IMG/VR virus record: IMGVR_UViG_3300029319_009278 | Span: 1-52,418 of that record | DNA: 52,418 nt | Strand: one strand, 5' to 3' | Source of the DNA: a virus | The notes under the pieces: generated by a model | Told to the model about the DNA's origin: nothing | Databases searched by the model: none | What the model saw: the letters and a program-made list of their open reading frames with translations, nothing else | Position numbers and translations under genes: made by a program | In this document: positions 1-52,418 of the stretch, one piece after another | Layout of the letters: every line of letters begins with the position of its first letter | Numbering within the stretch: the stretch's first letter is position 1

Positions 1-564
1 CTCTCGGAACTCGTTGACATATTTGTCACGGTCGTCAATCAGAAGTCCTTGTTTTCCGTTCCAAACTCCGTAGGGTTTCTTGCTGTCAGACAAGTTAACT
101 TTTTCAACTGGAACACCCAGTTCTCGCTCAACCCAGATTCGCTTGCCGACTTTGGAACCTTCAGCCATCGGGGCAGACAAAATCTCCAACCCTGGGATAT
201 CTTTGATGTAATCCCACAGTTCTTTGCCGCCACGCTCCCAGCCAAGATTAGCCCAGAGGTCAACGTTGTCCTCAACCATCCGGTACATCAAGTCTCGGAT
301 TCGCTTGTTGCGTCCGAGGCTGCCCTCTTGGTCAGAACGGGCAATATGCCACCTGTTGATTTCTACGTCCCAGCCGCCAAGTTCTCTGGCTGCTGCTCGG
401 GCAAGTTTGTAGAGTTTGTAATCAGGGCTGCCAGAGCCTTTCAAGGCTTTGTACTTTTCCTGATTGTTCGCAATTTCTTGGAACTTCTCGTTCATATATT
501 CTAGAACGCCGCCCTCAAAGTTGACGAGGACGCCATCCATATCGCTAAAGACTTGGTAACTCAT
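1..564 (-). CDS. HAD-family 5'-nucleotidase-like protein (3' end cut by window edge)
   Basis: The minus-strand frame starts at ATG 562-564 and stays open to base 1, so the C-terminus is missing. I translated it by hand: it begins MSYQVFSDMDGVLVNFEGG. The DMDGVLVNFEGG segment is HAD motif I (DxDxxxxxF), as in 5'(3')-deoxyribonucleotidase-like phage enzymes, and the last visible segment LLIDDRDKYVNEF looks like the acidic HAD motif near the C-terminus. The family dephosphorylates nucleotides or other small phosphates in the cytoplasm. A GGGAGG ribosome site lies 7 bases upstream, and a sigma70-like promoter precedes it. At 188 visible residues it is probably nearly complete. The substrate is inference. 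Confidence 0.85.
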   Translation of the reverse strand, partial: MSYQVFSDMDGVLVNFEGGVLEYMNEKFQEIANNQEKYKALKGSGSPDYKLYKLARAAARELGGWDVEINRWHIARSDQEGSLGRNKRIRDLMYRMVEDNVDLWANLGWERGGKELWDYIKDIPGLEILSAPMAEGSKVGKRIWVERELGVPVEKVNLSDSKKPYGVWNGKQGLLIDDRDKYVNEFRE

Positions 565-571
565 AGGAGCA

Positions 572-577
572 CCTCCC
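572..577 (-). promoter_or_regulatory. Shine-Dalgarno site of the HAD gene
   Basis: GGGAGG read on the minus strand, 7 bases from ATG 564. It fixes the start of a reading frame that runs off the window. Confidence 0.8.
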
Positions 578-586
578 TTCAATATG

Positions 587-614
587 ATAATACCACTAGT
601 TTTTAAGAAGTCAA
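587..614 (-). promoter_or_regulatory. Sigma70-like promoter upstream of the HAD gene
   Basis: On the minus strand TTGACT (609-614) and TATTAT (587-592) are separated by 16 bases. Each differs from the bacterial consensus hexamer (TTGACA, TATAAT) at one base. It lies in the 55-base gap between the stop of the 150-residue gene and the start of the HAD gene. It may give the left-hand genes host-polymerase transcription separate from the long late operon. Found by eye; no transcript data. Confidence 0.5.
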
Positions 615-619
615 GAAGT

Positions 620-1072
620 TTATTTCTTCTTCTTTGCTTTTTCTTTTTGTATGTTTGTGGCGATGGCGTATGCTGCTCTTTCGCCCTCTTCTTTGCCGTA
701 TTGTTTTTTGGTGCTTTTCATTATCTCTTTAGCATCATCATCACGACCCTTGATTTGTTTCTTGGTAAGTTTCGCCTCTCCCATAACATGGTCGTATTCA
801 AGATAATGCTTGACTGCACCGATGTAGTCTGCTATCTTGGTCATCTTGCTTTGAATCCAAGCCGGGAACTCGTCGCCGTCTTCTATCATGTCAAAGATGG
901 CTGTGGCGTATTCTGCTGTCTTAAACATTTGGCGCTTGGCCATGCTGCCCTCATGATCCTCTTCGTGATGATGACTTGGTTGAGCTTCCATGTCAATGGA
1001 CTGCATGTCTCCACACATCTCATTTATCTGTTCTTTGATTAATTGTCGAATTGTTTCTTCAGATAACTTCAT
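620..1072 (-). CDS. Small conserved phage protein, function unknown
   Basis: 150 residues. The N-terminus MKLSEETIRQLIKEQINEM resembles the short amphipathic leader seen on many small proteins of marine phages. The middle (about 70-90, FPAWIQSKMTKIADYIGAV) and the lysine-rich C-terminus (about 120-150) also recall a recurring but functionally undefined family in those phages; this is from memory of such sequences. A His/Glu run (HHHEEDHE) sits near residue 35. The 15-base gap upstream has no clear ribosome site, which is odd beside its neighbours. It may be a DNA-binding or virion-associated protein, but nothing proves this. Confidence 0.8.
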   Translation of the reverse strand: MKLSEETIRQLIKEQINEMCGDMQSIDMEAQPSHHHEEDHEGSMAKRQMFKTAEYATAIFDMIEDGDEFPAWIQSKMTKIADYIGAVKHYLEYDHVMGEAKLTKKQIKGRDDDAKEIMKSTKKQYGKEEGERAAYAIATNIQKEKAKKKK

Positions 1073-1087
1073 GCAATAAATAGTATG

Positions 1088-1666
1088 CTAATCAACTAAA
1101 ACTATCTTTTCTGACAAGAATCCCTCATTGTTTTCATTTCGCAAAAGGAACTCTCCAGCCCTAGCAATTACCACAGCATCGGCACGATCATCTGTTCCCT
1201 TTTTAAAGTTCCTGCCCCCACGAGCCATCTCATATTTAAACGCTGTTTTCTCTTTTTCAATCACCGCCTCAACAACCATCTTTTTTCGCTGCGGTCCTTT
1301 GGTGCTTCGAGGAAACGATAGCCCATATAAAGATCTGGCCGTGTTGACGTTGATATATGTCGGTGGCATCTCAAAACAATCAAAACATATCCAAGACACA
1401 ATGCCGTTAAATTTCGCTAGTTTAATAATTGTGTCTGCTCTAGATTTGCCTGGTAAAAACTTTTTGAGTGCTGTCTCAATAAAAACATTCTCTATGTTAT
1501 ACTCGGAGCGTATAGTATACAAGGATGCTCCAATAAATTCAGCTTTGTCAAAGAGCGTCTCTAGCTTTGATATATCCCAGCCATCGGACAAAACCAACTT
1601 CTTTGTTCTTGGGTCTATAACAGCAACACCAACCATGGTGGTTGAAATATCTAAACCTAATATCAT
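1088..1666 (-). CDS. RuvC-like Holliday junction resolvase / RNase H-fold nuclease
   Basis: 192 residues, the usual size for RuvC-type resolvases. The N-terminal strand MILGLDISTTMVGVAVID is the RNase H-fold signature with a catalytic aspartate at position 6. Further acidic residues are at E64 (VFIETALK) and D159/D160/D163 (GTDDRADAV), giving the expected four-acid metal site. Such enzymes cut branched DNA in the cytoplasm, resolving recombination or replication intermediates before packaging, the job endonuclease VII does in T4. There is no clear Shine-Dalgarno, but the start sits right at the first conserved strand. It follows the structural block by 13 bases. A related RuvC-fold nuclease with another role is possible. 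Confidence 0.85.
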   Translation of the reverse strand: MILGLDISTTMVGVAVIDPRTKKLVLSDGWDISKLETLFDKAEFIGASLYTIRSEYNIENVFIETALKKFLPGKSRADTIIKLAKFNGIVSWICFDCFEMPPTYINVNTARSLYGLSFPRSTKGPQRKKMVVEAVIEKEKTAFKYEMARGGRNFKKGTDDRADAVVIARAGEFLLRNENNEGFLSEKIVLVD

Positions 1667-1679
1667 AATATCGATTATA

Positions 1680-3242
1680 TTACAAGTCTATTTTTAATTT
1701 AAATGTATAGGAATCAGTTTCTTTTTTCAAGACCGGATTGGCTAATTTAGCAATACCAATTAGGTTTTTATCGCTATCGTAAATTCCTACTTTGCTTATG
1801 AACACTTGCTTTTCAAACTGTTCTTGGTTGTCTCCAATGTTGCAGTATTCATTTTGAGAAGTGTTTTTTATTTGTATTTCACGAGGTTCAACGTAGCTGC
1901 CGCTGCCAGCAAAAATTTGTTCTCTCCAATTTTTATAAGAAGAAGATACCCAAGTTGGATTATTTGAATTATTAAAATCACCTGCTGACGCATTTGCAAA
2001 CATTGTCATAGTCGGAATATTATTCGTACCCCTAAACCTTATATTAAATAAACTAGCAGATGGATAAGCTGGATAGTCGTTTACCGCAGAAGAGGTATTA
2101 TAGGATCCAAAATAAGTCCACCTTGGTTTAACCTGTGCTGGGGGACCTTCGCCATTTAAAGTTAGTTGTCCGTCGTAAGAATCAGTCACATCATCAGAAC
2201 TTGCCATTATTGGGGTTGTGCTTGTAAGGATGATAAAACCCTCATTATACAATACAACACCTACTGTCGATCCAGATGTATCATTCATAGTTGATATTAG
2301 TTCACCATTTTGTCTCTCATCTATTGCCACATCAATAAGCGAACCTGTATAATAGTACTCTAGGCGAACAGACCCTTTTTCTATTCCCGCATCATAAAAA
2401 ATAGATGGTATACTTACAAGACTCAAAGCACCAGTCAGGAATGGTTTATGTAGTCCAGTTGCCTCTGGAACGCTCGAAGAGTACTCAAACGCAGGAGAAT
2501 ATATTTTATAACTGTCAAGTACATTTCGCAGCGCTATGATCCTTTTACTCGCAGAAAAATAAATATCCGTTGATTGATACCCAGGGTCCTGAAATCCTAC
2601 TTGGACTCGGTTCCACAAGGGGGCACCCGGAGTTGGTCCGTTGTCCAGTGCATTTCCGCCATTAATCGTTGTTGTCCAACCCCTATATGGTTTGGGGGCT
2701 CCTGGGTGGACAAGGTATTGTGCCCCGTTTGCGGCTTCTGCCCTCCAGGGTGTAATTCTTGCCGGAATGTACTCCCTGGAAATAGAAGACGTATAGGGAT
2801 AAGAACTTGTCATAACTGTCCCAGGTGGGAGGCGATTGTATTCAGTTAAAGACATGCCCCTAAATCTGTGCCCAGTGTTATTCTTTATGACAATAGGAGT
2901 TATACGATGATAAGAGGAAGATGCCAAAGCAGGGTTTATGGATCTTAATAATTGTCCTGACCTGCCACCAAATATTCCGTCTTGCCACGGGACTCTTGCT
3001 TGAGACTGATCTCCATAATCGTAATACGATGCCGAGTGATTAACTATGTTTAACTCAAAAGCATTTAGAAACGATGATGTAGTATCAGTATTAACGTATG
3101 AAGAGGTAATAATCAAATCACCGTCATAACGATGATTATTGATAATGTGGCTACCAGAATATAATGTTATTGAGTATTCAGGATGCGTTCGCAACCTGTT
3201 AATAAAGATATCGTCTGTACCAAATCGGCGGAGGTAGGACAT
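1680..3242 (-). CDS. Putative virion structural protein sharing a C-terminal domain with its upstream neighbour
   Basis: 520 residues, rich in Ser, Tyr, Thr and Asn, as in beta-rich tail or fibre proteins. I do not recognise a named family. The last 40 residues (KVGIYDSDKNLIGIAKLANP then a KLKIDL ending) closely match the end of the 385-residue neighbour (TVGLYSPDNELLAVAKLSEP then RVRLDY). The two therefore probably share a C-terminal assembly or attachment domain. Both also contain similar segments before it on 'ITSSY/SSSY' strands. A G-rich stretch precedes the start. Likely a distal tail or adhesin component, by context. Confidence 0.75.
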   Translation of the reverse strand: MSYLRRFGTDDIFINRLRTHPEYSITLYSGSHIINNHRYDGDLIITSSYVNTDTTSSFLNAFELNIVNHSASYYDYGDQSQARVPWQDGIFGGRSGQLLRSINPALASSSYHRITPIVIKNNTGHRFRGMSLTEYNRLPPGTVMTSSYPYTSSISREYIPARITPWRAEAANGAQYLVHPGAPKPYRGWTTTINGGNALDNGPTPGAPLWNRVQVGFQDPGYQSTDIYFSASKRIIALRNVLDSYKIYSPAFEYSSSVPEATGLHKPFLTGALSLVSIPSIFYDAGIEKGSVRLEYYYTGSLIDVAIDERQNGELISTMNDTSGSTVGVVLYNEGFIILTSTTPIMASSDDVTDSYDGQLTLNGEGPPAQVKPRWTYFGSYNTSSAVNDYPAYPSASLFNIRFRGTNNIPTMTMFANASAGDFNNSNNPTWVSSSYKNWREQIFAGSGSYVEPREIQIKNTSQNEYCNIGDNQEQFEKQVFISKVGIYDSDKNLIGIAKLANPVLKKETDSYTFKLKIDL

Positions 3243-3254
3243 GCTATCCCCCCA

Positions 3255-4412
3255 CTAGTAATCTAGCCTGACCCTCAGAGTAAACTCATTCGAAGGCGTC
3301 TTCTTCAGAGGTTCGCTGAGTTTTGCTACAGCCAACAACTCGTTGTCTGGACTGTAAAGACCGACCGTTGTCATGTATGTCAAAGGCTCATCTTCGGCTT
3401 CTTCTTTTACTCTAACCTGACTAGAAGACAGATAGGTTGGGTTGCTACTATAATTAAACTCGTTAGCGTTTGCTCGGCAGAAATATATGCTTGAGTTAAG
3501 TTCTGTAGTATTTGTAAAATAAATATCCTGTATTCTTGATCTCAAAGCATCTGCGGTGCCACTAATTGATGCACTGTGCAGAGTGTCGTTTATGTCGTAG
3601 TAAGAACTACTGATAAAAACAAATTTGCCGCCGGTATTGGCGGCCAAATTACCACCCCATGTTTGCATAGTAATATCATTAAGCAAACCGCCGCTATCCT
3701 GCGTCTTGAATAGAGAAGAGGAGAGCAACACTATACCAGCTTGGTAATAAATCAAACCAACCGGAACCGACACACCAAGAGGAATGTTCAATCCTGGGTC
3801 CAATACTCGGCGAGTTTGAGCGGTGTTAGAGGATGTGACATAGAGAATATTATACTCGCCAGCGGGAGAGTTAGTCTTGAAAGAATCTGATCCGCTGATG
3901 TCTTGTATAAGAACTGTGTCGGCTGTACTAGAAGCGAGAGGCAATGTGCCAGTCGGATCCATGTTTAGTTGCATTCTAAAAGTGCCTTTTTGAATTTCAT
4001 CTTTTGCCAACAGTCTTGAGAAATTCAAGAATAAGCAATCTTTGAATTTTAATCCAGATGAAAGTTCACCATCTTGATCAAATTCTCTAATACTACCAGT
4101 GACATCATGTCCTGCTAAAATTTGAGCCATTTGATTATATATTTGAACTTTCTGCACGCCCTGTATCGTGGTCGAAGAAGACTGTGGAGAGGTTGGCGAA
4201 AGACCAGTCGTAAGGTCAAATATGTGATTAGCAGACGAACTTAAATATGGATAATCATAAACTGATTGAAACATTCCATGAGCATAGTTCTTAATGTTGT
4301 CGTCCTCATACGTTCCCGAAGAAATAGTCCCCGTTAGTGGAATAGCCTCATGCAACATAGTGCGGGCTGATGTAATATCTGCTGGATCTAGTGTCTTAAA
4401 TGACGTTGCCAT
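3255..4412 (-). CDS. Putative virion structural protein with conserved N-terminus
   Basis: 385 residues starting MATSFKTLDPADITSARTM. The start is supported by AGGAG 6-10 bases upstream. The composition is beta-rich with many SSS motifs. The C-terminal 40 residues are shared with the next gene in the operon (1680-3242). By memory this type of N-terminus occurs in structural proteins of T4-like marine phages, but I cannot assign a role. It lies in a run of tail-associated genes, so tail or baseplate decoration is the best guess. Confidence 0.75.
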   Translation of the reverse strand: MATSFKTLDPADITSARTMLHEAIPLTGTISSGTYEDDNIKNYAHGMFQSVYDYPYLSSSANHIFDLTTGLSPTSPQSSSTTIQGVQKVQIYNQMAQILAGHDVTGSIREFDQDGELSSGLKFKDCLFLNFSRLLAKDEIQKGTFRMQLNMDPTGTLPLASSTADTVLIQDISGSDSFKTNSPAGEYNILYVTSSNTAQTRRVLDPGLNIPLGVSVPVGLIYYQAGIVLLSSSLFKTQDSGGLLNDITMQTWGGNLAANTGGKFVFISSSYYDINDTLHSASISGTADALRSRIQDIYFTNTTELNSSIYFCRANANEFNYSSNPTYLSSSQVRVKEEAEDEPLTYMTTVGLYSPDNELLAVAKLSEPLKKTPSNEFTLRVRLDY

Positions 4413-4423
4413 GTTATCTCCTC

Positions 4424-5470
4424 TTATACCTTCTTAAGATATCGAACAGGGATATCCAAACGGTATCCGGTTTCAAACCCGGTTATTCTAATTGTTGAAT
4501 CAATAAATCTAAATGAGTCGCCCGTAGCATTAACGTAGCCCGTAGCTGTCGTTCCACCAAGTCTAGTAAAAAGAACGTTACTTGTAGAAATACTGTCGCT
4601 AGCAAGAATTCTAAATGCCAAGCGGCTACCATATCTACCGCCGTTGGCGTCTCCAATCACGGAGAAAGAATCTGATGGACTCTCTGGGTTGTCCGACACA
4701 TTATAAGGCGGCACACCAGGGGCGTCGCCGTCGGGTGTCGCAAAGTATGACGAGTTAGATTCTAGGGCAAAGAAGTAGCTTGCGATGTTGTCATCGTCAA
4801 TAAAGCTTGGTCTTGCAACTGTTGTTCCGTCAAGCGACAAGATTTGTCCTAAACGGTTGTCCATTTCCACCAAGTATCTTGTTTCCTTAAGAGGGTCACC
4901 AGCATTTAATTTTTGCACACTAAGATCTGTATTGTTTAGTCCTTGATCAACACAAACAAATTGCCCTGCGGTAGCAAAAGTTCTATTGCCACGGATAATG
5001 CCTATTTGAGTTCTAAACGGCGATGTAGTGGCCGCAGAAGTCTTAAAGGTGTCTGGGTCAGATGTGGTGTAATCTGCCGTAATAAGGTAGCCACCAACAG
5101 GAATATTGCTGAATGCTGTGGTGTTCTTGTCAACTGTTTTAGAAATAATATCATTGTTAAGGAGAACCGGAAGATAGAGCAGGTCCGGTCTCGAATAGGT
5201 TACAAGTTTGTGATTTAAAATCGATGTATTATTAGTAAAGGCTTCTAGGACTGGGGTCTGAAGAATGTTTACATCATAATATGCCGAGCCGCTAGGGTGT
5301 CTTCCTTCTGCGCTGTTGGCATTTCGATACAAAGAGTAGTCTATCTCATCATCACTAAAAGCATACTTTGCAATCCTAAAACTGCCATCTCCAGCAGCCA
5401 GGCGTTTTCTTCCTGTGTCGGTCAGAACCGCATCAAGAATAATGTCTCCACTGTTATCTAAAAATGCCAT
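4424..5470 (-). CDS. Putative virion structural protein with 'TxxGRxxLxxG' N-terminal module
   Basis: 348 residues. The N-terminus (about 15-45: VLTDTGRKRLAAGDGSFRIA, then YAFSDDEIDY) is a compact conserved module. The same pattern appears in the 341-residue gene at 12825-13850 (ELTPHGRHLYSQGKF, then YYSFFDDDILYD), so the two genes share an N-terminal domain despite lying 7 kb apart. The rest is beta-rich with no catalytic motif. A GAGGA site precedes ATG 5470. It is preceded by the longest gap in the window. Role: probably a tail-associated structural component; inference from context. Confidence 0.78.
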   Translation of the reverse strand: MAFLDNSGDIILDAVLTDTGRKRLAAGDGSFRIAKYAFSDDEIDYSLYRNANSAEGRHPSGSAYYDVNILQTPVLEAFTNNTSILNHKLVTYSRPDLLYLPVLLNNDIISKTVDKNTTAFSNIPVGGYLITADYTTSDPDTFKTSAATTSPFRTQIGIIRGNRTFATAGQFVCVDQGLNNTDLSVQKLNAGDPLKETRYLVEMDNRLGQILSLDGTTVARPSFIDDDNIASYFFALESNSSYFATPDGDAPGVPPYNVSDNPESPSDSFSVIGDANGGRYGSRLAFRILASDSISTSNVLFTRLGGTTATGYVNATGDSFRFIDSTIRITGFETGYRLDIPVRYLKKV

Positions 5471-5548
5471 TTATAAATCCTCGCTTTTTTTGGCTCCTAG
5501 TAAATAGTATCCTTTTTGTGTTTTTAAATATTTGTATCACTTGATCGT
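5471..5548 (-). promoter_or_regulatory. Longest intergenic gap, A/T-rich, possible regulatory site
   Basis: This 78-base gap separates the 1232-residue gene from the 348-residue gene. It holds the GAGGA ribosome site of the latter, T-runs, and two plus-strand TAAATA words (5501-5506 and 5525-5530), the second within the palindromic AAATATTT. I see no GC-rich hairpin for a classical terminator and no good sigma70 promoter. The TAAATA core resembles that of the T4 late promoter (TATAAATA), but it points away from the genes. Confidence 0.3.
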
Positions 5549-8500
5549 TTAATCTTGTTCTTCGTTAATATTAAAGTTTATCACCAAATCAATTTTCTTC
5601 CCAGTGTCCTTTGAGGTTAGGCGAACAACAAACTTCTCAACCTTTTCCCCGTTACTGTCAGCTATACACCTATTACCGTTCACAAGACTTCTAGAACTAA
5701 AACTTGGGGGCTCATCTTCCACAGATTCCTGTATTGGCAATTTTTGAATGTCTGCTGCTGATATTTCTAAAAACCTAATCAAAGACTTGGTTTCTTTTTT
5801 TCCTGATCTGACTTCTGGTTCGTAAATTTTTATCTCCGGAATAAACAGTCCTTTATCCGAAATCATTTGCACTTCATAAACTTCAGATGGAAATGAATAT
5901 TTGTTGTGAACATCTATACATTTGAAAACATAGTAATACTTTGTATTCGGCTTTAGGTCGTCTATAAAATCGTAAGATGCGACAGCCTGTATAGGTGGGG
6001 CGTCGGGGCGAGTACTTATTATCCTATAAGGCGCTTTGCCGATGAACTCTCTATACATGTCTACTGGATCTATATTGGTTGATCGATATATTATCATTGC
6101 CTGGATTTCCGATAGTCCTTCGCCTCTATATTGAAGTTTGTTCGGCGGCAAATCAAAGTAATCAAACGTTCTTTGGTATCGGTTTATTAGTTCGTTTGCA
6201 GCAGCCTGATTTTGATCAAACGGAATTGGGTCTCTGGCATCTCGGCGTAAGAATGAAGCCCCTTGAGTATTTAACATTACCAGCATTTTTGTTGGATCGC
6301 CTGCATAGGGAACAAGATTAACTAACGGAGCAGGAGGCGGATAGTCTAAAACTTTAGCAACCGGATAAGATACGCCCGTGTTGTTCGCTTCGTCCATCTG
6401 CATTATCCCGGTAGCACGTCGATACTCATCCGATATGACAGGGTACTCTATTATTTTTATACAGGGAATAGTTTCCACATTAAATGAATAAAAAGCCCTG
6501 TTATCAAAAGAATCTTCTAGAGGCGCTAAAGGAAGTTCTCTAAATCTTCTCCTGAAGCGGTACTTGGCTCCATAGACCGCATCGACATTAAAAAGCTCGT
6601 ACTCGTAGTCTGTTCCATACTTAACTTGTGTATCTACAAATTTTATTATGTCGGTTATTTTATTACCATATGGGAGTGCTTCTGAAGGTGTGTTCGGGAA
6701 ATAATAATTTGCTACGACCTCTTTTTGACCATTTGATATTTTGTACTTGACAAGCTTATACATGATAGTTTCGGTAGCACACTCTGTTTTTCGCCCTGCT
6801 ATTAAATCTCTGTAATCTGGGGCTAAAAAACGTGCCTGATGGCGGACCCAGAATTTTACTCCCTGTATGGCACTTTGAAGAGTTACGATATTATTTAGAC
6901 CTGGACCATAGTTGTTCCTGTTGAATCCGATACTGTCCACTCTTCGCTCAAGGTTATCATCCTGTAAATCGCTAAATATTAACCAGAAAGTATCCATCCA
7001 TTGGTTAAAGTCATATATGCTAACAGTGGCTCCTATCGAAATCTTTCTTTCATAAGGTCTTACGGTTGCTCCGGCTACATCGTAATCTATTTCTGTTGTT
7101 AATAACTCCATATCTACTTCGTCAGATATAGTATTCTGTGCTTTTAATATAGCGTTTGAAACTGTGGCAGACGTGAAATTATAACCCAAAGTGTTACCAA
7201 TTATCCCAGGTGCTTGAGTTGGTATTCCAACTTCAATATACATCGGGAAAGATTTCTTAAAATAATTAAAGTCTTCAAAAATTCGTATGTCCCCGCCTTC
7301 AACCACACTATTGTAATATTGATTAGACCTTTCGCTAGAGAATTCGAAAACAATGTCCTGCTCACCAGTGTTTCCAGTCCCAAAGTTATTGAACAATTCT
7401 ATAAGTTCGTCCGTGGGTCCATCTGATAATTTTGGAACTCCATTATCTAGGAACTCTTGTAGTCGTATCTGCCCGTCATACCCAGGCTCTATGTTAGCAT
7501 TTTGATTATCATCAGACCATGGTGGCAAACTAGCAACGTTCTGGTCATCGGGTGAAGCCGTATCAGATGACAACTTATAGATATACATATTTGGGAGTGC
7601 TCTTTCGCTTAGGCGTGGATCAGATATGGCGTTTTCATAATCCTCAAGGAAAAAGTTATACTTTGGACGAACAAAAGCGCCCTGGAAGATAGACGCTCTT
7701 TGTCTCGATGGCGTGCCCGCTAACTTATTTATTGTAGCTGTTGATTGATCTCGAACAAAAGGTGCTTCGGTTTTAAAGCTATAATACTCATATTCAGCAA
7801 AAGAGGCGCTGCTAATGTCCGAAAGTGTTGGTAAATCAGCAACCATGTCCTCCATCATGCCGTCTGGCACAAATGCCGTCGAGCGCACCGTAGGATTATC
7901 CATCATTGACAAGAAAATAGTTTGAAGCCTCTCTCTTAAGGCCGGAGTATCTCCTTTTATTCTCAATATATTATCGTATACATCAAAAACAGTCGCCGAG
8001 GGCTGGAGGTAGGCACCGGGGTAGAAAAATTCTATTATTCGTTCATCAATTTCTCTTTCAGAGGGAAGTGTTCTGCCGCCAGAGCGACGGCGCATTTCTC
8101 TGATAACATCGTCTTTAATTCGGTTCGCTATTGCTATTTCTGCATCTTGCGAATATTGATAGTTGCCATTTCCGAGCGGCAGAAAAATCAGTCGAGGGAC
8201 GCCTTGGTCATCTAGCCTAAAATCGTCGTCACCCTCGCCGTAGGATACTAATCCCACAGAATTAATCATAGCTTTTGTTACAGGGTTCATGATGGCTGGC
8301 TCGCCGTGTACAAGCCCTAATATTTCGCCTGTCAGTCGGTTCCTCCTAACCTTAATTCTTGGTGGCAGATAAGCCTTCAGTTGTTGCATCGCACCTTCTA
8401 AATTTAGACCATAATCTGTTTGCTGCCAAAGTTGATTCAGTGCTGTCAACATATTAAAATCTTCAGTTAAAATAGAAGACCCATCGTTATAGGTCATGCC

Positions 8501-9247
8501 CCCAGTAAACACCAATTCGTTGCTTACAGTCTCTGCTGGTGAATTGGGTGTTGTAGGTGATTCGCTCCCAAGGGCAGCAAAATATCTTGCTTGCTGTTCA
8601 TTATCAAAGCCAAGGACTTCTCCCCCTTGATAAACTGTTTGCCCTCTATTTCGACCGCCTCTTATAAGCCTTGAACGACCTTGTTGCCCCTGGACAACGT
8701 TGTCAGAGGAATCAGTGAAAGTGGTTCTGCCAAAACCCCCGTAAGACCAATTAACAATATATGACCCTGGAGGGGCATAAGAGAGACTTTCAAGTTCAGG
8801 GTCTTCAGGCGCTGAATAATAATTTCCCAAAGCAGAGTCAGCTACTTCAAACGTTATGTTTTCGTGATTCTTATCTGCACCTAGGGAATAGTACATGTTA
8901 AACGGATCCATTGTTGTCCGATTAAACGGTCTCTGTCCTGCTATTTCCCTAAAATTAAAATTACTTACCTCTTCTATAGGTCCGTGCCATTTTCTATATT
9001 TGTTTCGATCTGGTCTTCCGTGGTCTGGTGGTAGAAAAATTCTATACTGGTCGTTTTTTAGACGAGCCGATCGCCTGCGCTGAAGGTTTCGATCTTCTTC
9101 ATCGGGGGGTTGCTCCCTATCTTGTTGTTCTTGTCTTTGATCCTGCTGACCGGGACGCCCAGGGTCGGCATTATTCTGAAGCCGTCCGGCTCGACCGGCG
9201 TCGCCAGGTCCGTGACCAAATCTATCATCATCAAATGGTCCAGCCAT
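5549..9247 (-). CDS. Large putative tail structural protein with fibronectin III-like segments
   Basis: 1232 residues. The N-terminus (about 10-65) is a charged low-complexity stretch rich in Q, R, D and E, followed by a globular beta-rich body. Two C-terminal segments look like fibronectin type III folds: about 826-900 (ending YEYELFNVDAVYGAKYRF) and about 1043-1126 (DLKPNTKYYYVFKCIDVHN, then YSFPSEVYEV). Such domains are common on exposed phage tail proteins and may bind carbohydrate surfaces. GAGGGG lies 7-8 bases before the start, and the stop of the 1188-residue gene directly abuts the ATG. I cannot name a T4 counterpart. Confidence 0.78.
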   Translation of the reverse strand: MAGPFDDDRFGHGPGDAGRAGRLQNNADPGRPGQQDQRQEQQDREQPPDEEDRNLQRRRSARLKNDQYRIFLPPDHGRPDRNKYRKWHGPIEEVSNFNFREIAGQRPFNRTTMDPFNMYYSLGADKNHENITFEVADSALGNYYSAPEDPELESLSYAPPGSYIVNWSYGGFGRTTFTDSSDNVVQGQQGRSRLIRGGRNRGQTVYQGGEVLGFDNEQQARYFAALGSESPTTPNSPAETVSNELVFTGGMTYNDGSSILTEDFNMLTALNQLWQQTDYGLNLEGAMQQLKAYLPPRIKVRRNRLTGEILGLVHGEPAIMNPVTKAMINSVGLVSYGEGDDDFRLDDQGVPRLIFLPLGNGNYQYSQDAEIAIANRIKDDVIREMRRRSGGRTLPSEREIDERIIEFFYPGAYLQPSATVFDVYDNILRIKGDTPALRERLQTIFLSMMDNPTVRSTAFVPDGMMEDMVADLPTLSDISSASFAEYEYYSFKTEAPFVRDQSTATINKLAGTPSRQRASIFQGAFVRPKYNFFLEDYENAISDPRLSERALPNMYIYKLSSDTASPDDQNVASLPPWSDDNQNANIEPGYDGQIRLQEFLDNGVPKLSDGPTDELIELFNNFGTGNTGEQDIVFEFSSERSNQYYNSVVEGGDIRIFEDFNYFKKSFPMYIEVGIPTQAPGIIGNTLGYNFTSATVSNAILKAQNTISDEVDMELLTTEIDYDVAGATVRPYERKISIGATVSIYDFNQWMDTFWLIFSDLQDDNLERRVDSIGFNRNNYGPGLNNIVTLQSAIQGVKFWVRHQARFLAPDYRDLIAGRKTECATETIMYKLVKYKISNGQKEVVANYYFPNTPSEALPYGNKITDIIKFVDTQVKYGTDYEYELFNVDAVYGAKYRFRRRFRELPLAPLEDSFDNRAFYSFNVETIPCIKIIEYPVISDEYRRATGIMQMDEANNTGVSYPVAKVLDYPPPAPLVNLVPYAGDPTKMLVMLNTQGASFLRRDARDPIPFDQNQAAANELINRYQRTFDYFDLPPNKLQYRGEGLSEIQAMIIYRSTNIDPVDMYREFIGKAPYRIISTRPDAPPIQAVASYDFIDDLKPNTKYYYVFKCIDVHNKYSFPSEVYEVQMISDKGLFIPEIKIYEPEVRSGKKETKSLIRFLEISAADIQKLPIQESVEDEPPSFSSRSLVNGNRCIADSNGEKVEKFVVRLTSKDTGKKIDLVINFNINEEQD

Positions 9248-12200
9248 TTATTGTCCCCTCAAGATAAAGTAATTATTGTAAGTAGGTAAGTCAAATATAT
9301 CTTTAGAAACTACTTCTGGTGTAAACTCTGTTTTGTTTTCTGAGATATCACTAGGCTCAAACTTGCGCCATCGGCACAAAAATGTTTTGTCGTAGTTCTG
9401 TCTATAAGATGCAAAATCGAATTTTTTCCATATTGGGGCGGATACTTTTGACACAAACCCCTCTGTATTTATATCAACATCATTAAATCTTGAACTAACA
9501 TTTTCTGTGTCCATGTTATCAAAACCAGCAAGATATTCCAACACTGCTATTTGTTTATAGTTCATCCAGAAAGCTAACATTTTTGCATACACTTTCATCG
9601 GGTCTCTGATTGACACATAATCGGGGAAGCTCTCTCCGGGCACTACGGCGCTGATTATTTTGTTCTCTGGTCCGGCATCTTGGTCCTCTAATTCTATTCG
9701 AATAGCATCAAAGCCTGTTCCTAAAATAGTTTGTGATTGAGCCACCGCAGTTACATATAAAGATTTCATCTGATTAGGATAAAAAGACAAGGGACCCTCT
9801 ATCATGCTTTTTACATTTTGCGAGGTTATGCCTATTTTTTCTACGTCAGCAAGGCTAGAGTTAAAAGGTTCTGCTTCGTAGCTCGACAAAGCATTTGCCG
9901 AGGGACGCAATTCTAGTTCTCCCAAGATATTGAACAAAAGTTTAATCGCAGGTTTAGCTGCATTTTTTTCTTGCTGTTCTTTTTCTCCAGCCTGGTCGGT
10001 GTCTTTTATTTCCGTCAGCACGCCAAAAGAGCCCGTAGCATTAATTGAAAATGGTGCGTTAACCTCATCTAAAATTTTATTGTACCCATCATTGTTCGAA
10101 CTATTTTCTCCGAAAACTGTCTGGAAAAGACCTACAGGTTCTAGCCCATTTTTGTTAAGCAAACCCATAGCTTTTTTTGTTTTTTGCGGTTTGCTTGTTA
10201 TTTTAGGAGCCTCTTGTTGTTTAGTGGACTCTTTCACATAGCACGAATAGTGCTGCAACTCTCCTAAAACAGATGTAGCTAATTGTGCAGGAGAAGCAAT
10301 ACCGGGGACCCTCAACTCATAAAATGGGTGATTTAAATACTTTGTCTCCCTCGTTGAATTTATAATGTCATAAAACATCTCTGCGTATCGATTTATATCA
10401 TATTTTGCAACGTTTTGATTAGGGTTCCTATATGATGGCTGATTGAGTCTGTCCTCGCCGTATACTTTTATGGTTCTTGGGGTAAAAAATTGGTAACTAG
10501 AATCCACGTACCCCGGCACATTATTTTCTATCGTGGTGTCTGTATTTTGGTCTGTTACATAATTTCCAAAATATTTGTTAAACTCTAGCTGCGCTCTTTC
10601 GTCTAAAAATGCTTTAGAATACGTCGGCATCCCCATGGCATTTTCAATGTCTCCTCTTTCTTCAGTTGACATGTAATTATAACCTGTTTCGTATTGCCGA
10701 CCAAACTCAAAAAGGTTATCAAAATATATTTCCGCTTTCAGGATATTTGCCTTGTTGTGGTTTCTGCTAGAAACATCTGACCTTCTTATTGTACCTTGTC
10801 CATACAAATCTTTGGGGAAGGAGTTTTTCAGAACTTTTTCCAAAGAAACGGCCAAGCTTTTAATGTAGTCGGCTATTTTCTTAAGACCAATAGCCTCTCT
10901 TGCGTTCATTAGCGATAAAAGCATGGTTTGTAAACTTTCAGCATTTGCACTTGAAACTCTTGAAAAAACTCTTAAAAACTCAAGGTATATATCTATTTGC
11001 TGCTCAACAAATGTATTTGCTGTCACATCTCCATAAAGAATGTTTCCCATGGGTACAATACGTAAACCAGAAGCAGGATCATACAACCCTAGACCGTTGG
11101 CGATAGGAAATGACACATTAGGTTGTGCTTGTCCTATAGGAGGTGAGTTAATGATAAAATCATACACCCTCATTACTTGGTTTTCCGCTATTCTTAAAGA
11201 TTTAGCTGCTCTTCTAATAAAGTTTTCAGCGGGGTCAGACACATGTATCTCAACGCCATATTGATAAACAGATACGTTTTGAACCAATTTGTCATCTTTT
11301 AATATATCATATCCCTCAAAAAATACAATATTACTATCCGAAGGTGGAGTCTCCTCTAGAAATACATCGGACAAGACTGTTGGTGTCTGTACTATAGTTT
11401 CTGGATACGTATAGGAGGGTCCTGTTGTTTTTGTTTTTAGCATTGTGCCCAGTCTATTTGTTGGCACTTGTGGCGTGGAGTCAACTATTCTTTTCTTCAT
11501 CTTAACAGAAATAATTTGCGCTCTCTCATTATCCTGCAAAATTTCTTGCATTGGGAAGCTATCATTGGGATCTTGTATTCTTTTATAAAGCCAAGGGAAT
11601 TGACTAGAAACGCTCAAAAAAGCTGACTTATCAAAAGAAAAGCAATACCTCGCATAATCAAATTCACACTTCGTTATCCAGAGTTCGGAAAAATAATTGC
11701 TGTTTGATATTATGTCTGCTGTGCTTTCTTTTATGTCGCTTGAAGTTATCATCTCTTCATAAAAGGTTTTGTATATTAGATTTTCTACATTCTCAAGCGT
11801 CACGACCTCTGCGTTGGACATATCTTCTAATTTGTTAGCATTTGGCGCTACATTAATAATATCTAGGGGTATTGGCTTAACCACTGGGGTTTCAGGTACT
11901 TGCTTCTCAAACGATGTCCTTCTTCCAATCGGAGTACAGACACTTACAAACCCAGACCCAATATCAAGACTCACTCTCCTATCCCTACGATCACGACCCT
12001 TTTCGGCTGGTATTATTATCCCAGGAGGCAATACATTGTTGATATTATTATACACGAAAGCATAAAAGCTCAAATGATTAAGTTCAGTTCTTTCGTATTC
12101 CTGTCCGAAGCCAATCCTTAAAACAACTGGTCTTAGCTTAATCCTTCTAATATTCGACTGTCCAGCCGGACTTGTTACCAAAACTGTGTTGTCTATATCC

Positions 12201-12814
12201 ATCATGCCAAATCCCGAGGAGTCTTTTTGAATCATTTCCTCCAGGGGTGCATCGTAAATCGCCACATTACCAAGAACACTATTCCTATCATAATAAAGAG
12301 GTTTGGGCCTTTGGTTGTTGGTTATTGTTGATATGTATTCAGCATTAAATGGTCCTTCTGAATCCAGTAATCTGTTAAGGCGCAGAGTCATTGCCTCTGA
12401 TCCTTTTTTCTTTAGCAACGCTCTCACAAAGTCTTGAGCGCCATCCGTTCCCTTTGAGGGCATTTTGTTCTGTAAAAATTCATTAAATCTTTGTGATACA
12501 AGGTCCAACTCTTCAGAGTTTTGATTGTTCAGGCACGCTATAATCCTAACCCTAAACCTTTCTAAAGACTTACTATTATTAAACCATGCAGCCTTTGAGC
12601 CTGGCTTGACTTTTGAAAAGTTTGACTGGGGTATCGAGGCAGCGAAAGATATTGTTTTTACTTCTTCTTTTTTATCTTCAATAAGTGCAGCGTTTGTAGT
12701 AATTCTAATCTCTTCGCACTCAATATAAGGGTAATCACTCTCTGTGTAAGAGGTGTTCTCCTCCTTGTCGAGAGTTTGATCCATTGCTATAAAAAAATCT
12801 TTTATTCGTTTCAT
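9248..12814 (-). CDS. Large unrecognised virion-module protein
   Basis: 1188 residues, no recognised family. The N-terminal 45 residues are acidic; the body mixes helical segments (about 640-690, around SLVNAREAIGLKKIADYIK-like sequence) with beta-rich stretches. It contains Lys/Gln-rich linker sequence near 860-880 (KITSKPQKTKKAMG). No signal peptide, membrane segment or catalytic motif is visible. It sits between the 341- and 1232-residue genes and abuts the latter with no gap, suggesting coupled production. By location it is a tail or baseplate-associated structural protein; a chaperone or scaffold role is not excluded. Confidence 0.75.
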   Translation of the reverse strand: MKRIKDFFIAMDQTLDKEENTSYTESDYPYIECEEIRITTNAALIEDKKEEVKTISFAASIPQSNFSKVKPGSKAAWFNNSKSLERFRVRIIACLNNQNSEELDLVSQRFNEFLQNKMPSKGTDGAQDFVRALLKKKGSEAMTLRLNRLLDSEGPFNAEYISTITNNQRPKPLYYDRNSVLGNVAIYDAPLEEMIQKDSSGFGMMDIDNTVLVTSPAGQSNIRRIKLRPVVLRIGFGQEYERTELNHLSFYAFVYNNINNVLPPGIIIPAEKGRDRRDRRVSLDIGSGFVSVCTPIGRRTSFEKQVPETPVVKPIPLDIINVAPNANKLEDMSNAEVVTLENVENLIYKTFYEEMITSSDIKESTADIISNSNYFSELWITKCEFDYARYCFSFDKSAFLSVSSQFPWLYKRIQDPNDSFPMQEILQDNERAQIISVKMKKRIVDSTPQVPTNRLGTMLKTKTTGPSYTYPETIVQTPTVLSDVFLEETPPSDSNIVFFEGYDILKDDKLVQNVSVYQYGVEIHVSDPAENFIRRAAKSLRIAENQVMRVYDFIINSPPIGQAQPNVSFPIANGLGLYDPASGLRIVPMGNILYGDVTANTFVEQQIDIYLEFLRVFSRVSSANAESLQTMLLSLMNAREAIGLKKIADYIKSLAVSLEKVLKNSFPKDLYGQGTIRRSDVSSRNHNKANILKAEIYFDNLFEFGRQYETGYNYMSTEERGDIENAMGMPTYSKAFLDERAQLEFNKYFGNYVTDQNTDTTIENNVPGYVDSSYQFFTPRTIKVYGEDRLNQPSYRNPNQNVAKYDINRYAEMFYDIINSTRETKYLNHPFYELRVPGIASPAQLATSVLGELQHYSCYVKESTKQQEAPKITSKPQKTKKAMGLLNKNGLEPVGLFQTVFGENSSNNDGYNKILDEVNAPFSINATGSFGVLTEIKDTDQAGEKEQQEKNAAKPAIKLLFNILGELELRPSANALSSYEAEPFNSSLADVEKIGITSQNVKSMIEGPLSFYPNQMKSLYVTAVAQSQTILGTGFDAIRIELEDQDAGPENKIISAVVPGESFPDYVSIRDPMKVYAKMLAFWMNYKQIAVLEYLAGFDNMDTENVSSRFNDVDINTEGFVSKVSAPIWKKFDFASYRQNYDKTFLCRWRKFEPSDISENKTEFTPEVVSKDIFDLPTYNNYFILRGQ

Positions 12815-12824
12815 TTTATATTAC

Positions 12825-13850
12825 CTAATCACATGGATCATCCGGACTACTCGGGACTCCTGAATATATTCCTTCGCTTGGGACAGAAACTCTTCTTATA
12901 TGCAAGTCGTCTATTTCTTTATCTGTTCTAATGTTTAGATAATACTCAACAAACGTGTCATCAAGATCCGGATACAGGTCTTCTATGCTCTCTTCCCCTT
13001 GTCCTAGGTTAATAGTAAGATCATCTGGGTCTCCAATCAATCTCTCTACTTCATTCTCTACACTTTCCTGATCGACAAAAAACAGTTTTCTTAATGGGGC
13101 TGCTGCGCCGGCTTCTCTTTGTACTCGTGTTGGTCGCAAAACCTTAAAGACCTCTATGTCAAAATTTTCATTTGCTTTGAAAATTGAGTTTACCTCTTGG
13201 ACATCAATTATTAGCTTATTATCTTCAAGCAAAAGCCAGTACGGCAACATAACCTCTTGTCCATCGACAGCCCCAGGAATTTGTGACACCAAATAATCAA
13301 TATCTATGCTACAAGATATTTTGGGAACAGACAGAATTTGATCTTCAGTATAAGATACTCCATGCACAGTATTTTGTTTTCTGCTTCCTGTTGCGCTACC
13401 ATTAAAATCAACACTACCAGGCAAAGTTTTTATTTCCCAAGATGGCGCATATTCACTAAACGGACTACTGCTACCAATTGGCCTCATAAACTTATTGTTT
13501 GCTTGGTTCTCTCTCTCAAACGGGTCGCCCTGTATTGTGGCTAAATCTGCGTTTGTGCCATTAAGAATAACACCCTGAAATGTTTTTTGTAAGCTTGGCC
13601 TGGGCGTGTCTTTAATACGAGTTACAATTTGGTTCTGCACTTCAGACGCTGGCGGGCGATACGACGGGGCTCCTGGGTCGCCAACTGGAAATTCAGATCC
13701 CGTCGCCGAATATTGCAAATCATACAAAATATCATCATCAAAAAATGAATAGTACTCCGGCTTGAACTTCCCCTGGGAATATAAATGTCTCCCATGAGGC
13801 GTAAGCTCTATTTGAATAACTTCCTCTTTTCTATTGATGAACTTTGACAT
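12825..13850 (-). CDS. Putative virion structural protein with shared N-terminal module
   Basis: 341 residues. Residues about 13-45 (IELTPHGRHLYSQGKFKP, then FFDDDILYDL) match the pattern of the N-terminus of the protein at 4424-5470, pointing to a common domain, perhaps a docking unit. The C-terminal half is strongly acidic (about 265-341) with many Asp and Glu and ends in PDDPCD. The 28-base gap upstream carries no Shine-Dalgarno and instead holds a plus-strand TAAATA word. It lies directly after the giant 3733-residue gene, so it may help attach or fold that protein; this is inference. Confidence 0.78.
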   Translation of the reverse strand: MSKFINRKEEVIQIELTPHGRHLYSQGKFKPEYYSFFDDDILYDLQYSATGSEFPVGDPGAPSYRPPASEVQNQIVTRIKDTPRPSLQKTFQGVILNGTNADLATIQGDPFERENQANNKFMRPIGSSSPFSEYAPSWEIKTLPGSVDFNGSATGSRKQNTVHGVSYTEDQILSVPKISCSIDIDYLVSQIPGAVDGQEVMLPYWLLLEDNKLIIDVQEVNSIFKANENFDIEVFKVLRPTRVQREAGAAAPLRKLFFVDQESVENEVERLIGDPDDLTINLGQGEESIEDLYPDLDDTFVEYYLNIRTDKEIDDLHIRRVSVPSEGIYSGVPSSPDDPCD

Positions 13851-13878
13851 ATATTAAATACTAATCAATAAGAATATT

Positions 13879-16800
13879 TTAGTATCCTCCGCCGAAATTT
13901 CCACCGCCGCCACGGTTGTTTGCCCCAAGTCCCCGAATAGCGGCGACGTTTACTCTTGGTGTTCTAGCGATTGCTGCAACATTTCTAACTGGATTTGCTC
14001 TGGGTGGGGCTGGTGCAGGGGCGGGACTAGCAGCCTGAACTCGCATCGCTGGACTAGGGGCTGCCCGAGGCGCTAGCACTGGGGCGGTAACAACAGGGGC
14101 TGCCACTGCCCTAGGGGCCATGTCCGCTATATTTGTTCGAGCAACGTTGACAGGTGCCTGAATATTTGGTCTAACCTGTACTGGTGGTTGAATCATAGGA
14201 CTTGGAGGCAACGTGGGCAATGTCTGCAAAAGCGGGGCTGGTCTCACTCCAGATAAAACTGCCGGGGTTATCTTTGGCGGCTTGAAAGGGGTTGGCAGTC
14301 CAGACTCAAAAGTAAGCGTTTCTCCCTCTTGAACATTCTGAACTTCTTTGTCGAGGTCTGGTCTGAACCCTACGGTGGCTGTCAGTTTTGAGCTTTCTAT
14401 TAAAGAACAATAATCATAAGGCCAGTTAAATGTATTGAAACCTTTGCCGAACTCTTCTGTAAAGTAAAGATTTTTTGTATACATAGCTCTTTGAGCTTCA
14501 AGTCTTCTTCTCTCTTCTTCCGGCAAATCTTTCGATATAGCGCCAAAAATTCTATTGTAAGCTCTAGCGTCGATTCCACCATTAATTTCGTTAAAAATAA
14601 GTTCTGAATAGGAGCCCACACCTTGTTGCTTAACTTTAAATATGAGCCACTTAATCCCTGGGTTAAATGAGTTCATGTCTTTTAAAACTGTCGTGTCCAA
14701 GAGATCCACCCTGGGGTGTCCGTTGCTTGGCAATCCCAATTCGACTTCCTTCTGTAAGATCTCTGGGAAAATTGTTCTCTTGTCGGGACCAGCGTCTTCG
14801 CCCGGCATATAATGATCAATCGAAGTCATGTCCACAGTCATGGTTGTTCCAATATCCGGTAATACGCCTTGCCATATATCTGCTAAATCTTGAGTTGATA
14901 AGTTGATTGTGTGCTCAAGAAGATAGATTACAGGAACAGAGATTTCTTCCTGGCTGTACAGCATCTTGTTATAGTCATCCGGATCGCCACCCTCGAAAGG
15001 ATTTATGTATTGTGGTATCGATGGATAATTTGGAGGCAACAGTTTCCACAAAGATTTTTTAAGTGACGGCGGGAAGGAATATTTTGTAAAAGCCTTTCTA
15101 AATTCTTTTATCTTTGGTCCTAACATGTCTGGATTTGCTTTAAGTGTCATCGCCTCTGTTCTTCCTGTTTTCCCATCATGGTAGAAAGGCATTGCAACGA
15201 TAGCTTCAGAAATTGTTTTTTGCCCATTTGATGCCAACTGTCCAACTCGCTTTGCCCTCAATGGGTCAAACTCTCCGGCGGGCATAATCTCTTCGTCCTT
15301 AAATCCAACCAGGCTAGCTAAAGAGCCGATGTTTCTTCCAGAGTCTGATACTTCTTTTGATATTTTCTTGACAGGCTGTACAAGTCCTGTTCCGTGACTC
15401 GTTGATTCAGAACCCGTTGGGTTACCCAGTAGTTTAAACTCTAGAGTATCGGCGGCGACATCAGAGATGTATAAATAAATACCTTGAGATGCGCTTGGCA
15501 TAATTCCGTAATCGTGCCACTGCCCAAAGGTTGGCTGATCGAAATCCCCCGGATACAGGGAGGACGAGTACGCATAATCTGTGCCTAGTGAATTGGCAGC
15601 ACCAGCATGGTCAAGAGCAGGACATTCCCATTTTGGCATAATAACCCACCTATTTGGGTCAATAGGAGTCATCTCATCACTGCCTTCTGTGGGGAACCTA
15701 TTATCAATTACAATCGTAGCGTCCAAGTCTTGTCGATTTTGCCATGCCCTATTCCATCCATACCTTGGTGTTCCGCTTGTTGACTTCACTCCCCCAGTCA
15801 GATCAACATAGGAACCAGAATCAAAATCGTAATAAAAGCCATTTTCATTTACATAATCTACAGTTATGTTTTCAAAAATTTGTCTAAGTGTTACGTCTCC
15901 AGAAGAGTTAGGCAAGTAAGTTAACCTTGCTATACTTGGTCCATAGTAATATGTCGGAGTATAGGGAGCAAACTCACCTCTATGCTCTGGCCAGCTTCGA
16001 CCTGGCGGAAGTCCACCAGAAGTATCAAAAGACGCTGTAAAAAGATGTGCGTTGCTTATTTTACTGCCAGCACCTATATGGTCCCAATCGTCCGACCCTG
16101 TTGCAGTTGGCATACCAAAGGCATAAGGATTATTATAAAGATTATATTTGTCTGTTTTCCTTAAACCTATTTCCATAACGTAAGCTGTGTTGCCGTCAAC
16201 GCTAACAGTTCTTGCTTCATCTTGATTTGCTGCTTGAATACCAGCAGGTCCGGGCTGTGCCTTTCTGGGTATTTCTGCAACAAACTTTGTCATAAAGCCA
16301 CCCTCTGGTTTTTCTTCTAGGAAAAATTGTGGTATAGCAGCCAGGTAATTTGAAATCGCTAACCTATAAAGAGTGTCGTCTGTAGGAGCAACATCCGCCG
16401 GGGAGTCTGCATCTCTATTCCCGCTTAAGCGCACTGAAGCTGAAACATCCATGTAAAGAACCTTGTTAATATCAGACAACATAATTGGACTCTTGTCGTC
16501 TCCGATATACTTCAGAGGCTTTAAAATTCCTTCAAAGGGAATTACATCTGGATACCACATTTTTGCAACGTCGTGATCAGAGAAGTCATAATTATTATCT
16601 TGCAACCCGACATTTCTTCTTCGACGTCCGCCGGGAATTTGACCGGCAAGCGAGGAACTATATCTGGTGTTCAACGATGCACTTAAAGGTCCTGTTAGTG
16701 GTTGACTTATGCTTTCAGATACTAGGACTGGGTTGTGAAATCCGCCAGCGCCGGTAACTATACCGCTTCTTACCAGCGGATACTCAACTGCGACGCCGCC

Positions 16801-19800
16801 CTTGATGGAATTATACAAAATCCCAGGAGCAAAAAATGGTCTTAACAGTGTTCGCCAACGTGCTGGCGATGATGCTGACAACGTTGGCTGACCAGAAGCA
16901 AGTGGTCCGAATTTTGTCTGCTCTGAATAAGACCTAGAGAAAAGAGTTGCTATTTCCAAACTTCTCAAGACTGGATAAAAGCCATCATATGGCAAGAGCT
17001 TAATAGTCGAATCAGACTCAAGCTTAAAATGCCTAGGACTCTTGTTGACTCTCAAATCAGTTGAATTCTTGCCCATGAAAGAACCAAGAAAGTCCATAAC
17101 CTCTGTTGTTCCATAGCGAGGCATAAAATCTGGATTTCTTGAATCAGCACCAGATGGCGCTGCATTCACTGATGCACCAACCGATGCAGTCTGAGGATTG
17201 TAAACTCCAGTCAATTCAAGAGATGAAGACAGCGGAACAAGTGCTGTACTCTTATCCTTCATGCTTTCTATGTGGGAACTGATTCTAAATTCTGGAATAA
17301 TTGTCTTGTCTTTGCTGGAGTTTTTGACTTCTTTTACCCACTCATCATAATTTTTATAAAACGGAAACCGAGCAGGAGCCGATTGTCCCCTCTGTGGACC
17401 ATCTACATACATTCTGCTGTAAGGGGCGGACCAGTATGGGAACGAATAATAGCCACCAGGCGAGTTTTGTATGGCAACAAACTTTCGATCAGTCCCACCG
17501 TATTCCGTTAGGTAAAGTTCAGTTGGTGCCGAGTATACATAAATTGCATTGTTTATGCTAGATGTTCCATAGCGTATACCTCCCGAACCCATTGTAGAAA
17601 CTGGCAGTGAGGCGACGGGTATGGGGGCTGTACCAGAAATTTGACCAAATCTCCCAGATCCGCTCATGATTCTACCAAATTGTGGCATCATCAACTCGCC
17701 TGCTGGCATTGTGTTAGTCATTGTTTCGTATATTTTTGTTACAATAGTTCTGGTTTGTCCGTCTGCCGGGTCAGCGGGTGTAATATATGTAACGCTTGAG
17801 AAGAAAGCCCCCTGGTGTCCTATAACATTAAGATCACCTGCTTTAGAAAAATAGTGAGAATCCAACGGCCACGCTGATCCAGTACCTAATCTAAACGCTT
17901 CTGTTGGGTCTAGGGTACCAGTGTTTATGTCCAAGGTTCCTGTGGGGAACTGTTCATCAAATCTGGTTTCGTAACCTTGAGAAGTTCTAAAAGCTCCGTA
18001 ATAAGTACCCTCACCATCCTTTTGGCGAGCGGCGGCCCTTAATGGGATCGGTCCCATTTTATTTCTAGTCCACTGTCTGTTTACGTAACTTAAATTTCTC
18101 TCGTCCTCAAAAAACTGTGTTGAAGGTGCTCCATAATTGGGGTTGGCTGGTAGTCCGACATTGCCAACTTGTGGATTATCTTCTCTCCAGAAATCATTCA
18201 CAAACGAAAGTCTTTGTTTTGTACCGGACAAATATGTGTTGGAAGCTTTAGGGTAGATCGTTTCGGAATAGAGAAGCCCCTTGACCAAATTAATTCCTGT
18301 TGTCGTTGGCGGGACTTTTTGTGCTACGTTATCCCTGATTACCTCGTATGGCTTTCTAATTTGTCCCAACCTAAACTTGGGATTATTCTTAAACATTAGG
18401 TTAAGATCAGCATTGGCAAATCCTTGGATATCATTTCCGTATGAATATTCTAGGGTCACATCAACCGTGTCTTCATAATCAGTTTTTGCTGGTGTTCCTC
18501 TGACGGATGTTATCTTTTGTGTAAGCGGTCTATACTTTGAAGAGATAGGTGGCTCGACAACTTTTTTTGAATAGGAAGAAGTTATCGTGTTTCCAGCTTG
18601 ATCAGTGTATATTCTAGTTCCTGTTCCGACTTCTTTCTTTGTGTCTATTTCAAATTTTTCGCCATCAAAAAGTTTTCTATTGTTTGCTCCCAAAGGCTTT
18701 GTTACGGGAGGAATTTCAAAGATGTTGTTTTTCGACTGATAGCGGCCGGCGCTGGTTTGTCCTGCCCTGGTCTGAGACCATGGGGCATTTCCCCGGTTTT
18801 TATCCCACACATATTGTATCTCGCCCGAAGATCCAGTGTATACAGAATTGCCGAAGTATGAATCTCTTCTATCGCTACCATGGGAGAAAGCCGCTGGGGT
18901 GTGAGTTGATGCGGCTGCTGATTCTTGTCTGTAAACTGGGGTGCTATTGCCATTTGCTCCGGGGACATCTTGGGTGCAACTTACAACATAAGTTCCAAAT
19001 GCTGCTGCGACTTCTGCCGTTATCGACAAATCACCGTTTGAATTCGCAGTATTTATCGCTATCGAGAGAGCCGTTGCCGCAGCCTCGTTATCCGAAGCAC
19101 CCGCCACGCCATATGTATATTCTGTTGAAGAATTTCTTGTTACCGAGTTAAGTGAGTCACCCTTTGCAGCAGTAAAGGTCACAGTCCTCTGGCTGGCACC
19201 ACTGTTCCCGTTGTTGTCTTTAAGGTCAACCTCTGATGTATCCAAGTCACTGTCAGAAGTTACATTGTTCACAAAAAATCCGCCGCCACTGGAGGCTTTG
19301 GCTGGTGCGTAAAGCGACGAACTAACAAGGGTAATGTCTTTAGGGTATCTTGAGCCCGACATAACATATTCTTGGTAATTGACTCCCCCACTTGGTTCTA
19401 ATTCGGATGTAGTACCCGACAATGCAATAAACCATTTGGACCTATCTGCATCCGGAATCGGTCGTGCTATGTAGGCATTGTCAAACGTTGATGCGGTGTA
19501 ATATGTTTCAATTTTACTTGCCCAACTACCTTGGTTACTAAATTGTTTTATTCTTTTAGTTCCGTTTCTTTGAGTTTTGTGATGCTGGCTGACTCCGCCA
19601 GATAAATACCCAAAACTTAAGAACCCAGAAAATGGGGATGGGAATGTCTGTGGACCATTGGCTGTAAAAGCCGAAATTGTTAACCCTGTATTATCTGCTA
19701 GGGTTCCTCCAAAAGTAACACCATCAGCATCAGATCCGTGAGTCTTTCTTCTCAATGTTACAACGGGTGGAGTGCCACCGCCACCACTTGCAATTACTTT

Positions 19801-22800
19801 TATAGGAACAGCAGTTGGTTCGCCATCAGCAGATGTAAATTGGTCAACCCATATACCAAGGCTAGTAAATAAGGCTAAAGCAAGATTGTCATCATCGGCT
19901 CCAGAGGACAACCCACTAATACCAATCGTAGTTGCGTTAGAAGAATTGGGATTAGTAGAAGCATCTAAAGTTGCAGAATATGTATTTCCGTCAATTTCTA
20001 ATGTGAGAGTTTCGCCGTTTGCAAATTGTGCGCTATTTAAAGTTATTGAGCCCGAGGAAAAACCAAATTTATTTACACCCTCATTTAACAAATCAAGTGT
20101 AGATACTGACCTGAACCCTTGCGTTGTGTTTGCTCCGTACACAAACATTATAGTTTCTGAAGAGCCTGTAAAGCCTCCAAAGGCGACGTGCTCCTTAAGT
20201 CCTCTTGAGAGGTTTTGACGAACCGGAACATTCCTAAAAGGAAGGGCGTTATTTGGAGAAAACTGGTTTGATGGCACATCTCTAAACTGTGCTTTCGAAT
20301 CTAACTTGCTACCCGGTGCAGCAAATCTTTGCACCAAGATAGATTTTGTTTTTTTCGGTGTACCAATCTCTCTTGGATTGTTAAAATCTACACTTCCAGT
20401 TCTTCCTTGGTTTCGAATTATTGGCGGCGTGAGAAAAGCAGATGGTAAGGAGCCACTAGCCAAAGATGATGTATAATAATTGCTTAAATTGAAGGCAAAG
20501 TCAGTATTTGTTGCAGCACGATCTTGTGTGAATACAACTTCATAATTTCTTGAGTAGTTACCCAGGACGCTTACTCCGCCAGTAAGCAAGGGCACAGACC
20601 CATGAGCATCTAAAATTGTGCCTGATGTTTTTATGTTGGCAATGTTTACGGACCTGTGGACACCCAAGCCTTTTGTGTAGTGACCTTTAGGCGTATCTGA
20701 TACCTCATGAATACTAAATGTTCCAGCACCGTTGTCTGTTAAGGATAAATTAAATGATTCTTTTCTCCCGAAAGGGGAACCATTTGAGCCCGATGGAGTC
20801 AGTGGGGCGACGGATCTTGCTTGTGCTCCTCCAACATGTGCAAGCGTAAATGGACCTTGCAACGCTGTTGTTTTTTGGTGCAGGTTTGCTAAATCTACAT
20901 TTGTCATCCCTTGTACAACAAGCTCTGCTTGGTAGCCATTTGTCACAGACGAACTTATAGCGGTGAACGGTGATAACAACTCTCCAGAATAGTTGCCCTC
21001 GCCGTATGAAGACGAGTAAGTCCTTGTCTTCTTAAGGTTGGGGACAATCACATCTTTAGAATATTTTTCTTGTTCAAATCCGCCAAAAGAAAGGTTTATG
21101 ATGCCAGGGTTTTGTCTGTTTATTTTATTAGTCTTGTAAGAATTGATTCCTATATCGACAACAAGATTAGACAACCTTGATGCATCAATTCGATAAACAG
21201 AACCTGAAAGGTTGGGGTAATTTTTGACCTGATCAAATATCGCTCTCCTAGAGGCCATAACCCCTGTGTCGGATGAAGATATGACTAGGTTTTCTCTTTC
21301 TGCTTGATACTTCCACCAATAAGAATGATTTGATTCTTCTTGTATAATTGGAGTTAGTTTTAGACCACCAAAGCCGTGATAGTTTCCTATTCTGTCCTTG
21401 TTTACTACCCCACCAGCCTGGACAGAGTTTTGAGGGAAGGGTATTGGGGGAGTCCTGATGTCCACTTCAAGAACATTGCCATTATCATTTTTGTTGTATT
21501 TTTGAGGTCCAACAAACTTATGATGGTATTTTGGTCTCTCAAGTAGATGACTCTCCACCATAGTTCGAAGCGACGATGCGTGCCTAGAAGATGCGGGAAA
21601 CATCTGCTGGAGCATTTGTCCTATTGACATGTCGATCCACTTATAATAATCAAGATACTTCTGTAGATCTGGTGTGTTGCCGACTCTCCTAAAGAACACT
21701 TCTCTTAGCTTTTCCATTGACTTGTAATTTGGTCTGTATTTATTGACAGGCTCACCAATAAGATTGTTAAGCTCATCGATAGACGCAAAAAGCTCAAGCA
21801 TAGTTCTGGAAATGCTTTGGTACATGCTTTTTTCTGCGGAGAAATAATAATTTGTTGGTCTTAAGTTTGTCCCAAACACTCGAACGTCTGTATCAAGGAC
21901 GCTAATCATGTCGTCCCCTATTGCATATTCGGGTAACATTTTGTTCTCTGCATAAACATATTCTTTTCGGGCAGGCGTGCCTGATTCAGCAAAAAACTGT
22001 CCCTTACCTGTATGTTTTGCCAGGTTTATTTTACTATAAAGCGACCCTTGTCTTATGGCTTCGTTTGCATGAGGCAGTCCGGCCGCTTGTCTTTCAGCAG
22101 CTTCAAACACATTTGATCCTGAAGAATAGTCCGTGACCGTAAAGGTTCCATCTGTTGCGCTGCTTGTAATGTTTGCGAAATTCCAATGCAGGGCGAGCGT
22201 CTCAATTTTTGGTACGTAAACATTAGGACTATCATCTTGATAAGAATAAGCATTTCGATACGGATTTATTCTACCCCATGAGTTAACCTCTCTGGCGTGT
22301 ACATCTATTGTTCCTGTGGGTATTTTATCTGTCCAGTACCTTAAGCTTGAAATTCTTGCATCAGAAGAGTCAAGAATAGACCCTGTAAAGTTTGTTCTGT
22401 GAGCACCAGCGTATAATCTCTTTCTGTTTACCAATGTAGCAGAACCACTAAAGTAGCTCATTCCGCCATCAATGTCAGATGATCCAGTAAAACTAGAAGA
22501 AACATAGAAGCTATTTCTTTTTATACCCGAATCGTAATTAACACCATAAAATGTCAGAGTATATGCAGAGCCTGTTGCCAGTGTATCATTTAAATTTTTC
22601 CAATTTTGGTAAGCGGGAGCCGCACCAAGAGCGCCAGTTACAAAGGGGTACTTTGTGGGACTGAGAGTTAGGGAAAAATTCCACTTTTGATTGTCATAAA
22701 CGTCTGGAAACACAGGGCTGTTTAGTATTAAATCTCCAACCCTGTTTCTAACTTGAAAATAAGCACCTTTTAGTCTAGATTTTTCGCCAGCCGTATCGCC

Positions 22801-25080
22801 GTAATAAGACGCTGATTTAATCGCATATACTTGAAGCCCCCAGTCTAGCTCTGCACTTCCAGTCCAAGACGTATCAACGCCACCATCTGATGAGGAGATA
22901 TCGGCAGGACTGTGCCAACCAAACAAAGAAGCCGTAATAACATCGGAACTTGGTTTTAAAAATTCAACGCCATGAGTTTTTGGTGGAAAGATAGCCTCAC
23001 ACTCTACAGTAAAAGCAGATTGTTCTAGTTCTGGAGTTCCAGCAACAGAACCAGTGCTGCCACTTATTATCCCAGAAGATCCTGATATTGACGAGTCATA
23101 ATATTGGTATACCGTCGCATCAGAAGACCCTGTATCTACCAGTCCAGAAAAGTCAAGGTATCTTTTATCACTCAATGATGGTTGATAGTTTGTCTCTAAG
23201 TCATAATCAGAATTGTTCGCATACACATTAAGTGAGACAATTTTTTCATCGATGCCAAAGCAACGCAGAATATTTCGGAAAGATTTCTCTGTTCCTTTGC
23301 TCTTTAATATTCCTTGCAGGTTGTTATATATGTTCCTGAAAATTGTATTCTTCACTGCTTCAAGCTTTTGCTCAAAAACTATTTGTTCGTCTCGATTTGA
23401 TAAATCTTGAAGAGCCCCAATATCTTGAAACAAGTTACCTACCTCAACTCCAAGATTCTGTATCATCCTTTCGTTGTGAGGAAACTCATTAATGCTTCCT
23501 GTGGCGGACCCGCTAATATACCTAATATTTTTTATCTTTGCCATTTCAGATATCTGAACTGACAAGGTATCAAAATAACTGGCCATGATCTGGGTTATCG
23601 CTTTGAGTTCCTCGCCTGCCGAATCGTCTTCAAGAATCCAGTCAGGGAAAGAGTTCATCATCCATGCGCTATTTTGGTAATCGTGATTTTCCCCGATTCT
23701 TTTCATTTCTTTTAAATTGTTTACATAGAAAGTATTGCCCGTTCTGACAATAGGGCTTGGCTCTTCGAAAACGGCTGTCTTCTCCATGAGGTCAATTGCC
23801 GAGCCAGTATTTCGTGGACTATAAACAGATGCAGTATACCCTACCCAGCTACCGTTTGAAATTCTTCCCGAATAATCTAACACGATTCTGTCAACGCTAC
23901 TTGTTGTTGTTATGCCTTCGTTGAATTTGTAATAAACACCAAGATCTACGTTTGCATCATAATTGTTACTGCCACCGTCTACAGTCGTAAACCAGTTTCT
24001 TCCGATTTCTTTTGCTGATCGGGCTTTTTTCCAAAATCTAAATTCATCAAGGGAACCGGAAAGCTTTCCGTAACCCTCTAAAGCGACAGGGGTGTCTGTG
24101 GCAGAATTATTTCCAGAAGGAGGGGTTCGTAGAGCGCCAATATTACCTACCAAAGAACCAGTAATTGCTCCAATCTCCCCATCAGAGGTAGCGCCTGGAA
24201 CAATTGAAATTCCAGTCTCGTGACATTGTCCATTAATATAAAAATCAATAGTTGGAGAAGAATTAGAGGTATTAAAAACAAACGAATACTGGTTCCAGCC
24301 GCCCGTAATGTACGCTCCTATACCGCCCGTAGTTGGTATTGATTGAGTTAGATAGCCAACAGCACCCGACTGAAACGTTACAAAAAACCTGTCTTCGGCA
24401 CTTTTTGACAGTTCAACTCGTAGGCGTCCATATCCTATGCCAGATGTACTACCAAATGTACCAGTAGGTGTTCCGTTCCAAAGATCAAAAATTACCTGTT
24501 TTGGTGACTGTGTTGTGACTACTTCTCCACCGCCAGGAATAGCTGACTTTGACAAAAAGAATTCAACAGTGGATCCGCTTGGACCCCCAAATTCTAGATT
24601 ATTTGTTCTATAAGAAGAAGTAGAAAAGACAGTCCCCGAATGTGGCCCCCCTTGAATCTGGATGAATTCCTCTTTTGATGCTGAAAAATAATGAGACGTG
24701 CCCGAAGTTGCTGTTCCGTAAGCCGTTCCAAACTCTGCAAATCCTGTGGATTTGGGATATTGGTTGTCAAAAATGTACTTCTCTAGAGGATTTAGGTCGT
24801 TGAAAAATTTCGTCTTTTCGTGTCCGGCTCCATCATAAGGATAGTTGTTGACAATGTAAGTAAAAGCGTTTTCGTAATATTTTTCAGCAGAACCAAACTT
24901 GGCAAAGACTTTAGGATCAGCATAATCAACATCTGGAACAAACTGATTTTGTTGCCTAATACTCTCACTGAGGGAAAGAGCGGACTCGATGCCGTCTATA
25001 TTGTCAGGACTGCTATTCTTTAGGTAATTTCCTACTACTTGTCCGCTCTTATTGTCATTAAACAGCTTTTTGGTGCTCAT
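13879..25080 (-). CDS. Giant putative tail adhesin / structural protein (3733 residues) with LamG-like domains
   Basis: One open frame of 11.2 kb, the largest gene here. Residues about 130-420 look like a concanavalin A/LamG-like sandwich (WNQYSFVFNTSNSSPTIDFY, then LGVYYKFNEG and LDYSGR). A second similar region lies at about 690-985. Two related inserted modules, about 1678-1808 and 1939-2067, each contain an alternating beta pattern with an Ala/Asn-rich helix and end in a Thr/Ser-rich HGSD-type motif. The last 130 residues (from about 3604) are Pro/Ala-rich and end in GGGGNFGGGY. LamG folds bind carbohydrates, so host adhesion or a huge tail-fibre scaffold is plausible. No peptidase or lyase motif was seen. 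AAGGG precedes the start. Confidence 0.85.
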   Translation of the reverse strand: MSTKKLFNDNKSGQVVGNYLKNSSPDNIDGIESALSLSESIRQQNQFVPDVDYADPKVFAKFGSAEKYYENAFTYIVNNYPYDGAGHEKTKFFNDLNPLEKYIFDNQYPKSTGFAEFGTAYGTATSGTSHYFSASKEEFIQIQGGPHSGTVFSTSSYRTNNLEFGGPSGSTVEFFLSKSAIPGGGEVVTTQSPKQVIFDLWNGTPTGTFGSTSGIGYGRLRVELSKSAEDRFFVTFQSGAVGYLTQSIPTTGGIGAYITGGWNQYSFVFNTSNSSPTIDFYINGQCHETGISIVPGATSDGEIGAITGSLVGNIGALRTPPSGNNSATDTPVALEGYGKLSGSLDEFRFWKKARSAKEIGRNWFTTVDGGSNNYDANVDLGVYYKFNEGITTTSSVDRIVLDYSGRISNGSWVGYTASVYSPRNTGSAIDLMEKTAVFEEPSPIVRTGNTFYVNNLKEMKRIGENHDYQNSAWMMNSFPDWILEDDSAGEELKAITQIMASYFDTLSVQISEMAKIKNIRYISGSATGSINEFPHNERMIQNLGVEVGNLFQDIGALQDLSNRDEQIVFEQKLEAVKNTIFRNIYNNLQGILKSKGTEKSFRNILRCFGIDEKIVSLNVYANNSDYDLETNYQPSLSDKRYLDFSGLVDTGSSDATVYQYYDSSISGSSGIISGSTGSVAGTPELEQSAFTVECEAIFPPKTHGVEFLKPSSDVITASLFGWHSPADISSSDGGVDTSWTGSAELDWGLQVYAIKSASYYGDTAGEKSRLKGAYFQVRNRVGDLILNSPVFPDVYDNQKWNFSLTLSPTKYPFVTGALGAAPAYQNWKNLNDTLATGSAYTLTFYGVNYDSGIKRNSFYVSSSFTGSSDIDGGMSYFSGSATLVNRKRLYAGAHRTNFTGSILDSSDARISSLRYWTDKIPTGTIDVHAREVNSWGRINPYRNAYSYQDDSPNVYVPKIETLALHWNFANITSSATDGTFTVTDYSSGSNVFEAAERQAAGLPHANEAIRQGSLYSKINLAKHTGKGQFFAESGTPARKEYVYAENKMLPEYAIGDDMISVLDTDVRVFGTNLRPTNYYFSAEKSMYQSISRTMLELFASIDELNNLIGEPVNKYRPNYKSMEKLREVFFRRVGNTPDLQKYLDYYKWIDMSIGQMLQQMFPASSRHASSLRTMVESHLLERPKYHHKFVGPQKYNKNDNGNVLEVDIRTPPIPFPQNSVQAGGVVNKDRIGNYHGFGGLKLTPIIQEESNHSYWWKYQAERENLVISSSDTGVMASRRAIFDQVKNYPNLSGSVYRIDASRLSNLVVDIGINSYKTNKINRQNPGIINLSFGGFEQEKYSKDVIVPNLKKTRTYSSSYGEGNYSGELLSPFTAISSSVTNGYQAELVVQGMTNVDLANLHQKTTALQGPFTLAHVGGAQARSVAPLTPSGSNGSPFGRKESFNLSLTDNGAGTFSIHEVSDTPKGHYTKGLGVHRSVNIANIKTSGTILDAHGSVPLLTGGVSVLGNYSRNYEVVFTQDRAATNTDFAFNLSNYYTSSLASGSLPSAFLTPPIIRNQGRTGSVDFNNPREIGTPKKTKSILVQRFAAPGSKLDSKAQFRDVPSNQFSPNNALPFRNVPVRQNLSRGLKEHVAFGGFTGSSETIMFVYGANTTQGFRSVSTLDLLNEGVNKFGFSSGSITLNSAQFANGETLTLEIDGNTYSATLDASTNPNSSNATTIGISGLSSGADDDNLALALFTSLGIWVDQFTSADGEPTAVPIKVIASGGGGTPPVVTLRRKTHGSDADGVTFGGTLADNTGLTISAFTANGPQTFPSPFSGFLSFGYLSGGVSQHHKTQRNGTKRIKQFSNQGSWASKIETYYTASTFDNAYIARPIPDADRSKWFIALSGTTSELEPSGGVNYQEYVMSGSRYPKDITLVSSSLYAPAKASSGGGFFVNNVTSDSDLDTSEVDLKDNNGNSGASQRTVTFTAAKGDSLNSVTRNSSTEYTYGVAGASDNEAAATALSIAINTANSNGDLSITAEVAAAFGTYVVSCTQDVPGANGNSTPVYRQESAAASTHTPAAFSHGSDRRDSYFGNSVYTGSSGEIQYVWDKNRGNAPWSQTRAGQTSAGRYQSKNNIFEIPPVTKPLGANNRKLFDGEKFEIDTKKEVGTGTRIYTDQAGNTITSSYSKKVVEPPISSKYRPLTQKITSVRGTPAKTDYEDTVDVTLEYSYGNDIQGFANADLNLMFKNNPKFRLGQIRKPYEVIRDNVAQKVPPTTTGINLVKGLLYSETIYPKASNTYLSGTKQRLSFVNDFWREDNPQVGNVGLPANPNYGAPSTQFFEDERNLSYVNRQWTRNKMGPIPLRAAARQKDGEGTYYGAFRTSQGYETRFDEQFPTGTLDINTGTLDPTEAFRLGTGSAWPLDSHYFSKAGDLNVIGHQGAFFSSVTYITPADPADGQTRTIVTKIYETMTNTMPAGELMMPQFGRIMSGSGRFGQISGTAPIPVASLPVSTMGSGGIRYGTSSINNAIYVYSAPTELYLTEYGGTDRKFVAIQNSPGGYYSFPYWSAPYSRMYVDGPQRGQSAPARFPFYKNYDEWVKEVKNSSKDKTIIPEFRISSHIESMKDKSTALVPLSSSLELTGVYNPQTASVGASVNAAPSGADSRNPDFMPRYGTTEVMDFLGSFMGKNSTDLRVNKSPRHFKLESDSTIKLLPYDGFYPVLRSLEIATLFSRSYSEQTKFGPLASGQPTLSASSPARWRTLLRPFFAPGILYNSIKGGVAVEYPLVRSGIVTGAGGFHNPVLVSESISQPLTGPLSASLNTRYSSSLAGQIPGGRRRRNVGLQDNNYDFSDHDVAKMWYPDVIPFEGILKPLKYIGDDKSPIMLSDINKVLYMDVSASVRLSGNRDADSPADVAPTDDTLYRLAISNYLAAIPQFFLEEKPEGGFMTKFVAEIPRKAQPGPAGIQAANQDEARTVSVDGNTAYVMEIGLRKTDKYNLYNNPYAFGMPTATGSDDWDHIGAGSKISNAHLFTASFDTSGGLPPGRSWPEHRGEFAPYTPTYYYGPSIARLTYLPNSSGDVTLRQIFENITVDYVNENGFYYDFDSGSYVDLTGGVKSTSGTPRYGWNRAWQNRQDLDATIVIDNRFPTEGSDEMTPIDPNRWVIMPKWECPALDHAGAANSLGTDYAYSSSLYPGDFDQPTFGQWHDYGIMPSASQGIYLYISDVAADTLEFKLLGNPTGSESTSHGTGLVQPVKKISKEVSDSGRNIGSLASLVGFKDEEIMPAGEFDPLRAKRVGQLASNGQKTISEAIVAMPFYHDGKTGRTEAMTLKANPDMLGPKIKEFRKAFTKYSFPPSLKKSLWKLLPPNYPSIPQYINPFEGGDPDDYNKMLYSQEEISVPVIYLLEHTINLSTQDLADIWQGVLPDIGTTMTVDMTSIDHYMPGEDAGPDKRTIFPEILQKEVELGLPSNGHPRVDLLDTTVLKDMNSFNPGIKWLIFKVKQQGVGSYSELIFNEINGGIDARAYNRIFGAISKDLPEEERRRLEAQRAMYTKNLYFTEEFGKGFNTFNWPYDYCSLIESSKLTATVGFRPDLDKEVQNVQEGETLTFESGLPTPFKPPKITPAVLSGVRPAPLLQTLPTLPPSPMIQPPVQVRPNIQAPVNVARTNIADMAPRAVAAPVVTAPVLAPRAAPSPAMRVQAASPAPAPAPPRANPVRNVAAIARTPRVNVAAIRGLGANNRGGGGNFGGGY

Positions 25081-25088
25081 AATAACCC

Positions 25089-26615
25089 TTATTCATCTAG
25101 TTTAAACTTGAATGTATCTGGCTGTTCCTTGTAAACACCGTTTATGTAATACAAAAACTGAATCCCATAAGAATAACCAGGGTCAAGATGCGTTGTGTCT
25201 AGCTCAAAATAGTTACCACTGATATCATAAGACATTTTGGTAAAGTTATAACTTGATGTTCCGTAAGGAGTGATCTCTCTATCGTCTATGACTCTATATA
25301 GTCTCCAGTATGCATCTTCAATAACATCTGTTTCAACATCTGCTGTGGCAACTGTATAAATATTGGGCTGCCAATTTTTCTTTCTTACAAAAACACGAAG
25401 GCGTGGCTTCTCTCCTTGGTAATAGGAATTCTTTAGATTTGTAATGTCTGAAATATAGGATTCGTCATAGATAAGAGCCGAGGCTGACTGGGCAAGAATC
25501 TGAAATGAGCCTGTAAAATACTCTACACCGCCAGAGTGCCAAACATCATGAAGTGTTGTAAAAGAAGTTGTACTCGCAAAAGAACATGAATAGACGCCAG
25601 TTACATCACTGTCGTTCTCAACTAGTCTGCCACCTGTCACATTTAGAACTGTAGATCCAGCATCATTTATTACGTGTAGCTTGTTTCCTGTAGGAGAACT
25701 CGGACTGGTATTTGTTCCGCTATAAAAGCTCACTAAAATATGCTGACCAGATCCTGTTGTGTTCGGTATGGGTTGCAACTGTCCTCGAATTGTGTTATAA
25801 AGATATAGATCATTTATATTAAACGAAGCTGGCGCTAAACTACTTGACCTGACAGCGTTGGGTCTGTTATCTTTTCGAGATGAGTCCCAGCGAGCTTCAA
25901 TGTAGGGTCGATTGAGAAAATAATCACTTGTTCTTCCAAAAAATCTTTTTGTGAAAAATGAGCCGGAAGATCCGGATATTACATCATTTGTGTGTTTAAT
26001 CAAAAATCCGTAATTATCTGCTCCAGAGGGACTTCTTCTCCACTTGTCTATCGCAAAGGTTACGTCCAAATTTAAATCTTCTAGTCCGCCAGAAAAATGA
26101 TACGTTCCGGAAATAGTGCCTTCCGCACTTCCTGTAAAATAAGATGCACCCTCATTTGAGCCGTCATTGTCTACCCTGGGTAGTCCTGGCCAAACAGTAC
26201 CGTCTGAAGAGGATAGCCAGTTGCATACACCTCTGTCCGTGTACTCTTCCATGTCAAGTCCGGTGCCCTCTATCCAAGAAGCGCCGCTGACCATAGCTAC
26301 TTCAAGACCGTAGTCTATAGGAGTAGAATCAGCGTGTGGTGCATTAGTCATGACCAGGCGGTACTCTACACTAGAGGACGGAACAGTTCCATTAGAGATA
26401 TCCGTCACTATATCTTCAACAGGGAATTGTATAAGTATTCTAGCTTGTTCTGCATTGTCGGCATTTATGGAGGCAGAAGTCTGACCATGGATCACAAATG
26501 CCTCTAGAATGTCTGAAGCTCCCATATTTGAGCCAGTACCACGGGTTATTAAATTAGCCTTGAAGGCGTTTGTAATAGTATTATCTTTGGAAGCAAAATA
26601 TCTCTTTACAGCCAT
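25089..26615 (-). CDS. Putative tail structural protein with DNRLRE-like N-terminal domain
   Basis: 508 residues. The first 180 residues resemble the DNRLRE/carbohydrate-binding beta-sandwich pattern: ARILIQFPVEDI (a strand typical of 'RILLQFDLSSI'), then GASWIEGTGLDMEEYTDRG followed by CNW. The rest is beta-rich. The ATG overlaps the gp6 stop as TAATG, with GGGAG about 10 bases upstream, so it is translationally coupled to the wedge gene. Position just after gp6 suggests a baseplate-proximal component that links the baseplate to the giant adhesin encoded next. Exact role unknown. Confidence 0.78.
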   Translation of the reverse strand: MAVKRYFASKDNTITNAFKANLITRGTGSNMGASDILEAFVIHGQTSASINADNAEQARILIQFPVEDIVTDISNGTVPSSSVEYRLVMTNAPHADSTPIDYGLEVAMVSGASWIEGTGLDMEEYTDRGVCNWLSSSDGTVWPGLPRVDNDGSNEGASYFTGSAEGTISGTYHFSGGLEDLNLDVTFAIDKWRRSPSGADNYGFLIKHTNDVISGSSGSFFTKRFFGRTSDYFLNRPYIEARWDSSRKDNRPNAVRSSSLAPASFNINDLYLYNTIRGQLQPIPNTTGSGQHILVSFYSGTNTSPSSPTGNKLHVINDAGSTVLNVTGGRLVENDSDVTGVYSCSFASTTSFTTLHDVWHSGGVEYFTGSFQILAQSASALIYDESYISDITNLKNSYYQGEKPRLRVFVRKKNWQPNIYTVATADVETDVIEDAYWRLYRVIDDREITPYGTSSYNFTKMSYDISGNYFELDTTHLDPGYSYGIQFLYYINGVYKEQPDTFKFKLDE

Positions 26616-28408
26616 TATTTAACAACTCCCGTTATATCTAGGTCTGGATTAAGGATGTCAGCAACTGCAAAGTCTGGTATTAACAAAACTCTGCCATCGT
26701 CCGAAAGGTTGGTGTCAACATCATACCTGTACGAACTATAACCGCTTCCCGTTTTGCTTACCAATTTAACAGATACTGTGTCTACTACTCCTGGGACAGA
26801 GTTTAGTTGTTTATAAAGTTCTGTGAGGTATACAGGTTCGCCGATTTCTTTTTTTACGTTCAAGACCTTATCTTTTATTTTTTGCGTGCAGTTTTGCAAC
26901 AAATCATATTTGTTTGCCCCAACATCGCCTACCACCTCAAATTCTATCCCATAATTTATTATTGCCCCATCCAATATATCAACGGTGTCGTTTATCATTC
27001 GATAATTGTTTAGCCACGTCTTAAGGTTTTCCTTCAGAGCAGAACTTGGAACTGTAAAATTCCCATTAATATCCTCAGACAAAACATACAAGTTCAAGTT
27101 TCTTTTTAAAGAAAGAGGGTCTTGAGTTACATTTACTCTCTTCACTCTGCCGAACCTTGAGGGCATTCTATAGGAAACACTAATATAATCAGACCTTGTG
27201 ACTGCTCGGTCTTGCGACGCAAAAACAGAATATGCTCGGGTCCTTATCTCGTCTACTTGAATAGCTGATGTATCTCCTAAAATTGGCATATCATTTTCTA
27301 CTTCCAAAGAATTTTCAACTGTCTGCAAAGTAGAGATAGCCAAAGAGGCCCTGTCCAGATATTCAAAAGTAGCTTGGTTAATCGTATTGACTGTGCCTGC
27401 TGCTGCATTGACTGTTCTGCTAGTATTTGCCCTGTAGGTCACCGTTAAGGTAGTGTTAGTGGGGACAACGCCAAATTTGTCGGTCTTAATCAGATTCGAA
27501 GGATCAAAAGTTGTATCGGAGACGTAATTTTTTCCGCTTAAATTCAATACCACATCCGCCGGGTCGGCAACTGGGTCACCTGTTAGGTTTTCCGCCGAGC
27601 CGTAGCCAAATTGTAAACTTGTTGAACCGTTAGGACTATACTCAACGACAAATCTTCTTGGCGCAGGCATGGTCTTTAAAATGTATGGCGTATCATCTTT
27701 ATTCTGATCTTTGTTTGGCATCTCTTTAATAATAATATCTTGACTTAAATGAGGAACCTCAAAGTACTCGTTACCTTGTGAATCTCTGACAGAAATTATT
27801 TCACTCACATTCGGTGCTGTCAGGGGTATATTGAGGAACCTTTGATAATCAGTTATCTGAACTTCTTCGGACCCTTGTTCACCAGAGACAACAGTTCCAT
27901 ACGCTCTTATTGCAAAAAATGTTGGCACACCCGTATCAGAGTCCACTCTCGCCACTGTAATTTCATTGAGTCCGCTTGAAAAATCAACATCTTCTATTAA
28001 GGTGAACACGGCACCGTTCTGTCCAGAGACAATGCTACCTCTTTTGAGTATTGGAATAAAATCTGTATCTGGTCCACTAATCGAAGTTGCTGCCGGCACC
28101 AATATATAAAAAGTACACGTTCCTGTAGATGTTGCAGACCCAGGTGTTTTATAGCCCAATTGTTTTGCAAGACGAACAACATTATCGTATTCCATGGCAG
28201 TATCAAGAAAACTCTCATTAGCCTGATAGTCTGTATAAAACGACAACTGGTCGCCGATATAAGAAACCATATCGAGCATTAACGACCCAAACGATGCTTC
28301 ATTGAAGTCCTTAAATGTAGTTGGGTAATATCTTTTTGCATAATTGACCAGATCTTGCTTAATGGAATTAAAGTCTCTGCTGGTATAATTTATTGGTCTC
28401 TTCGGCAT
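26615..28408 (-). CDS. gp6: Baseplate wedge protein, gp6-like (baseplate J family)
   Basis: 597 residues, slightly shorter than T4 gp6 (about 660). The N-terminus MPKRPINYTSRDFNSIKQDL with FGSLMLDMVSYIGDQLSFY is the conserved opening of gp6/baseplate J proteins, and the middle (about 380-420: DEIRTRAYSVFASQDRAVTR, then DYISV) is the typical domain II signature. In T4, gp6 dimers form the ring that joins neighbouring wedges and changes shape during contraction. GAGGA lies 6-7 bases before ATG 28408. It follows gp25 in the order expected of T4-like baseplates. Confidence 0.93.
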   Translation of the reverse strand: MPKRPINYTSRDFNSIKQDLVNYAKRYYPTTFKDFNEASFGSLMLDMVSYIGDQLSFYTDYQANESFLDTAMEYDNVVRLAKQLGYKTPGSATSTGTCTFYILVPAATSISGPDTDFIPILKRGSIVSGQNGAVFTLIEDVDFSSGLNEITVARVDSDTGVPTFFAIRAYGTVVSGEQGSEEVQITDYQRFLNIPLTAPNVSEIISVRDSQGNEYFEVPHLSQDIIIKEMPNKDQNKDDTPYILKTMPAPRRFVVEYSPNGSTSLQFGYGSAENLTGDPVADPADVVLNLSGKNYVSDTTFDPSNLIKTDKFGVVPTNTTLTVTYRANTSRTVNAAAGTVNTINQATFEYLDRASLAISTLQTVENSLEVENDMPILGDTSAIQVDEIRTRAYSVFASQDRAVTRSDYISVSYRMPSRFGRVKRVNVTQDPLSLKRNLNLYVLSEDINGNFTVPSSALKENLKTWLNNYRMINDTVDILDGAIINYGIEFEVVGDVGANKYDLLQNCTQKIKDKVLNVKKEIGEPVYLTELYKQLNSVPGVVDTVSVKLVSKTGSGYSSYRYDVDTNLSDDGRVLLIPDFAVADILNPDLDITGVVK

Positions 28409-28457
28409 CGATAGTCCTCGTGTAGCTTCATTAATTAGTTGTTTAGAAAAGTTATGG
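28409..28457 (-). other. Gap between gp25 and gp6
   Basis: 49 bases, A/T-rich. It holds the GAGGA ribosome site of gp6. A weak TTGACC ... TAATTA pair is present on the minus strand but the second hexamer is poor, so I do not call a promoter. No hairpin with a T-run was seen. Confidence 0.4.
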
Positions 28458-28853
28458 TCAAGCTATAGTAAATTCTAAAGTGTCTGTTTCGTTTAAGGAG
28501 CCCAAATTGTACTCAACTCTAATAACGACTTGATTTAAACCTAGTGCAGAATCTTCTTCATTTGTAAGAAACGACACTGATTCTAAAACAACAAAAGGCA
28601 TAAAACGATTAACCTGCCTATACACTCTTTCTCTGGCTTCGGAAAATGTTGTAGCTAACATTGGCTCAAACAAAACTGTTCTCAATCCAGCACCAAATTC
28701 GGGTATCATGACCCTTTCCCCAGGAGAGGTTAACAAAAGATTTTTTAAATTTTGCCTTACTGTTTCTCCTAGAGTTTTATTAAGACGATACGGACCGTCT
28801 GTCGAATCATATTCTAATGGCAATGCAACCGAAATTCCTTCCATTTTACTCAT
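28458..28853 (-). CDS. gp25: Baseplate wedge protein gp25 (GpW/gp25 family)
   Basis: 131 residues, the same size as T4 gp25 (132). It has the family hallmarks: a Leu-rich opening helix (TLGETVRQNLKNLLLTSPGE), then RVMIPEFGAGLRTVLFEP with the conserved EFG-hxxxLFEP motif, and a C-terminal strand region ending LEFTIA. gp25 nucleates the wedge and sheath contact in contractile tails and is found in all such systems, including type VI secretion. AGGAG lies 7 bases before ATG 28853. A second Met at codon 4 is possible but less well spaced. Confidence 0.95.
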   Translation of the reverse strand: MSKMEGISVALPLEYDSTDGPYRLNKTLGETVRQNLKNLLLTSPGERVMIPEFGAGLRTVLFEPMLATTFSEARERVYRQVNRFMPFVVLESVSFLTNEEDSALGLNQVVIRVEYNLGSLNETDTLEFTIA

Positions 28854-28862
28854 TTTTTTCTC

Positions 28863-31800
28863 CTATACTGGCCCATCATAAGGTGAGGCAGTAGCACTTT
28901 CAGCTTCCCTGTTTGATAAAAATTCTGTCATTTGATCTATTAAAGACGAAAGGGTGGCTGGTCTTATTGGTAAAGAAAAATTTGTATCGGCACCAATTAT
29001 TAACGCTGATATTTCTCTTGCCGGGACGGGATCTTGAAAGGGAGCTTTGACTCCGGATCTGATTTGCGTCCTATCGTAATCTTGAGTCAGTTCCACAATT
29101 CTTCTATACTTTATAAATAGCTTTTGAAACGTCACATCATTTGTATCTATAATGAGAGATCTCAATATGTTGCCAGCCTGGATTATATTATCCTCCACTT
29201 GGGCTGATGTGCGCCCTGTTACTGTAGTAGAAAATCTATTAGAATCTCCAACGGCTGTTAATATCTCTCCTCCCAACAATGAACCATTTGGTCCGGGTCG
29301 ATCTGCTGGCGCATCTCCACGGTAACCTAACAACGTATTTAAATCTTCATCGCCCATGTAAAACCCCGTACCTGGCTTTGGGATTTTTTCAAAAAAGGAC
29401 AAATAATCTTTAACAAGATATTCTTTCTGCCGATCAAGAGTTTCTCCAGCGTCTGCTCCTAAGCGTGTCCTATGTAATGAGTCGCCCGTCCTGTAATCTT
29501 CTTGTGTCATCCCGCCTGGGTCGCTTATTGACGCCTGAAATGCATCAACATACTTCTGTATAAATCGGGGGCGCATATTACCATTAATAAACCCATTTAG
29601 AGACACGCCCTGATCAAGTCTTTCTGCTTCTGAAACAAGGGCTGCTGCTCGTGCAACCTCTGACCTTAAGCTATCTTTAATTTCTTCTGCTTGACGAAGA
29701 AGCCGATTAACTGTTCGAAGGCGGGATATTTGTGCTCGAACCGACTCTTCAGAGTAGTACTCGACACCATTGAACATAACCGGAAAGTCTTGATATTGAT
29801 AAGAGAATCTGCCTATATGAGCAGGGTTGATCGCTTCGAGTAATGCGTCGTCAGCAAACGCCACTCTTCTACCTGCGTAAAACTTAAATTGTGGATATTT
29901 ATCAGTTAAATCTATCGCTTGGTCCATATACATTATTTGCATTGCCATAATTTGATACATCGGAATGTAAGCCATCCACGTCATATTTGCCGGCGCATTC
30001 GCCTCGATAACATCTAAAATCCGATGATCAAGAAGTGAATTTTCTAACTGCAAATTGCTTATCGAATTGCTAACAGAATCTCCAAGTTCTCTGGGGACTC
30101 TTGCGTCAGGCTGGTTGTTATCATTCCTGGGAGGTAAAGTTTGCCCCCTTCTCCAAGCTGGAGCATCTGGGCTGTATATATTATATGTGTAGGTTCCTTT
30201 TAAAAAATATTGAGACAAATTTTGAGTATCTAAAACATACTCTCTAATATCCGCAAGATTTTGTGCTGCTCCCCTATATTCCGTTTGTCGTCCAACTCGG
30301 TTTAAGAGAACTAAAAGTATCTGTCCTATAACATAATCTAACTTTTCTCCCGGCGGGACATCTTCAAAATTAAAATCAACAATTGTAGAACCTACAGGCT
30401 TGGACATGGTTTTTTCTATCTGTGACACAGACTGGAAATATAGTTCGAACATGCCTTTCTGTTGTAAATCATCTTTAACTTTCCCAATCAGGTAACTCTC
30501 TACAGAACTATAAACATCTGGGGTTAACCAGCCAACATACACTACAAACATTGGACCTACGTTTAAAAGAAAGTTTATCACTCTTTGCTGTATACCATCA
30601 AGAGCAGCGGCGGCGATTTGCTGCTCTTGAGTTACAATACAGGGGTCATTGTTTGCCAAAAAGGCTGGGGCATTGATTACTTCGGAAAACTTACCAAACC
30701 TCCTGCTTCCAATATCGCTAGCATAAAAACTTGCAATTGATCTAGCTATATCGAAATACTGATTTGATATTCTTCGGATCCACCGCATGGTATTTTTTGT
30801 TTCGGGCGTGGAATGTGTATTTACGATGGCGCTGTCTCTTTCCCCTTGGTTTGGACCAAAAGCAACTTTTGAGGCTAAAAGTAAATTTTTATTTATTTTT
30901 GCAACCATGGTTGTAGTTGGTACTGTCTTATACTGTGAAGAATTTTGCTCAAAAGCCCCATAGGGTATTCCTATTGTATCATTATGCAGCCAGTTCCAGT
31001 TGTTAGGAACATCTCTTTCTTTTGTTGGCGGAGACCCTGGGGTTCCAGGCTCTATTAAGAGCCACCCGTCAGTTAGGGCTTGCCCCCCGCCAGGAATCAT
31101 GTTTCTCCTGTATTTTGATACTCTATTATCTCTAACGGCAAATGCATCTGCAATTTTTCGACGACTAATCGGGTCGGTGATTTCATTTTCAGGTCGATAA
31201 TAAGAATATTCTGATTTTACTCTGGTTCCAACCCTTGAAAGCTGCAACTCTATATACCCTGCAACATCGTCTCCTATTCTCCACTTAAGTGACCCACCAG
31301 CGGAAGTTTGACACTCTGGCAGATACAACCTACTTCCCAAACCTCCTCGCTCCCAACTGTCATCCCCATAGTGAGCATATATTTTTGTTTCTTCTAGTGT
31401 TGGCTCTTGTCTGACAGGCTGTGGCGTTCCTGCCATCTGTTGTTTCATCGCATCGGCGATGGCTTTATTTGCTTGGTTTGTAAAAGCAGCTATCGAATCA
31501 AGGAAATTTGTATACCACTCTGGACTATCAAAGGCTTCTAAAAAACTGTTCATTTGAAGCTGGGCATTTGGGAATCCGAGAGAATTATTAAGCTCGCAAA
31601 GGCTTAGTATCATATTCTTTTTAGCCTCAATTTGCTGATCGATTTGCGCCACCAATTGTTGATTGGTTATGCCAATATCAACACCACTTAATGTACCGGG
31701 AACTACTGGGTCCTTTACTTCACAATAAGCGTCTTCTGGGTCTAGCTCCTCTAATAGGTTTTCAAGGTTACCCAAAAGATCGCCGAGCATAGAAAAGTAT

Positions 31801-34661
31801 TTTAATATTTTTTCATTTGAAAGCGTTAAGGCAGCATACTTGGTGTCACCCTCTTTTAGAGATTCTCCATATGAATCAACAACAGCTTGATTCTGGAGGT
31901 CTTCTTCTGACAAGTCTTCCAAGCTTTCAGGTCTTCTTCTTTTTGCCATTTCAAGAACAAGAGATGAGGTGTCGCTAGATGCGGATCCGTTCAATAAAGA
32001 ATACATCTCTCTAGCCATCAATATATCCGATGCATCTTTGTTAAATTGTCTAACCTCACTGATGTTTGGGTCTCTTTTAATATTTGTTTTTTCGCCATTT
32101 AAGGCAACAAAATCCATATATTCAAATCCTGCCTCTTTGGCAACACTTAACATATCTATGTCACCCCTAGCATCGACCAGAGCGTTCACTTGAACTAGTC
32201 CGTAAGTTGAGGAGTCTTTTGTTTTTTGCGCCTGAACTTTATCCATTTCTTCTTCTGGTTGTTCTGGCGAGCACCCAAGGGCCGCCTTGACAACGTCTTT
32301 GAAAACAGATAAAATCATTTGTTTTGCAAAATCAATTATAAGCTGTTCAAGTTGTTTTCTCCAAGCAGAAAAGAATCCAGTTTTGGAGGGAGTCCTGTCG
32401 AAACTAATGGAAAATCTTGGACGTAAACCCTTTCTTACAAGAGCCTTAACGCCAGGAGGAACTTGATTTGGGTCTAGAACTGCTTTTTGAACGTAGCCGC
32501 CGATCAAGTCCATTGCACACGCCAACTCTCTATTTATTTGTATTTCAATTTCCCTTCTTATAAGATTAGGATTTTGGACATAACGCTCGTAATTTGTTAT
32601 TTGTAGCCTAGTCTGTTCATCTTTTATAAGCTGCTGTTTGGCTAGGTATACTGCTCTACGAATAGCACCTTCATAGTCAACCTTTCCTCCTCCATAAAAA
32701 CCAGCGAATAAATAGAGTTCACTTGCTATCGTGGCTAGGTAAGTATCACAGTCACCGGCTGCCGCTCGGATCTGTACATTAAGCTCCTTTAGGCTTGGCA
32801 GCATTCTCTCTGCTACACTTTTTTGAATCTGCGTAGGTGTTTGAAATGTTTTTTCTTTCTGACTAGCGGCTTGACGTCTTTTCTTTTCTGAAGCGGCTGA
32901 CGGATAGTATGTCGGCGCAGGCACAGTGTATTCCTGTATCATCTCCACCCATGGGGGCCACTTGTCTTCCGACATATTAAAATGTTTTGCTATCTCTTTC
33001 GAATAATAGACATACATTAAAGTCGTAGGGCTTGTTTTTTCAAATACCCCAGAATATCCTAAGTTATATGCCTGCTGATCTATGGTACCATTTAATGCAA
33101 CATGCCCAACTGTTATAAGATTTTCCGGGAAGTCGATATTTGTCTGGGTTGGTTTAGGATTAATACATATCTCAATCGGAAGATCGTTAATTGTTCCTGG
33201 GGCAGGTTGCTCGCTTGCTCTTAAGACTGCCAAAAGCTCATCCAGTGTTTCTCCTCTAAACTTTTGTAGTTGCAAAATTTCTTCTTCAATGTTATAATAG
33301 GGCTTGAAGTCTTCGGGGACAACGGCTTCGCTTTCTAGTGTGTCTTTTAACGCTTTTAATACATATTCAGAGTCTCTTATCTGGTCTCTTAGTTTGCCAA
33401 CTGTCCATGGGACTCTGAAGGTTTTTTGAGCATCGCTAATTAATCGGTCAAAAAAAGCAGGAGGAAAATTGTTACCGGAGGAAAATCTTACCTCCGGCTT
33501 TATTTCAAACATTTTATTAAAATCTTCCTGCGGTATTTTTATTGCTAAAAGCCAAGGTGCTGTACCAGCAGGTGGATTTGGTCTAGTGGAGTCACCATAA
33601 AAAGATTCTATGGTTATGTCTCCGTTAATTCGTTGCCATGTACCCAGCCATTCAGCCGAATTTTGCTTGAAGGATATTGAATCGACATCTTTGACATCGA
33701 CAGGGTCCCTCCCTACTGCTCTTACAAACCCTTCGCCCAGTAGAAGTCTCTTAATTGCTTCAAAATTACCTCGGCGAAGGGGGTTATCACGAACTAAACC
33801 TAGATCATAAAAAGTAGGATTTGTCTGTGAAGTTCTTATGGCAGCTATATATTCATTAGAATTGGGGTTGTAATATGTTACAATAGCTAATAGTTTTTTC
33901 CCTCTATGATCAGTGTAATTGGTAACAAAAGGGCTATTAGGTCCAACGTTTTTTGTCCAATCATCGTAATCTAATGTGCCTTCAACGGTTGCCGGAATCG
34001 CAGACTCAAAAGGTTGAGATGGGCTTTTGTTTCTATCTCGCAACACATAAAAGTCCGAAGATATTACGGCTTCCTCTTCCATCTTAACAGTTTCTAACAA
34101 CATGCGTATTTTTTCTCTACTCATGACTGGAAGAACTGCTGGTAGCTGTGATATTTTCTCCCTTAGATCTGGATTTGTCGTCGTTATTGAATCTTGGTTT
34201 TCTGGTCGGCGAGATTCGGGAGTTGTGACTGTAAGGACTTTCTCGATGCCCGGTGTATTCGCTATTTCTCCTAAAGCTGTAGTTGCTTCTTCGTCGCTCA
34301 AGGGGACTAATTGATTTTCTCTATAGTCCACGCCTTGATGTTGTCCCACGTAGATTTCATCGACTTTTGCATTTTGAGGATAACATGCCACATAAGCATA
34401 GGCATCCGCAACAGTGAATCTAATATCTGTTACGTCTCCTAGTGTTCCTCTCATTCTGCGTCGGCGCTCGGAAAGTTCTCCAATTGCGGCAAGGTCAGAC
34501 CCTACTGTTGGAAATTTCCCTGTTGTTAGAAACCCCATGTGAACAGCTTCCAAGACCTGTTGGTTTCTTGGGTGTTCGAAGTCATAATCATCTAATAAGA
34601 GATCAAATTTAGTTCTATAATTCGGATTGGGTATATTTTTTTGTCGGGTGGATAATGGCAT
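28863..34661 (-). CDS. Very large baseplate-region protein, unrecognised (1932 residues)
   Basis: I do not recognise a family. It sits between the spike-like gene and gp25, inside the baseplate block, so it is probably a baseplate or hub-associated protein. Helix-rich stretches occur at about 600-760, 955-981 (a Leu/Glu-rich helix) and 1650-1685 (a coiled-coil-like segment, ending SEAERLDQGVSL). Between these are beta-rich and Asn/Pro-rich regions. Cysteines are sparse. No transmembrane helix or repeat array typical of a tape measure was seen, although its length would allow one. The upstream gap is one base and no clear ribosome site is visible, so it may be coupled to the previous gene. Confidence 0.78.
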   Translation of the reverse strand: MPLSTRQKNIPNPNYRTKFDLLLDDYDFEHPRNQQVLEAVHMGFLTTGKFPTVGSDLAAIGELSERRRRMRGTLGDVTDIRFTVADAYAYVACYPQNAKVDEIYVGQHQGVDYRENQLVPLSDEEATTALGEIANTPGIEKVLTVTTPESRRPENQDSITTTNPDLREKISQLPAVLPVMSREKIRMLLETVKMEEEAVISSDFYVLRDRNKSPSQPFESAIPATVEGTLDYDDWTKNVGPNSPFVTNYTDHRGKKLLAIVTYYNPNSNEYIAAIRTSQTNPTFYDLGLVRDNPLRRGNFEAIKRLLLGEGFVRAVGRDPVDVKDVDSISFKQNSAEWLGTWQRINGDITIESFYGDSTRPNPPAGTAPWLLAIKIPQEDFNKMFEIKPEVRFSSGNNFPPAFFDRLISDAQKTFRVPWTVGKLRDQIRDSEYVLKALKDTLESEAVVPEDFKPYYNIEEEILQLQKFRGETLDELLAVLRASEQPAPGTINDLPIEICINPKPTQTNIDFPENLITVGHVALNGTIDQQAYNLGYSGVFEKTSPTTLMYVYYSKEIAKHFNMSEDKWPPWVEMIQEYTVPAPTYYPSAASEKKRRQAASQKEKTFQTPTQIQKSVAERMLPSLKELNVQIRAAAGDCDTYLATIASELYLFAGFYGGGKVDYEGAIRRAVYLAKQQLIKDEQTRLQITNYERYVQNPNLIRREIEIQINRELACAMDLIGGYVQKAVLDPNQVPPGVKALVRKGLRPRFSISFDRTPSKTGFFSAWRKQLEQLIIDFAKQMILSVFKDVVKAALGCSPEQPEEEMDKVQAQKTKDSSTYGLVQVNALVDARGDIDMLSVAKEAGFEYMDFVALNGEKTNIKRDPNISEVRQFNKDASDILMAREMYSLLNGSASSDTSSLVLEMAKRRRPESLEDLSEEDLQNQAVVDSYGESLKEGDTKYAALTLSNEKILKYFSMLGDLLGNLENLLEELDPEDAYCEVKDPVVPGTLSGVDIGITNQQLVAQIDQQIEAKKNMILSLCELNNSLGFPNAQLQMNSFLEAFDSPEWYTNFLDSIAAFTNQANKAIADAMKQQMAGTPQPVRQEPTLEETKIYAHYGDDSWERGGLGSRLYLPECQTSAGGSLKWRIGDDVAGYIELQLSRVGTRVKSEYSYYRPENEITDPISRRKIADAFAVRDNRVSKYRRNMIPGGGQALTDGWLLIEPGTPGSPPTKERDVPNNWNWLHNDTIGIPYGAFEQNSSQYKTVPTTTMVAKINKNLLLASKVAFGPNQGERDSAIVNTHSTPETKNTMRWIRRISNQYFDIARSIASFYASDIGSRRFGKFSEVINAPAFLANNDPCIVTQEQQIAAAALDGIQQRVINFLLNVGPMFVVYVGWLTPDVYSSVESYLIGKVKDDLQQKGMFELYFQSVSQIEKTMSKPVGSTIVDFNFEDVPPGEKLDYVIGQILLVLLNRVGRQTEYRGAAQNLADIREYVLDTQNLSQYFLKGTYTYNIYSPDAPAWRRGQTLPPRNDNNQPDARVPRELGDSVSNSISNLQLENSLLDHRILDVIEANAPANMTWMAYIPMYQIMAMQIMYMDQAIDLTDKYPQFKFYAGRRVAFADDALLEAINPAHIGRFSYQYQDFPVMFNGVEYYSEESVRAQISRLRTVNRLLRQAEEIKDSLRSEVARAAALVSEAERLDQGVSLNGFINGNMRPRFIQKYVDAFQASISDPGGMTQEDYRTGDSLHRTRLGADAGETLDRQKEYLVKDYLSFFEKIPKPGTGFYMGDEDLNTLLGYRGDAPADRPGPNGSLLGGEILTAVGDSNRFSTTVTGRTSAQVEDNIIQAGNILRSLIIDTNDVTFQKLFIKYRRIVELTQDYDRTQIRSGVKAPFQDPVPAREISALIIGADTNFSLPIRPATLSSLIDQMTEFLSNREAESATASPYDGPV

Positions 34662-34662
34662 T

Positions 34663-35601
34663 TTAATTTGTGGTATTAAACAGACTGTTTATGTAACCCT
34701 CTCCGATCGGTTTCGTATAATTTACTTTCAAAAGAGCAGAATTCTTTGTAGATACAACACAATTAGATAATATCTTTACAAGCTCCGGGGCTTTTTTTAC
34801 GCAAAAAGTAGCCAAATCAGGCGACGGAGTAACAGGGGCAGCCGGACCAGTTGCAACATGAGTGTGCGTCGATAAAGCTAAAAAGAGTTGTGATTGTACT
34901 TTAATCATTTCCTGTATTTGTCCGTTTATATCTTCTACTTGATCGATTAGGTCTTCGATGCACCTAGAAAGATTACCCCCCTTGACCAACGGTTGCAAGT
35001 CTTTATCATCATTTCCAGCAATCAAATCTATCCCAGAAACAACCGTGGATTCAACTCCTTGTGAATTGTAAGTATCAGTTCCCGTAATAAGTTTGATACC
35101 CTCACGAGCAATTAATCTAACACCGTCTGCTTTAATAGCGATTCCAGACCTTGCTTTAGGCGAACCAACATATCCGTCTGTTAAGTTAAAACTTTTGTCT
35201 ATATCTGTTCTTTGACTAATATAAACTCTAGCTGCGTCTAAAGAAGTGTTTTTATTTGTGTATACAGGCCCACCTGTTTCGGGATCTATTTCTCTCGCTA
35301 GCATCCCACTTAAACCAGCGACTATATCTATAGCGCCACAATGCGTGTTACCAGCCCCGCCATATCCCGTGTCAAGAGAACCTGGGCGGTCACGTCCCAT
35401 TATTATAAACGCATTGGTGTCAGTCGAAACAACTTTTTCCTGCTCCGCTTTATTAAAGGAAGGAACAGCTTCCATGATATAACTGTTGTTAAGTCCTTCG
35501 GTTCCTTTCTTTCTCTCTGGCTTATCGTTTACAATAGGAGTGGATGAGGTTACTTTACTGCTCCCCATTGGTCCTGTATTGCTTGAAGGAATTTTTACCA
35601 T
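34663..35601 (-). CDS. Putative tail-spike / baseplate tip protein with HxH motif
   Basis: 312 residues. The centre has repeating beta-helix-like strands (about 150-196: SGIAIKADGVRLIAREGIK, then LITGTDT and GIDLIAG), like the triple-stranded spike of gp5/VgrG proteins. Residues 245-249 read THTHV, with H246 and H248. An HxH motif of this sort (S/T-H-x-H) binds an iron ion at the tip of P2 gpV-type spikes. A helical stretch (about 215-240) precedes it. It follows the gp5-like hub gene by 13 bases, fitting a separate spike that completes the hub. It may puncture the outer membrane on contraction. Similarity is by pattern, not search. Confidence 0.7.
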   Translation of the reverse strand: MVKIPSSNTGPMGSSKVTSSTPIVNDKPERKKGTEGLNNSYIMEAVPSFNKAEQEKVVSTDTNAFIIMGRDRPGSLDTGYGGAGNTHCGAIDIVAGLSGMLAREIDPETGGPVYTNKNTSLDAARVYISQRTDIDKSFNLTDGYVGSPKARSGIAIKADGVRLIAREGIKLITGTDTYNSQGVESTVVSGIDLIAGNDDKDLQPLVKGGNLSRCIEDLIDQVEDINGQIQEMIKVQSQLFLALSTHTHVATGPAAPVTPSPDLATFCVKKAPELVKILSNCVVSTKNSALLKVNYTKPIGEGYINSLFNTTN

Positions 35602-35614
35602 TTAAATAAATCTC

Positions 35615-37828
35615 TTAAACTTTCGGATAGATTATCAATCTTTTTTTGGTTTTCTTGGGATTCTTTTTTGATACTGGTACCTCAACTGTCTCTCTAAACT
35701 TAAGAGATTTTGCACGGGGACCTGTACCTCTAATTATCTTGTCTAGGTCTCTAACTTTTTTTCCAAACATTTCTTGAAAATGAGGTCTGTCTATGGGACT
35801 TTTAAAATAAAATCCCCAAAAGAATCCGAAACTTTGCCCTATTCTTCCTATGGTCTGCCATCTTTCCTCTGGGTATTTACTATCATACCCTGTTTGGGCT
35901 TTTACGCTTTTAAACCTGCCTGGTATTTTCGTTCCATTTTTTCTTCTTAATGGCTCTTTGTAGTGCTTCATTGAACTTCCTTTATGCCATACCTCAACAA
36001 CATCAAAGGCTAACCCAAAGTTATGAGCACTTCGACCACCACGAGCATTTGACACTGTCTTTCCGGGAAGCTTACCTGCATCATTGGGTATTGTTCTACC
36101 TTTAGCATAAATTTTATTTTGTTCTGCATAGCTTCGATATCCAGATACAACCCTCAAATAGATACCTTTAGACTCACACGCCTTTATGAAGTCATATGTT
36201 TTTGCACGCAGTTTAGGATGCAAAGTAGCAATCCTTCCATCCGTGGTTGGGAAATCCCACGTTCTTTGAGTTCTATCAAGTTCTTCTATATTTTTTCTGT
36301 ACTCTTTTAAGTTCGCTGATGCAAACTCATCTAGTGTGTAAATTTGCGTACAGTCCATTCCTTTGTTCGGCGGAGTTGCGGATGTCTTATTTTGTCCGTA
36401 TCCTACTCGATTTTTGTTTTGATGGGCTAGTGCTCGTTTTAAAGCTTTTCTTGCATTTTCGTTATGCTTGGCTTCTGATGTGGCTCCAATCCCAGCCAAA
36501 AATCCTGTGGGCGAGACACGCCCAGAAATAGCAGATTTTGCCAAATCTGCCGCTGCGCCGAGAGGGTTATCAACTACCTCAATCGCTGCACCCAGTGTTT
36601 CTGCTGATCCTCCTTGACTTTTGAGCGCCGATATAGCCAAATCTTTTGCCTTATCTTTTGCTAATTGTCTTAATCTACCACCACCACGAATAGTTAAAGC
36701 AAGGTCAACCAAAAACTGTTCTGAAGAAAATGTTGCCGGTTCGCTTGGGAAATAAAGTCCTTCTCCAGCTTTCTTGTAAGCGGTTGGTTCGGGAACTGGT
36801 TGTCCTAACATTTTAGCAAGTTTGGCATTTTCCTCGTCTTCTTTTATGCCTTCAATAAGACGCTTTACAGCTTCAGGGTCACTGCCAGCCCCGGCAAGGG
36901 CGGCCAGTTCACCCAATGGTTGAGTTGCAGGATCTATACCTGCGGATCGAAATACAGCGACCCATTCCTCTACGGTTGTCCTATCTTCGGCTCGCTGCGG
37001 GCGAGCAAGTGGACTTCTTTGGTAACTAATAATTTCGTCTATATTGTTCTGATAAGTGGCCCACTGAGCGCCGATACTTGCTTGTTCTTCTGCTGTCACT
37101 GGTCCAATAGCAGGTGTGTAATGGGGAGAGTTTAACTTTCTAGGGTTACGAGGAGAAACAGTAAGAGTAGACGAGGGAGTTGGAGCAATAGGTTGCCCTT
37201 TCGGAGGTTTTGATTTGTCATTCGAGTTTCTTTGGTCAGGGCACATCTTTAATAGTTCTCCCGTTCCATCTAATAAATTTCCAGCAAATGCAGTCCTCTC
37301 AAATATGGGTCCTGCAAGACCAGGCGGGTTTATATGAACTACTGATTTTAGTATTCCGTTGCCGTAAATTTCTCCTAAACTTTTTGGGTCACTAAACGCC
37401 AATTTAACTATTGACCCTTCTAAAGGAATTTTTCCCCCTATATCGTCCAAGGACCATGCATAAAACTCCGGATACATGTTTATCAATGCTACATCAGAAG
37501 TAGATCGTGGGGCCGGCAAGTGTCCGTGAATAATGGGTATTCTTGCTCGAACCACCACAGCCGGCTCAAGGGTGAAACCTCCTGAATTCATCTGGTTGGA
37601 TGCCGCTTTTTCTTTTCCGACAACGGACAAGACGACGCCATAAAATTCAGTTATGCTCTCAACTTCGTTTCGAGGCTTATATTTTTCAAACCTCATCAAT
37701 TGGAGGTCTGCTAGAGGGTCATCTTTTCCTGCCGAGAAACCCGTTTCAAGTTTTACTGCTTCTGTTTTGGGAGTACTGAATGGTGCAACCATATCATCCA
37801 ATAAGTCAGCCTGATTTGGTTTTACCAT
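35615..37828 (-). CDS. gp5-like baseplate hub protein with C-terminal M15 peptidase domain
   Basis: 737 residues. The N-terminal part (about 50-175) resembles the OB-fold of gp5-type hubs (IGGKIPLEGSIVKLAFSDPK). A Pro-rich and helical linker follows. From about 515 to 700 is a VanY/L,D-endopeptidase-like M15 domain: VVSGYRSYAEQNKIYAKG, the zinc motif SAHNFGLAFD (H602, D609) and RPHF (H683). M15 enzymes cut peptidoglycan stem or cross-link peptides, so this domain replaces the T4 gp5 lysozyme as the wall-opening tool at the tail tip. The ATG overlaps the preceding stop as TAATG. Confidence 0.88.
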   Translation of the reverse strand: MVKPNQADLLDDMVAPFSTPKTEAVKLETGFSAGKDDPLADLQLMRFEKYKPRNEVESITEFYGVVLSVVGKEKAASNQMNSGGFTLEPAVVVRARIPIIHGHLPAPRSTSDVALINMYPEFYAWSLDDIGGKIPLEGSIVKLAFSDPKSLGEIYGNGILKSVVHINPPGLAGPIFERTAFAGNLLDGTGELLKMCPDQRNSNDKSKPPKGQPIAPTPSSTLTVSPRNPRKLNSPHYTPAIGPVTAEEQASIGAQWATYQNNIDEIISYQRSPLARPQRAEDRTTVEEWVAVFRSAGIDPATQPLGELAALAGAGSDPEAVKRLIEGIKEDEENAKLAKMLGQPVPEPTAYKKAGEGLYFPSEPATFSSEQFLVDLALTIRGGGRLRQLAKDKAKDLAISALKSQGGSAETLGAAIEVVDNPLGAAADLAKSAISGRVSPTGFLAGIGATSEAKHNENARKALKRALAHQNKNRVGYGQNKTSATPPNKGMDCTQIYTLDEFASANLKEYRKNIEELDRTQRTWDFPTTDGRIATLHPKLRAKTYDFIKACESKGIYLRVVSGYRSYAEQNKIYAKGRTIPNDAGKLPGKTVSNARGGRSAHNFGLAFDVVEVWHKGSSMKHYKEPLRRKNGTKIPGRFKSVKAQTGYDSKYPEERWQTIGRIGQSFGFFWGFYFKSPIDRPHFQEMFGKKVRDLDKIIRGTGPRAKSLKFRETVEVPVSKKNPKKTKKRLIIYPKV

Positions 37829-38121
37829 TATTTATCGTCCTTGATTATTTGAAACAGTTCCTCCTTATCTCTATCCGACAAAGCCATATCAGGTTTTTCT
37901 GACTCTCTCTTATGAATAAGGGAAGCTAGTTTAACCAACTGTTCATTGCTTCTTTGGAGTGTTTCAACAAATTTAGCGGCAACAGGTCCAGAATCTGCGT
38001 ACCTGTCCTTCGAAACACACAAATACTCTTGAAGCTCATGCAACAACACTTCCGTCGTCTGACGGTCGTTTTCAATATTTTTGAGTGCTTTATCTAAAAG
38101 ATCATCAAGACGAATGCTCAT
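37828..38121 (-). CDS. Small acidic helical protein, unknown function
   Basis: 97 residues from ATG 38121 (MSIRLDDLLDKALKN). The longer frame begins at a TTG four codons upstream that overlaps the ribosome site, so ATG 38121 with GGAGG 5 bases away is preferred. The sequence is nearly all helical with heptad-like Leu spacing and no cysteine pair. It lies between the gp55-type sigma gene and the hub gene and overlaps the hub start by one base. Its place and size fit a small regulator or terminase-small-subunit-like protein, but I see no decisive motif. Confidence 0.75.
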   Translation of the reverse strand: MSIRLDDLLDKALKNIENDRQTTEVLLHELQEYLCVSKDRYADSGPVAAKFVETLQRSNEQLVKLASLIHKRESEKPDMALSDRDKEELFQIIKDDK

Positions 38122-38126
38122 TCTAG

Positions 38127-38131
38127 CCTCC
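38127..38131 (-). promoter_or_regulatory. Shine-Dalgarno site deciding the start of the 97-residue gene
   Basis: GGAGG on the minus strand, 5 bases from ATG 38121. The TTG alternative at 38133 would overlap it, so the ATG start is favoured. Confidence 0.75.
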
Positions 38132-38160
38132 AAAAAAGTTTTACTATATTAAATAGGACG

Positions 38161-38850
38161 CTAGTGAATTTCTCCATTATCCCATTTTTGTTTGAAGGTT
38201 CTATATCGAGCACGCATCTTATTTAAACAACTCACGATCTGTTTAGTATTTAATCCTGTTATTTCTCGAAGATAAAAGTATATTGCTTTCTTGTTGAAAA
38301 TTTCTATTTTTTCAATATCATTCATCAAAAGCAAAACAGCATCCAAAACTTTTTGTTCGTTTTCTTTTAGCTTGAGTGATTTCCAGTTATTTACCTCTGA
38401 TAATAAAAGTTTCCAAAATTGTTTTTCTGCTTGCTCATCCAAAAAGTCTTTTTGATTTTCATGGGAGAGCGACTCAATCTCCCTAATCATACTATCGTAC
38501 TCTACTTCTCTTCTAACTTTTTGAGACTGTTTTTTAGCCTTGTGGGTAAACCAATTTTTAGTTACCACAGAAAAGTACGAAAAAGCCTTTGTGCCTTGAT
38601 TCGGATTAAACTTACTTAATATCGTAGTCAACCAAATCTTGCAATCATCCTTAAGATAGTCGATGTTCGGAAGGTTGGTAAATTTATATGTATAAACAAT
38701 TTTATCTACCATCTCGTTAAAGGCTGGCTGTATGTGCTCCTGATATAGGTCTGTTCTAATTTGTTGATTATCTGTGTTACAGTAAGCTACTATCGCTGCT
38801 TCTGTGTCCGATGTGAAATAATGCTTTCCTTTTTTAGCTCTTCTAGCCAT
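38161..38850 (-). CDS. gp55: T4 gp55-type late sigma factor
   Basis: 229 residues from ATG 38850 (MARRAKKGKHYFTSDTEAAI). It resembles gp55 of T4-like phages: a short sigma2-like core with NPNQGTKAFSYFSVVTKNWF, the conserved block around the -10-binding helix, and a C-terminal helical tail ending in a basic segment. gp55 directs host RNA polymerase to late promoters with a TATAAATA-type -10 element and no -35. The frame extends upstream to ATG 38886, but GAGGAGG at 38857-38863 sits 6 bases from ATG 38850 and decides the start. It overlaps the membrane-protein gene by 8 bases. Presence of gp55 implies gp33 and sliding-clamp partners elsewhere. Confidence 0.85.
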   Translation of the reverse strand: MARRAKKGKHYFTSDTEAAIVAYCNTDNQQIRTDLYQEHIQPAFNEMVDKIVYTYKFTNLPNIDYLKDDCKIWLTTILSKFNPNQGTKAFSYFSVVTKNWFTHKAKKQSQKVRREVEYDSMIREIESLSHENQKDFLDEQAEKQFWKLLLSEVNNWKSLKLKENEQKVLDAVLLLMNDIEKIEIFNKKAIYFYLREITGLNTKQIVSCLNKMRARYRTFKQKWDNGEIH

Positions 38851-39151
38851 CTTCTGCCTCCTCTTCGACAGGGAGGACTTGTTCATCGTCTATGTCAAAA
38901 AGATCTTTATAAACTTGGACCTCTTCCTTTATGTCTTTGGTGTGTCTAATCAAACCCTCAAGCGTAGAGTCTCCATAAAAGACGGGCAACTCATACACTG
39001 AAGTTAGGTGTTCCTCGTATTCTTGCATCGCCGAGAAAAAATAGTTTGTAGTGTTTGATATCTTATTGAACCTTATCAAAAGCTCCCTAATGTACCAAAC
39101 AAAAAACAAATTCACAAGGATGCTCCCTGTTAGTAAAAAGTACCAAATCAT
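38843..39151 (-). CDS. Small single-pass membrane protein, unknown function
   Basis: 102 residues. Residues 2-20 (IWYFLLTGSILVNLFFVWY) form one membrane helix with Arg following, so the acidic remainder is probably cytoplasmic. The segment VYELPVFYGDSTLEGLIRH is a pattern I associate with small proteins next to gp55 in T4-like marine phages. The end is strongly acidic (EEEAEDG). Its start overlaps the upstream zinc-ribbon gene as ATGA, and its end overlaps gp55 by 8 bases. Function unknown. Confidence 0.8.
   Translation of the reverse strand: MIWYFLLTGSILVNLFFVWYIRELLIRFNKISNTTNYFFSAMQEYEEHLTSVYELPVFYGDSTLEGLIRHTKDIKEEVQVYKDLFDIDDEQVLPVEEEAEDG
38857..38863 (-). promoter_or_regulatory. Shine-Dalgarno site deciding the gp55 start
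   Basis: GAGGAGG on the minus strand, 6 bases from ATG 38850. No comparable site precedes the longer start at 38886. Confidence 0.8.
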
Positions 39152-39408
39152 TTCTTAGTCCTTTTTTTGTATTTGTTTTTTTCTTTCTTAATCTCTTCTT
39201 TTGCTTCTTTGATGCTATCGTTGACAACTTTGCCAGTTTTTTGTTTTGAGTCAGTCTTCTTCTTCGTAACAATTTTTATTGGATTATTGTATGTCCTAGA
39301 AGGATTTTTAGCTTTACAAAGAATGCACTCTTTTAACTTATCTTTGTAAGAATGCCTGGCGTCAAAGTTTTCTTTGCACTCGGTGCAAAAGTAAGAGTAG
39401 AGACCCAC
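39148..39408 (-). CDS. Small zinc-ribbon protein (FmdB-like N-terminus)
   Basis: 86 residues with a GTG start (reads VGLYSYFCTECKENFDARHS). Two CxxC pairs, CTEC and CILC, about 20 residues apart form a zinc ribbon like the FmdB/'putative regulatory' family. The second half is lysine-rich (KKKTDSKQKTG onward), so nucleic-acid contact is likely. GAGG lies about 7 bases before the GTG. Its start overlaps the stop of the 68-residue gene (TAGTG). It may be a transcription or polymerase-associated factor in the late regulatory region; not proven. Confidence 0.8.
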   Translation of the reverse strand: MGLYSYFCTECKENFDARHSYKDKLKECILCKAKNPSRTYNNPIKIVTKKKTDSKQKTGKVVNDSIKEAKEEIKKEKNKYKKRTKK

Positions 39409-39614
39409 TACTCAACCTCGAACTTTGGTGTTTCTGTGTTAAACGAAAACGTTGGCGGATTTGATACAAAAATCTCCTCGTTTTCAACACGAAGATTCCA
39501 ATCCGCTAGTAGTTCTGTAATGTCTGTCTCTTCAGCCAAACATTTTTGCAATGTCATAAGAAGTGTCCCAATCGCTTGTTGGGAAAGTTTCAATCCAGTT
39601 TGTTCGTTAGTCAT
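39408..39614 (-). CDS. Small conserved phage protein, unknown function
   Basis: 68 residues (MTNEQTGLKLSQQAIGTLLM start). The pattern 'LxQxAxxxLxxxLQKCL...TDITELLADWxLxVE' then VSNPPTF recalls a small family common in T4-like marine phages, by memory. One helical half and one strand-rich half, no metal motif. It overlaps the sugar-cassette HAD gene by 8 bases at its start and the zinc-ribbon gene at its end, so it is the junction gene between the two modules. Confidence 0.78.
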   Translation of the reverse strand: MTNEQTGLKLSQQAIGTLLMTLQKCLAEETDITELLADWNLRVENEEIFVSNPPTFSFNTETPKFEVE

Positions 39615-39921
39615 TTTTTGTTTCCTCCCTAAAGAAATTATCTGTATTTATTGCTTTATCGCAGATAAAAAGGTCATATGGTGGTTTCCACATTTTGATT
39701 TCGTGGTGTTTAGCGCCCCATTCATGTATTTGTTTGTGAGTCAACTCTGTCCAATCAATCCCTGTTGTCCCACCACGAGCGGTCCAGTATACAATCGTGT
39801 TACCTTCGTCATAAAGTTTATTTATTTTTTCTATATTTTTCACTATTGGCACAGCAGATGGATAATGCCGTTCCCCTTCGTATGTACAAATGGTATCATC
39901 AATATCTACATAAATTAACAT
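39607..39921 (-). CDS. Small HAD-family phosphatase of the sugar cassette
   Basis: 104 residues from ATG 39921 (MLIYVDIDDTICTYEGERHY). Motif I is D6-I-D8-D9-T10. The later segment around WKPPYDLFICDKAIN fits the C-terminal HAD aspartate. A longer frame to 39978 exists, but CTCC at 39929-39932 (GGAG on the minus strand) lies 7 bases from ATG 39921 and the shorter start begins right at the HAD strand. It lies one base after the nucleotidyltransferase stop. HAD proteins of this size in capsule/LPS loci act on sugar phosphates; it may be a sugar-1-phosphate phosphatase. It is much shorter than GmhB. Confidence 0.82.
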   Translation of the reverse strand: MLIYVDIDDTICTYEGERHYPSAVPIVKNIEKINKLYDEGNTIVYWTARGGTTGIDWTELTHKQIHEWGAKHHEIKMWKPPYDLFICDKAINTDNFFREETKND

Positions 39922-39922
39922 T

Positions 39923-40309
39923 TTAACGCTCCAAAACGCTTGTTGTTGAATATTTTGGTATTCTATCAAAAAAAACAACCTGTTTAGAGTGCTGTGATCC
40001 TACAACTTCCCTATCTCGGTAGTCAGAGCCAACAACCAAATAATCAGGGCTGTATTCTTCTATTGTGTCCTCTAAATGCTGTTTTGATGAAAAACACACA
40101 ACCTTGTCAACATACTTTATAGACTCTAAAAGGAACTTTCGGTCCTTTACAGTATTAAAAGGACGGGAAGGTCCCTTATCCTTTTTGACCTTACTGTCTG
40201 TATCAATACCCACAATCAAAATATCACCAAGAGATTTAGCATACTTTAACATCTCAATGTGCCCTCTATGCAAAACATCAAAACAACCATTTGTCCAAAC
40301 AGTAATCAT
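39923..40309 (-). CDS. Cytidylyltransferase-family sugar nucleotidyltransferase (HldE C-terminal domain-like)
   Basis: 128 residues. The start TNGCFDVLHRGHIEMLKYAK is the classic nucleotidyltransferase opening with HxGH at residues 14-17, as in the HldE/RfaE2 domain. That domain transfers AMP to D-glycero-beta-D-manno-heptose 1-phosphate, giving ADP-heptose. Here it is a stand-alone gene next to a PfkB kinase of the HldE N-terminal type (ATGA overlap), so the two functions of HldE are encoded separately. The end (YSTTSVLER) is slightly shorter than in HldE. Glycerol-phosphate or other sugar-phosphate substrates remain possible. Confidence 0.85.
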   Translation of the reverse strand: MITVWTNGCFDVLHRGHIEMLKYAKSLGDILIVGIDTDSKVKKDKGPSRPFNTVKDRKFLLESIKYVDKVVCFSSKQHLEDTIEEYSPDYLVVGSDYRDREVVGSQHSKQVVFFDRIPKYSTTSVLER

Positions 40310-41052
40310 ACTATACTAACACCTCTCTTTTGAACAACCTTTGTTGCACAAGCGTTGGCAAACTGAATTGCTTTTTCGATGCTGCTTGTCTTCACATACT
40401 CTGACACCAGGGCTGCTATGTAAGTGTCGCCGGCCCCAGAACTATCTTTGATCTCGACATGATCAACTGGATATGTTCTCTCATTGTATTTTGATCCTTT
40501 TGAACCAAGGGTAACGATTAGCTTACTATCAAGAACCTCTGTTATCAAGTGCTTTGTTCTCTCGTATTCATAAGAATTAATCTTAATGTACTTAAGATCA
40601 TTACACCATTCTCCCAAAAGTTTTTTTGTATCAAGAAACACACTTTCATGTGAAAGAGAAATTTGTCTTATATCGTCTTCGGTCAGAAAACCCTTACAGT
40701 AATCAGAAACAATAATTGCTGAATACTCTGATAAATCTGCTGATTTAAACTTTTCTTGGTCAAACTTATTTTCAACTTTATCACGCAAATCTATGCGCAA
40801 AAACATGTGGTTCGTTCTAGAATCAATATATCTCGTTTTTGTTGATTCTTCCCAGTTATCGTTTGTTATGATGTCACAACTAACCCCTAAAGATTCAATA
40901 TTACGAACAACGTTCATTGCCATCCCTGGATTCTGTACTGTACGAGTAGGGTTGAGGATTGGCGCAGGGGCGTCAGGACACAAACGCTCGCAATTGCCGT
41001 AGCAAAAAACATCTGTACAACTCTCACCAATAACCAGCACCTTCTTGCTCAT
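40306..41052 (-). CDS. PfkB-family sugar kinase (HldE N-terminal domain-like)
   Basis: 248 residues, shorter than the usual 310-320 of the HldE kinase domain. Motifs: RLCPDAPAPILNP (residues 23-35, the RfaE-type opening), VSDYCKGFLT (115-124, equivalent to the SDYGKG motif) and DSSGAGDT (203-210) with catalytic D209. The family phosphorylates heptose 7-phosphate at O1 using ATP. It overlaps both neighbours by ATGA. Together with the nucleotidyltransferase it could make a nucleotide-activated heptose, or a related hexose. The short length suggests a lost loop or a different substrate. Confidence 0.85.
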   Translation of the reverse strand: MSKKVLVIGESCTDVFCYGNCERLCPDAPAPILNPTRTVQNPGMAMNVVRNIESLGVSCDIITNDNWEESTKTRYIDSRTNHMFLRIDLRDKVENKFDQEKFKSADLSEYSAIIVSDYCKGFLTEDDIRQISLSHESVFLDTKKLLGEWCNDLKYIKINSYEYERTKHLITEVLDSKLIVTLGSKGSKYNERTYPVDHVEIKDSSGAGDTYIAALVSEYVKTSSIEKAIQFANACATKVVQKRGVSIV

Positions 41053-42056
41053 CTTGTTAAAAATCTTCCGCCAGATGACACTCTGTCTCTCCAGTAATTC
41101 AAGAGATCATTCATTGTTTTTTCAAAAGGTATTTCAGGTTCCCAGCCAGTATGGTTTTTAAATTTTTTCGTGTCTGGGACTTGGAGGTCTGCATCAATTG
41201 GTCTTAATCTTGCCGGGTCTGTTTCGACCTTTATATCTTTTACGGTTGACTGGCTTACCAAATAGTCCAACATCTCTTTTACAGTGCAAGTATATGATCC
41301 ACCAATGTTGTAATACTCTCCCGCAACAGGATCTTTAGTTACCAAAAGATAATAAGCCCTAACAGCATCTCTTACATCTGACCATGTTCTTAAGGAGTCT
41401 AAATTTCCAACCTTTATTACTGGAGGGATTAGCCCATTTTCTATCATCGCTATTTGTTTGGCAAAGGTCGATTCAGCAAAAACGTCTCCTCTTCTCGGTC
41501 CCGTGTGAGTGAACATGCGGGTGGTCATAATTGTCATCTCGTATGCTTCGGCATAATATCGACCAATTAAATCTGTTCCTACTTTCGATATTGCGTAAGG
41601 TGACGCTGGGTGAAATTTTACTTCTTCATGAATGGGTAAGAATTCTTTTGGCACTCTTCCAAAAACTTCCGACGAAGCACAGACATGAATTACGGGATTT
41701 GCTTCTGATCTCTTAATCGCTTCCAGTAATTTAGCTGTGCCAATTATATTAGTTTCAAGCGTTTCTAGTGGTGCTACAAAACTAGTTTGTGGGTAGCTTT
41801 GGGCAGCTAGATGAAAAACATATTCAGGCTTTGATTCTTCTACAGCACTCAACAGAGAAGCCAGATCATTTAAATCGCCATAGACGAGTTGTATCCTATC
41901 CTCTTTATTTATTTCTTCCGCAAGGTGAGATACATTCTCCAAAGAATCGTTCCAGCGACAAAACCCATATATTTTCCAATCAGTGTTCTCTAAAATATAA
42001 TCAGCAAGGTGAGATCCAACCATGCCAGTTATTCCTGTTATTAAAACATTGGTCAT
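41049..42056 (-). CDS. gmd: GDP-mannose 4,6-dehydratase-family enzyme
   Basis: 335 residues from ATG 42056 (the frame's first codon upstream is TTG). Rossmann motif GITGMVGSHLAD, active-site S-S-E (residues in CASSEVFGRV), and Y-x3-K in SPYAISK, with HTGPRRGDVFAE after it. The C-terminus has the family ending TGWEPEIPFEKTMNDLLNYW. Gmd removes water from GDP-mannose to form the 4-keto-6-deoxy sugar, the entry to fucose, colitose and perosamine. Related enzymes act on GDP-heptose. Overlap with the dioxygenase gene is TGATG, with AGGAG upstream. The substrate is inferred from family. Confidence 0.85.
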   Translation of the reverse strand: MTNVLITGITGMVGSHLADYILENTDWKIYGFCRWNDSLENVSHLAEEINKEDRIQLVYGDLNDLASLLSAVEESKPEYVFHLAAQSYPQTSFVAPLETLETNIIGTAKLLEAIKRSEANPVIHVCASSEVFGRVPKEFLPIHEEVKFHPASPYAISKVGTDLIGRYYAEAYEMTIMTTRMFTHTGPRRGDVFAESTFAKQIAMIENGLIPPVIKVGNLDSLRTWSDVRDAVRAYYLLVTKDPVAGEYYNIGGSYTCTVKEMLDYLVSQSTVKDIKVETDPARLRPIDADLQVPDTKKFKNHTGWEPEIPFEKTMNDLLNYWRDRVSSGGRFLTR

Positions 42057-42844
42057 CAAACAAAATCTCCTGAATCATAACGGTCTAATAACTCTCTTCG
42101 TGCCGTCCACCCAGGCCAGAAAGGTTCCTTTTCCTTAATATAGACGGCATAAATAGTTCTTCTCCACTTTGTGGGGTGATTGTTTTTAAAAGCTTTATGC
42201 AGCAGGAGACCATGTACAACCAAAACATCCCCAGCTTCGTACTCCAGTTGGAGAGTTTCTAGATCATCAGAGAGTTTGTTGCCTTCTGGATCCGTGTAAT
42301 CACTTAAATTTTCTGCGTCGCCGATAGGAGCACTTTGGTACAAGTTTCCGTCTTCATCTCTAGAGAAATTAGGAGTCGGCTCAAACTTCAACATGCCGAA
42401 CTTATGACTACCAGGGACCACAATCAAGGATCCATTTGTTTCATCAGCATCATCCACAATAAGCGCCAAGTTTAGGTAATTGCCGCCGTTTGGTGCCATT
42501 GGTGCAAAGTTATCTTGATGCCAAATTGACCCAAGCTCTAGAGGATTATTTGGCTTGCAAAAAAACGTTGTACTGCTAATTGGTATTGCTCTGCCGCCAC
42601 ATATTGCATCAGCTATGTCACACATTTTTTTACCACGATGAGCATCTTTAACACTACCGTGGTGATGGATATCTAATCTGACTGTAAAGTGACCCTCGGC
42701 CGCTTTATCCATATCACGCCTTATAACGTCAACATCTTCTTTTGTCCAGACATTCTTTAGTAAAAGATATCCATTTTCATTAAAAAAGTTTAGATCTTCT
42801 TCGGTAACAGAATAAGAGTCCATATGTGTTTTTAATTCGTTCAT
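42056..42844 (-). CDS. PhyH-type Fe(II)/2-oxoglutarate dioxygenase
   Basis: 262 residues. Metal ligands are visible: H109-x-D111 (IWHQDN) and the distal H216 (LLLHKAF), with the 2-oxoglutarate arginine R228 or R229 (TKWRRT). The family hydroxylates aliphatic carbons using Fe(II) and 2-oxoglutarate. The N-terminus (about 12-30: VTEEDLNFFNENGYLLLKN) is the typical PhyH start. It lies inside the sugar cassette, overlapping neighbours on both sides, so a sugar, lipid or small-molecule substrate connected to the cell surface is likely. AAGGAG precedes the start. Substrate unknown. Confidence 0.85.
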   Translation of the reverse strand: MNELKTHMDSYSVTEEDLNFFNENGYLLLKNVWTKEDVDVIRRDMDKAAEGHFTVRLDIHHHGSVKDAHRGKKMCDIADAICGGRAIPISSTTFFCKPNNPLELGSIWHQDNFAPMAPNGGNYLNLALIVDDADETNGSLIVVPGSHKFGMLKFEPTPNFSRDEDGNLYQSAPIGDAENLSDYTDPEGNKLSDDLETLQLEYEAGDVLVVHGLLLHKAFKNNHPTKWRRTIYAVYIKEKEPFWPGWTARRELLDRYDSGDFV

Positions 42845-43791
42845 TCCATATTCTCCTTATACCATTTTAGTGTTTCTAATAGTCCGCTCTCAAGGCTATA
42901 TGAAGGCTCCCATCCAAGCTTTTCTTTGGCATAAGAGCAATCTAGGTACAAGGAGGTTGGCACTGTTGGTTTCGACAAATCGTGGACGATTTCCAAATCT
43001 TTACCGGAGCACTCAATAACCTTCCTTACAAGATCTTTAATTTTTATTTTCTCACCAAGACCAACATTAAACAATTCGTATTTCTCTTCTTGGTTTTGTA
43101 AAGCGGACTCAACAAACAAGACCAAATCTTTGATATACAAAAGATCTCGTGCTTCTTCACCCGTACCCCAAACGTTTACTTTACCATCTTCCGACGTCAT
43201 TACTTTTGTAATTGTCGCCCCTGTTACGTGTGACTTTTCAAGATCATACTTATCGTGCGGACCATACATGTTTGAGTGCCTTATTACAGTATGTTTTGTT
43301 TTTCCAAAGCCAGCATAAAATTCGCACATCTTTTCTAAATAAATTTTTGTATGCCCCGCCCCAAAATAGAAAGGAAGCAAATCATCAGATGGATTAAAGT
43401 CTGTTTCTTTAAGCGCATTCTCTGATTTTTGGTACATTATAGTGCAACTAGGGAAGACAAAGTGTTCTATACCTTGTTCAAAAGCCTCTCGGAGAAGAAG
43501 AGAATTCATTACAGCGTTATCAGTTACGTGAATATATGGTTTAGAAACGATGTCTTTAGCCCCTGTTGTCGTTGCCGCAAATTGAAATACTATATCTACA
43601 TCCGTTAAGACGTCCCTGACCTCTTCAGGATTTCTTAAATCACACTTGACCCATTCCACTTCACCATAGCCAGGAACAGGGTTCCTCTTGAAATGAGTAG
43701 CTCTTATAGTATATTTTGGGTTCTTGGAAAAATGATCCAATAAGTTTTTTCCAATAAATCCAGTGGCTCCGCAGATTAAAATCTTTTTCAT
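42841..43791 (-). CDS. NAD-dependent epimerase/dehydratase, GDP-fucose synthase-like, atypical Tyr position
   Basis: 316 residues. Rossmann motif GATGFIGKNLLD, active-site PSCTIMY, and HSNMYGPHDKYD. It resembles GDP-fucose synthase/epimerase-reductases. Instead of a clean YxxxK, the site reads PFYFGAGHTK: the tyrosine is seven residues before the lysine rather than four. I checked the DNA for this. Either a different alignment places the acid, or the catalysis is altered. The C-terminal half ends in the family's LGWEPSYSLESGLLETLKWY. It probably acts in the last steps of nucleotide-sugar synthesis. Overlaps neighbours by ATGA. Confidence 0.8.
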   Translation of the reverse strand: MKKILICGATGFIGKNLLDHFSKNPKYTIRATHFKRNPVPGYGEVEWVKCDLRNPEEVRDVLTDVDIVFQFAATTTGAKDIVSKPYIHVTDNAVMNSLLLREAFEQGIEHFVFPSCTIMYQKSENALKETDFNPSDDLLPFYFGAGHTKIYLEKMCEFYAGFGKTKHTVIRHSNMYGPHDKYDLEKSHVTGATITKVMTSEDGKVNVWGTGEEARDLLYIKDLVLFVESALQNQEEKYELFNVGLGEKIKIKDLVRKVIECSGKDLEIVHDLSKPTVPTSLYLDCSYAKEKLGWEPSYSLESGLLETLKWYKENME

Positions 43792-44372
43792 TTTGGTCTT
43801 CCATCTATAACTAAATCGCTTTCACCATTTTTCATAGCTGTATATATCTTATTCACAACAACATCAACATCCATAGCATTTTGTCTATCGGGCGTTGTTT
43901 TTATGTTTGTAGGGTAAACATCCAAAATATGTAAATTTTCTTTTTCGCTCTTTAGGCTATTTGAGAAACCTCTTAATCCCCACTTTGTTGCTGAATATAA
44001 TGTTCTTGGGGACTTTACTTCTAATCCCACCATTGAATTTATGTTTATAACAGATTCTAAAACTGGAAGCAACTCCTGTGTTAGAAAAATAGGGGCGATT
44101 AGATTTACTTTAACCATATCTTCTATTTTCTCTCTGGAATATTCTTCGAATGGTATACTAGGGCAAACAATGGCGGCATTGTTCACAAGAACATTTACAC
44201 CCCATTCTTTAGCTTCTTGACATAAGTTTACAATATCATCCTTTTTTCGTAAATCAAAATGATTACTTCCTTGGTGTGAAAATACCTCATACCCCTCATT
44301 GACAAATTTTTTTACTAGCGAAACGCCGAGTCCAGAGTTCGCACCAGTTATTAAAACCTTACCCAAAGACAT
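43788..44372 (-). CDS. Short-chain dehydrogenase/reductase
   Basis: 194 residues, shorter than the usual 240-260. It has TGANSGLG (cofactor), NNAAI, a serine at SMVGL, and YSATK (Y-x3-K). Classical SDRs reduce ketones with NAD(P)H; here it probably reduces a sugar ketone or aldehyde. The C-terminal substrate region is short. It overlaps the epimerase by ATGA at its end and the upstream gene by 14 bases at its start, so it belongs to the same operon. Substrate unknown. Confidence 0.83.
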   Translation of the reverse strand: MSLGKVLITGANSGLGVSLVKKFVNEGYEVFSHQGSNHFDLRKKDDIVNLCQEAKEWGVNVLVNNAAIVCPSIPFEEYSREKIEDMVKVNLIAPIFLTQELLPVLESVININSMVGLEVKSPRTLYSATKWGLRGFSNSLKSEKENLHILDVYPTNIKTTPDRQNAMDVDVVVNKIYTAMKNGESDLVIDGRPK

Positions 44373-45327
44373 TGTAACGCTTATCCACTATATTTTTGTG
44401 CTGCTCAAACCACTCTATGGTCTCCAGAATTCCTTGTCTTATTGAAATTGAGGGCTCAAATCCATACGATCTAGCTCGCTCCATATCAAAAACACGCCGT
44501 GGATCACCAGCAGGACCATCTGTAAGCCACTTTATTTCTTTATTATATCTTTCAGCTATGACCTCTGCGATTTCTTTGATTTTCACACCGGACCCGCTGC
44601 CCAAGTTTATCGGCTCTGTTATTTTATTCTTAACTGCGTGTAACATTCCGAGAGCAACGTCTCTTGCATGAATAAAGTCTCTAACAGGGCTACCATCGCC
44701 CCAAACTTCTAACTCACTATTTTCAGAAGCTTTCCTTATAAGTGATGGGATAACCATGGCATTTTTTGGATCAAAGTTATCATAAGGTCCATAGACATTT
44801 GCAGGGCGAACGATAGAACACTTACCTTCACCGAACTGTACCTTATAAGCTTCGCACTGGAGTTCTCCCATTCTTTTTGCCCAGCCGCCATACCAGTCGT
44901 TTCTTGAAGGCTGTGTTTTCCAAACTGCGTCTTCGTACAGAACTTCTGCGGGCTCATAAACGCCGACCGTGCTTGTATACAAATACCACTCCACGCCCTC
45001 GCCCATTGCTGCTTCCAGCATGTTTGTATTAAACTGCAACATTGGACCCATAATGGTGGCCGGCTTTTCTAGGCATATTTTTGGTGATGCTTTTATTCCT
45101 ACAAGATTAAAAACGTATTCCATGCCTTTGCAGATATCTCTACAGCTTGAATACTCTTTTAGGTCAACTTTGCAAAACTCTATCTTATCGGACATGTTAA
45201 TTGGTTCATTCAGATCAGCCACTCTTACAGTGGCACCTTCCTCAATTAACATATCAACTAGCTGGCGTCCTATCATTCCGCTACCACCAGTTACTAGAAC
45301 TTTCTTATTCTTAAAATCAACAGTCAT
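44359..45327 (-). CDS. NAD-dependent epimerase, GDP-fucose/colitose synthase-like
   Basis: 322 residues with GGSGMIGRQLVD, TSTVGVYE and RPANVYGPYDNFDPK. The tyrosine and lysine read WYGGWAKR, a spacing of five, so the YxxxK is again shifted by one, possibly by an inserted Gly. The C-terminal part GSGSGVKIKEIAEVIAERYN fits GDP-fucose synthase-like reductases. It overlaps the ColD-like gene by 11 bases, which supports a role right after ColD (ColC-like: C5 epimerisation and C4 reduction). GAGG lies about 9 bases before the start. The exact reaction is not proven. Confidence 0.8.
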   Translation of the reverse strand: MTVDFKNKKVLVTGGSGMIGRQLVDMLIEEGATVRVADLNEPINMSDKIEFCKVDLKEYSSCRDICKGMEYVFNLVGIKASPKICLEKPATIMGPMLQFNTNMLEAAMGEGVEWYLYTSTVGVYEPAEVLYEDAVWKTQPSRNDWYGGWAKRMGELQCEAYKVQFGEGKCSIVRPANVYGPYDNFDPKNAMVIPSLIRKASENSELEVWGDGSPVRDFIHARDVALGMLHAVKNKITEPINLGSGSGVKIKEIAEVIAERYNKEIKWLTDGPAGDPRRVFDMERARSYGFEPSISIRQGILETIEWFEQHKNIVDKRYNVFG

Positions 45328-46480
45328 TTAGAGCCTCACATAGAGATTTTATTTGTTCCTCTGTCAGTTCTGTATGGTTTCCAATGTACAAGCCATAATC
45401 ATGAATATGATTAGCCACATCTAGACTTCCAAGTATTCTATACTCATATTTTTCCAAGTAAGGTTGACGAGCCTGGTTTCCGCCTCCGGCTGTTCCAATT
45501 CTATATTCTACTGATTGTTTTTCTAAAGTGTTGCACACTCTCTGGAAAAGATCTTTATCCTTGTCCGCTAAAACCAAAGGTAAAGCAAAACTACTATTAC
45601 CTTCAAGATTATAGCCTGTAAAATATCTTTCTTGGTCAAGATTGTCAAGCCATACTTTCAGGTTTTCTGCCCTTTTTTCAACCGCAAAATCTAATTTGTT
45701 TATCTGCTCTAGTCCAAGCACTGCATTAAACTCTGTATTTCTTAAGTTGTAGCCTGGTACAGCAAAAGTGAAAAGAGGATTTAGGTCTGGGTAATTCGAG
45801 GCGTATTCATTTTTGTATTCTTCAGAAACCTCTCTAATCATGCCGTGAGACCGAAACATTTTTGCCAATTGATAAACACGCTCATCATTTGTACAGACAA
45901 CCCCTCCCTCAACTGTTGTTATATGGTGTCCAAAATAGAATGAGAAGTTAGACATAAGTCCAAAGTTACCTATTTTCACACCATTGTGAGTCGCTCCGTG
46001 TGACTCGCAACAATCCTCTATCAAAACTAGGTCTTTTTCTTTTGCTAGGTCTATAAGATCGTCTGTAAGGGCATCAAAACCAAGAGCGTGGACCAGTGTT
46101 ATTCCTATGGTTTTGTCATTTACCGCTGCTTTTATGTTCTCATAGGTTATTGCCATATTCTCTAAGTCTACATCAACAAAAACTGGCGTTAAGCCAAGAT
46201 TTACCAACGGAGCAATATCAGACACCCAGCCGATTGGTGGAACAATAACTTCGCCGCCACCCTTTAGCTCTTTCATAATGGATGCCATAATGTAATTTGC
46301 TGATGCACCTGAATTGACGAAAACTGTGTATTTCACACCAAGCCACTCTGACCATGCTTGTTCAAATTTCCGAACATACTTTGATTGTGTAAATCTAACA
46401 TCCGGTTCTTGAAGCCACTCAATCAAGACTTCTTTATCTCTTTGTGTTATATTGTCGTTAATCAACGGCCATTCATACAT
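45317..46480 (-). CDS. colD: ColD-like PLP sugar 3-dehydratase (Lys replaced by His)
   Basis: 387 residues from ATG 46480, with GAGGAAA upstream; the frame extends further but lacks that site. It is a DegT/DnrJ/EryC1 fold enzyme. Where aminotransferases carry the Schiff-base lysine (SxxxxK..TTxEGG), it reads FYFGHHITTVEGG with H185 in the lysine place. This is the hallmark of GDP-4-keto-6-deoxymannose 3-dehydratase (ColD, His188), and the length equals ColD (388). The C-terminal YIGNH also recalls ColD. The four iron-sulfur cysteines of the CDP-sugar enzyme E1 are not seen. Product: 3,6-dideoxy-4-keto sugar. Substrate is inference. Confidence 0.85.
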   Translation of the reverse strand: MYEWPLINDNITQRDKEVLIEWLQEPDVRFTQSKYVRKFEQAWSEWLGVKYTVFVNSGASANYIMASIMKELKGGGEVIVPPIGWVSDIAPLVNLGLTPVFVDVDLENMAITYENIKAAVNDKTIGITLVHALGFDALTDDLIDLAKEKDLVLIEDCCESHGATHNGVKIGNFGLMSNFSFYFGHHITTVEGGVVCTNDERVYQLAKMFRSHGMIREVSEEYKNEYASNYPDLNPLFTFAVPGYNLRNTEFNAVLGLEQINKLDFAVEKRAENLKVWLDNLDQERYFTGYNLEGNSSFALPLVLADKDKDLFQRVCNTLEKQSVEYRIGTAGGGNQARQPYLEKYEYRILGSLDVANHIHDYGLYIGNHTELTEEQIKSLCEALNDC

Positions 46481-46922
46481 ATGCTTTCCTCGCTTTCTCA
46501 AAATCATAATCATCAAATTCTACGTTGTAATTATCTTCATTCTCTGGGTGCCACGCTGGGTTACAGAGGTTTAATACCGCAGAGGTTTCTTCGGAAAGAT
46601 TTAATGTGGCTGAAGGTACATTAGCTGGCACTTCAACGACTACAGGATGATCTTCTGAAGATAAAAACTCACGGTACCCTTCTTTGGGGTCTTTAACAAT
46701 AATCAAGACCTTTCCTCTAATGCAAACAAAGTAGTCCCAACGTGTTTTGTGTAAATGAGGACCCTTTAACACTCCTGCATGATAAGTTGTAACATACGCC
46801 TCCATTGGCGGAAGCTCTCTTTGTCCCTCGTAGTGTTTCCATACAGAAATCAGCTTTCCGTTGATCTCTCCAGTCCGCTGGTCCCTGGTCTCTACACAAT
46901 AACGATCATATGTTTTTATCAT
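46473..46922 (-). CDS. RmlC-like cupin sugar epimerase
   Basis: 149 residues. A cupin with the dTDP-4-dehydrorhamnose 3,5-epimerase pattern: GVLKGPHLHKTRWDYFVCIR (compare GVLRGLHYQ), then GKVLIIVKDPKEGYREF and VEVPANVPSATLNLSEE. RmlC-type enzymes epimerise C3 and/or C5 of 4-keto sugars without metal. In modified-heptose pathways RmlC-like proteins work after a Gmd-like dehydratase. It overlaps the E1 beta gene by 17 bases and the ColD-like gene by 8. It is shorter than RmlC (about 180), so one-site epimerase activity is plausible. Could also be another WxcM-type cupin. Confidence 0.8.
   Translation of the reverse strand: MIKTYDRYCVETRDQRTGEINGKLISVWKHYEGQRELPPMEAYVTTYHAGVLKGPHLHKTRWDYFVCIRGKVLIIVKDPKEGYREFLSSEDHPVVVEVPANVPSATLNLSEETSAVLNLCNPAWHPENEDNYNVEFDDYDFEKARKAYV
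46485..46491 (-). promoter_or_regulatory. Shine-Dalgarno site deciding the ColD-like start
   Basis: GAGGAAA on the minus strand, 4 bases before ATG 46480. It favours the MYEWPLINDN start over the earlier frame start at 46516. Confidence 0.65.
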
Positions 46923-47826
46923 TATTAGAAATTCCTAACACTTTTTCAACAATCTTTTCTGCCGTTGGGGGCAGATTATCTACATCCGGATGAAATCCAG
47001 CAGTCCGGGGCTCAAGACCCATCACGTCCACAGGTTTACTAGTTTCCAACATCAACTCATGAGCCATAGGTCTGGCAACGCCATCCACATAATCATCGTC
47101 AAGAACTATGCCACCAAATTTTGATTGCAAAAGAATGTTTTTCCATTCGCTTTTTATAATATACGGCTTTAACCACAACTGATGTATTACGCTGACCTTG
47201 TATCCCTTCGTCGCTAAAATTTTACTGGCTTCTTGTGCAGCAAAACGAGTAATGGATATGGGAAATAAAACTATGTCTGGATCATCATGGATTATATCTG
47301 GGAGTTCCTCTGTATTGCCATAACTTCCTCTGTGTTCCGAAACATAAAATACATCGTCCTGGCTCATAAAATCTTTGTATATTTGTTTGTATTCCATCGG
47401 TGTCATCGGAGAAACAATCTTAACTCCAGGCATCCTGTAATACAAAGAATGATGTGAGGAGCTTGCAACAGGTCCGGTTCCTCCTTCCATGGCAATACTT
47501 CTAACAAATATTGGGCACGGTATTTTCCACAGTTCTTTTGATTTGCAGGCATAGTTTACTATCATAGGTGAATTGTACCAATTAAACCCCTGATACCTTA
47601 TAATGTACATTGGTCTTCTGCCAACCAGTCCAGACCCTACCACAATACCACCGCCGGCAACGTCTGCCATGGAAAGCTCAACCATGCCGTCTTCCTCATA
47701 GAGTTCCGGTAAAGTTCCTCCAACCCAACCAACAGCAGTCAAACACTGCCCAAACGCCAAGCCATTCTCTTTTGTAAGGTGGTGTCTTACAGTCTCTTTT
47801 ATTGTTTCTCTAACTGTCTTTGCCAT
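46906..47826 (-). CDS. E1 beta-type TPP-dependent enzyme subunit
   Basis: 306 residues. It matches the pyrimidine-binding/transketolase C domain pair of 2-oxoacid dehydrogenase E1 beta: AFGQCLTAVGWVGG, then ELSMADVAGGGIVVGSGLVG and EGGTGPVASSSHHSLYYRMP, with a C-terminal transketolase-C-like half from about 185. It pairs with the E1 alpha gene upstream, overlapping it by 28 bases. No E2/E3 genes are present, so it is unlikely to be a normal pyruvate dehydrogenase. Within a sugar cassette it may transfer a two-carbon unit, as proposed for branched sugars. Function is inference. Confidence 0.85.
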   Translation of the reverse strand: MAKTVRETIKETVRHHLTKENGLAFGQCLTAVGWVGGTLPELYEEDGMVELSMADVAGGGIVVGSGLVGRRPMYIIRYQGFNWYNSPMIVNYACKSKELWKIPCPIFVRSIAMEGGTGPVASSSHHSLYYRMPGVKIVSPMTPMEYKQIYKDFMSQDDVFYVSEHRGSYGNTEELPDIIHDDPDIVLFPISITRFAAQEASKILATKGYKVSVIHQLWLKPYIIKSEWKNILLQSKFGGIVLDDDYVDGVARPMAHELMLETSKPVDVMGLEPRTAGFHPDVDNLPPTAEKIVEKVLGISNNDKNI

Positions 47827-48632
47827 GTTTTTTCTATCATTTCCTTGGTCTCAAGATGTACATTCAAAGCCTCATCACCAAGCGAATCCATTTCTGTCTG
47901 ATATCTGTCAAACGTGTCATCAGAATCTTTTCCCGCTCCACTATGCCAGTAAAGACGATGAGTGTTAACATTTAGTAAAACTGGGACACTGAAAGCATCT
48001 GTTAAATGGCTGCGTATTTCCAGAGGGTCATCAGATGTTTGAGTCGCTTTCATTTTGAAAGCTTTAGCAACGTCATCCATTTCCCAGTTTCTTCTTACCT
48101 TCTTTTCTGTTAAAATTGATAGATTATTGTCCTCTACAACAAACAAGATCGGCAAGTTTTTTGTAGAAGCCCAACCAAGAGCACCTAAAACATAATCTTC
48201 TTCAGCGGAGGCATCTCCCATCACTGCAATCGTCGGATGATTCGAACTATAGGCTGCACCTACCGCAATCGGTACCTGGCTTCCCATTAGTCCGTCGTGA
48301 CCATACATATTAATTTCTGGTCCGTGTACCGACGCCGAACCTCCCATGCCATAAGCACAGCCCGATGGTCTACCCAATAATTCATCTATTAATTTAACAA
48401 GGTCGCCACCAAAAGAAAGATACAAAGAGTGACACCTGTGTTGTCCAAATATCATCGGACTCATGTCTCCAAGAACAGTAGCGATAGTGGCCGAAATATA
48501 TTCTTGCCCCGCCGACATATATGTTGGAAACTTTATGTTTTTTTCTTCGATCATTTTGTAGAGATAATTTTCAAAGTTTCTACACATGGAAGCTTTCTTA
48601 AAAACCTCCATTCTAAAATCTCTGTCATTCAT
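47799..48632 (-). CDS. E1 alpha-type TPP-dependent enzyme subunit
   Basis: 277 residues from ATG 48632 (MNDRDFRMEVFKKASM). The TPP motif reads GDASAEEDYVLGALGWASTK then VVEDNN: GDA in place of the usual GDG, with the NN end about 30 residues later. The E1-alpha phosphorylation-loop region, here around NTHRLYWHSGAGKDSDD, also fits. The start with a GGAAAG site at 7 bases is preferred over the longer frame; it overlaps the HAD gene by 8 bases. It forms a heterotetramer with E1 beta, by family. It may decarboxylate a keto acid and pass the activated aldehyde to a sugar. Confidence 0.83.
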   Translation of the reverse strand: MNDRDFRMEVFKKASMCRNFENYLYKMIEEKNIKFPTYMSAGQEYISATIATVLGDMSPMIFGQHRCHSLYLSFGGDLVKLIDELLGRPSGCAYGMGGSASVHGPEINMYGHDGLMGSQVPIAVGAAYSSNHPTIAVMGDASAEEDYVLGALGWASTKNLPILFVVEDNNLSILTEKKVRRNWEMDDVAKAFKMKATQTSDDPLEIRSHLTDAFSVPVLLNVNTHRLYWHSGAGKDSDDTFDRYQTEMDSLGDEALNVHLETKEMIEKTWQRQLEKQ

Positions 48633-49095
48633 AAAAAACTTTCCAATCCACAACAGAGCTACTATCGTGACTTGTTATGCCGCTTATTTTTTGCGCACTT
48701 TTTAAATGCTTCTCGTCGTCATCATAAAACACACATTGACTTATTTTGTCAAGTACATTAGCTTTAGAAAAGGTTTTATATTTAAGGATTTTATTTTCTC
48801 CAAACAACTCGTAAATACCAAATTGTTTAAGCAAATTTATTGACGGCTGGTCTTTTTCTTCTAGTCCCCATGCCGCCCCAACAGATAGAAACCCGATCTC
48901 GTTTCCCTGGGAAATCAAATATTCGATATAGTTGGAAATATTTTTTCGCAAAACACAGCGTGACCCAACGTCATCAAATATTACATTACCCTCTTTTCGG
49001 TACGGTCGTAACATTTGTTTAGCCCAAATAGGGCGACCAGTTACATCATATGTGTCCCAAATTGTTCTATCTAAATCAAAAATATGCAATGTCAT
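48625..49095 (-). CDS. HAD phosphatase (MDP-1/HAD-IIIC-like)
   Basis: 156 residues. Motif I is IFDLDRTIWD (DxDxT), as in the MDP-1/FkbH-type HAD IIIC group, and the late acidic motif is VFYDDDEKHL. A serine is at FLSVG for motif II. The family hydrolyses phosphate esters; in sugar gene clusters such proteins often act on sugar phosphates or glyceryl-ACP intermediates. It overlaps the cupin gene by ATGA at its start and E1 alpha by 8 bases at its end. Substrate unknown. Confidence 0.8.
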   Translation of the reverse strand: MTLHIFDLDRTIWDTYDVTGRPIWAKQMLRPYRKEGNVIFDDVGSRCVLRKNISNYIEYLISQGNEIGFLSVGAAWGLEEKDQPSINLLKQFGIYELFGENKILKYKTFSKANVLDKISQCVFYDDDEKHLKSAQKISGITSHDSSSVVDWKVFYE

Positions 49096-49751
49096 TTTGA
49101 CACGACCAACAACAACGAATCTTTGACAATTTCGAAGTCTTTTGACAACTGCTTAAACACTTTGCCAACGACCACATCACCAGGCTGATATATCGGATCC
49201 TTCTTATCGCTAATGAGTCCTCCCCTGAAACACATCAAAAGGTCATCATCTAAAAACTCATTAGGATCTGTCTTTGTTGAAAGTTTTTTTAGGTCCATCT
49301 GCTTGCCACAGAAAACAAAAGAATCATTTTTGTAGTCATCATCTTTCAGAAAGAGACAATCTTCATCCCTTTCCATCTCCGATTCTTTACCCTCATAAGG
49401 CTTGGACTTTCTTCCGTACTCATCCTTCAGACGAACTAGATCATCTTTCATTTTTGGTGCTTCTATCTCAAACATATAAACACCATTTTCTGATACGGCT
49501 TTTGTTGAGTGAAACAACCCTCTTCTGATCATCATCTTATCAGGAGATTCAACCATAAATGAATCATTAAGAAACGATATTTTTGCTGTGCCATCAAGGA
49601 CGATAAGTCCTGTGTTTTTTCTCGGGTGACAATGCATCGAAGTTCGTTGTCCCGGCTCTATCCTTAACAGCCAAAGACCTACATCATCATTTTCATACAC
49701 AAGGTATTCATGTCCCCATGGTTTTTTGACAACTACGTTTTCATAGGACAT
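49092..49751 (-). CDS. Cupin protein, sugar-phosphate isomerase-like
   Basis: 219 residues. The N-terminal cupin contains KKPWGHEYLVYENDDVGLWL and then PGQRTSMHCHPRKNTGLIVL with the H-x-H metal pair (MHCH), as in type II mannose-6-phosphate isomerases. A long acidic insertion (about 110-150) and a C-terminal region (GDVVVGKVFKQLSKD) follow. It is thus larger than a bare cupin. It may be an isomerase or a binding protein for sugar phosphates feeding GDP-mannose. It overlaps the HAD gene by ATGA. A regulatory role is possible. Confidence 0.72.
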   Translation of the reverse strand: MSYENVVVKKPWGHEYLVYENDDVGLWLLRIEPGQRTSMHCHPRKNTGLIVLDGTAKISFLNDSFMVESPDKMMIRRGLFHSTKAVSENGVYMFEIEAPKMKDDLVRLKDEYGRKSKPYEGKESEMERDEDCLFLKDDDYKNDSFVFCGKQMDLKKLSTKTDPNEFLDDDLLMCFRGGLISDKKDPIYQPGDVVVGKVFKQLSKDFEIVKDSLLLVVSK

Positions 49752-49759
49752 TTTTTATT

Positions 49760-50311
49760 TTATCCTCGGTATCCGTCCGACGATTCATTGTAAGTTTCTA
49801 TCGATGTCTTCATCCATGGCCCCATCCACTTGTAGTGCGGGGAAGAAATAACATTGCCAGACCTAACTGCCGGTGCATCAACATATACAGCACCAGCATT
49901 ATTAATATCATCCTTGATACTATAATATCCTGAAATTTCTCTTCCTTCTACAATTCCAGACGAAATTAAAAGCTGGGCTCCGTGGCACGTACTAGCAATA
50001 ACTTTGCCTCTCTTGTTCCACTCGTTAACAAAACGAAGAACCTGCTCTTCTTGCCTCAACTTTTCAAGCGCCTTTACGCCGCCTGGGATGACAAGAAAAT
50101 CATACTCATTCATGATTTGTTTAAATCCATCAGCACTGTTCAATTCGTCAGTTGTTCTAGAACTTTCCATGTTCGTGCCAAGAATACCATAGATTCTTCC
50201 TGTCACGTTCGCCATAATATCTACTTGAAAACCTTCCTCGTCAAGTCTATAATATGGGTAGATAACCTCGTGGTCTTGAAACTTTTCCCAAGTAATAATT
50301 AAAGCTTTCAT
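49760..50311 (-). CDS. DJ-1/PfpI-family protein
   Basis: 183 residues. The nucleophile elbow is ASTCHGAQLL with C109 followed by H110, and E15 lies at the place of the family's conserved glutamate. The C-terminal SSPHYKWMGPWM is the YhbO/PfpI-type ending. The family includes deglycases and chaperones that remove early glycation products, and some proteases. Beside sugar-aldehyde-producing enzymes a deglycase-like or aldehyde-handling role would make sense. It overlaps the next gene (50308) by ATGA. Function is inferred from fold. Confidence 0.82.
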   Translation of the reverse strand: MKALIITWEKFQDHEVIYPYYRLDEEGFQVDIMANVTGRIYGILGTNMESSRTTDELNSADGFKQIMNEYDFLVIPGGVKALEKLRQEEQVLRFVNEWNKRGKVIASTCHGAQLLISSGIVEGREISGYYSIKDDINNAGAVYVDAPAVRSGNVISSPHYKWMGPWMKTSIETYNESSDGYRG

Positions 50312-50727
50312 TTTTTCTCCTTATTATTCCAGCTTATTTCCCAATCTTTAAAATCAGCAGCCAAGCAGTCTATTTTGTAATCTTTTCTGCCGCCAGCAAT
50401 TTCTTGTATTTTGTTTTTAGCAGTGTTTCTAATCCCATTCAATCCATGGGTCAGTTCAAGATTGTTGCCATCTTTTATGCCTTTTCTATAGTTCGACTCG
50501 TTGTGCCAAATGTGTAAATTCATCTGCGATAAAACAACAATAGCCCTAACGACATCACCGCTGACACTGTTTGAGTTGGATAGAAGAGTATCTATATCAT
50601 GAACAATATCCTCTATTTCTTGAGCATATTCTTTCTTGTGTTCGGGAATAAAAACTTCTTTCAATTGTACAATCGACAACCTGTCAATTAACTCTGATAG
50701 TGTTGGTAGGTATTTTCTATCTGTCAT
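50308..50727 (-). CDS. Small conserved polysaccharide-locus protein, unknown function
   Basis: 139 residues. The opening YLPTLSELIDRLSIVQLKEV and the MNLHIWHNESNYRKG segment resemble a small helical family that I have seen beside glycosyltransferases in polysaccharide loci. The protein is mostly helical with several aromatic and His residues (HNES, HGLNG). No catalytic motif is clear. GGAG lies 6 bases before ATG 50727, and the end overlaps the PfpI gene by ATGA. It may be a glycosyltransferase helper or an uncharacterised sugar enzyme. Confidence 0.72.
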   Translation of the reverse strand: MTDRKYLPTLSELIDRLSIVQLKEVFIPEHKKEYAQEIEDIVHDIDTLLSNSNSVSGDVVRAIVVLSQMNLHIWHNESNYRKGIKDGNNLELTHGLNGIRNTAKNKIQEIAGGRKDYKIDCLAADFKDWEISWNNKEKK

Positions 50728-50766
50728 GAGGACTCCATTAAAAGTATAGACTAAAAATGATTTTTA

Positions 50767-51711
50767 TTAAGAAAGATTAAGGTTTTTTTTGATAACTGCA
50801 AAAAGATTATCGTCTGAATCGAAAAAACTCTCTGCTCTTTTCAGGTTATCTTTTACTGCCTCCAGTTTTTGATGATATAAATCTGGGCTGATCGATTCTA
50901 AAATATCTAATAGCTCTGGCCCTGTATCAAATGACAGAATTCCATCTGTATTAAAGAAATCACCAATATTTGGACAGCCCCAAAATACGGGAATTGTCCC
51001 AAGTCTAAAGCAGTCTACAAGATTGTCATTGAAATAGTTTTCATGTTTTGCATTTGTTATACTCAAGGAAAAGTAGTATTGCCCTAGTGGATCCATTTTA
51101 TAATCAAAAGACTTGTAAGCTCGACCCCAAAGATCAACATCCAAATTCCTTTTTGTTATTAGATTATCGACAATCAAGTGTCGCAATTTGTGTCCTCTAG
51201 CTAACTTTGATATCTCTATATCTTTCCCTTTTTTGGAAATTATTATTGAAGCTAGTTTGCTTTTCTTTTGTATTTTACAGTCTTCCTTGTGTATAGATCC
51301 TCCGGCATGAACAGTCTTATAAAAAACATATTTTGGACCTCTGTTCAACAAGTCTTTATCATATGTAAGGATTAGATCAAATTTATCCTCTACCATTGTT
51401 ATCCACTCATAAGCAAACGGATGTATAGATCGACACTCATTTAAAAGAGCAACCTTATATTTTGTATTTACCTGATCTGTCATTGGAGACAATAAGTCTT
51501 TGTCGGAAAAAATTGTTACTTCAACATCTTCTTCTGGTAGTCTATTTAATGGCTTTAAAGACTCTGGCTGTATTCCGCCGCCGTAGACCCATTCCACATT
51601 TTTTGGCTCTGGGTGGAACTCTGTCGGGGAAAAAGAGTAGTATCCCATTTCCTCGTTGTAGTTCTCCTTGGATATCAAACTACAATAAAAGTTAACTTTA
51701 GTTCTAGTCAC
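50767..51711 (-). CDS. GT10 fucosyltransferase-like glycosyltransferase
   Basis: 314 residues with a GTG start. The C-terminal half (about 212-245) carries the GT10 alpha-1,3/4-fucosyltransferase core: YYFSLSITNAKHENYFNDNL, then RLGTIPVFWGCPNIGDFF (compare FxLxFENS...YITEK...G.VPVYxG). GT10 enzymes move fucose from GDP-fucose onto glycans; a colitose or other GDP-deoxy sugar donor is plausible here. The N-terminal half is the acceptor Rossmann domain. The usual E in the motif is D/N-rich. It is the only glycosyltransferase seen. The GTG overlaps the cupin stop (8 bases); the ribosome site is weak. Confidence 0.83.
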   Translation of the reverse strand: MTRTKVNFYCSLISKENYNEEMGYYSFSPTEFHPEPKNVEWVYGGGIQPESLKPLNRLPEEDVEVTIFSDKDLLSPMTDQVNTKYKVALLNECRSIHPFAYEWITMVEDKFDLILTYDKDLLNRGPKYVFYKTVHAGGSIHKEDCKIQKKSKLASIIISKKGKDIEISKLARGHKLRHLIVDNLITKRNLDVDLWGRAYKSFDYKMDPLGQYYFSLSITNAKHENYFNDNLVDCFRLGTIPVFWGCPNIGDFFNTDGILSFDTGPELLDILESISPDLYHQKLEAVKDNLKRAESFFDSDDNLFAVIKKNLNLS

Positions 51712-52069
51712 CTTTCACGACCCTATAACTGTCACTGTCAAAATGCTGCGTTGAGAATTCAAAAAGTTCTGAATCCTCTAGAGCAATCATCTGATGTCTT
51801 AACCCTCGGTAGACCCAGAAGTTTTCTCCGGCATTTAGAATAAGCTCACTTGCTTCCTCTAGGTTGTCATCATCACCATACTTAATCAACATTTTTCCTG
51901 ATTGCAGGTAAAAGACTTCATCCTTTAGCTTATGGTAGTGCCAAGAGCACCGCTTATCTTTGTTGAAAAACAGTAGCTTGCCGCAATACTCTTCCTTGTT
52001 GACAATCCACCTTTCCCAGCCCCAACCTTTATCTACGTGTTGCATTTGTAAAATACTTTTGTTTACCAT
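51704..52069 (-). CDS. Cupin protein, mannose-6-phosphate isomerase type II-like
   Basis: 121 residues, a single cupin. GWGWERWIV opens it, then NKDKRCSWHYHKLKDEVFYL carries H-x-H (WHYH) and a Glu ligand, and ENFWVYRGLRHQMIALED closes the barrel with another His. The pattern fits the C-terminal isomerase domain of ManC/WcbM-type proteins or free sugar cupins. It may interconvert mannose and fructose phosphates, which would feed GDP-mannose, or isomerise a keto sugar. It overlaps the SDR gene by 7 bases and the GT10 gene by 8. Confidence 0.78.
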   Translation of the reverse strand: MVNKSILQMQHVDKGWGWERWIVNKEEYCGKLLFFNKDKRCSWHYHKLKDEVFYLQSGKMLIKYGDDDNLEEASELILNAGENFWVYRGLRHQMIALEDSELFEFSTQHFDSDSYRVVKGD

Positions 52070-52418
52070 ACTGTCTTTCCCCCATCGATAACCATGTTTT
52101 CACCAGTCATGTACGTGCTAGCATCCGAACACAAAAACGCAATCGCACCCTTATATTCATCAATGTGAGCCATGCGACCCATTGGGATAATACTAGACAA
52201 CTTCTTTACAAAATCCTCTGGGTGGTCATTGAACACTCCGGTGGGACTTAAGCAGTTTACTCTAATGTTTTTATTTGCAAAATAAACGGCCAAGTATTTT
52301 GTCATACCAACAATAGCCCATTTTGCTGCTGAATATGTGATTGGTTTGACATTTTGCATGTCTTCCGCAACATCGGGCTTTCTATAAATTCTTTGATCGG
52401 GAGCAATGACCCCAAGAT
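52063..52418 (-). CDS. Short-chain dehydrogenase (5' end cut by window edge)
   Basis: The minus-strand frame runs past the Met at 52359 to the edge with no stop: upstream codons give LGVIAPDQRIYRKPDV before the catalytic block PITYSAAKWAIVGMTKYLAV (Y-x3-K). So the true start lies outside the window and the visible 118 residues are the C-terminal half. RVNCLSPTGVFN and DGGKTVW are the usual late SDR motifs. The visible 'VIAPDQRIY' segment is typical of SDRs in nonulosonic or other surface-sugar loci. It reduces or oxidises a sugar intermediate with NAD(P)H; substrate unknown. Confidence 0.85.
   Translation of the reverse strand, partial: LGVIAPDQRIYRKPDVAEDMQNVKPITYSAAKWAIVGMTKYLAVYFANKNIRVNCLSPTGVFNDHPEDFVKKLSSIIPMGRMAHIDEYKGAIAFLCSDASTYMTGENMVIDGGKTVW

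Follow-up and report, generated by a model that had tools for sequence, protein, structure and literature searches.

The stretch of DNA analysed here (the window, 52,418 bases) is the first part of a 66,148-base record. It comes from a large T4-like virus that infects aquatic bacteria and has not been cultured. From 39607 to the end of the window run 19 minus-strand genes, all open, collinear and mostly overlapping or abutting, as had been described in the initial annotation. The count of 19 holds for the window but not for the whole cassette. Position 52418 is a mere contig end ahead of a 10-N scaffold gap, and some 15 further sugar genes lie beyond it. The cassette extends to record base 65,624, giving ~34 genes over 26.0 kb, and is followed by a phage PD-(D/E)XK exonuclease. 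The features of the right flank, of the cassette and of the part beyond the window are the following.

35615-37828, minus: phage gene with a C-terminal endolysin-type peptidase domain (PHROG endolysin, 2e-30)
38161-38886, minus: gp55-like sigma factor, right border of the island (AF2 model against T4 gp55; 268 viral relatives)
38843-39151, minus: border gene g102, single N-terminal membrane segment (clustering, 21/24 islands)
39148-39408, minus: border gene, zinc ribbon (Pfam Zn_ribbon_8, 3.5e-5, below cut-off; 18/24 islands)
39408-39614, minus: border gene g68 (~50-80% identity in many relatives)
39607-39978, minus: HAD-type phosphatase, probably of the heptose pathway (PHROG 1238, named phosphoheptose isomerase, 3.8e-28); likely start at the ATG at 39921
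39923-40309, minus: HldE-C-like nucleotidyltransferase (Pfam CTP_transf_like, 2e-21)
40306-41052, minus: HldE-N-like PfkB sugar kinase (Pfam PfkB, 5e-21; best NCBIfam rfaE_dom_I, 1.7e-33, below cut-off)
41049-42059, minus: GDP-mannose 4,6-dehydratase-like (Pfam, 3e-76; best NCBIfam gmd, below cut-off)
42056-42844, minus: PhyH-family Fe/2OG oxygenase (Pfam, 4e-21)
42841-43791, minus: Fcl-like NDP-sugar epimerase/reductase (Pfam, 8e-37; NCBIfam Fcl, 8e-34, below cut-off)
43788-44372, minus: short-chain dehydrogenase (Pfam adh_short, 9e-27)
44359-45327, minus: NDP-sugar epimerase (Pfam, 2e-45)
45317-46516, minus: ColD-type PLP 3-dehydratase, His for Lys in FGHHITT (best PDB match ColD, 6e-61; residue check)
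46473-46922, minus: FdtA/WxcM-type cupin (Pfam, 1.5e-9)
46906-47826, minus: E1-beta-like ThDP subunit, Asp55 at the catalytic-Glu position (PDH E1 beta, 3e-7)
47799-48653, minus: E1-alpha-like ThDP subunit (Pfam E1_dh, 4e-19; PDH E1 alpha, 1.6e-14)
48625-49095, minus: HAD phosphatase (Pfam Acid_PPase, 1e-6)
49092-49751, minus: cupin, mannose-6-phosphate isomerase C-terminal type, E1-module member (Pfam, 2e-8; synteny)
49760-50311, minus: DJ-1/PfpI protein, E1-module member (Pfam, 2e-34; synteny)
50308-50727, minus: small conserved protein, weak DUF7783 (77-86% identity across phages)
50767-51711, minus: GT10 glycosyltransferase (Pfam, 27.6 bits, above cut-off)
51704-52069, minus: sugar-isomerase-type cupin (Pfam Cupin_2, 1.8e-6; relatives mostly 71-100% identical)
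52063-52418, minus: SDR oxidoreductase, cut at the window end and resuming past the N gap in the record
Record 52876-65624: ~15 sugar genes, comprising TIM-barrel isomerase, glyoxalase, methyltransferase, class III aminotransferase, NeuA, NeuB and GT42-like, as well as RmlB, RfbH, epimerase, GT2, GT-like, small ORF and two GT4
Record 65554-66147: PD-(D/E)XK exonuclease

The 8-base overlap that had been reported between the cassette and a small phage gene is there, 39607-39614 being shared by 39607-39978 and 39408-39614. Matches above cut-off to Pfam sugar, cofactor or nucleotide-sugar families were obtained for 16 of the 18 cassette genes scanned; the remaining two are 39607-39978, with a PHROG match (4e-28), and 50308-50727, while the SDR call for the 19th, truncated gene was made by eye. 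Pfam, NCBIfam and PDB matches bear out the GT10, Gmd-like, ColD-like, HldE-half and E1 alpha/beta assignments of the initial annotation, but its 'RmlC-like' member is actually the FdtA/WxcM-type cupin. An Rfam search of the window and a megablast search of the cassette against cultured phages both returned no match.

It had been envisaged that the region might be host DNA or an assembly chimera, to which we attach a negligible probability. The record does contain two 10-N scaffold gaps, but neither lies inside the window, and the arrangement is repeated in many contigs from different metagenomes, recurring in 24 islands of related phages, which excludes this explanation. With phage genes at both its ends, the cassette is not host DNA and not a chimera, and the earlier view of a pathway cassette resident in a phage is upheld. 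The insertion site is defined by the exonuclease and two GT4 genes at one end and by the small genes and the gp55-like sigma factor at the other. These borders are fixed in 24/24 islands compared, with a span of 4.0-28.7 kb and 178 gene families, 79 of them singletons; G015, whose two borders match weakly and are separated by 52 kb, and G005, matching G007 in gene order and island length, were excluded from the set. Among cultured phages, immuto of Flavobacterium (sp. LMO8) and Mel-JY01 of Microcystis carry anchored homologous islands. Island content is modular and differs among relatives around the constant borders, and module order is kept across divergent phages; the recurrence of the gene order in dozens of contigs of independent origin puts it far outside what chance would give. 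The region forms the downstream portion of a 26-kb glycan-biosynthesis island whose position is fixed within a clade of aquatic T4-like phages, and the fixed borders amount to a standing swap site resembling a bacterial O-antigen locus.

Clusters of the LPS type have been on record in phages for a long time with no function assigned to them, and genomic filler used to be a serious option. That the island is filler or a recent host capture devoid of a role, as was once considered for cyanophage LPS clusters (PMC3037559), would agree with the at least three phage/cell changes needed on the E1-beta tree. However, mean identity at codon positions 1/2/3 is 69/79/41%, and third positions are saturated and second positions conserved in 110/110 gene pairs, a comparison that covers shared genes. 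Hence the shared genes are maintained under purifying selection and are not filler, the pattern being one of long-term selection on the island. The conserved module order and a GC content of 0.36-0.41, not distinct from the remaining sequence, also speak against such a reading. For the shared genes a reading without a role is refuted, and for the island at large it is very improbable.

The sigma-like protein at the right border gave no sequence match, including a profile search against PDB sequences, so that its designation as gp55-type finds no backing at that level but does so in its predicted fold. The best match of the AF2 model is T4 gp55 (7d7c_F, Z 10.2, rmsd 6.7 over 118, sigma region 2 fold) and the remaining top matches are nearly all sigma chains; the model is helical and is given moderate weight. 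The proposal that the cassette is expressed late in infection gained nothing from the T4 late promoter TATAAATA, which is absent from the cassette and shows no enrichment overall (4 found, 3.8 expected). Late expression is thus something we infer only, and the divergent sigma may recognise a motif other than TATAAATA.

Both DegT enzymes of the island, their active-site residue being assigned by alignment, carry His in place of Lys as do the 3-dehydratases ColD and RfbH. ColD is the nearest of the solved DegT enzymes to the first (PDB search, 6e-61). The second scores 450.6 bits against the NCBIfam RfbH cut-off of 423, has His at the Lys position (PAHHMTM) and, as read from its sequence, four Fe-S cysteines, C-X57-C-X1-C-X13-C. 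No RfbI-type reductase to partner RfbH appears in the Pfam results of the island; a host reductase could serve it. The E1 alpha and beta genes overlap by 28 nt, and this overlap is conserved. The alpha subunit retains the GD...N motif and the active-site His, and the beta subunit has Asp at the catalytic-Glu position in 96/96 aligned relatives, so the activity or the reaction may differ. An energy-generating pyruvate dehydrogenase was ruled out: the scores are below the PDH cut-offs and Pfam detects no lipoyl E2 or E3 domain beside the pair in the island.

The E1 pair belongs to a distinct ThDP family that is linked to His-type dehydratases both in phages and in cells. Among the DegT genes of E1-bearing loci, the His type makes up 31/31 in phages (31 H:0 K) and 38/42 in cells (38 H:4 K), against 24 H:67 K:1 R for the SAR11 DegTs that were sampled (Fisher 1e-12), a base rate that comes from a sample of a single bacterial family. 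Across the 24 islands, a His-type dehydratase is present in 10 of 13 with a ThDP carboligase and in 0 of 11 without (p=1.5e-4). These carboligases are E1-like, YerE/AHAS-like or split transketolases, the last two types being carried by sister islands. They match the three ThDP superfamilies for which keto-sugar branching is, according to a review, known or proposed (PMC12247030). Split transketolase does occur in three islands lacking a His-type dehydratase, and no carboligase adjoins the RfbH of the window record. From this pairing a definite product can be predicted and tested, namely a C2-branched 3,6-dideoxy sugar. The Asp-type E1 family is common to phages, SAR11, CPR bacteria and Nanoarchaeota, and points to branched sugars yet to be described in SAR11 and further uncultured cells.

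Beyond the window a GT42-like (MptE-like) protein adjoins NeuA and NeuB. In the fold search with its predicted model (pLDDT 73) the top match was the GT42 sialyltransferase CstII (E 1e-4), and no Maf-type protein glycosyltransferase was among the matches; the MptE-like gene was therefore dropped as evidence for a protein acceptor.

The enzyme set points to unusual branched deoxy sugars, which probably coat either the virus or the host cell. Our best reading of the gene content is that soluble enzymes would make C2-branched 3,6-dideoxy sugars and CMP-nonulosonate. The Gmd-like enzyme would yield GDP-4-keto-6-deoxymannose, the ColD-type enzyme would strip its 3-hydroxyl and, as a candidate alphaKADH2 carboligase, the E1 pair is proposed to add a pyruvate-derived C2 unit to the ketone, the branch being completed by the SDR/epimerase and PhyH enzymes. 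A second arm, RmlB and RfbH, would give another 3,6-dideoxy sugar, the HldE-like halves and HAD a heptose-type donor, and NeuB, NeuA and the GT42-like transferase would make and transfer a nonulosonate. The soluble GT4 pair may build a core, with GT10, GT2 and others adding variable tips. Of the single dedicated pathway suggested at first, the deoxy or branched sugar is favoured by the evidence, but the island is swappable and directed to several sugars. We favour, with a probability of about 0.6, a modular glycan island at a fixed site making branched dideoxy, heptose-type and nonulosonate sugars, with an acceptor leaning towards virion protein.

By crude hydropathy, no polytopic membrane protein is found in the 578 proteins of the 24 islands, which leans towards the virion as acceptor; together with analogy, this is the basis for virion decoration. 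That the island is a swappable 'glyco-serotype' locus, placing several C-branched 3,6-dideoxy sugars made with all three ThDP classes, the Asp-type E1 included, on the phage's own virions is a tentative suggestion with the odds rather against it. The alternative that the island remodels the host envelope (LPS/O-antigen) against superinfection is a real possibility, if short of an even chance. Here the phage glycosyltransferases would extend host intermediates, exported by host flippases. These intermediates would be lipid-linked or LPS-core. Of the solved folds, CstII comes closest to the MptE-like protein, and CstII acts on lipooligosaccharide. In cells, relatives of the E1 module have sugar genes around them, in SAR11, SAR116 and other lineages, and envelope remodelling has been proposed for jumbo cyanophages (PMC7824862) and pelagimyophages (PMC7029224). 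However, neither a flippase nor a polymerase, ABC transporter or initiating transferase is encoded in the island, and it would be wholly reliant on host export, which host flippases could provide. The lack of polytopic membrane proteins also sets it apart from gtrABC-type seroconversion modules, which do contain them. Much less probable is the attachment of the sugars to phage DNA as a hypermodification against restriction. To our knowledge no DNA glycan spans such a range of sugars, and PF00303 (thymidylate synthase/hydroxymethylase family) was unmatched in 14 records, seven of them of 169-191 kb, even if diverse phage-encoded DNA glycosyltransferases are on record (Pyle et al. 2024, as cited in PMC12619734). 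Our slight lean is to a virion protein as the putative acceptor, as in chloroviruses, with phages differing in 'glyco-serotype'. Were the glycans on virions, the phages would possess serotype variation of their own.

The T4-like cyanophage LPS clusters of P-SSM2, S-SSM7 and S-SM2 (PMC3037559; PMC7824862) are likewise from marine T4-like phages and are rich in genes for epimerases, cupins, nucleotidyltransferases, glycosyltransferases and PfkB kinases. They lie near hli03 or phoH and tRNAs, whereas the island is set between the exonuclease and the gp55-like sigma factor (no tRNA was found in L002) and adds constant borders, near-empty versions and ThDP carboligase/3-dehydratase pairs. The host recognition cluster of pelagimyophages (PMC7029224) is also hypervariable and rich in sugar genes in T4-like marine phages. 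It is located between VrlC and gp14 with tail fibres, a different site; no tail-fibre gene was recognised inside the island, whose Pfam matches are sugar genes. The sugar-branching alphaKADH2 enzymes (AviB1/AviB2, Pau11/Pau12, KbDH-alpha/beta) are similarly stand-alone PDH-E1-like alpha/beta pairs in deoxy-sugar clusters, adjoining a keto-sugar producer. The known ones belong to actinobacterial antibiotic clusters, in contrast to the island family from phages and sugar loci of uncultured bacteria and archaea. The island family carries Asp at the catalytic-Glu position. The yersiniose pathway (RfbH and YerE) shares the RfbH-type dehydrase, and in sister islands G001, G010 and G020 a YerE/AHAS-like enzyme is three genes from RfbH, but in the window record E1 is paired with the ColD-type enzyme and RfbI was not found. 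Chlorovirus capsid glycosylation (PMC5408694) offers a virus-coded GMD, mostly soluble glycosyltransferases, and two universal GTs for the core with the others variable; these are eukaryotic viruses with scattered genes and solved glycan structures, while the island is known from its genes alone. Bacterial O-antigen and capsule loci differ from the 24 islands in having flippase/polymerase or ABC export. Phage LPS clusters were already known, and it is the fixed swap site, the ThDP-dehydratase pairing and the Asp-type E1 family that appear to be new.

The initial annotation described a sugar cassette of 19 genes at 39607-52418. All 19 were found, in a single direction and most of them overlapping by a few bases, but the cassette extends past the window to position 65,624 of the full IMG/VR virus record (66,148 bases, of which the window covers 1-52,418). 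The window end is a contig end, since a 10-N scaffold gap starts there (record 52,419-52,428). A second such gap lies at 63,125-63,134, and both are crossed by genes, an SDR (2420-2429 in the coordinates of L002, which covers the rest of the record) and a GT4 (L002 13126-13135). The features are:

Flank opposite the cassette end: small genes, sigma-like gene, endolysin-domain protein, baseplate wedge proteins
46906-47826, minus strand: E1 beta
47799-48653, minus strand: E1 alpha
Cassette beyond the window, sugar enzymes: TIM-barrel isomerase, glyoxalase, methyltransferase, class III aminotransferase
Cassette beyond the window, nonulosonate side: NeuA-like, NeuB, MptE-like
Then, to the end at 65,624: RmlB-like, RfbH, second epimerase, GT2, GT-like protein, two GT4
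After 65,624: gene with PHROG exonuclease matches

The product of 50308-50727 is 77-86% identical across phages, a conservation above that of nearly all cassette enzymes, and its gene co-occurs with the HldE-like kinase. In the flank, the endolysin-type peptidase domain of the 737-aa protein (35615-37828) is confined to the C-terminal third (PHROG 2e-30).

Viral relatives numbered 268 for the sigma-like protein, 80 of which were taken on to locus comparison, and 31 for E1 alpha. When the window proteins were mapped on the relatives' loci, constant borders recurred while the contents changed. We searched 30 records for both borders and extracted islands where these were present; 24 islands were compared, the window's own and 23 others. 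In every one of them the exonuclease and GT4 genes mark one border, and the small genes with the sigma gene the other, with spans of 4.0 to 28.7 kb and 178 gene families, 79 of them singletons (clustering at 35% identity, 60% coverage). GT4a is present in 24/24 islands and GT4b in 23/24; the smallest island consists of the two GT4 genes and one further gene. Homologous anchored islands occur in the cultured Microcystis phage Mel-JY01 and Flavobacterium phage immuto, the latter with PD-(D/E)XK, GT, GT and then about ten sugar genes; its sigma gene lies ~18 kb further on. NeuA and the MptE-like gene always occur together across the 24 islands; the MptE-like gene adjoins NeuB and NeuA, and its predicted model (pLDDT 73) best matches the GT42 sialyltransferase CstII. 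Seven islands (records G006, G011, G013, G022, G023, G027 and G028; loci L121-L153) hold a homologue of Mpo1-like dioxygenases (cluster c22, Pfam 7e-31), each time together with an epimerase of cluster c21.

At the DNA level, most comparisons between islands give 65-75% identity. Over 110 gene pairs the mean identity at codon positions 1, 2 and 3 was 69, 79 and 41%, the third position being lower in every pair (110/110). Judged from these sequences, the compared genes have long been maintained as proteins, which disfavours filler DNA.

Both DegT enzymes are, by their sequence, of 3-dehydratase types. The one encoded at 45317-46516 has ColD as nearest relative and carries His where the PLP lysine would stand; the second scores above the RfbH cut-off, with the same His and the four Fe-S cysteines retained. 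The cassette also carries the E1 alpha/beta pair without E2 and E3. In 31 phage loci the two E1 genes overlap by usually exactly 28 nt, and DJ-1 and cupin genes adjoin. Distinct DegT proteins were 31 His-type and 0 Lys-type in phage loci with E1, against 16 and 7 in those without (p = 0.0014). In four sister islands (G001, G010, G020, G021) the ColD-type gene occurs without the window-type pair, and another, shorter E1-like pair stands at a distance of two genes; three of them (G001, G010 and G020) also encode a YerE/AHAS-like enzyme three genes from RfbH (best PDB match 8rph, then 5ahk), and further sister islands a split transketolase. Overall, a His-type dehydratase is present in 10/13 islands with a ThDP carboligase and 0/11 without (p = 1.5e-4). 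A 2025 review (PMC12247030) lists YerE-type decarboxylases, alphaKADH2 and transketolases as superfamilies with a known or proposed role in keto-sugar branching; alphaKADH2 transfer C2 units, as demonstrated in vitro for KbDH-alpha/beta. AviB1/B2 and Pau11/12 of antibiotic clusters are precedents for the E1 pair (PMC4425429, PMC4753412). Given this linkage and these published classes, the best reading of the predicted cassette product is a branched 3,6-dideoxy sugar. In G001 (L114:4625-7480), PanB (ketopantoate hydroxymethyltransferase, above the NCBIfam cut-off) directly follows the YerE/AHAS-like gene; the phage may thus also tailor the 2-oxo acid donor.

Scanning cellular genomes gave 66 loci, including SAR11, SAR116, 'Thiothrix' single cells, betaproteobacteria, Omnitrophota, CPR and Nanoarchaeota. 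A good number of them carry the same DJ-1/cupin/E1 alpha/E1 beta module as the phages, apparently an undescribed cellular branched-sugar module, which we have observed in sugar-gene loci (L159-L224) of SAR11, SAR116, CPR, Omnitrophota and Nanoarchaeota. Their DegT genes are 38 His-type to 4 Lys-type, against a base rate of 24 His, 67 Lys and 1 Arg in sampled SAR11 (Fisher 1e-12), where the E1 pair is rare (4/60 genomes). Where PDH E1 beta has its catalytic Glu, 32/32 phage and 64/64 cellular sequences have Asp (residue 55 in the window copy), a substitution that could mean changed chemistry. In the E1-beta tree the window copy and four phage copies form a group next to a SAR11/SAR116/beta clade, with moderate support. 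As the phages require at least three label changes, repeated transfer of the gene between phages and cells is probable.

The sigma-like protein had no sequence match in Pfam, PHROG or PDB. Foldseek matches of its AlphaFold2 model (15 relatives, pLDDT 76) were weak, the best being mostly sigma factors; VIA-align placed T4 gp55 (7d7c_F) first (Z 10.2), nearly all rows shown being sigma factors. The model thus points to a likely gp55-like factor. Since TATAAATA occurs at chance level, we can only infer that the cassette is transcribed late. Between 36000 and 52418 there are 21 terminator-like sites versus 11.4 expected, many of them plus-strand sites lying antisense to the cassette.

By hydropathy, none of 578 forward-strand island proteins exceeds two marginal segments, and hence there is no flippase, polymerase or transporter among them. 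Known serotype-converting phage modules, in contrast, encode membrane proteins, and this absence of a membrane-export protein speaks against the sugars changing the host envelope against co-infection. Such a change is the view taken in the literature (PMC7824862, PMC7029224), and host export machinery could be borrowed for it; we place it slightly behind decoration of the virion. Attachment of the sugars to phage DNA is unlikely. Two giant minus-strand ORFs of the structural region, 13879-25080 (3733 aa) and 28863-34661 (1932 aa), are possible candidate targets for decoration. The analogy favouring virion decoration is with the chloroviruses, whose virion glycans involve their own GMD, mostly soluble GTs and a core made by two universal GTs (PMC5408694).

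Sugar clusters in marine T4-like phages were already known (PMC3037559), as was a hypervariable sugar-bearing island at a different site (PMC7029224). As far as the literature searched shows, the defined borders with their swap site, the linkage of dehydratases to three interchangeable classes of ThDP enzyme, and the Asp-type E1 family are new.

Follow-up and report, generated by a model that had tools for sequence, protein, structure and literature searches.

The window analysed here, the first 52.4 kb (52,418 nt) of a 66,148-bp virus record, encodes a sugar 3-dehydratase of the ColD type, in which the PLP lysine of the related aminotransferases is replaced by a histidine, His185. Sequence, fold and gene context together establish the class of the enzyme, the histidine and the missing Fe-S ligands, and they also reveal an operon and a family-wide association with thiamine diphosphate (TPP) enzymes. 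That the protein dehydrates its substrate at C3 is, by analogy, very probable. The best explanation for the whole set of genes is ColD-type C3-dehydration of what is probably a GDP-heptose, followed by addition of a two-carbon branch at C4 by a TPP-dependent E1 pair, a proposal that we regard as evenly balanced between right and wrong.

A ColD-type dehydratase in a phage operon

The phage origin of the locus is supported, since the window belongs to a virus record and encodes a baseplate wedge protein and an endolysin. The baseplate protein is closest to proteins of Microcystis phage Mel-JY01, an uncultured phage and Flavobacterium phages (31-34% identity). A 3,733-aa ORF at 13879-25080 adjoins the baseplate genes and is probably structural.

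The dehydratase is one of 17 minus-strand genes that form a single run at 39923-52069 (Table 1). Most neighbouring genes overlap, by 4-29 bases, and gaps occur at two places (8 and 39 bases); co-expression of the run is therefore likely. The reading frame of the dehydratase has its stop at 45317 and likely starts with the ATG at 46480, which gives the N-terminus MYEWPL..., with GAGGAAAG upstream of the start. A longer frame of 399 aa, with a TTG at 46516 as its start, is a less probable alternative.

Table 1. Genes of the sugar run, ordered by position in the window.
Position	Strand	Product and features
39923..40309	-	nucleotidyltransferase, nearest RfaE domain II, below equivalog cut-off
40306..41052	-	PfkB sugar kinase, nearest HldE/RfaE kinase domain, below equivalog cut-off
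41049..42059	-	NDP-sugar 4,6-dehydratase, GDP-heptose (DmhA/7us5) type; Ser-Ser-Glu, Tyr, Lys intact
42056..42844	-	PhyH-type 2-oxoglutarate dioxygenase
42841..43791	-	SDRb: extended SDR, no Tyr at usual K-4 position; Ser, Cys, Lys conserved
43788..44372	-	short-chain SDR (adh_short)
44359..45327	-	SDRa: extended SDR, GDP-fucose-synthase-like, without catalytic Tyr
45317..46480	-	ColD-type (His-type DegT) NDP-4-keto-6-deoxy-sugar 3-dehydratase, 387 aa, predicted catalytic His185
46473..46922	-	cupin, FdtA/WxcM C-terminal type; possible sugar isomerase or epimerase
46906..47826	-	E1beta-like TPP enzyme subunit (Transket_pyr)
47799..48653	-	E1alpha-like TPP enzyme subunit (E1_dh), GD...NN TPP motif intact
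48625..49095	-	small HAD-type phosphatase
49092..49751	-	cupin, mannose-6-phosphate isomerase type II C-terminal-like
49760..50311	-	DJ-1/PfpI-family protein; accompanies type-1 E1alpha/beta pair
50308..50727	-	conserved protein, no Pfam match; identity 67-87% across many related phage loci (sugar islands), 47-55% in a few
50767..51711	-	GT10 (fucosyltransferase-like) glycosyltransferase; possible user of GDP-sugar
51704..52069	-	cupin

The dehydratase is a member of the DegT family (PF01041, 233 bits) and contains the motif FYFGHHITTVEGG, which includes H185 and H186. The first-pass annotation had read H185 as a replacement of the aminotransferase lysine, and alignment with PDB sequences confirms this: His185 falls on H188 of E. 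coli ColD, a column fixed by entries 2r0t and 3gr9 (K) and entry 3b8x (H188N), which differ from the wild type at exactly that letter. The residue is His in all 80 viral relatives (38-77% identity) and in the bacterial relatives, whereas a Lys-type DegT encoded one gene away from the dehydratase homologue in viral locus L077 has Lys in the same column; for this reason His185 is not a chance occurrence or a sequencing error. The residue preceding it is Gly or Ala in the phage group, Ser in ColD and Asn in the L077 Lys-type paralogue. The equivalents of ColD W88, D159, H215, R219, F240, N248 and R250 are invariant in the 80 viral relatives. Lys-type and His-type DegT genes stand in tandem in several viral contigs (L077, L207-L215), which carry no TPP genes.

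Only the first of the four Fe-S cysteines of RfbH/E1 is kept, as in ColD, in which the His is the catalytic base and the Fe-S cluster is absent (PMC8987622). When the PDB was searched with the sequence, ColD came first (E 5.9e-61) and E1 next (3e-44), the identity to E. coli ColD being about 29%. An AlphaFold2 model built from 40 relatives (pLDDT 94.2) likewise matched ColD best (Z 49.7), followed by E1 (47.8) and by aminotransferases at 44.9 and below, the gap between ColD and E1 being modest. Because the PLP lysine is replaced by His185, the best fold match is ColD and the Fe-S cysteine set is absent, we assign the protein to the ColD-type C3-dehydratases and not to the transaminases. The earlier proposals of a ColD-like 3-dehydratase in a phage, and of a 3-deoxy sugar as the class of product, are both supported. 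It is very improbable that the protein is instead an aminotransferase or an inactive homologue: phage homologues do carry the name 'aminotransferase' in databases, but the site has no lysine anywhere in the group, which led us to reject an aminotransferase identity, and in addition the active-site set is invariant, the operon is conserved and the fold is nearest to ColD. An RfbH/E1 identity was also rejected, with three of the four Fe-S cysteines missing and a score of 217.5 bits against a cut-off of 423.

It is worth adding that the same contig carries a second 3-dehydratase beyond the window (L004:8493-9842, approximately 59,492-60,841 of the 66-kb contig). This one is of the true RfbH/E1 type, scoring 450.6 bits with the NCBIfam model (cut-off 423), with a PAHH motif and all four Fe-S cysteines, and it adjoins a dTDP-glucose-4,6-dehydratase-like gene. 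No Fer2 domain was found in the contig, which is a fragment, and thus no E3-type reductase for this paralogue. The phage also has nonulosonic acid genes, for a NeuB-family synthase and a PseF-like cytidylyltransferase, at L004:5064-6604. A search of viral sequences for RfbH-type enzymes returned two loci only, too few for a control.

In a quick tree of DegT proteins, the close His-type relatives, phage and bacterial intermingled, group as a single clade (55 rows, SH-aLRT 99) that includes neither E. coli ColD nor the colitose-type enzymes of cyanophages. In the quick tree of 86 proteins, ColD is next outside a His clade of 73 rows, on a long branch (1.79) with moderate support.

Neighbouring enzymes and the probable sugar substrate

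The neighbours had been described as Gmd-like and GDP-fucose-synthase-like. Both kinds of gene are present, but the names are only loosely right. The 4,6-dehydratase scores 178.5 bits with the Gmd family TIGR01472 (cut-off 415), and its best PDB match is the GDP-heptose 4,6-dehydratase 7us5 (364 bits, E 6.6e-108) versus 141.7 bits for E. coli GDP-mannose 4,6-dehydratase (Gmd, 1db3). As a control, the 4,6-dehydratase of cyanophage S-CAM7 gave the opposite pattern, with 477-494 bits for Gmd and 123 for 7us5. All 58 homologues keep the catalytic Ser-Ser-Glu, Tyr and Lys of the window enzyme. By contrast, the two extended SDRs keep Ser and Lys but not the SDR Tyr, which is absent in all 57 homologues of SDRa (Gly, Ala or Pro at the position) and all 34 of SDRb (Ala, Val, Thr or Cys). 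Judged by this Tyr in the homologues compared, neither SDR has the Ser-Tyr-Lys feature expected of GDP-colitose synthase.

The genes of relatives point to a heptose, which is probably the sugar on which the dehydratase acts. HddA-like kinases, whose best PDB matches include known heptokinases, lie near the dehydratase in bacterial relatives. In an Eubacteriales MAG (L087), a single run holds GmhA, a nucleotidyltransferase-GmhB fusion (HddC-like/GmhB), an HddA-like kinase, a GDP-fucose-synthase-like SDR, the dehydratase, E1alpha and E1beta; the GmhB part is above the cut-off of GmhB_yaeD. GmhA is also found in L086, L099 and L100. In a further locus, L090, an HddA-like kinase and the dehydratase occur with a DmhA-like gene that shares 69% identity with that of the window, and there is no TPP pair. 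Many bacterial relatives have no close 4,6-dehydratase within the stretch covered. In the window, the PfkB kinase and the nucleotidyltransferase are nearest to the two domains of HldE (the ADP-heptose route), although below cut-offs, and not to HddA/HddC. An RmlC-like gene occurs in sister loci such as L008. A B12-binding/radical-SAM-like protein, so assigned solely from a reading of its sequence, is a recurrent neighbour of the dehydratase in bacteria and in certain phages (L099:14574-16079, L091:11219-12727 and others like them).

The TPP enzyme pair and a proposed pathway

The E1beta and E1alpha homologues lie upstream of the dehydratase, with one small cupin gene between. Different loci fill this slot with one of three kinds of TPP enzyme. 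The window has type 1, L008 has type 2, which is short, and L038 and L091 have a split transketolase. By relationship, both type 1 and type 2 belong with the E1 of pyruvate dehydrogenase rather than with transketolase. The TPP motif of type-1 E1alpha has GD in 43/43 homologues, with NN in 41 and ND in 2. In E1beta, the column marked by the human PDH-beta sequence, which we take to be that of the catalytic Glu, is Asp in all 44 type-1 homologues and Glu in all 50 of type 2, and a PDB alignment of E1beta places the same acidic position there.

Of 50 close His-type relatives, 44 (viral 40/45, bacterial 4/5) have a TPP gene no more than 6 kb from the dehydratase, compared with 3/13 more distant His-type, 2/3 RfbH-type and 0/14 Lys-type DegT loci, the last being a control drawn from viral contigs. 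For the close His-type relatives against all the rest, Fisher p is about 2e-10, with loci counted irrespective of descent. The loci counted were de-duplicated, have at least 6 kb on each side, are not independent by descent and were fetched with patterns taken from the query. In a reverse search from E1beta, a His-type DegT was present no more than 5 kb away in all 15 non-redundant phage loci of type 1, 14 of which also have a heptokinase-like gene, but in only 11 of 20 type-2 loci. An origin of the link in sampling is countered by the Lys-type control and by the type-1 reverse search, less so by type 2. Mapped on the 86-protein DegT tree, the slot requires at least 21 changes when four states are told apart (type 1, type 2, transketolase-like, none) and 10 when presence or absence is scored. 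That the TPP neighbour was repeatedly exchanged for a different enzyme with the same chemistry speaks for a functional connection between the pair and the dehydratase. In phages and in a Nanoarchaeota MAG (L123:10875, L109:9965), the type-1 E1 pair also has beside it a very divergent DegT that carries His in the aligned column.

In the pathway that we propose, PLP on the dehydratase would be converted to PMP with glutamate, and the PMP would condense with a GDP-4-keto-6-deoxy sugar to give a ketimine at the 4-keto position. His185 would take up a proton and the C3 hydroxyl would leave, after which hydrolysis would give a GDP-3,6-dideoxy-4-keto sugar and ammonia, with no Fe-S cluster involved. 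This substrate is probably a GDP-heptose that the DmhA-like dehydratase of the same run has brought to the 4-keto-6-deoxy form, and the 4-ketone of the product probably accepts a two-carbon unit from the E1alpha/E1beta pair, acting as a carboligase of the alpha-KADH2 type. The result would be a C4-branched 3,6-dideoxy (or 3-deoxy) heptose, which a glycosyltransferase could transfer to a surface glycan or the virion. Each kind of chemistry has precedent: PLP-dependent 3-dehydration and 4,6-dehydration of GDP-heptose are known (PMC10440746, PMC10680097), TPP-dependent C2 transfer to sugar ketones is described for YerE and alpha-KADH2 heterodimers and proposed for transketolases (PMC12247030), and EvdU5/EvdS3 has been hypothesised to be a ketone-branching TPP enzyme (PMC10338323). 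It is their combination that suggests the branched heptose. Branching by the TPP pair is somewhat favoured, a little less so than the heptose itself. Counted against the proposal are the low identity to ColD and the position of ColD outside the phage clade, the HldE-like rather than HddA/HddC character of the phage genes, the many bacterial relatives without a nearby 4,6-dehydratase in the stretch covered, L090 without a TPP pair, the Asp for Glu in E1beta, the weaker association of type-2 pairs and the absence of the SDR Tyr from the candidate reductases.

Colitose (3,6-dideoxy-L-galactose), the sugar that the first-pass annotation predicted, would be made as GDP-colitose by GDP-mannose 4,6-dehydratase, ColD and GDP-colitose synthase. 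The ColD-type enzyme, the GDP-fucose-synthase-like SDRs and the GT10 gene all fit such a route, and it does appear to exist in phages: a Gmd, Fcl, His-DegT and GT11 cassette that fits colitose is found in cyanophage S-CAM7 (KU686213), and a similar one, by annotation and gene order, in ACG-2014f (NC_026927). The general idea of colitose-type genes in phages thus holds for those genomes. Here the 4,6-dehydratase falls with the heptose enzymes, the catalytic Tyr is missing from the SDRs, and colitose synthesis has no use for a TPP pair or for heptokinase-like genes; the prediction is therefore unsupported. We are fairly confident that plain colitose is not the product, and the complete colitose route is a rather improbable account of the run.

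A plain GDP-3,6-dideoxyheptose, made as in Campylobacter jejuni HS:5/HS:11 by a heptose 4,6-dehydratase, C3-dehydratase, epimerase and C4-reductase, with the TPP pair serving another sugar or branch, is unlikely but deserves more weight than colitose. It would use the DmhA-like dehydratase, the HldE-like kinase and nucleotidyltransferase and, in sister loci, the RmlC-like gene; bacterial relatives have a heptokinase, L090 has the gene set without the TPP pair, and the chemistry is known (PMC10440746, PMC10680097). However, it leaves aside the TPP gene found near most close relatives, the repeated changes in the type of the pair and the constant presence of a His-DegT near type-1 pairs, and the candidate SDR reductases have no catalytic Tyr. 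The pair might also be a transketolase-like supplier of sedoheptulose 7-phosphate to the heptose pathway, leaving the dehydratase product alone. A split transketolase does fill the slot in some relatives, and heptokinase-like genes, with GmhA in the four loci named above, co-occur; but types 1 and 2 are relatives of pyruvate dehydrogenase E1 and not of transketolase, transketolase is already present in cells, and no such gene is listed for the C. jejuni heptose clusters (PMC10680097), so that we consider this improbable.

The C4-branched heptose, which would be less common than colitose, is the reading we prefer. Taken more widely, and more tentatively still, it would mean that an unrecognised pathway is common to phages, most of them from water samples, and to scattered bacteria. 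In it an Fe-S-free ColD-type dehydratase and a two-subunit TPP carboligase may together convert a GDP-heptose to a nine-carbon 3-deoxy sugar branched at C4, the carboligase having been replaced several times by distant TPP pairs. Should this hold, phages would make branched deoxysugars of a class hitherto linked with O-antigens and antibiotics, and would do so by a route that is GDP-linked and needs no Fe-S cluster; the family would also be a source of new ketone-accepting TPP carboligases, which a 2025 review suggests may occur in viruses (PMC12247030). Phage Gmd and fucose genes have been discussed (PMC9602691); a search of open-licence papers found neither a phage 3-dehydratase nor TPP branching in phages discussed. 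Cyanophage His-type DegT genes are already in GenBank, as 'aminotransferase' or 'putative CDP-4-keto-6-deoxy-D-glucose-3-dehydrase', and the annotation of homologues filed as aminotransferases can now be corrected. Similarly, sugar predictions from phage 'Gmd-like' genes may err where the enzyme is of the heptose type.

Comparison with known systems

The closest characterised structure is that of E. coli ColD, the GDP-4-keto-6-deoxy-D-mannose 3-dehydratase (PDB 2gms, 2r0t, 3b8x), which the phage enzyme resembles in fold, in His for Lys, in the absence of the Fe-S cysteine set and in its conserved active-site residues. It differs in its low identity and separate clade, and in having a 4,6-dehydratase of another type and a TPP pair alongside. 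The GDP-6-deoxy-4-keto-heptose C3-dehydratase of C. jejuni HS:5/HS:11 (PMC10440746) is similar in having a heptose 4,6-dehydratase as partner and, as predicted for the phage, a GDP-heptose substrate. That enzyme is 62-67% identical to two characterised ColD-type enzymes, from E. coli O55:H7 and Y. pseudotuberculosis IVA (PMC10440746), compared with about 29% to E. coli ColD for the phage enzyme, and no TPP pair is reported in its pathway.

The cyanophages S-CAM7 and ACG-2014f share with the window phage a His-type DegT (39-40% identity), but its neighbours there are a canonical Gmd (tested for S-CAM7), Fcl and a glycosyltransferase, with no TPP pair. For the proposed logic as a whole, a close parallel is the yersiniose A pathway (E1/RfbH and YerE; PMC12247030), which also has a 4,6-dehydratase, a 3-dehydratase and a TPP enzyme that adds C2 to a 4-ketone; it is, however, CDP-linked, with an Fe-S E1 and a flavin-type YerE, whereas the phage route would be of the GDP type and Fe-S-free, with an E1alpha/beta heterodimer. 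The alpha-KADH2 carboligases (aldgamycin, kibdelomycin KbDH and the proposed EvdU5/EvdS3) resemble the phage pair in being two-subunit PDH-E1-like enzymes encoded beside deoxysugar genes. They are known from the secondary metabolism of antibiotic producers and not from phages, and the phage type 1 differs in having Asp at the position of the catalytic Glu.
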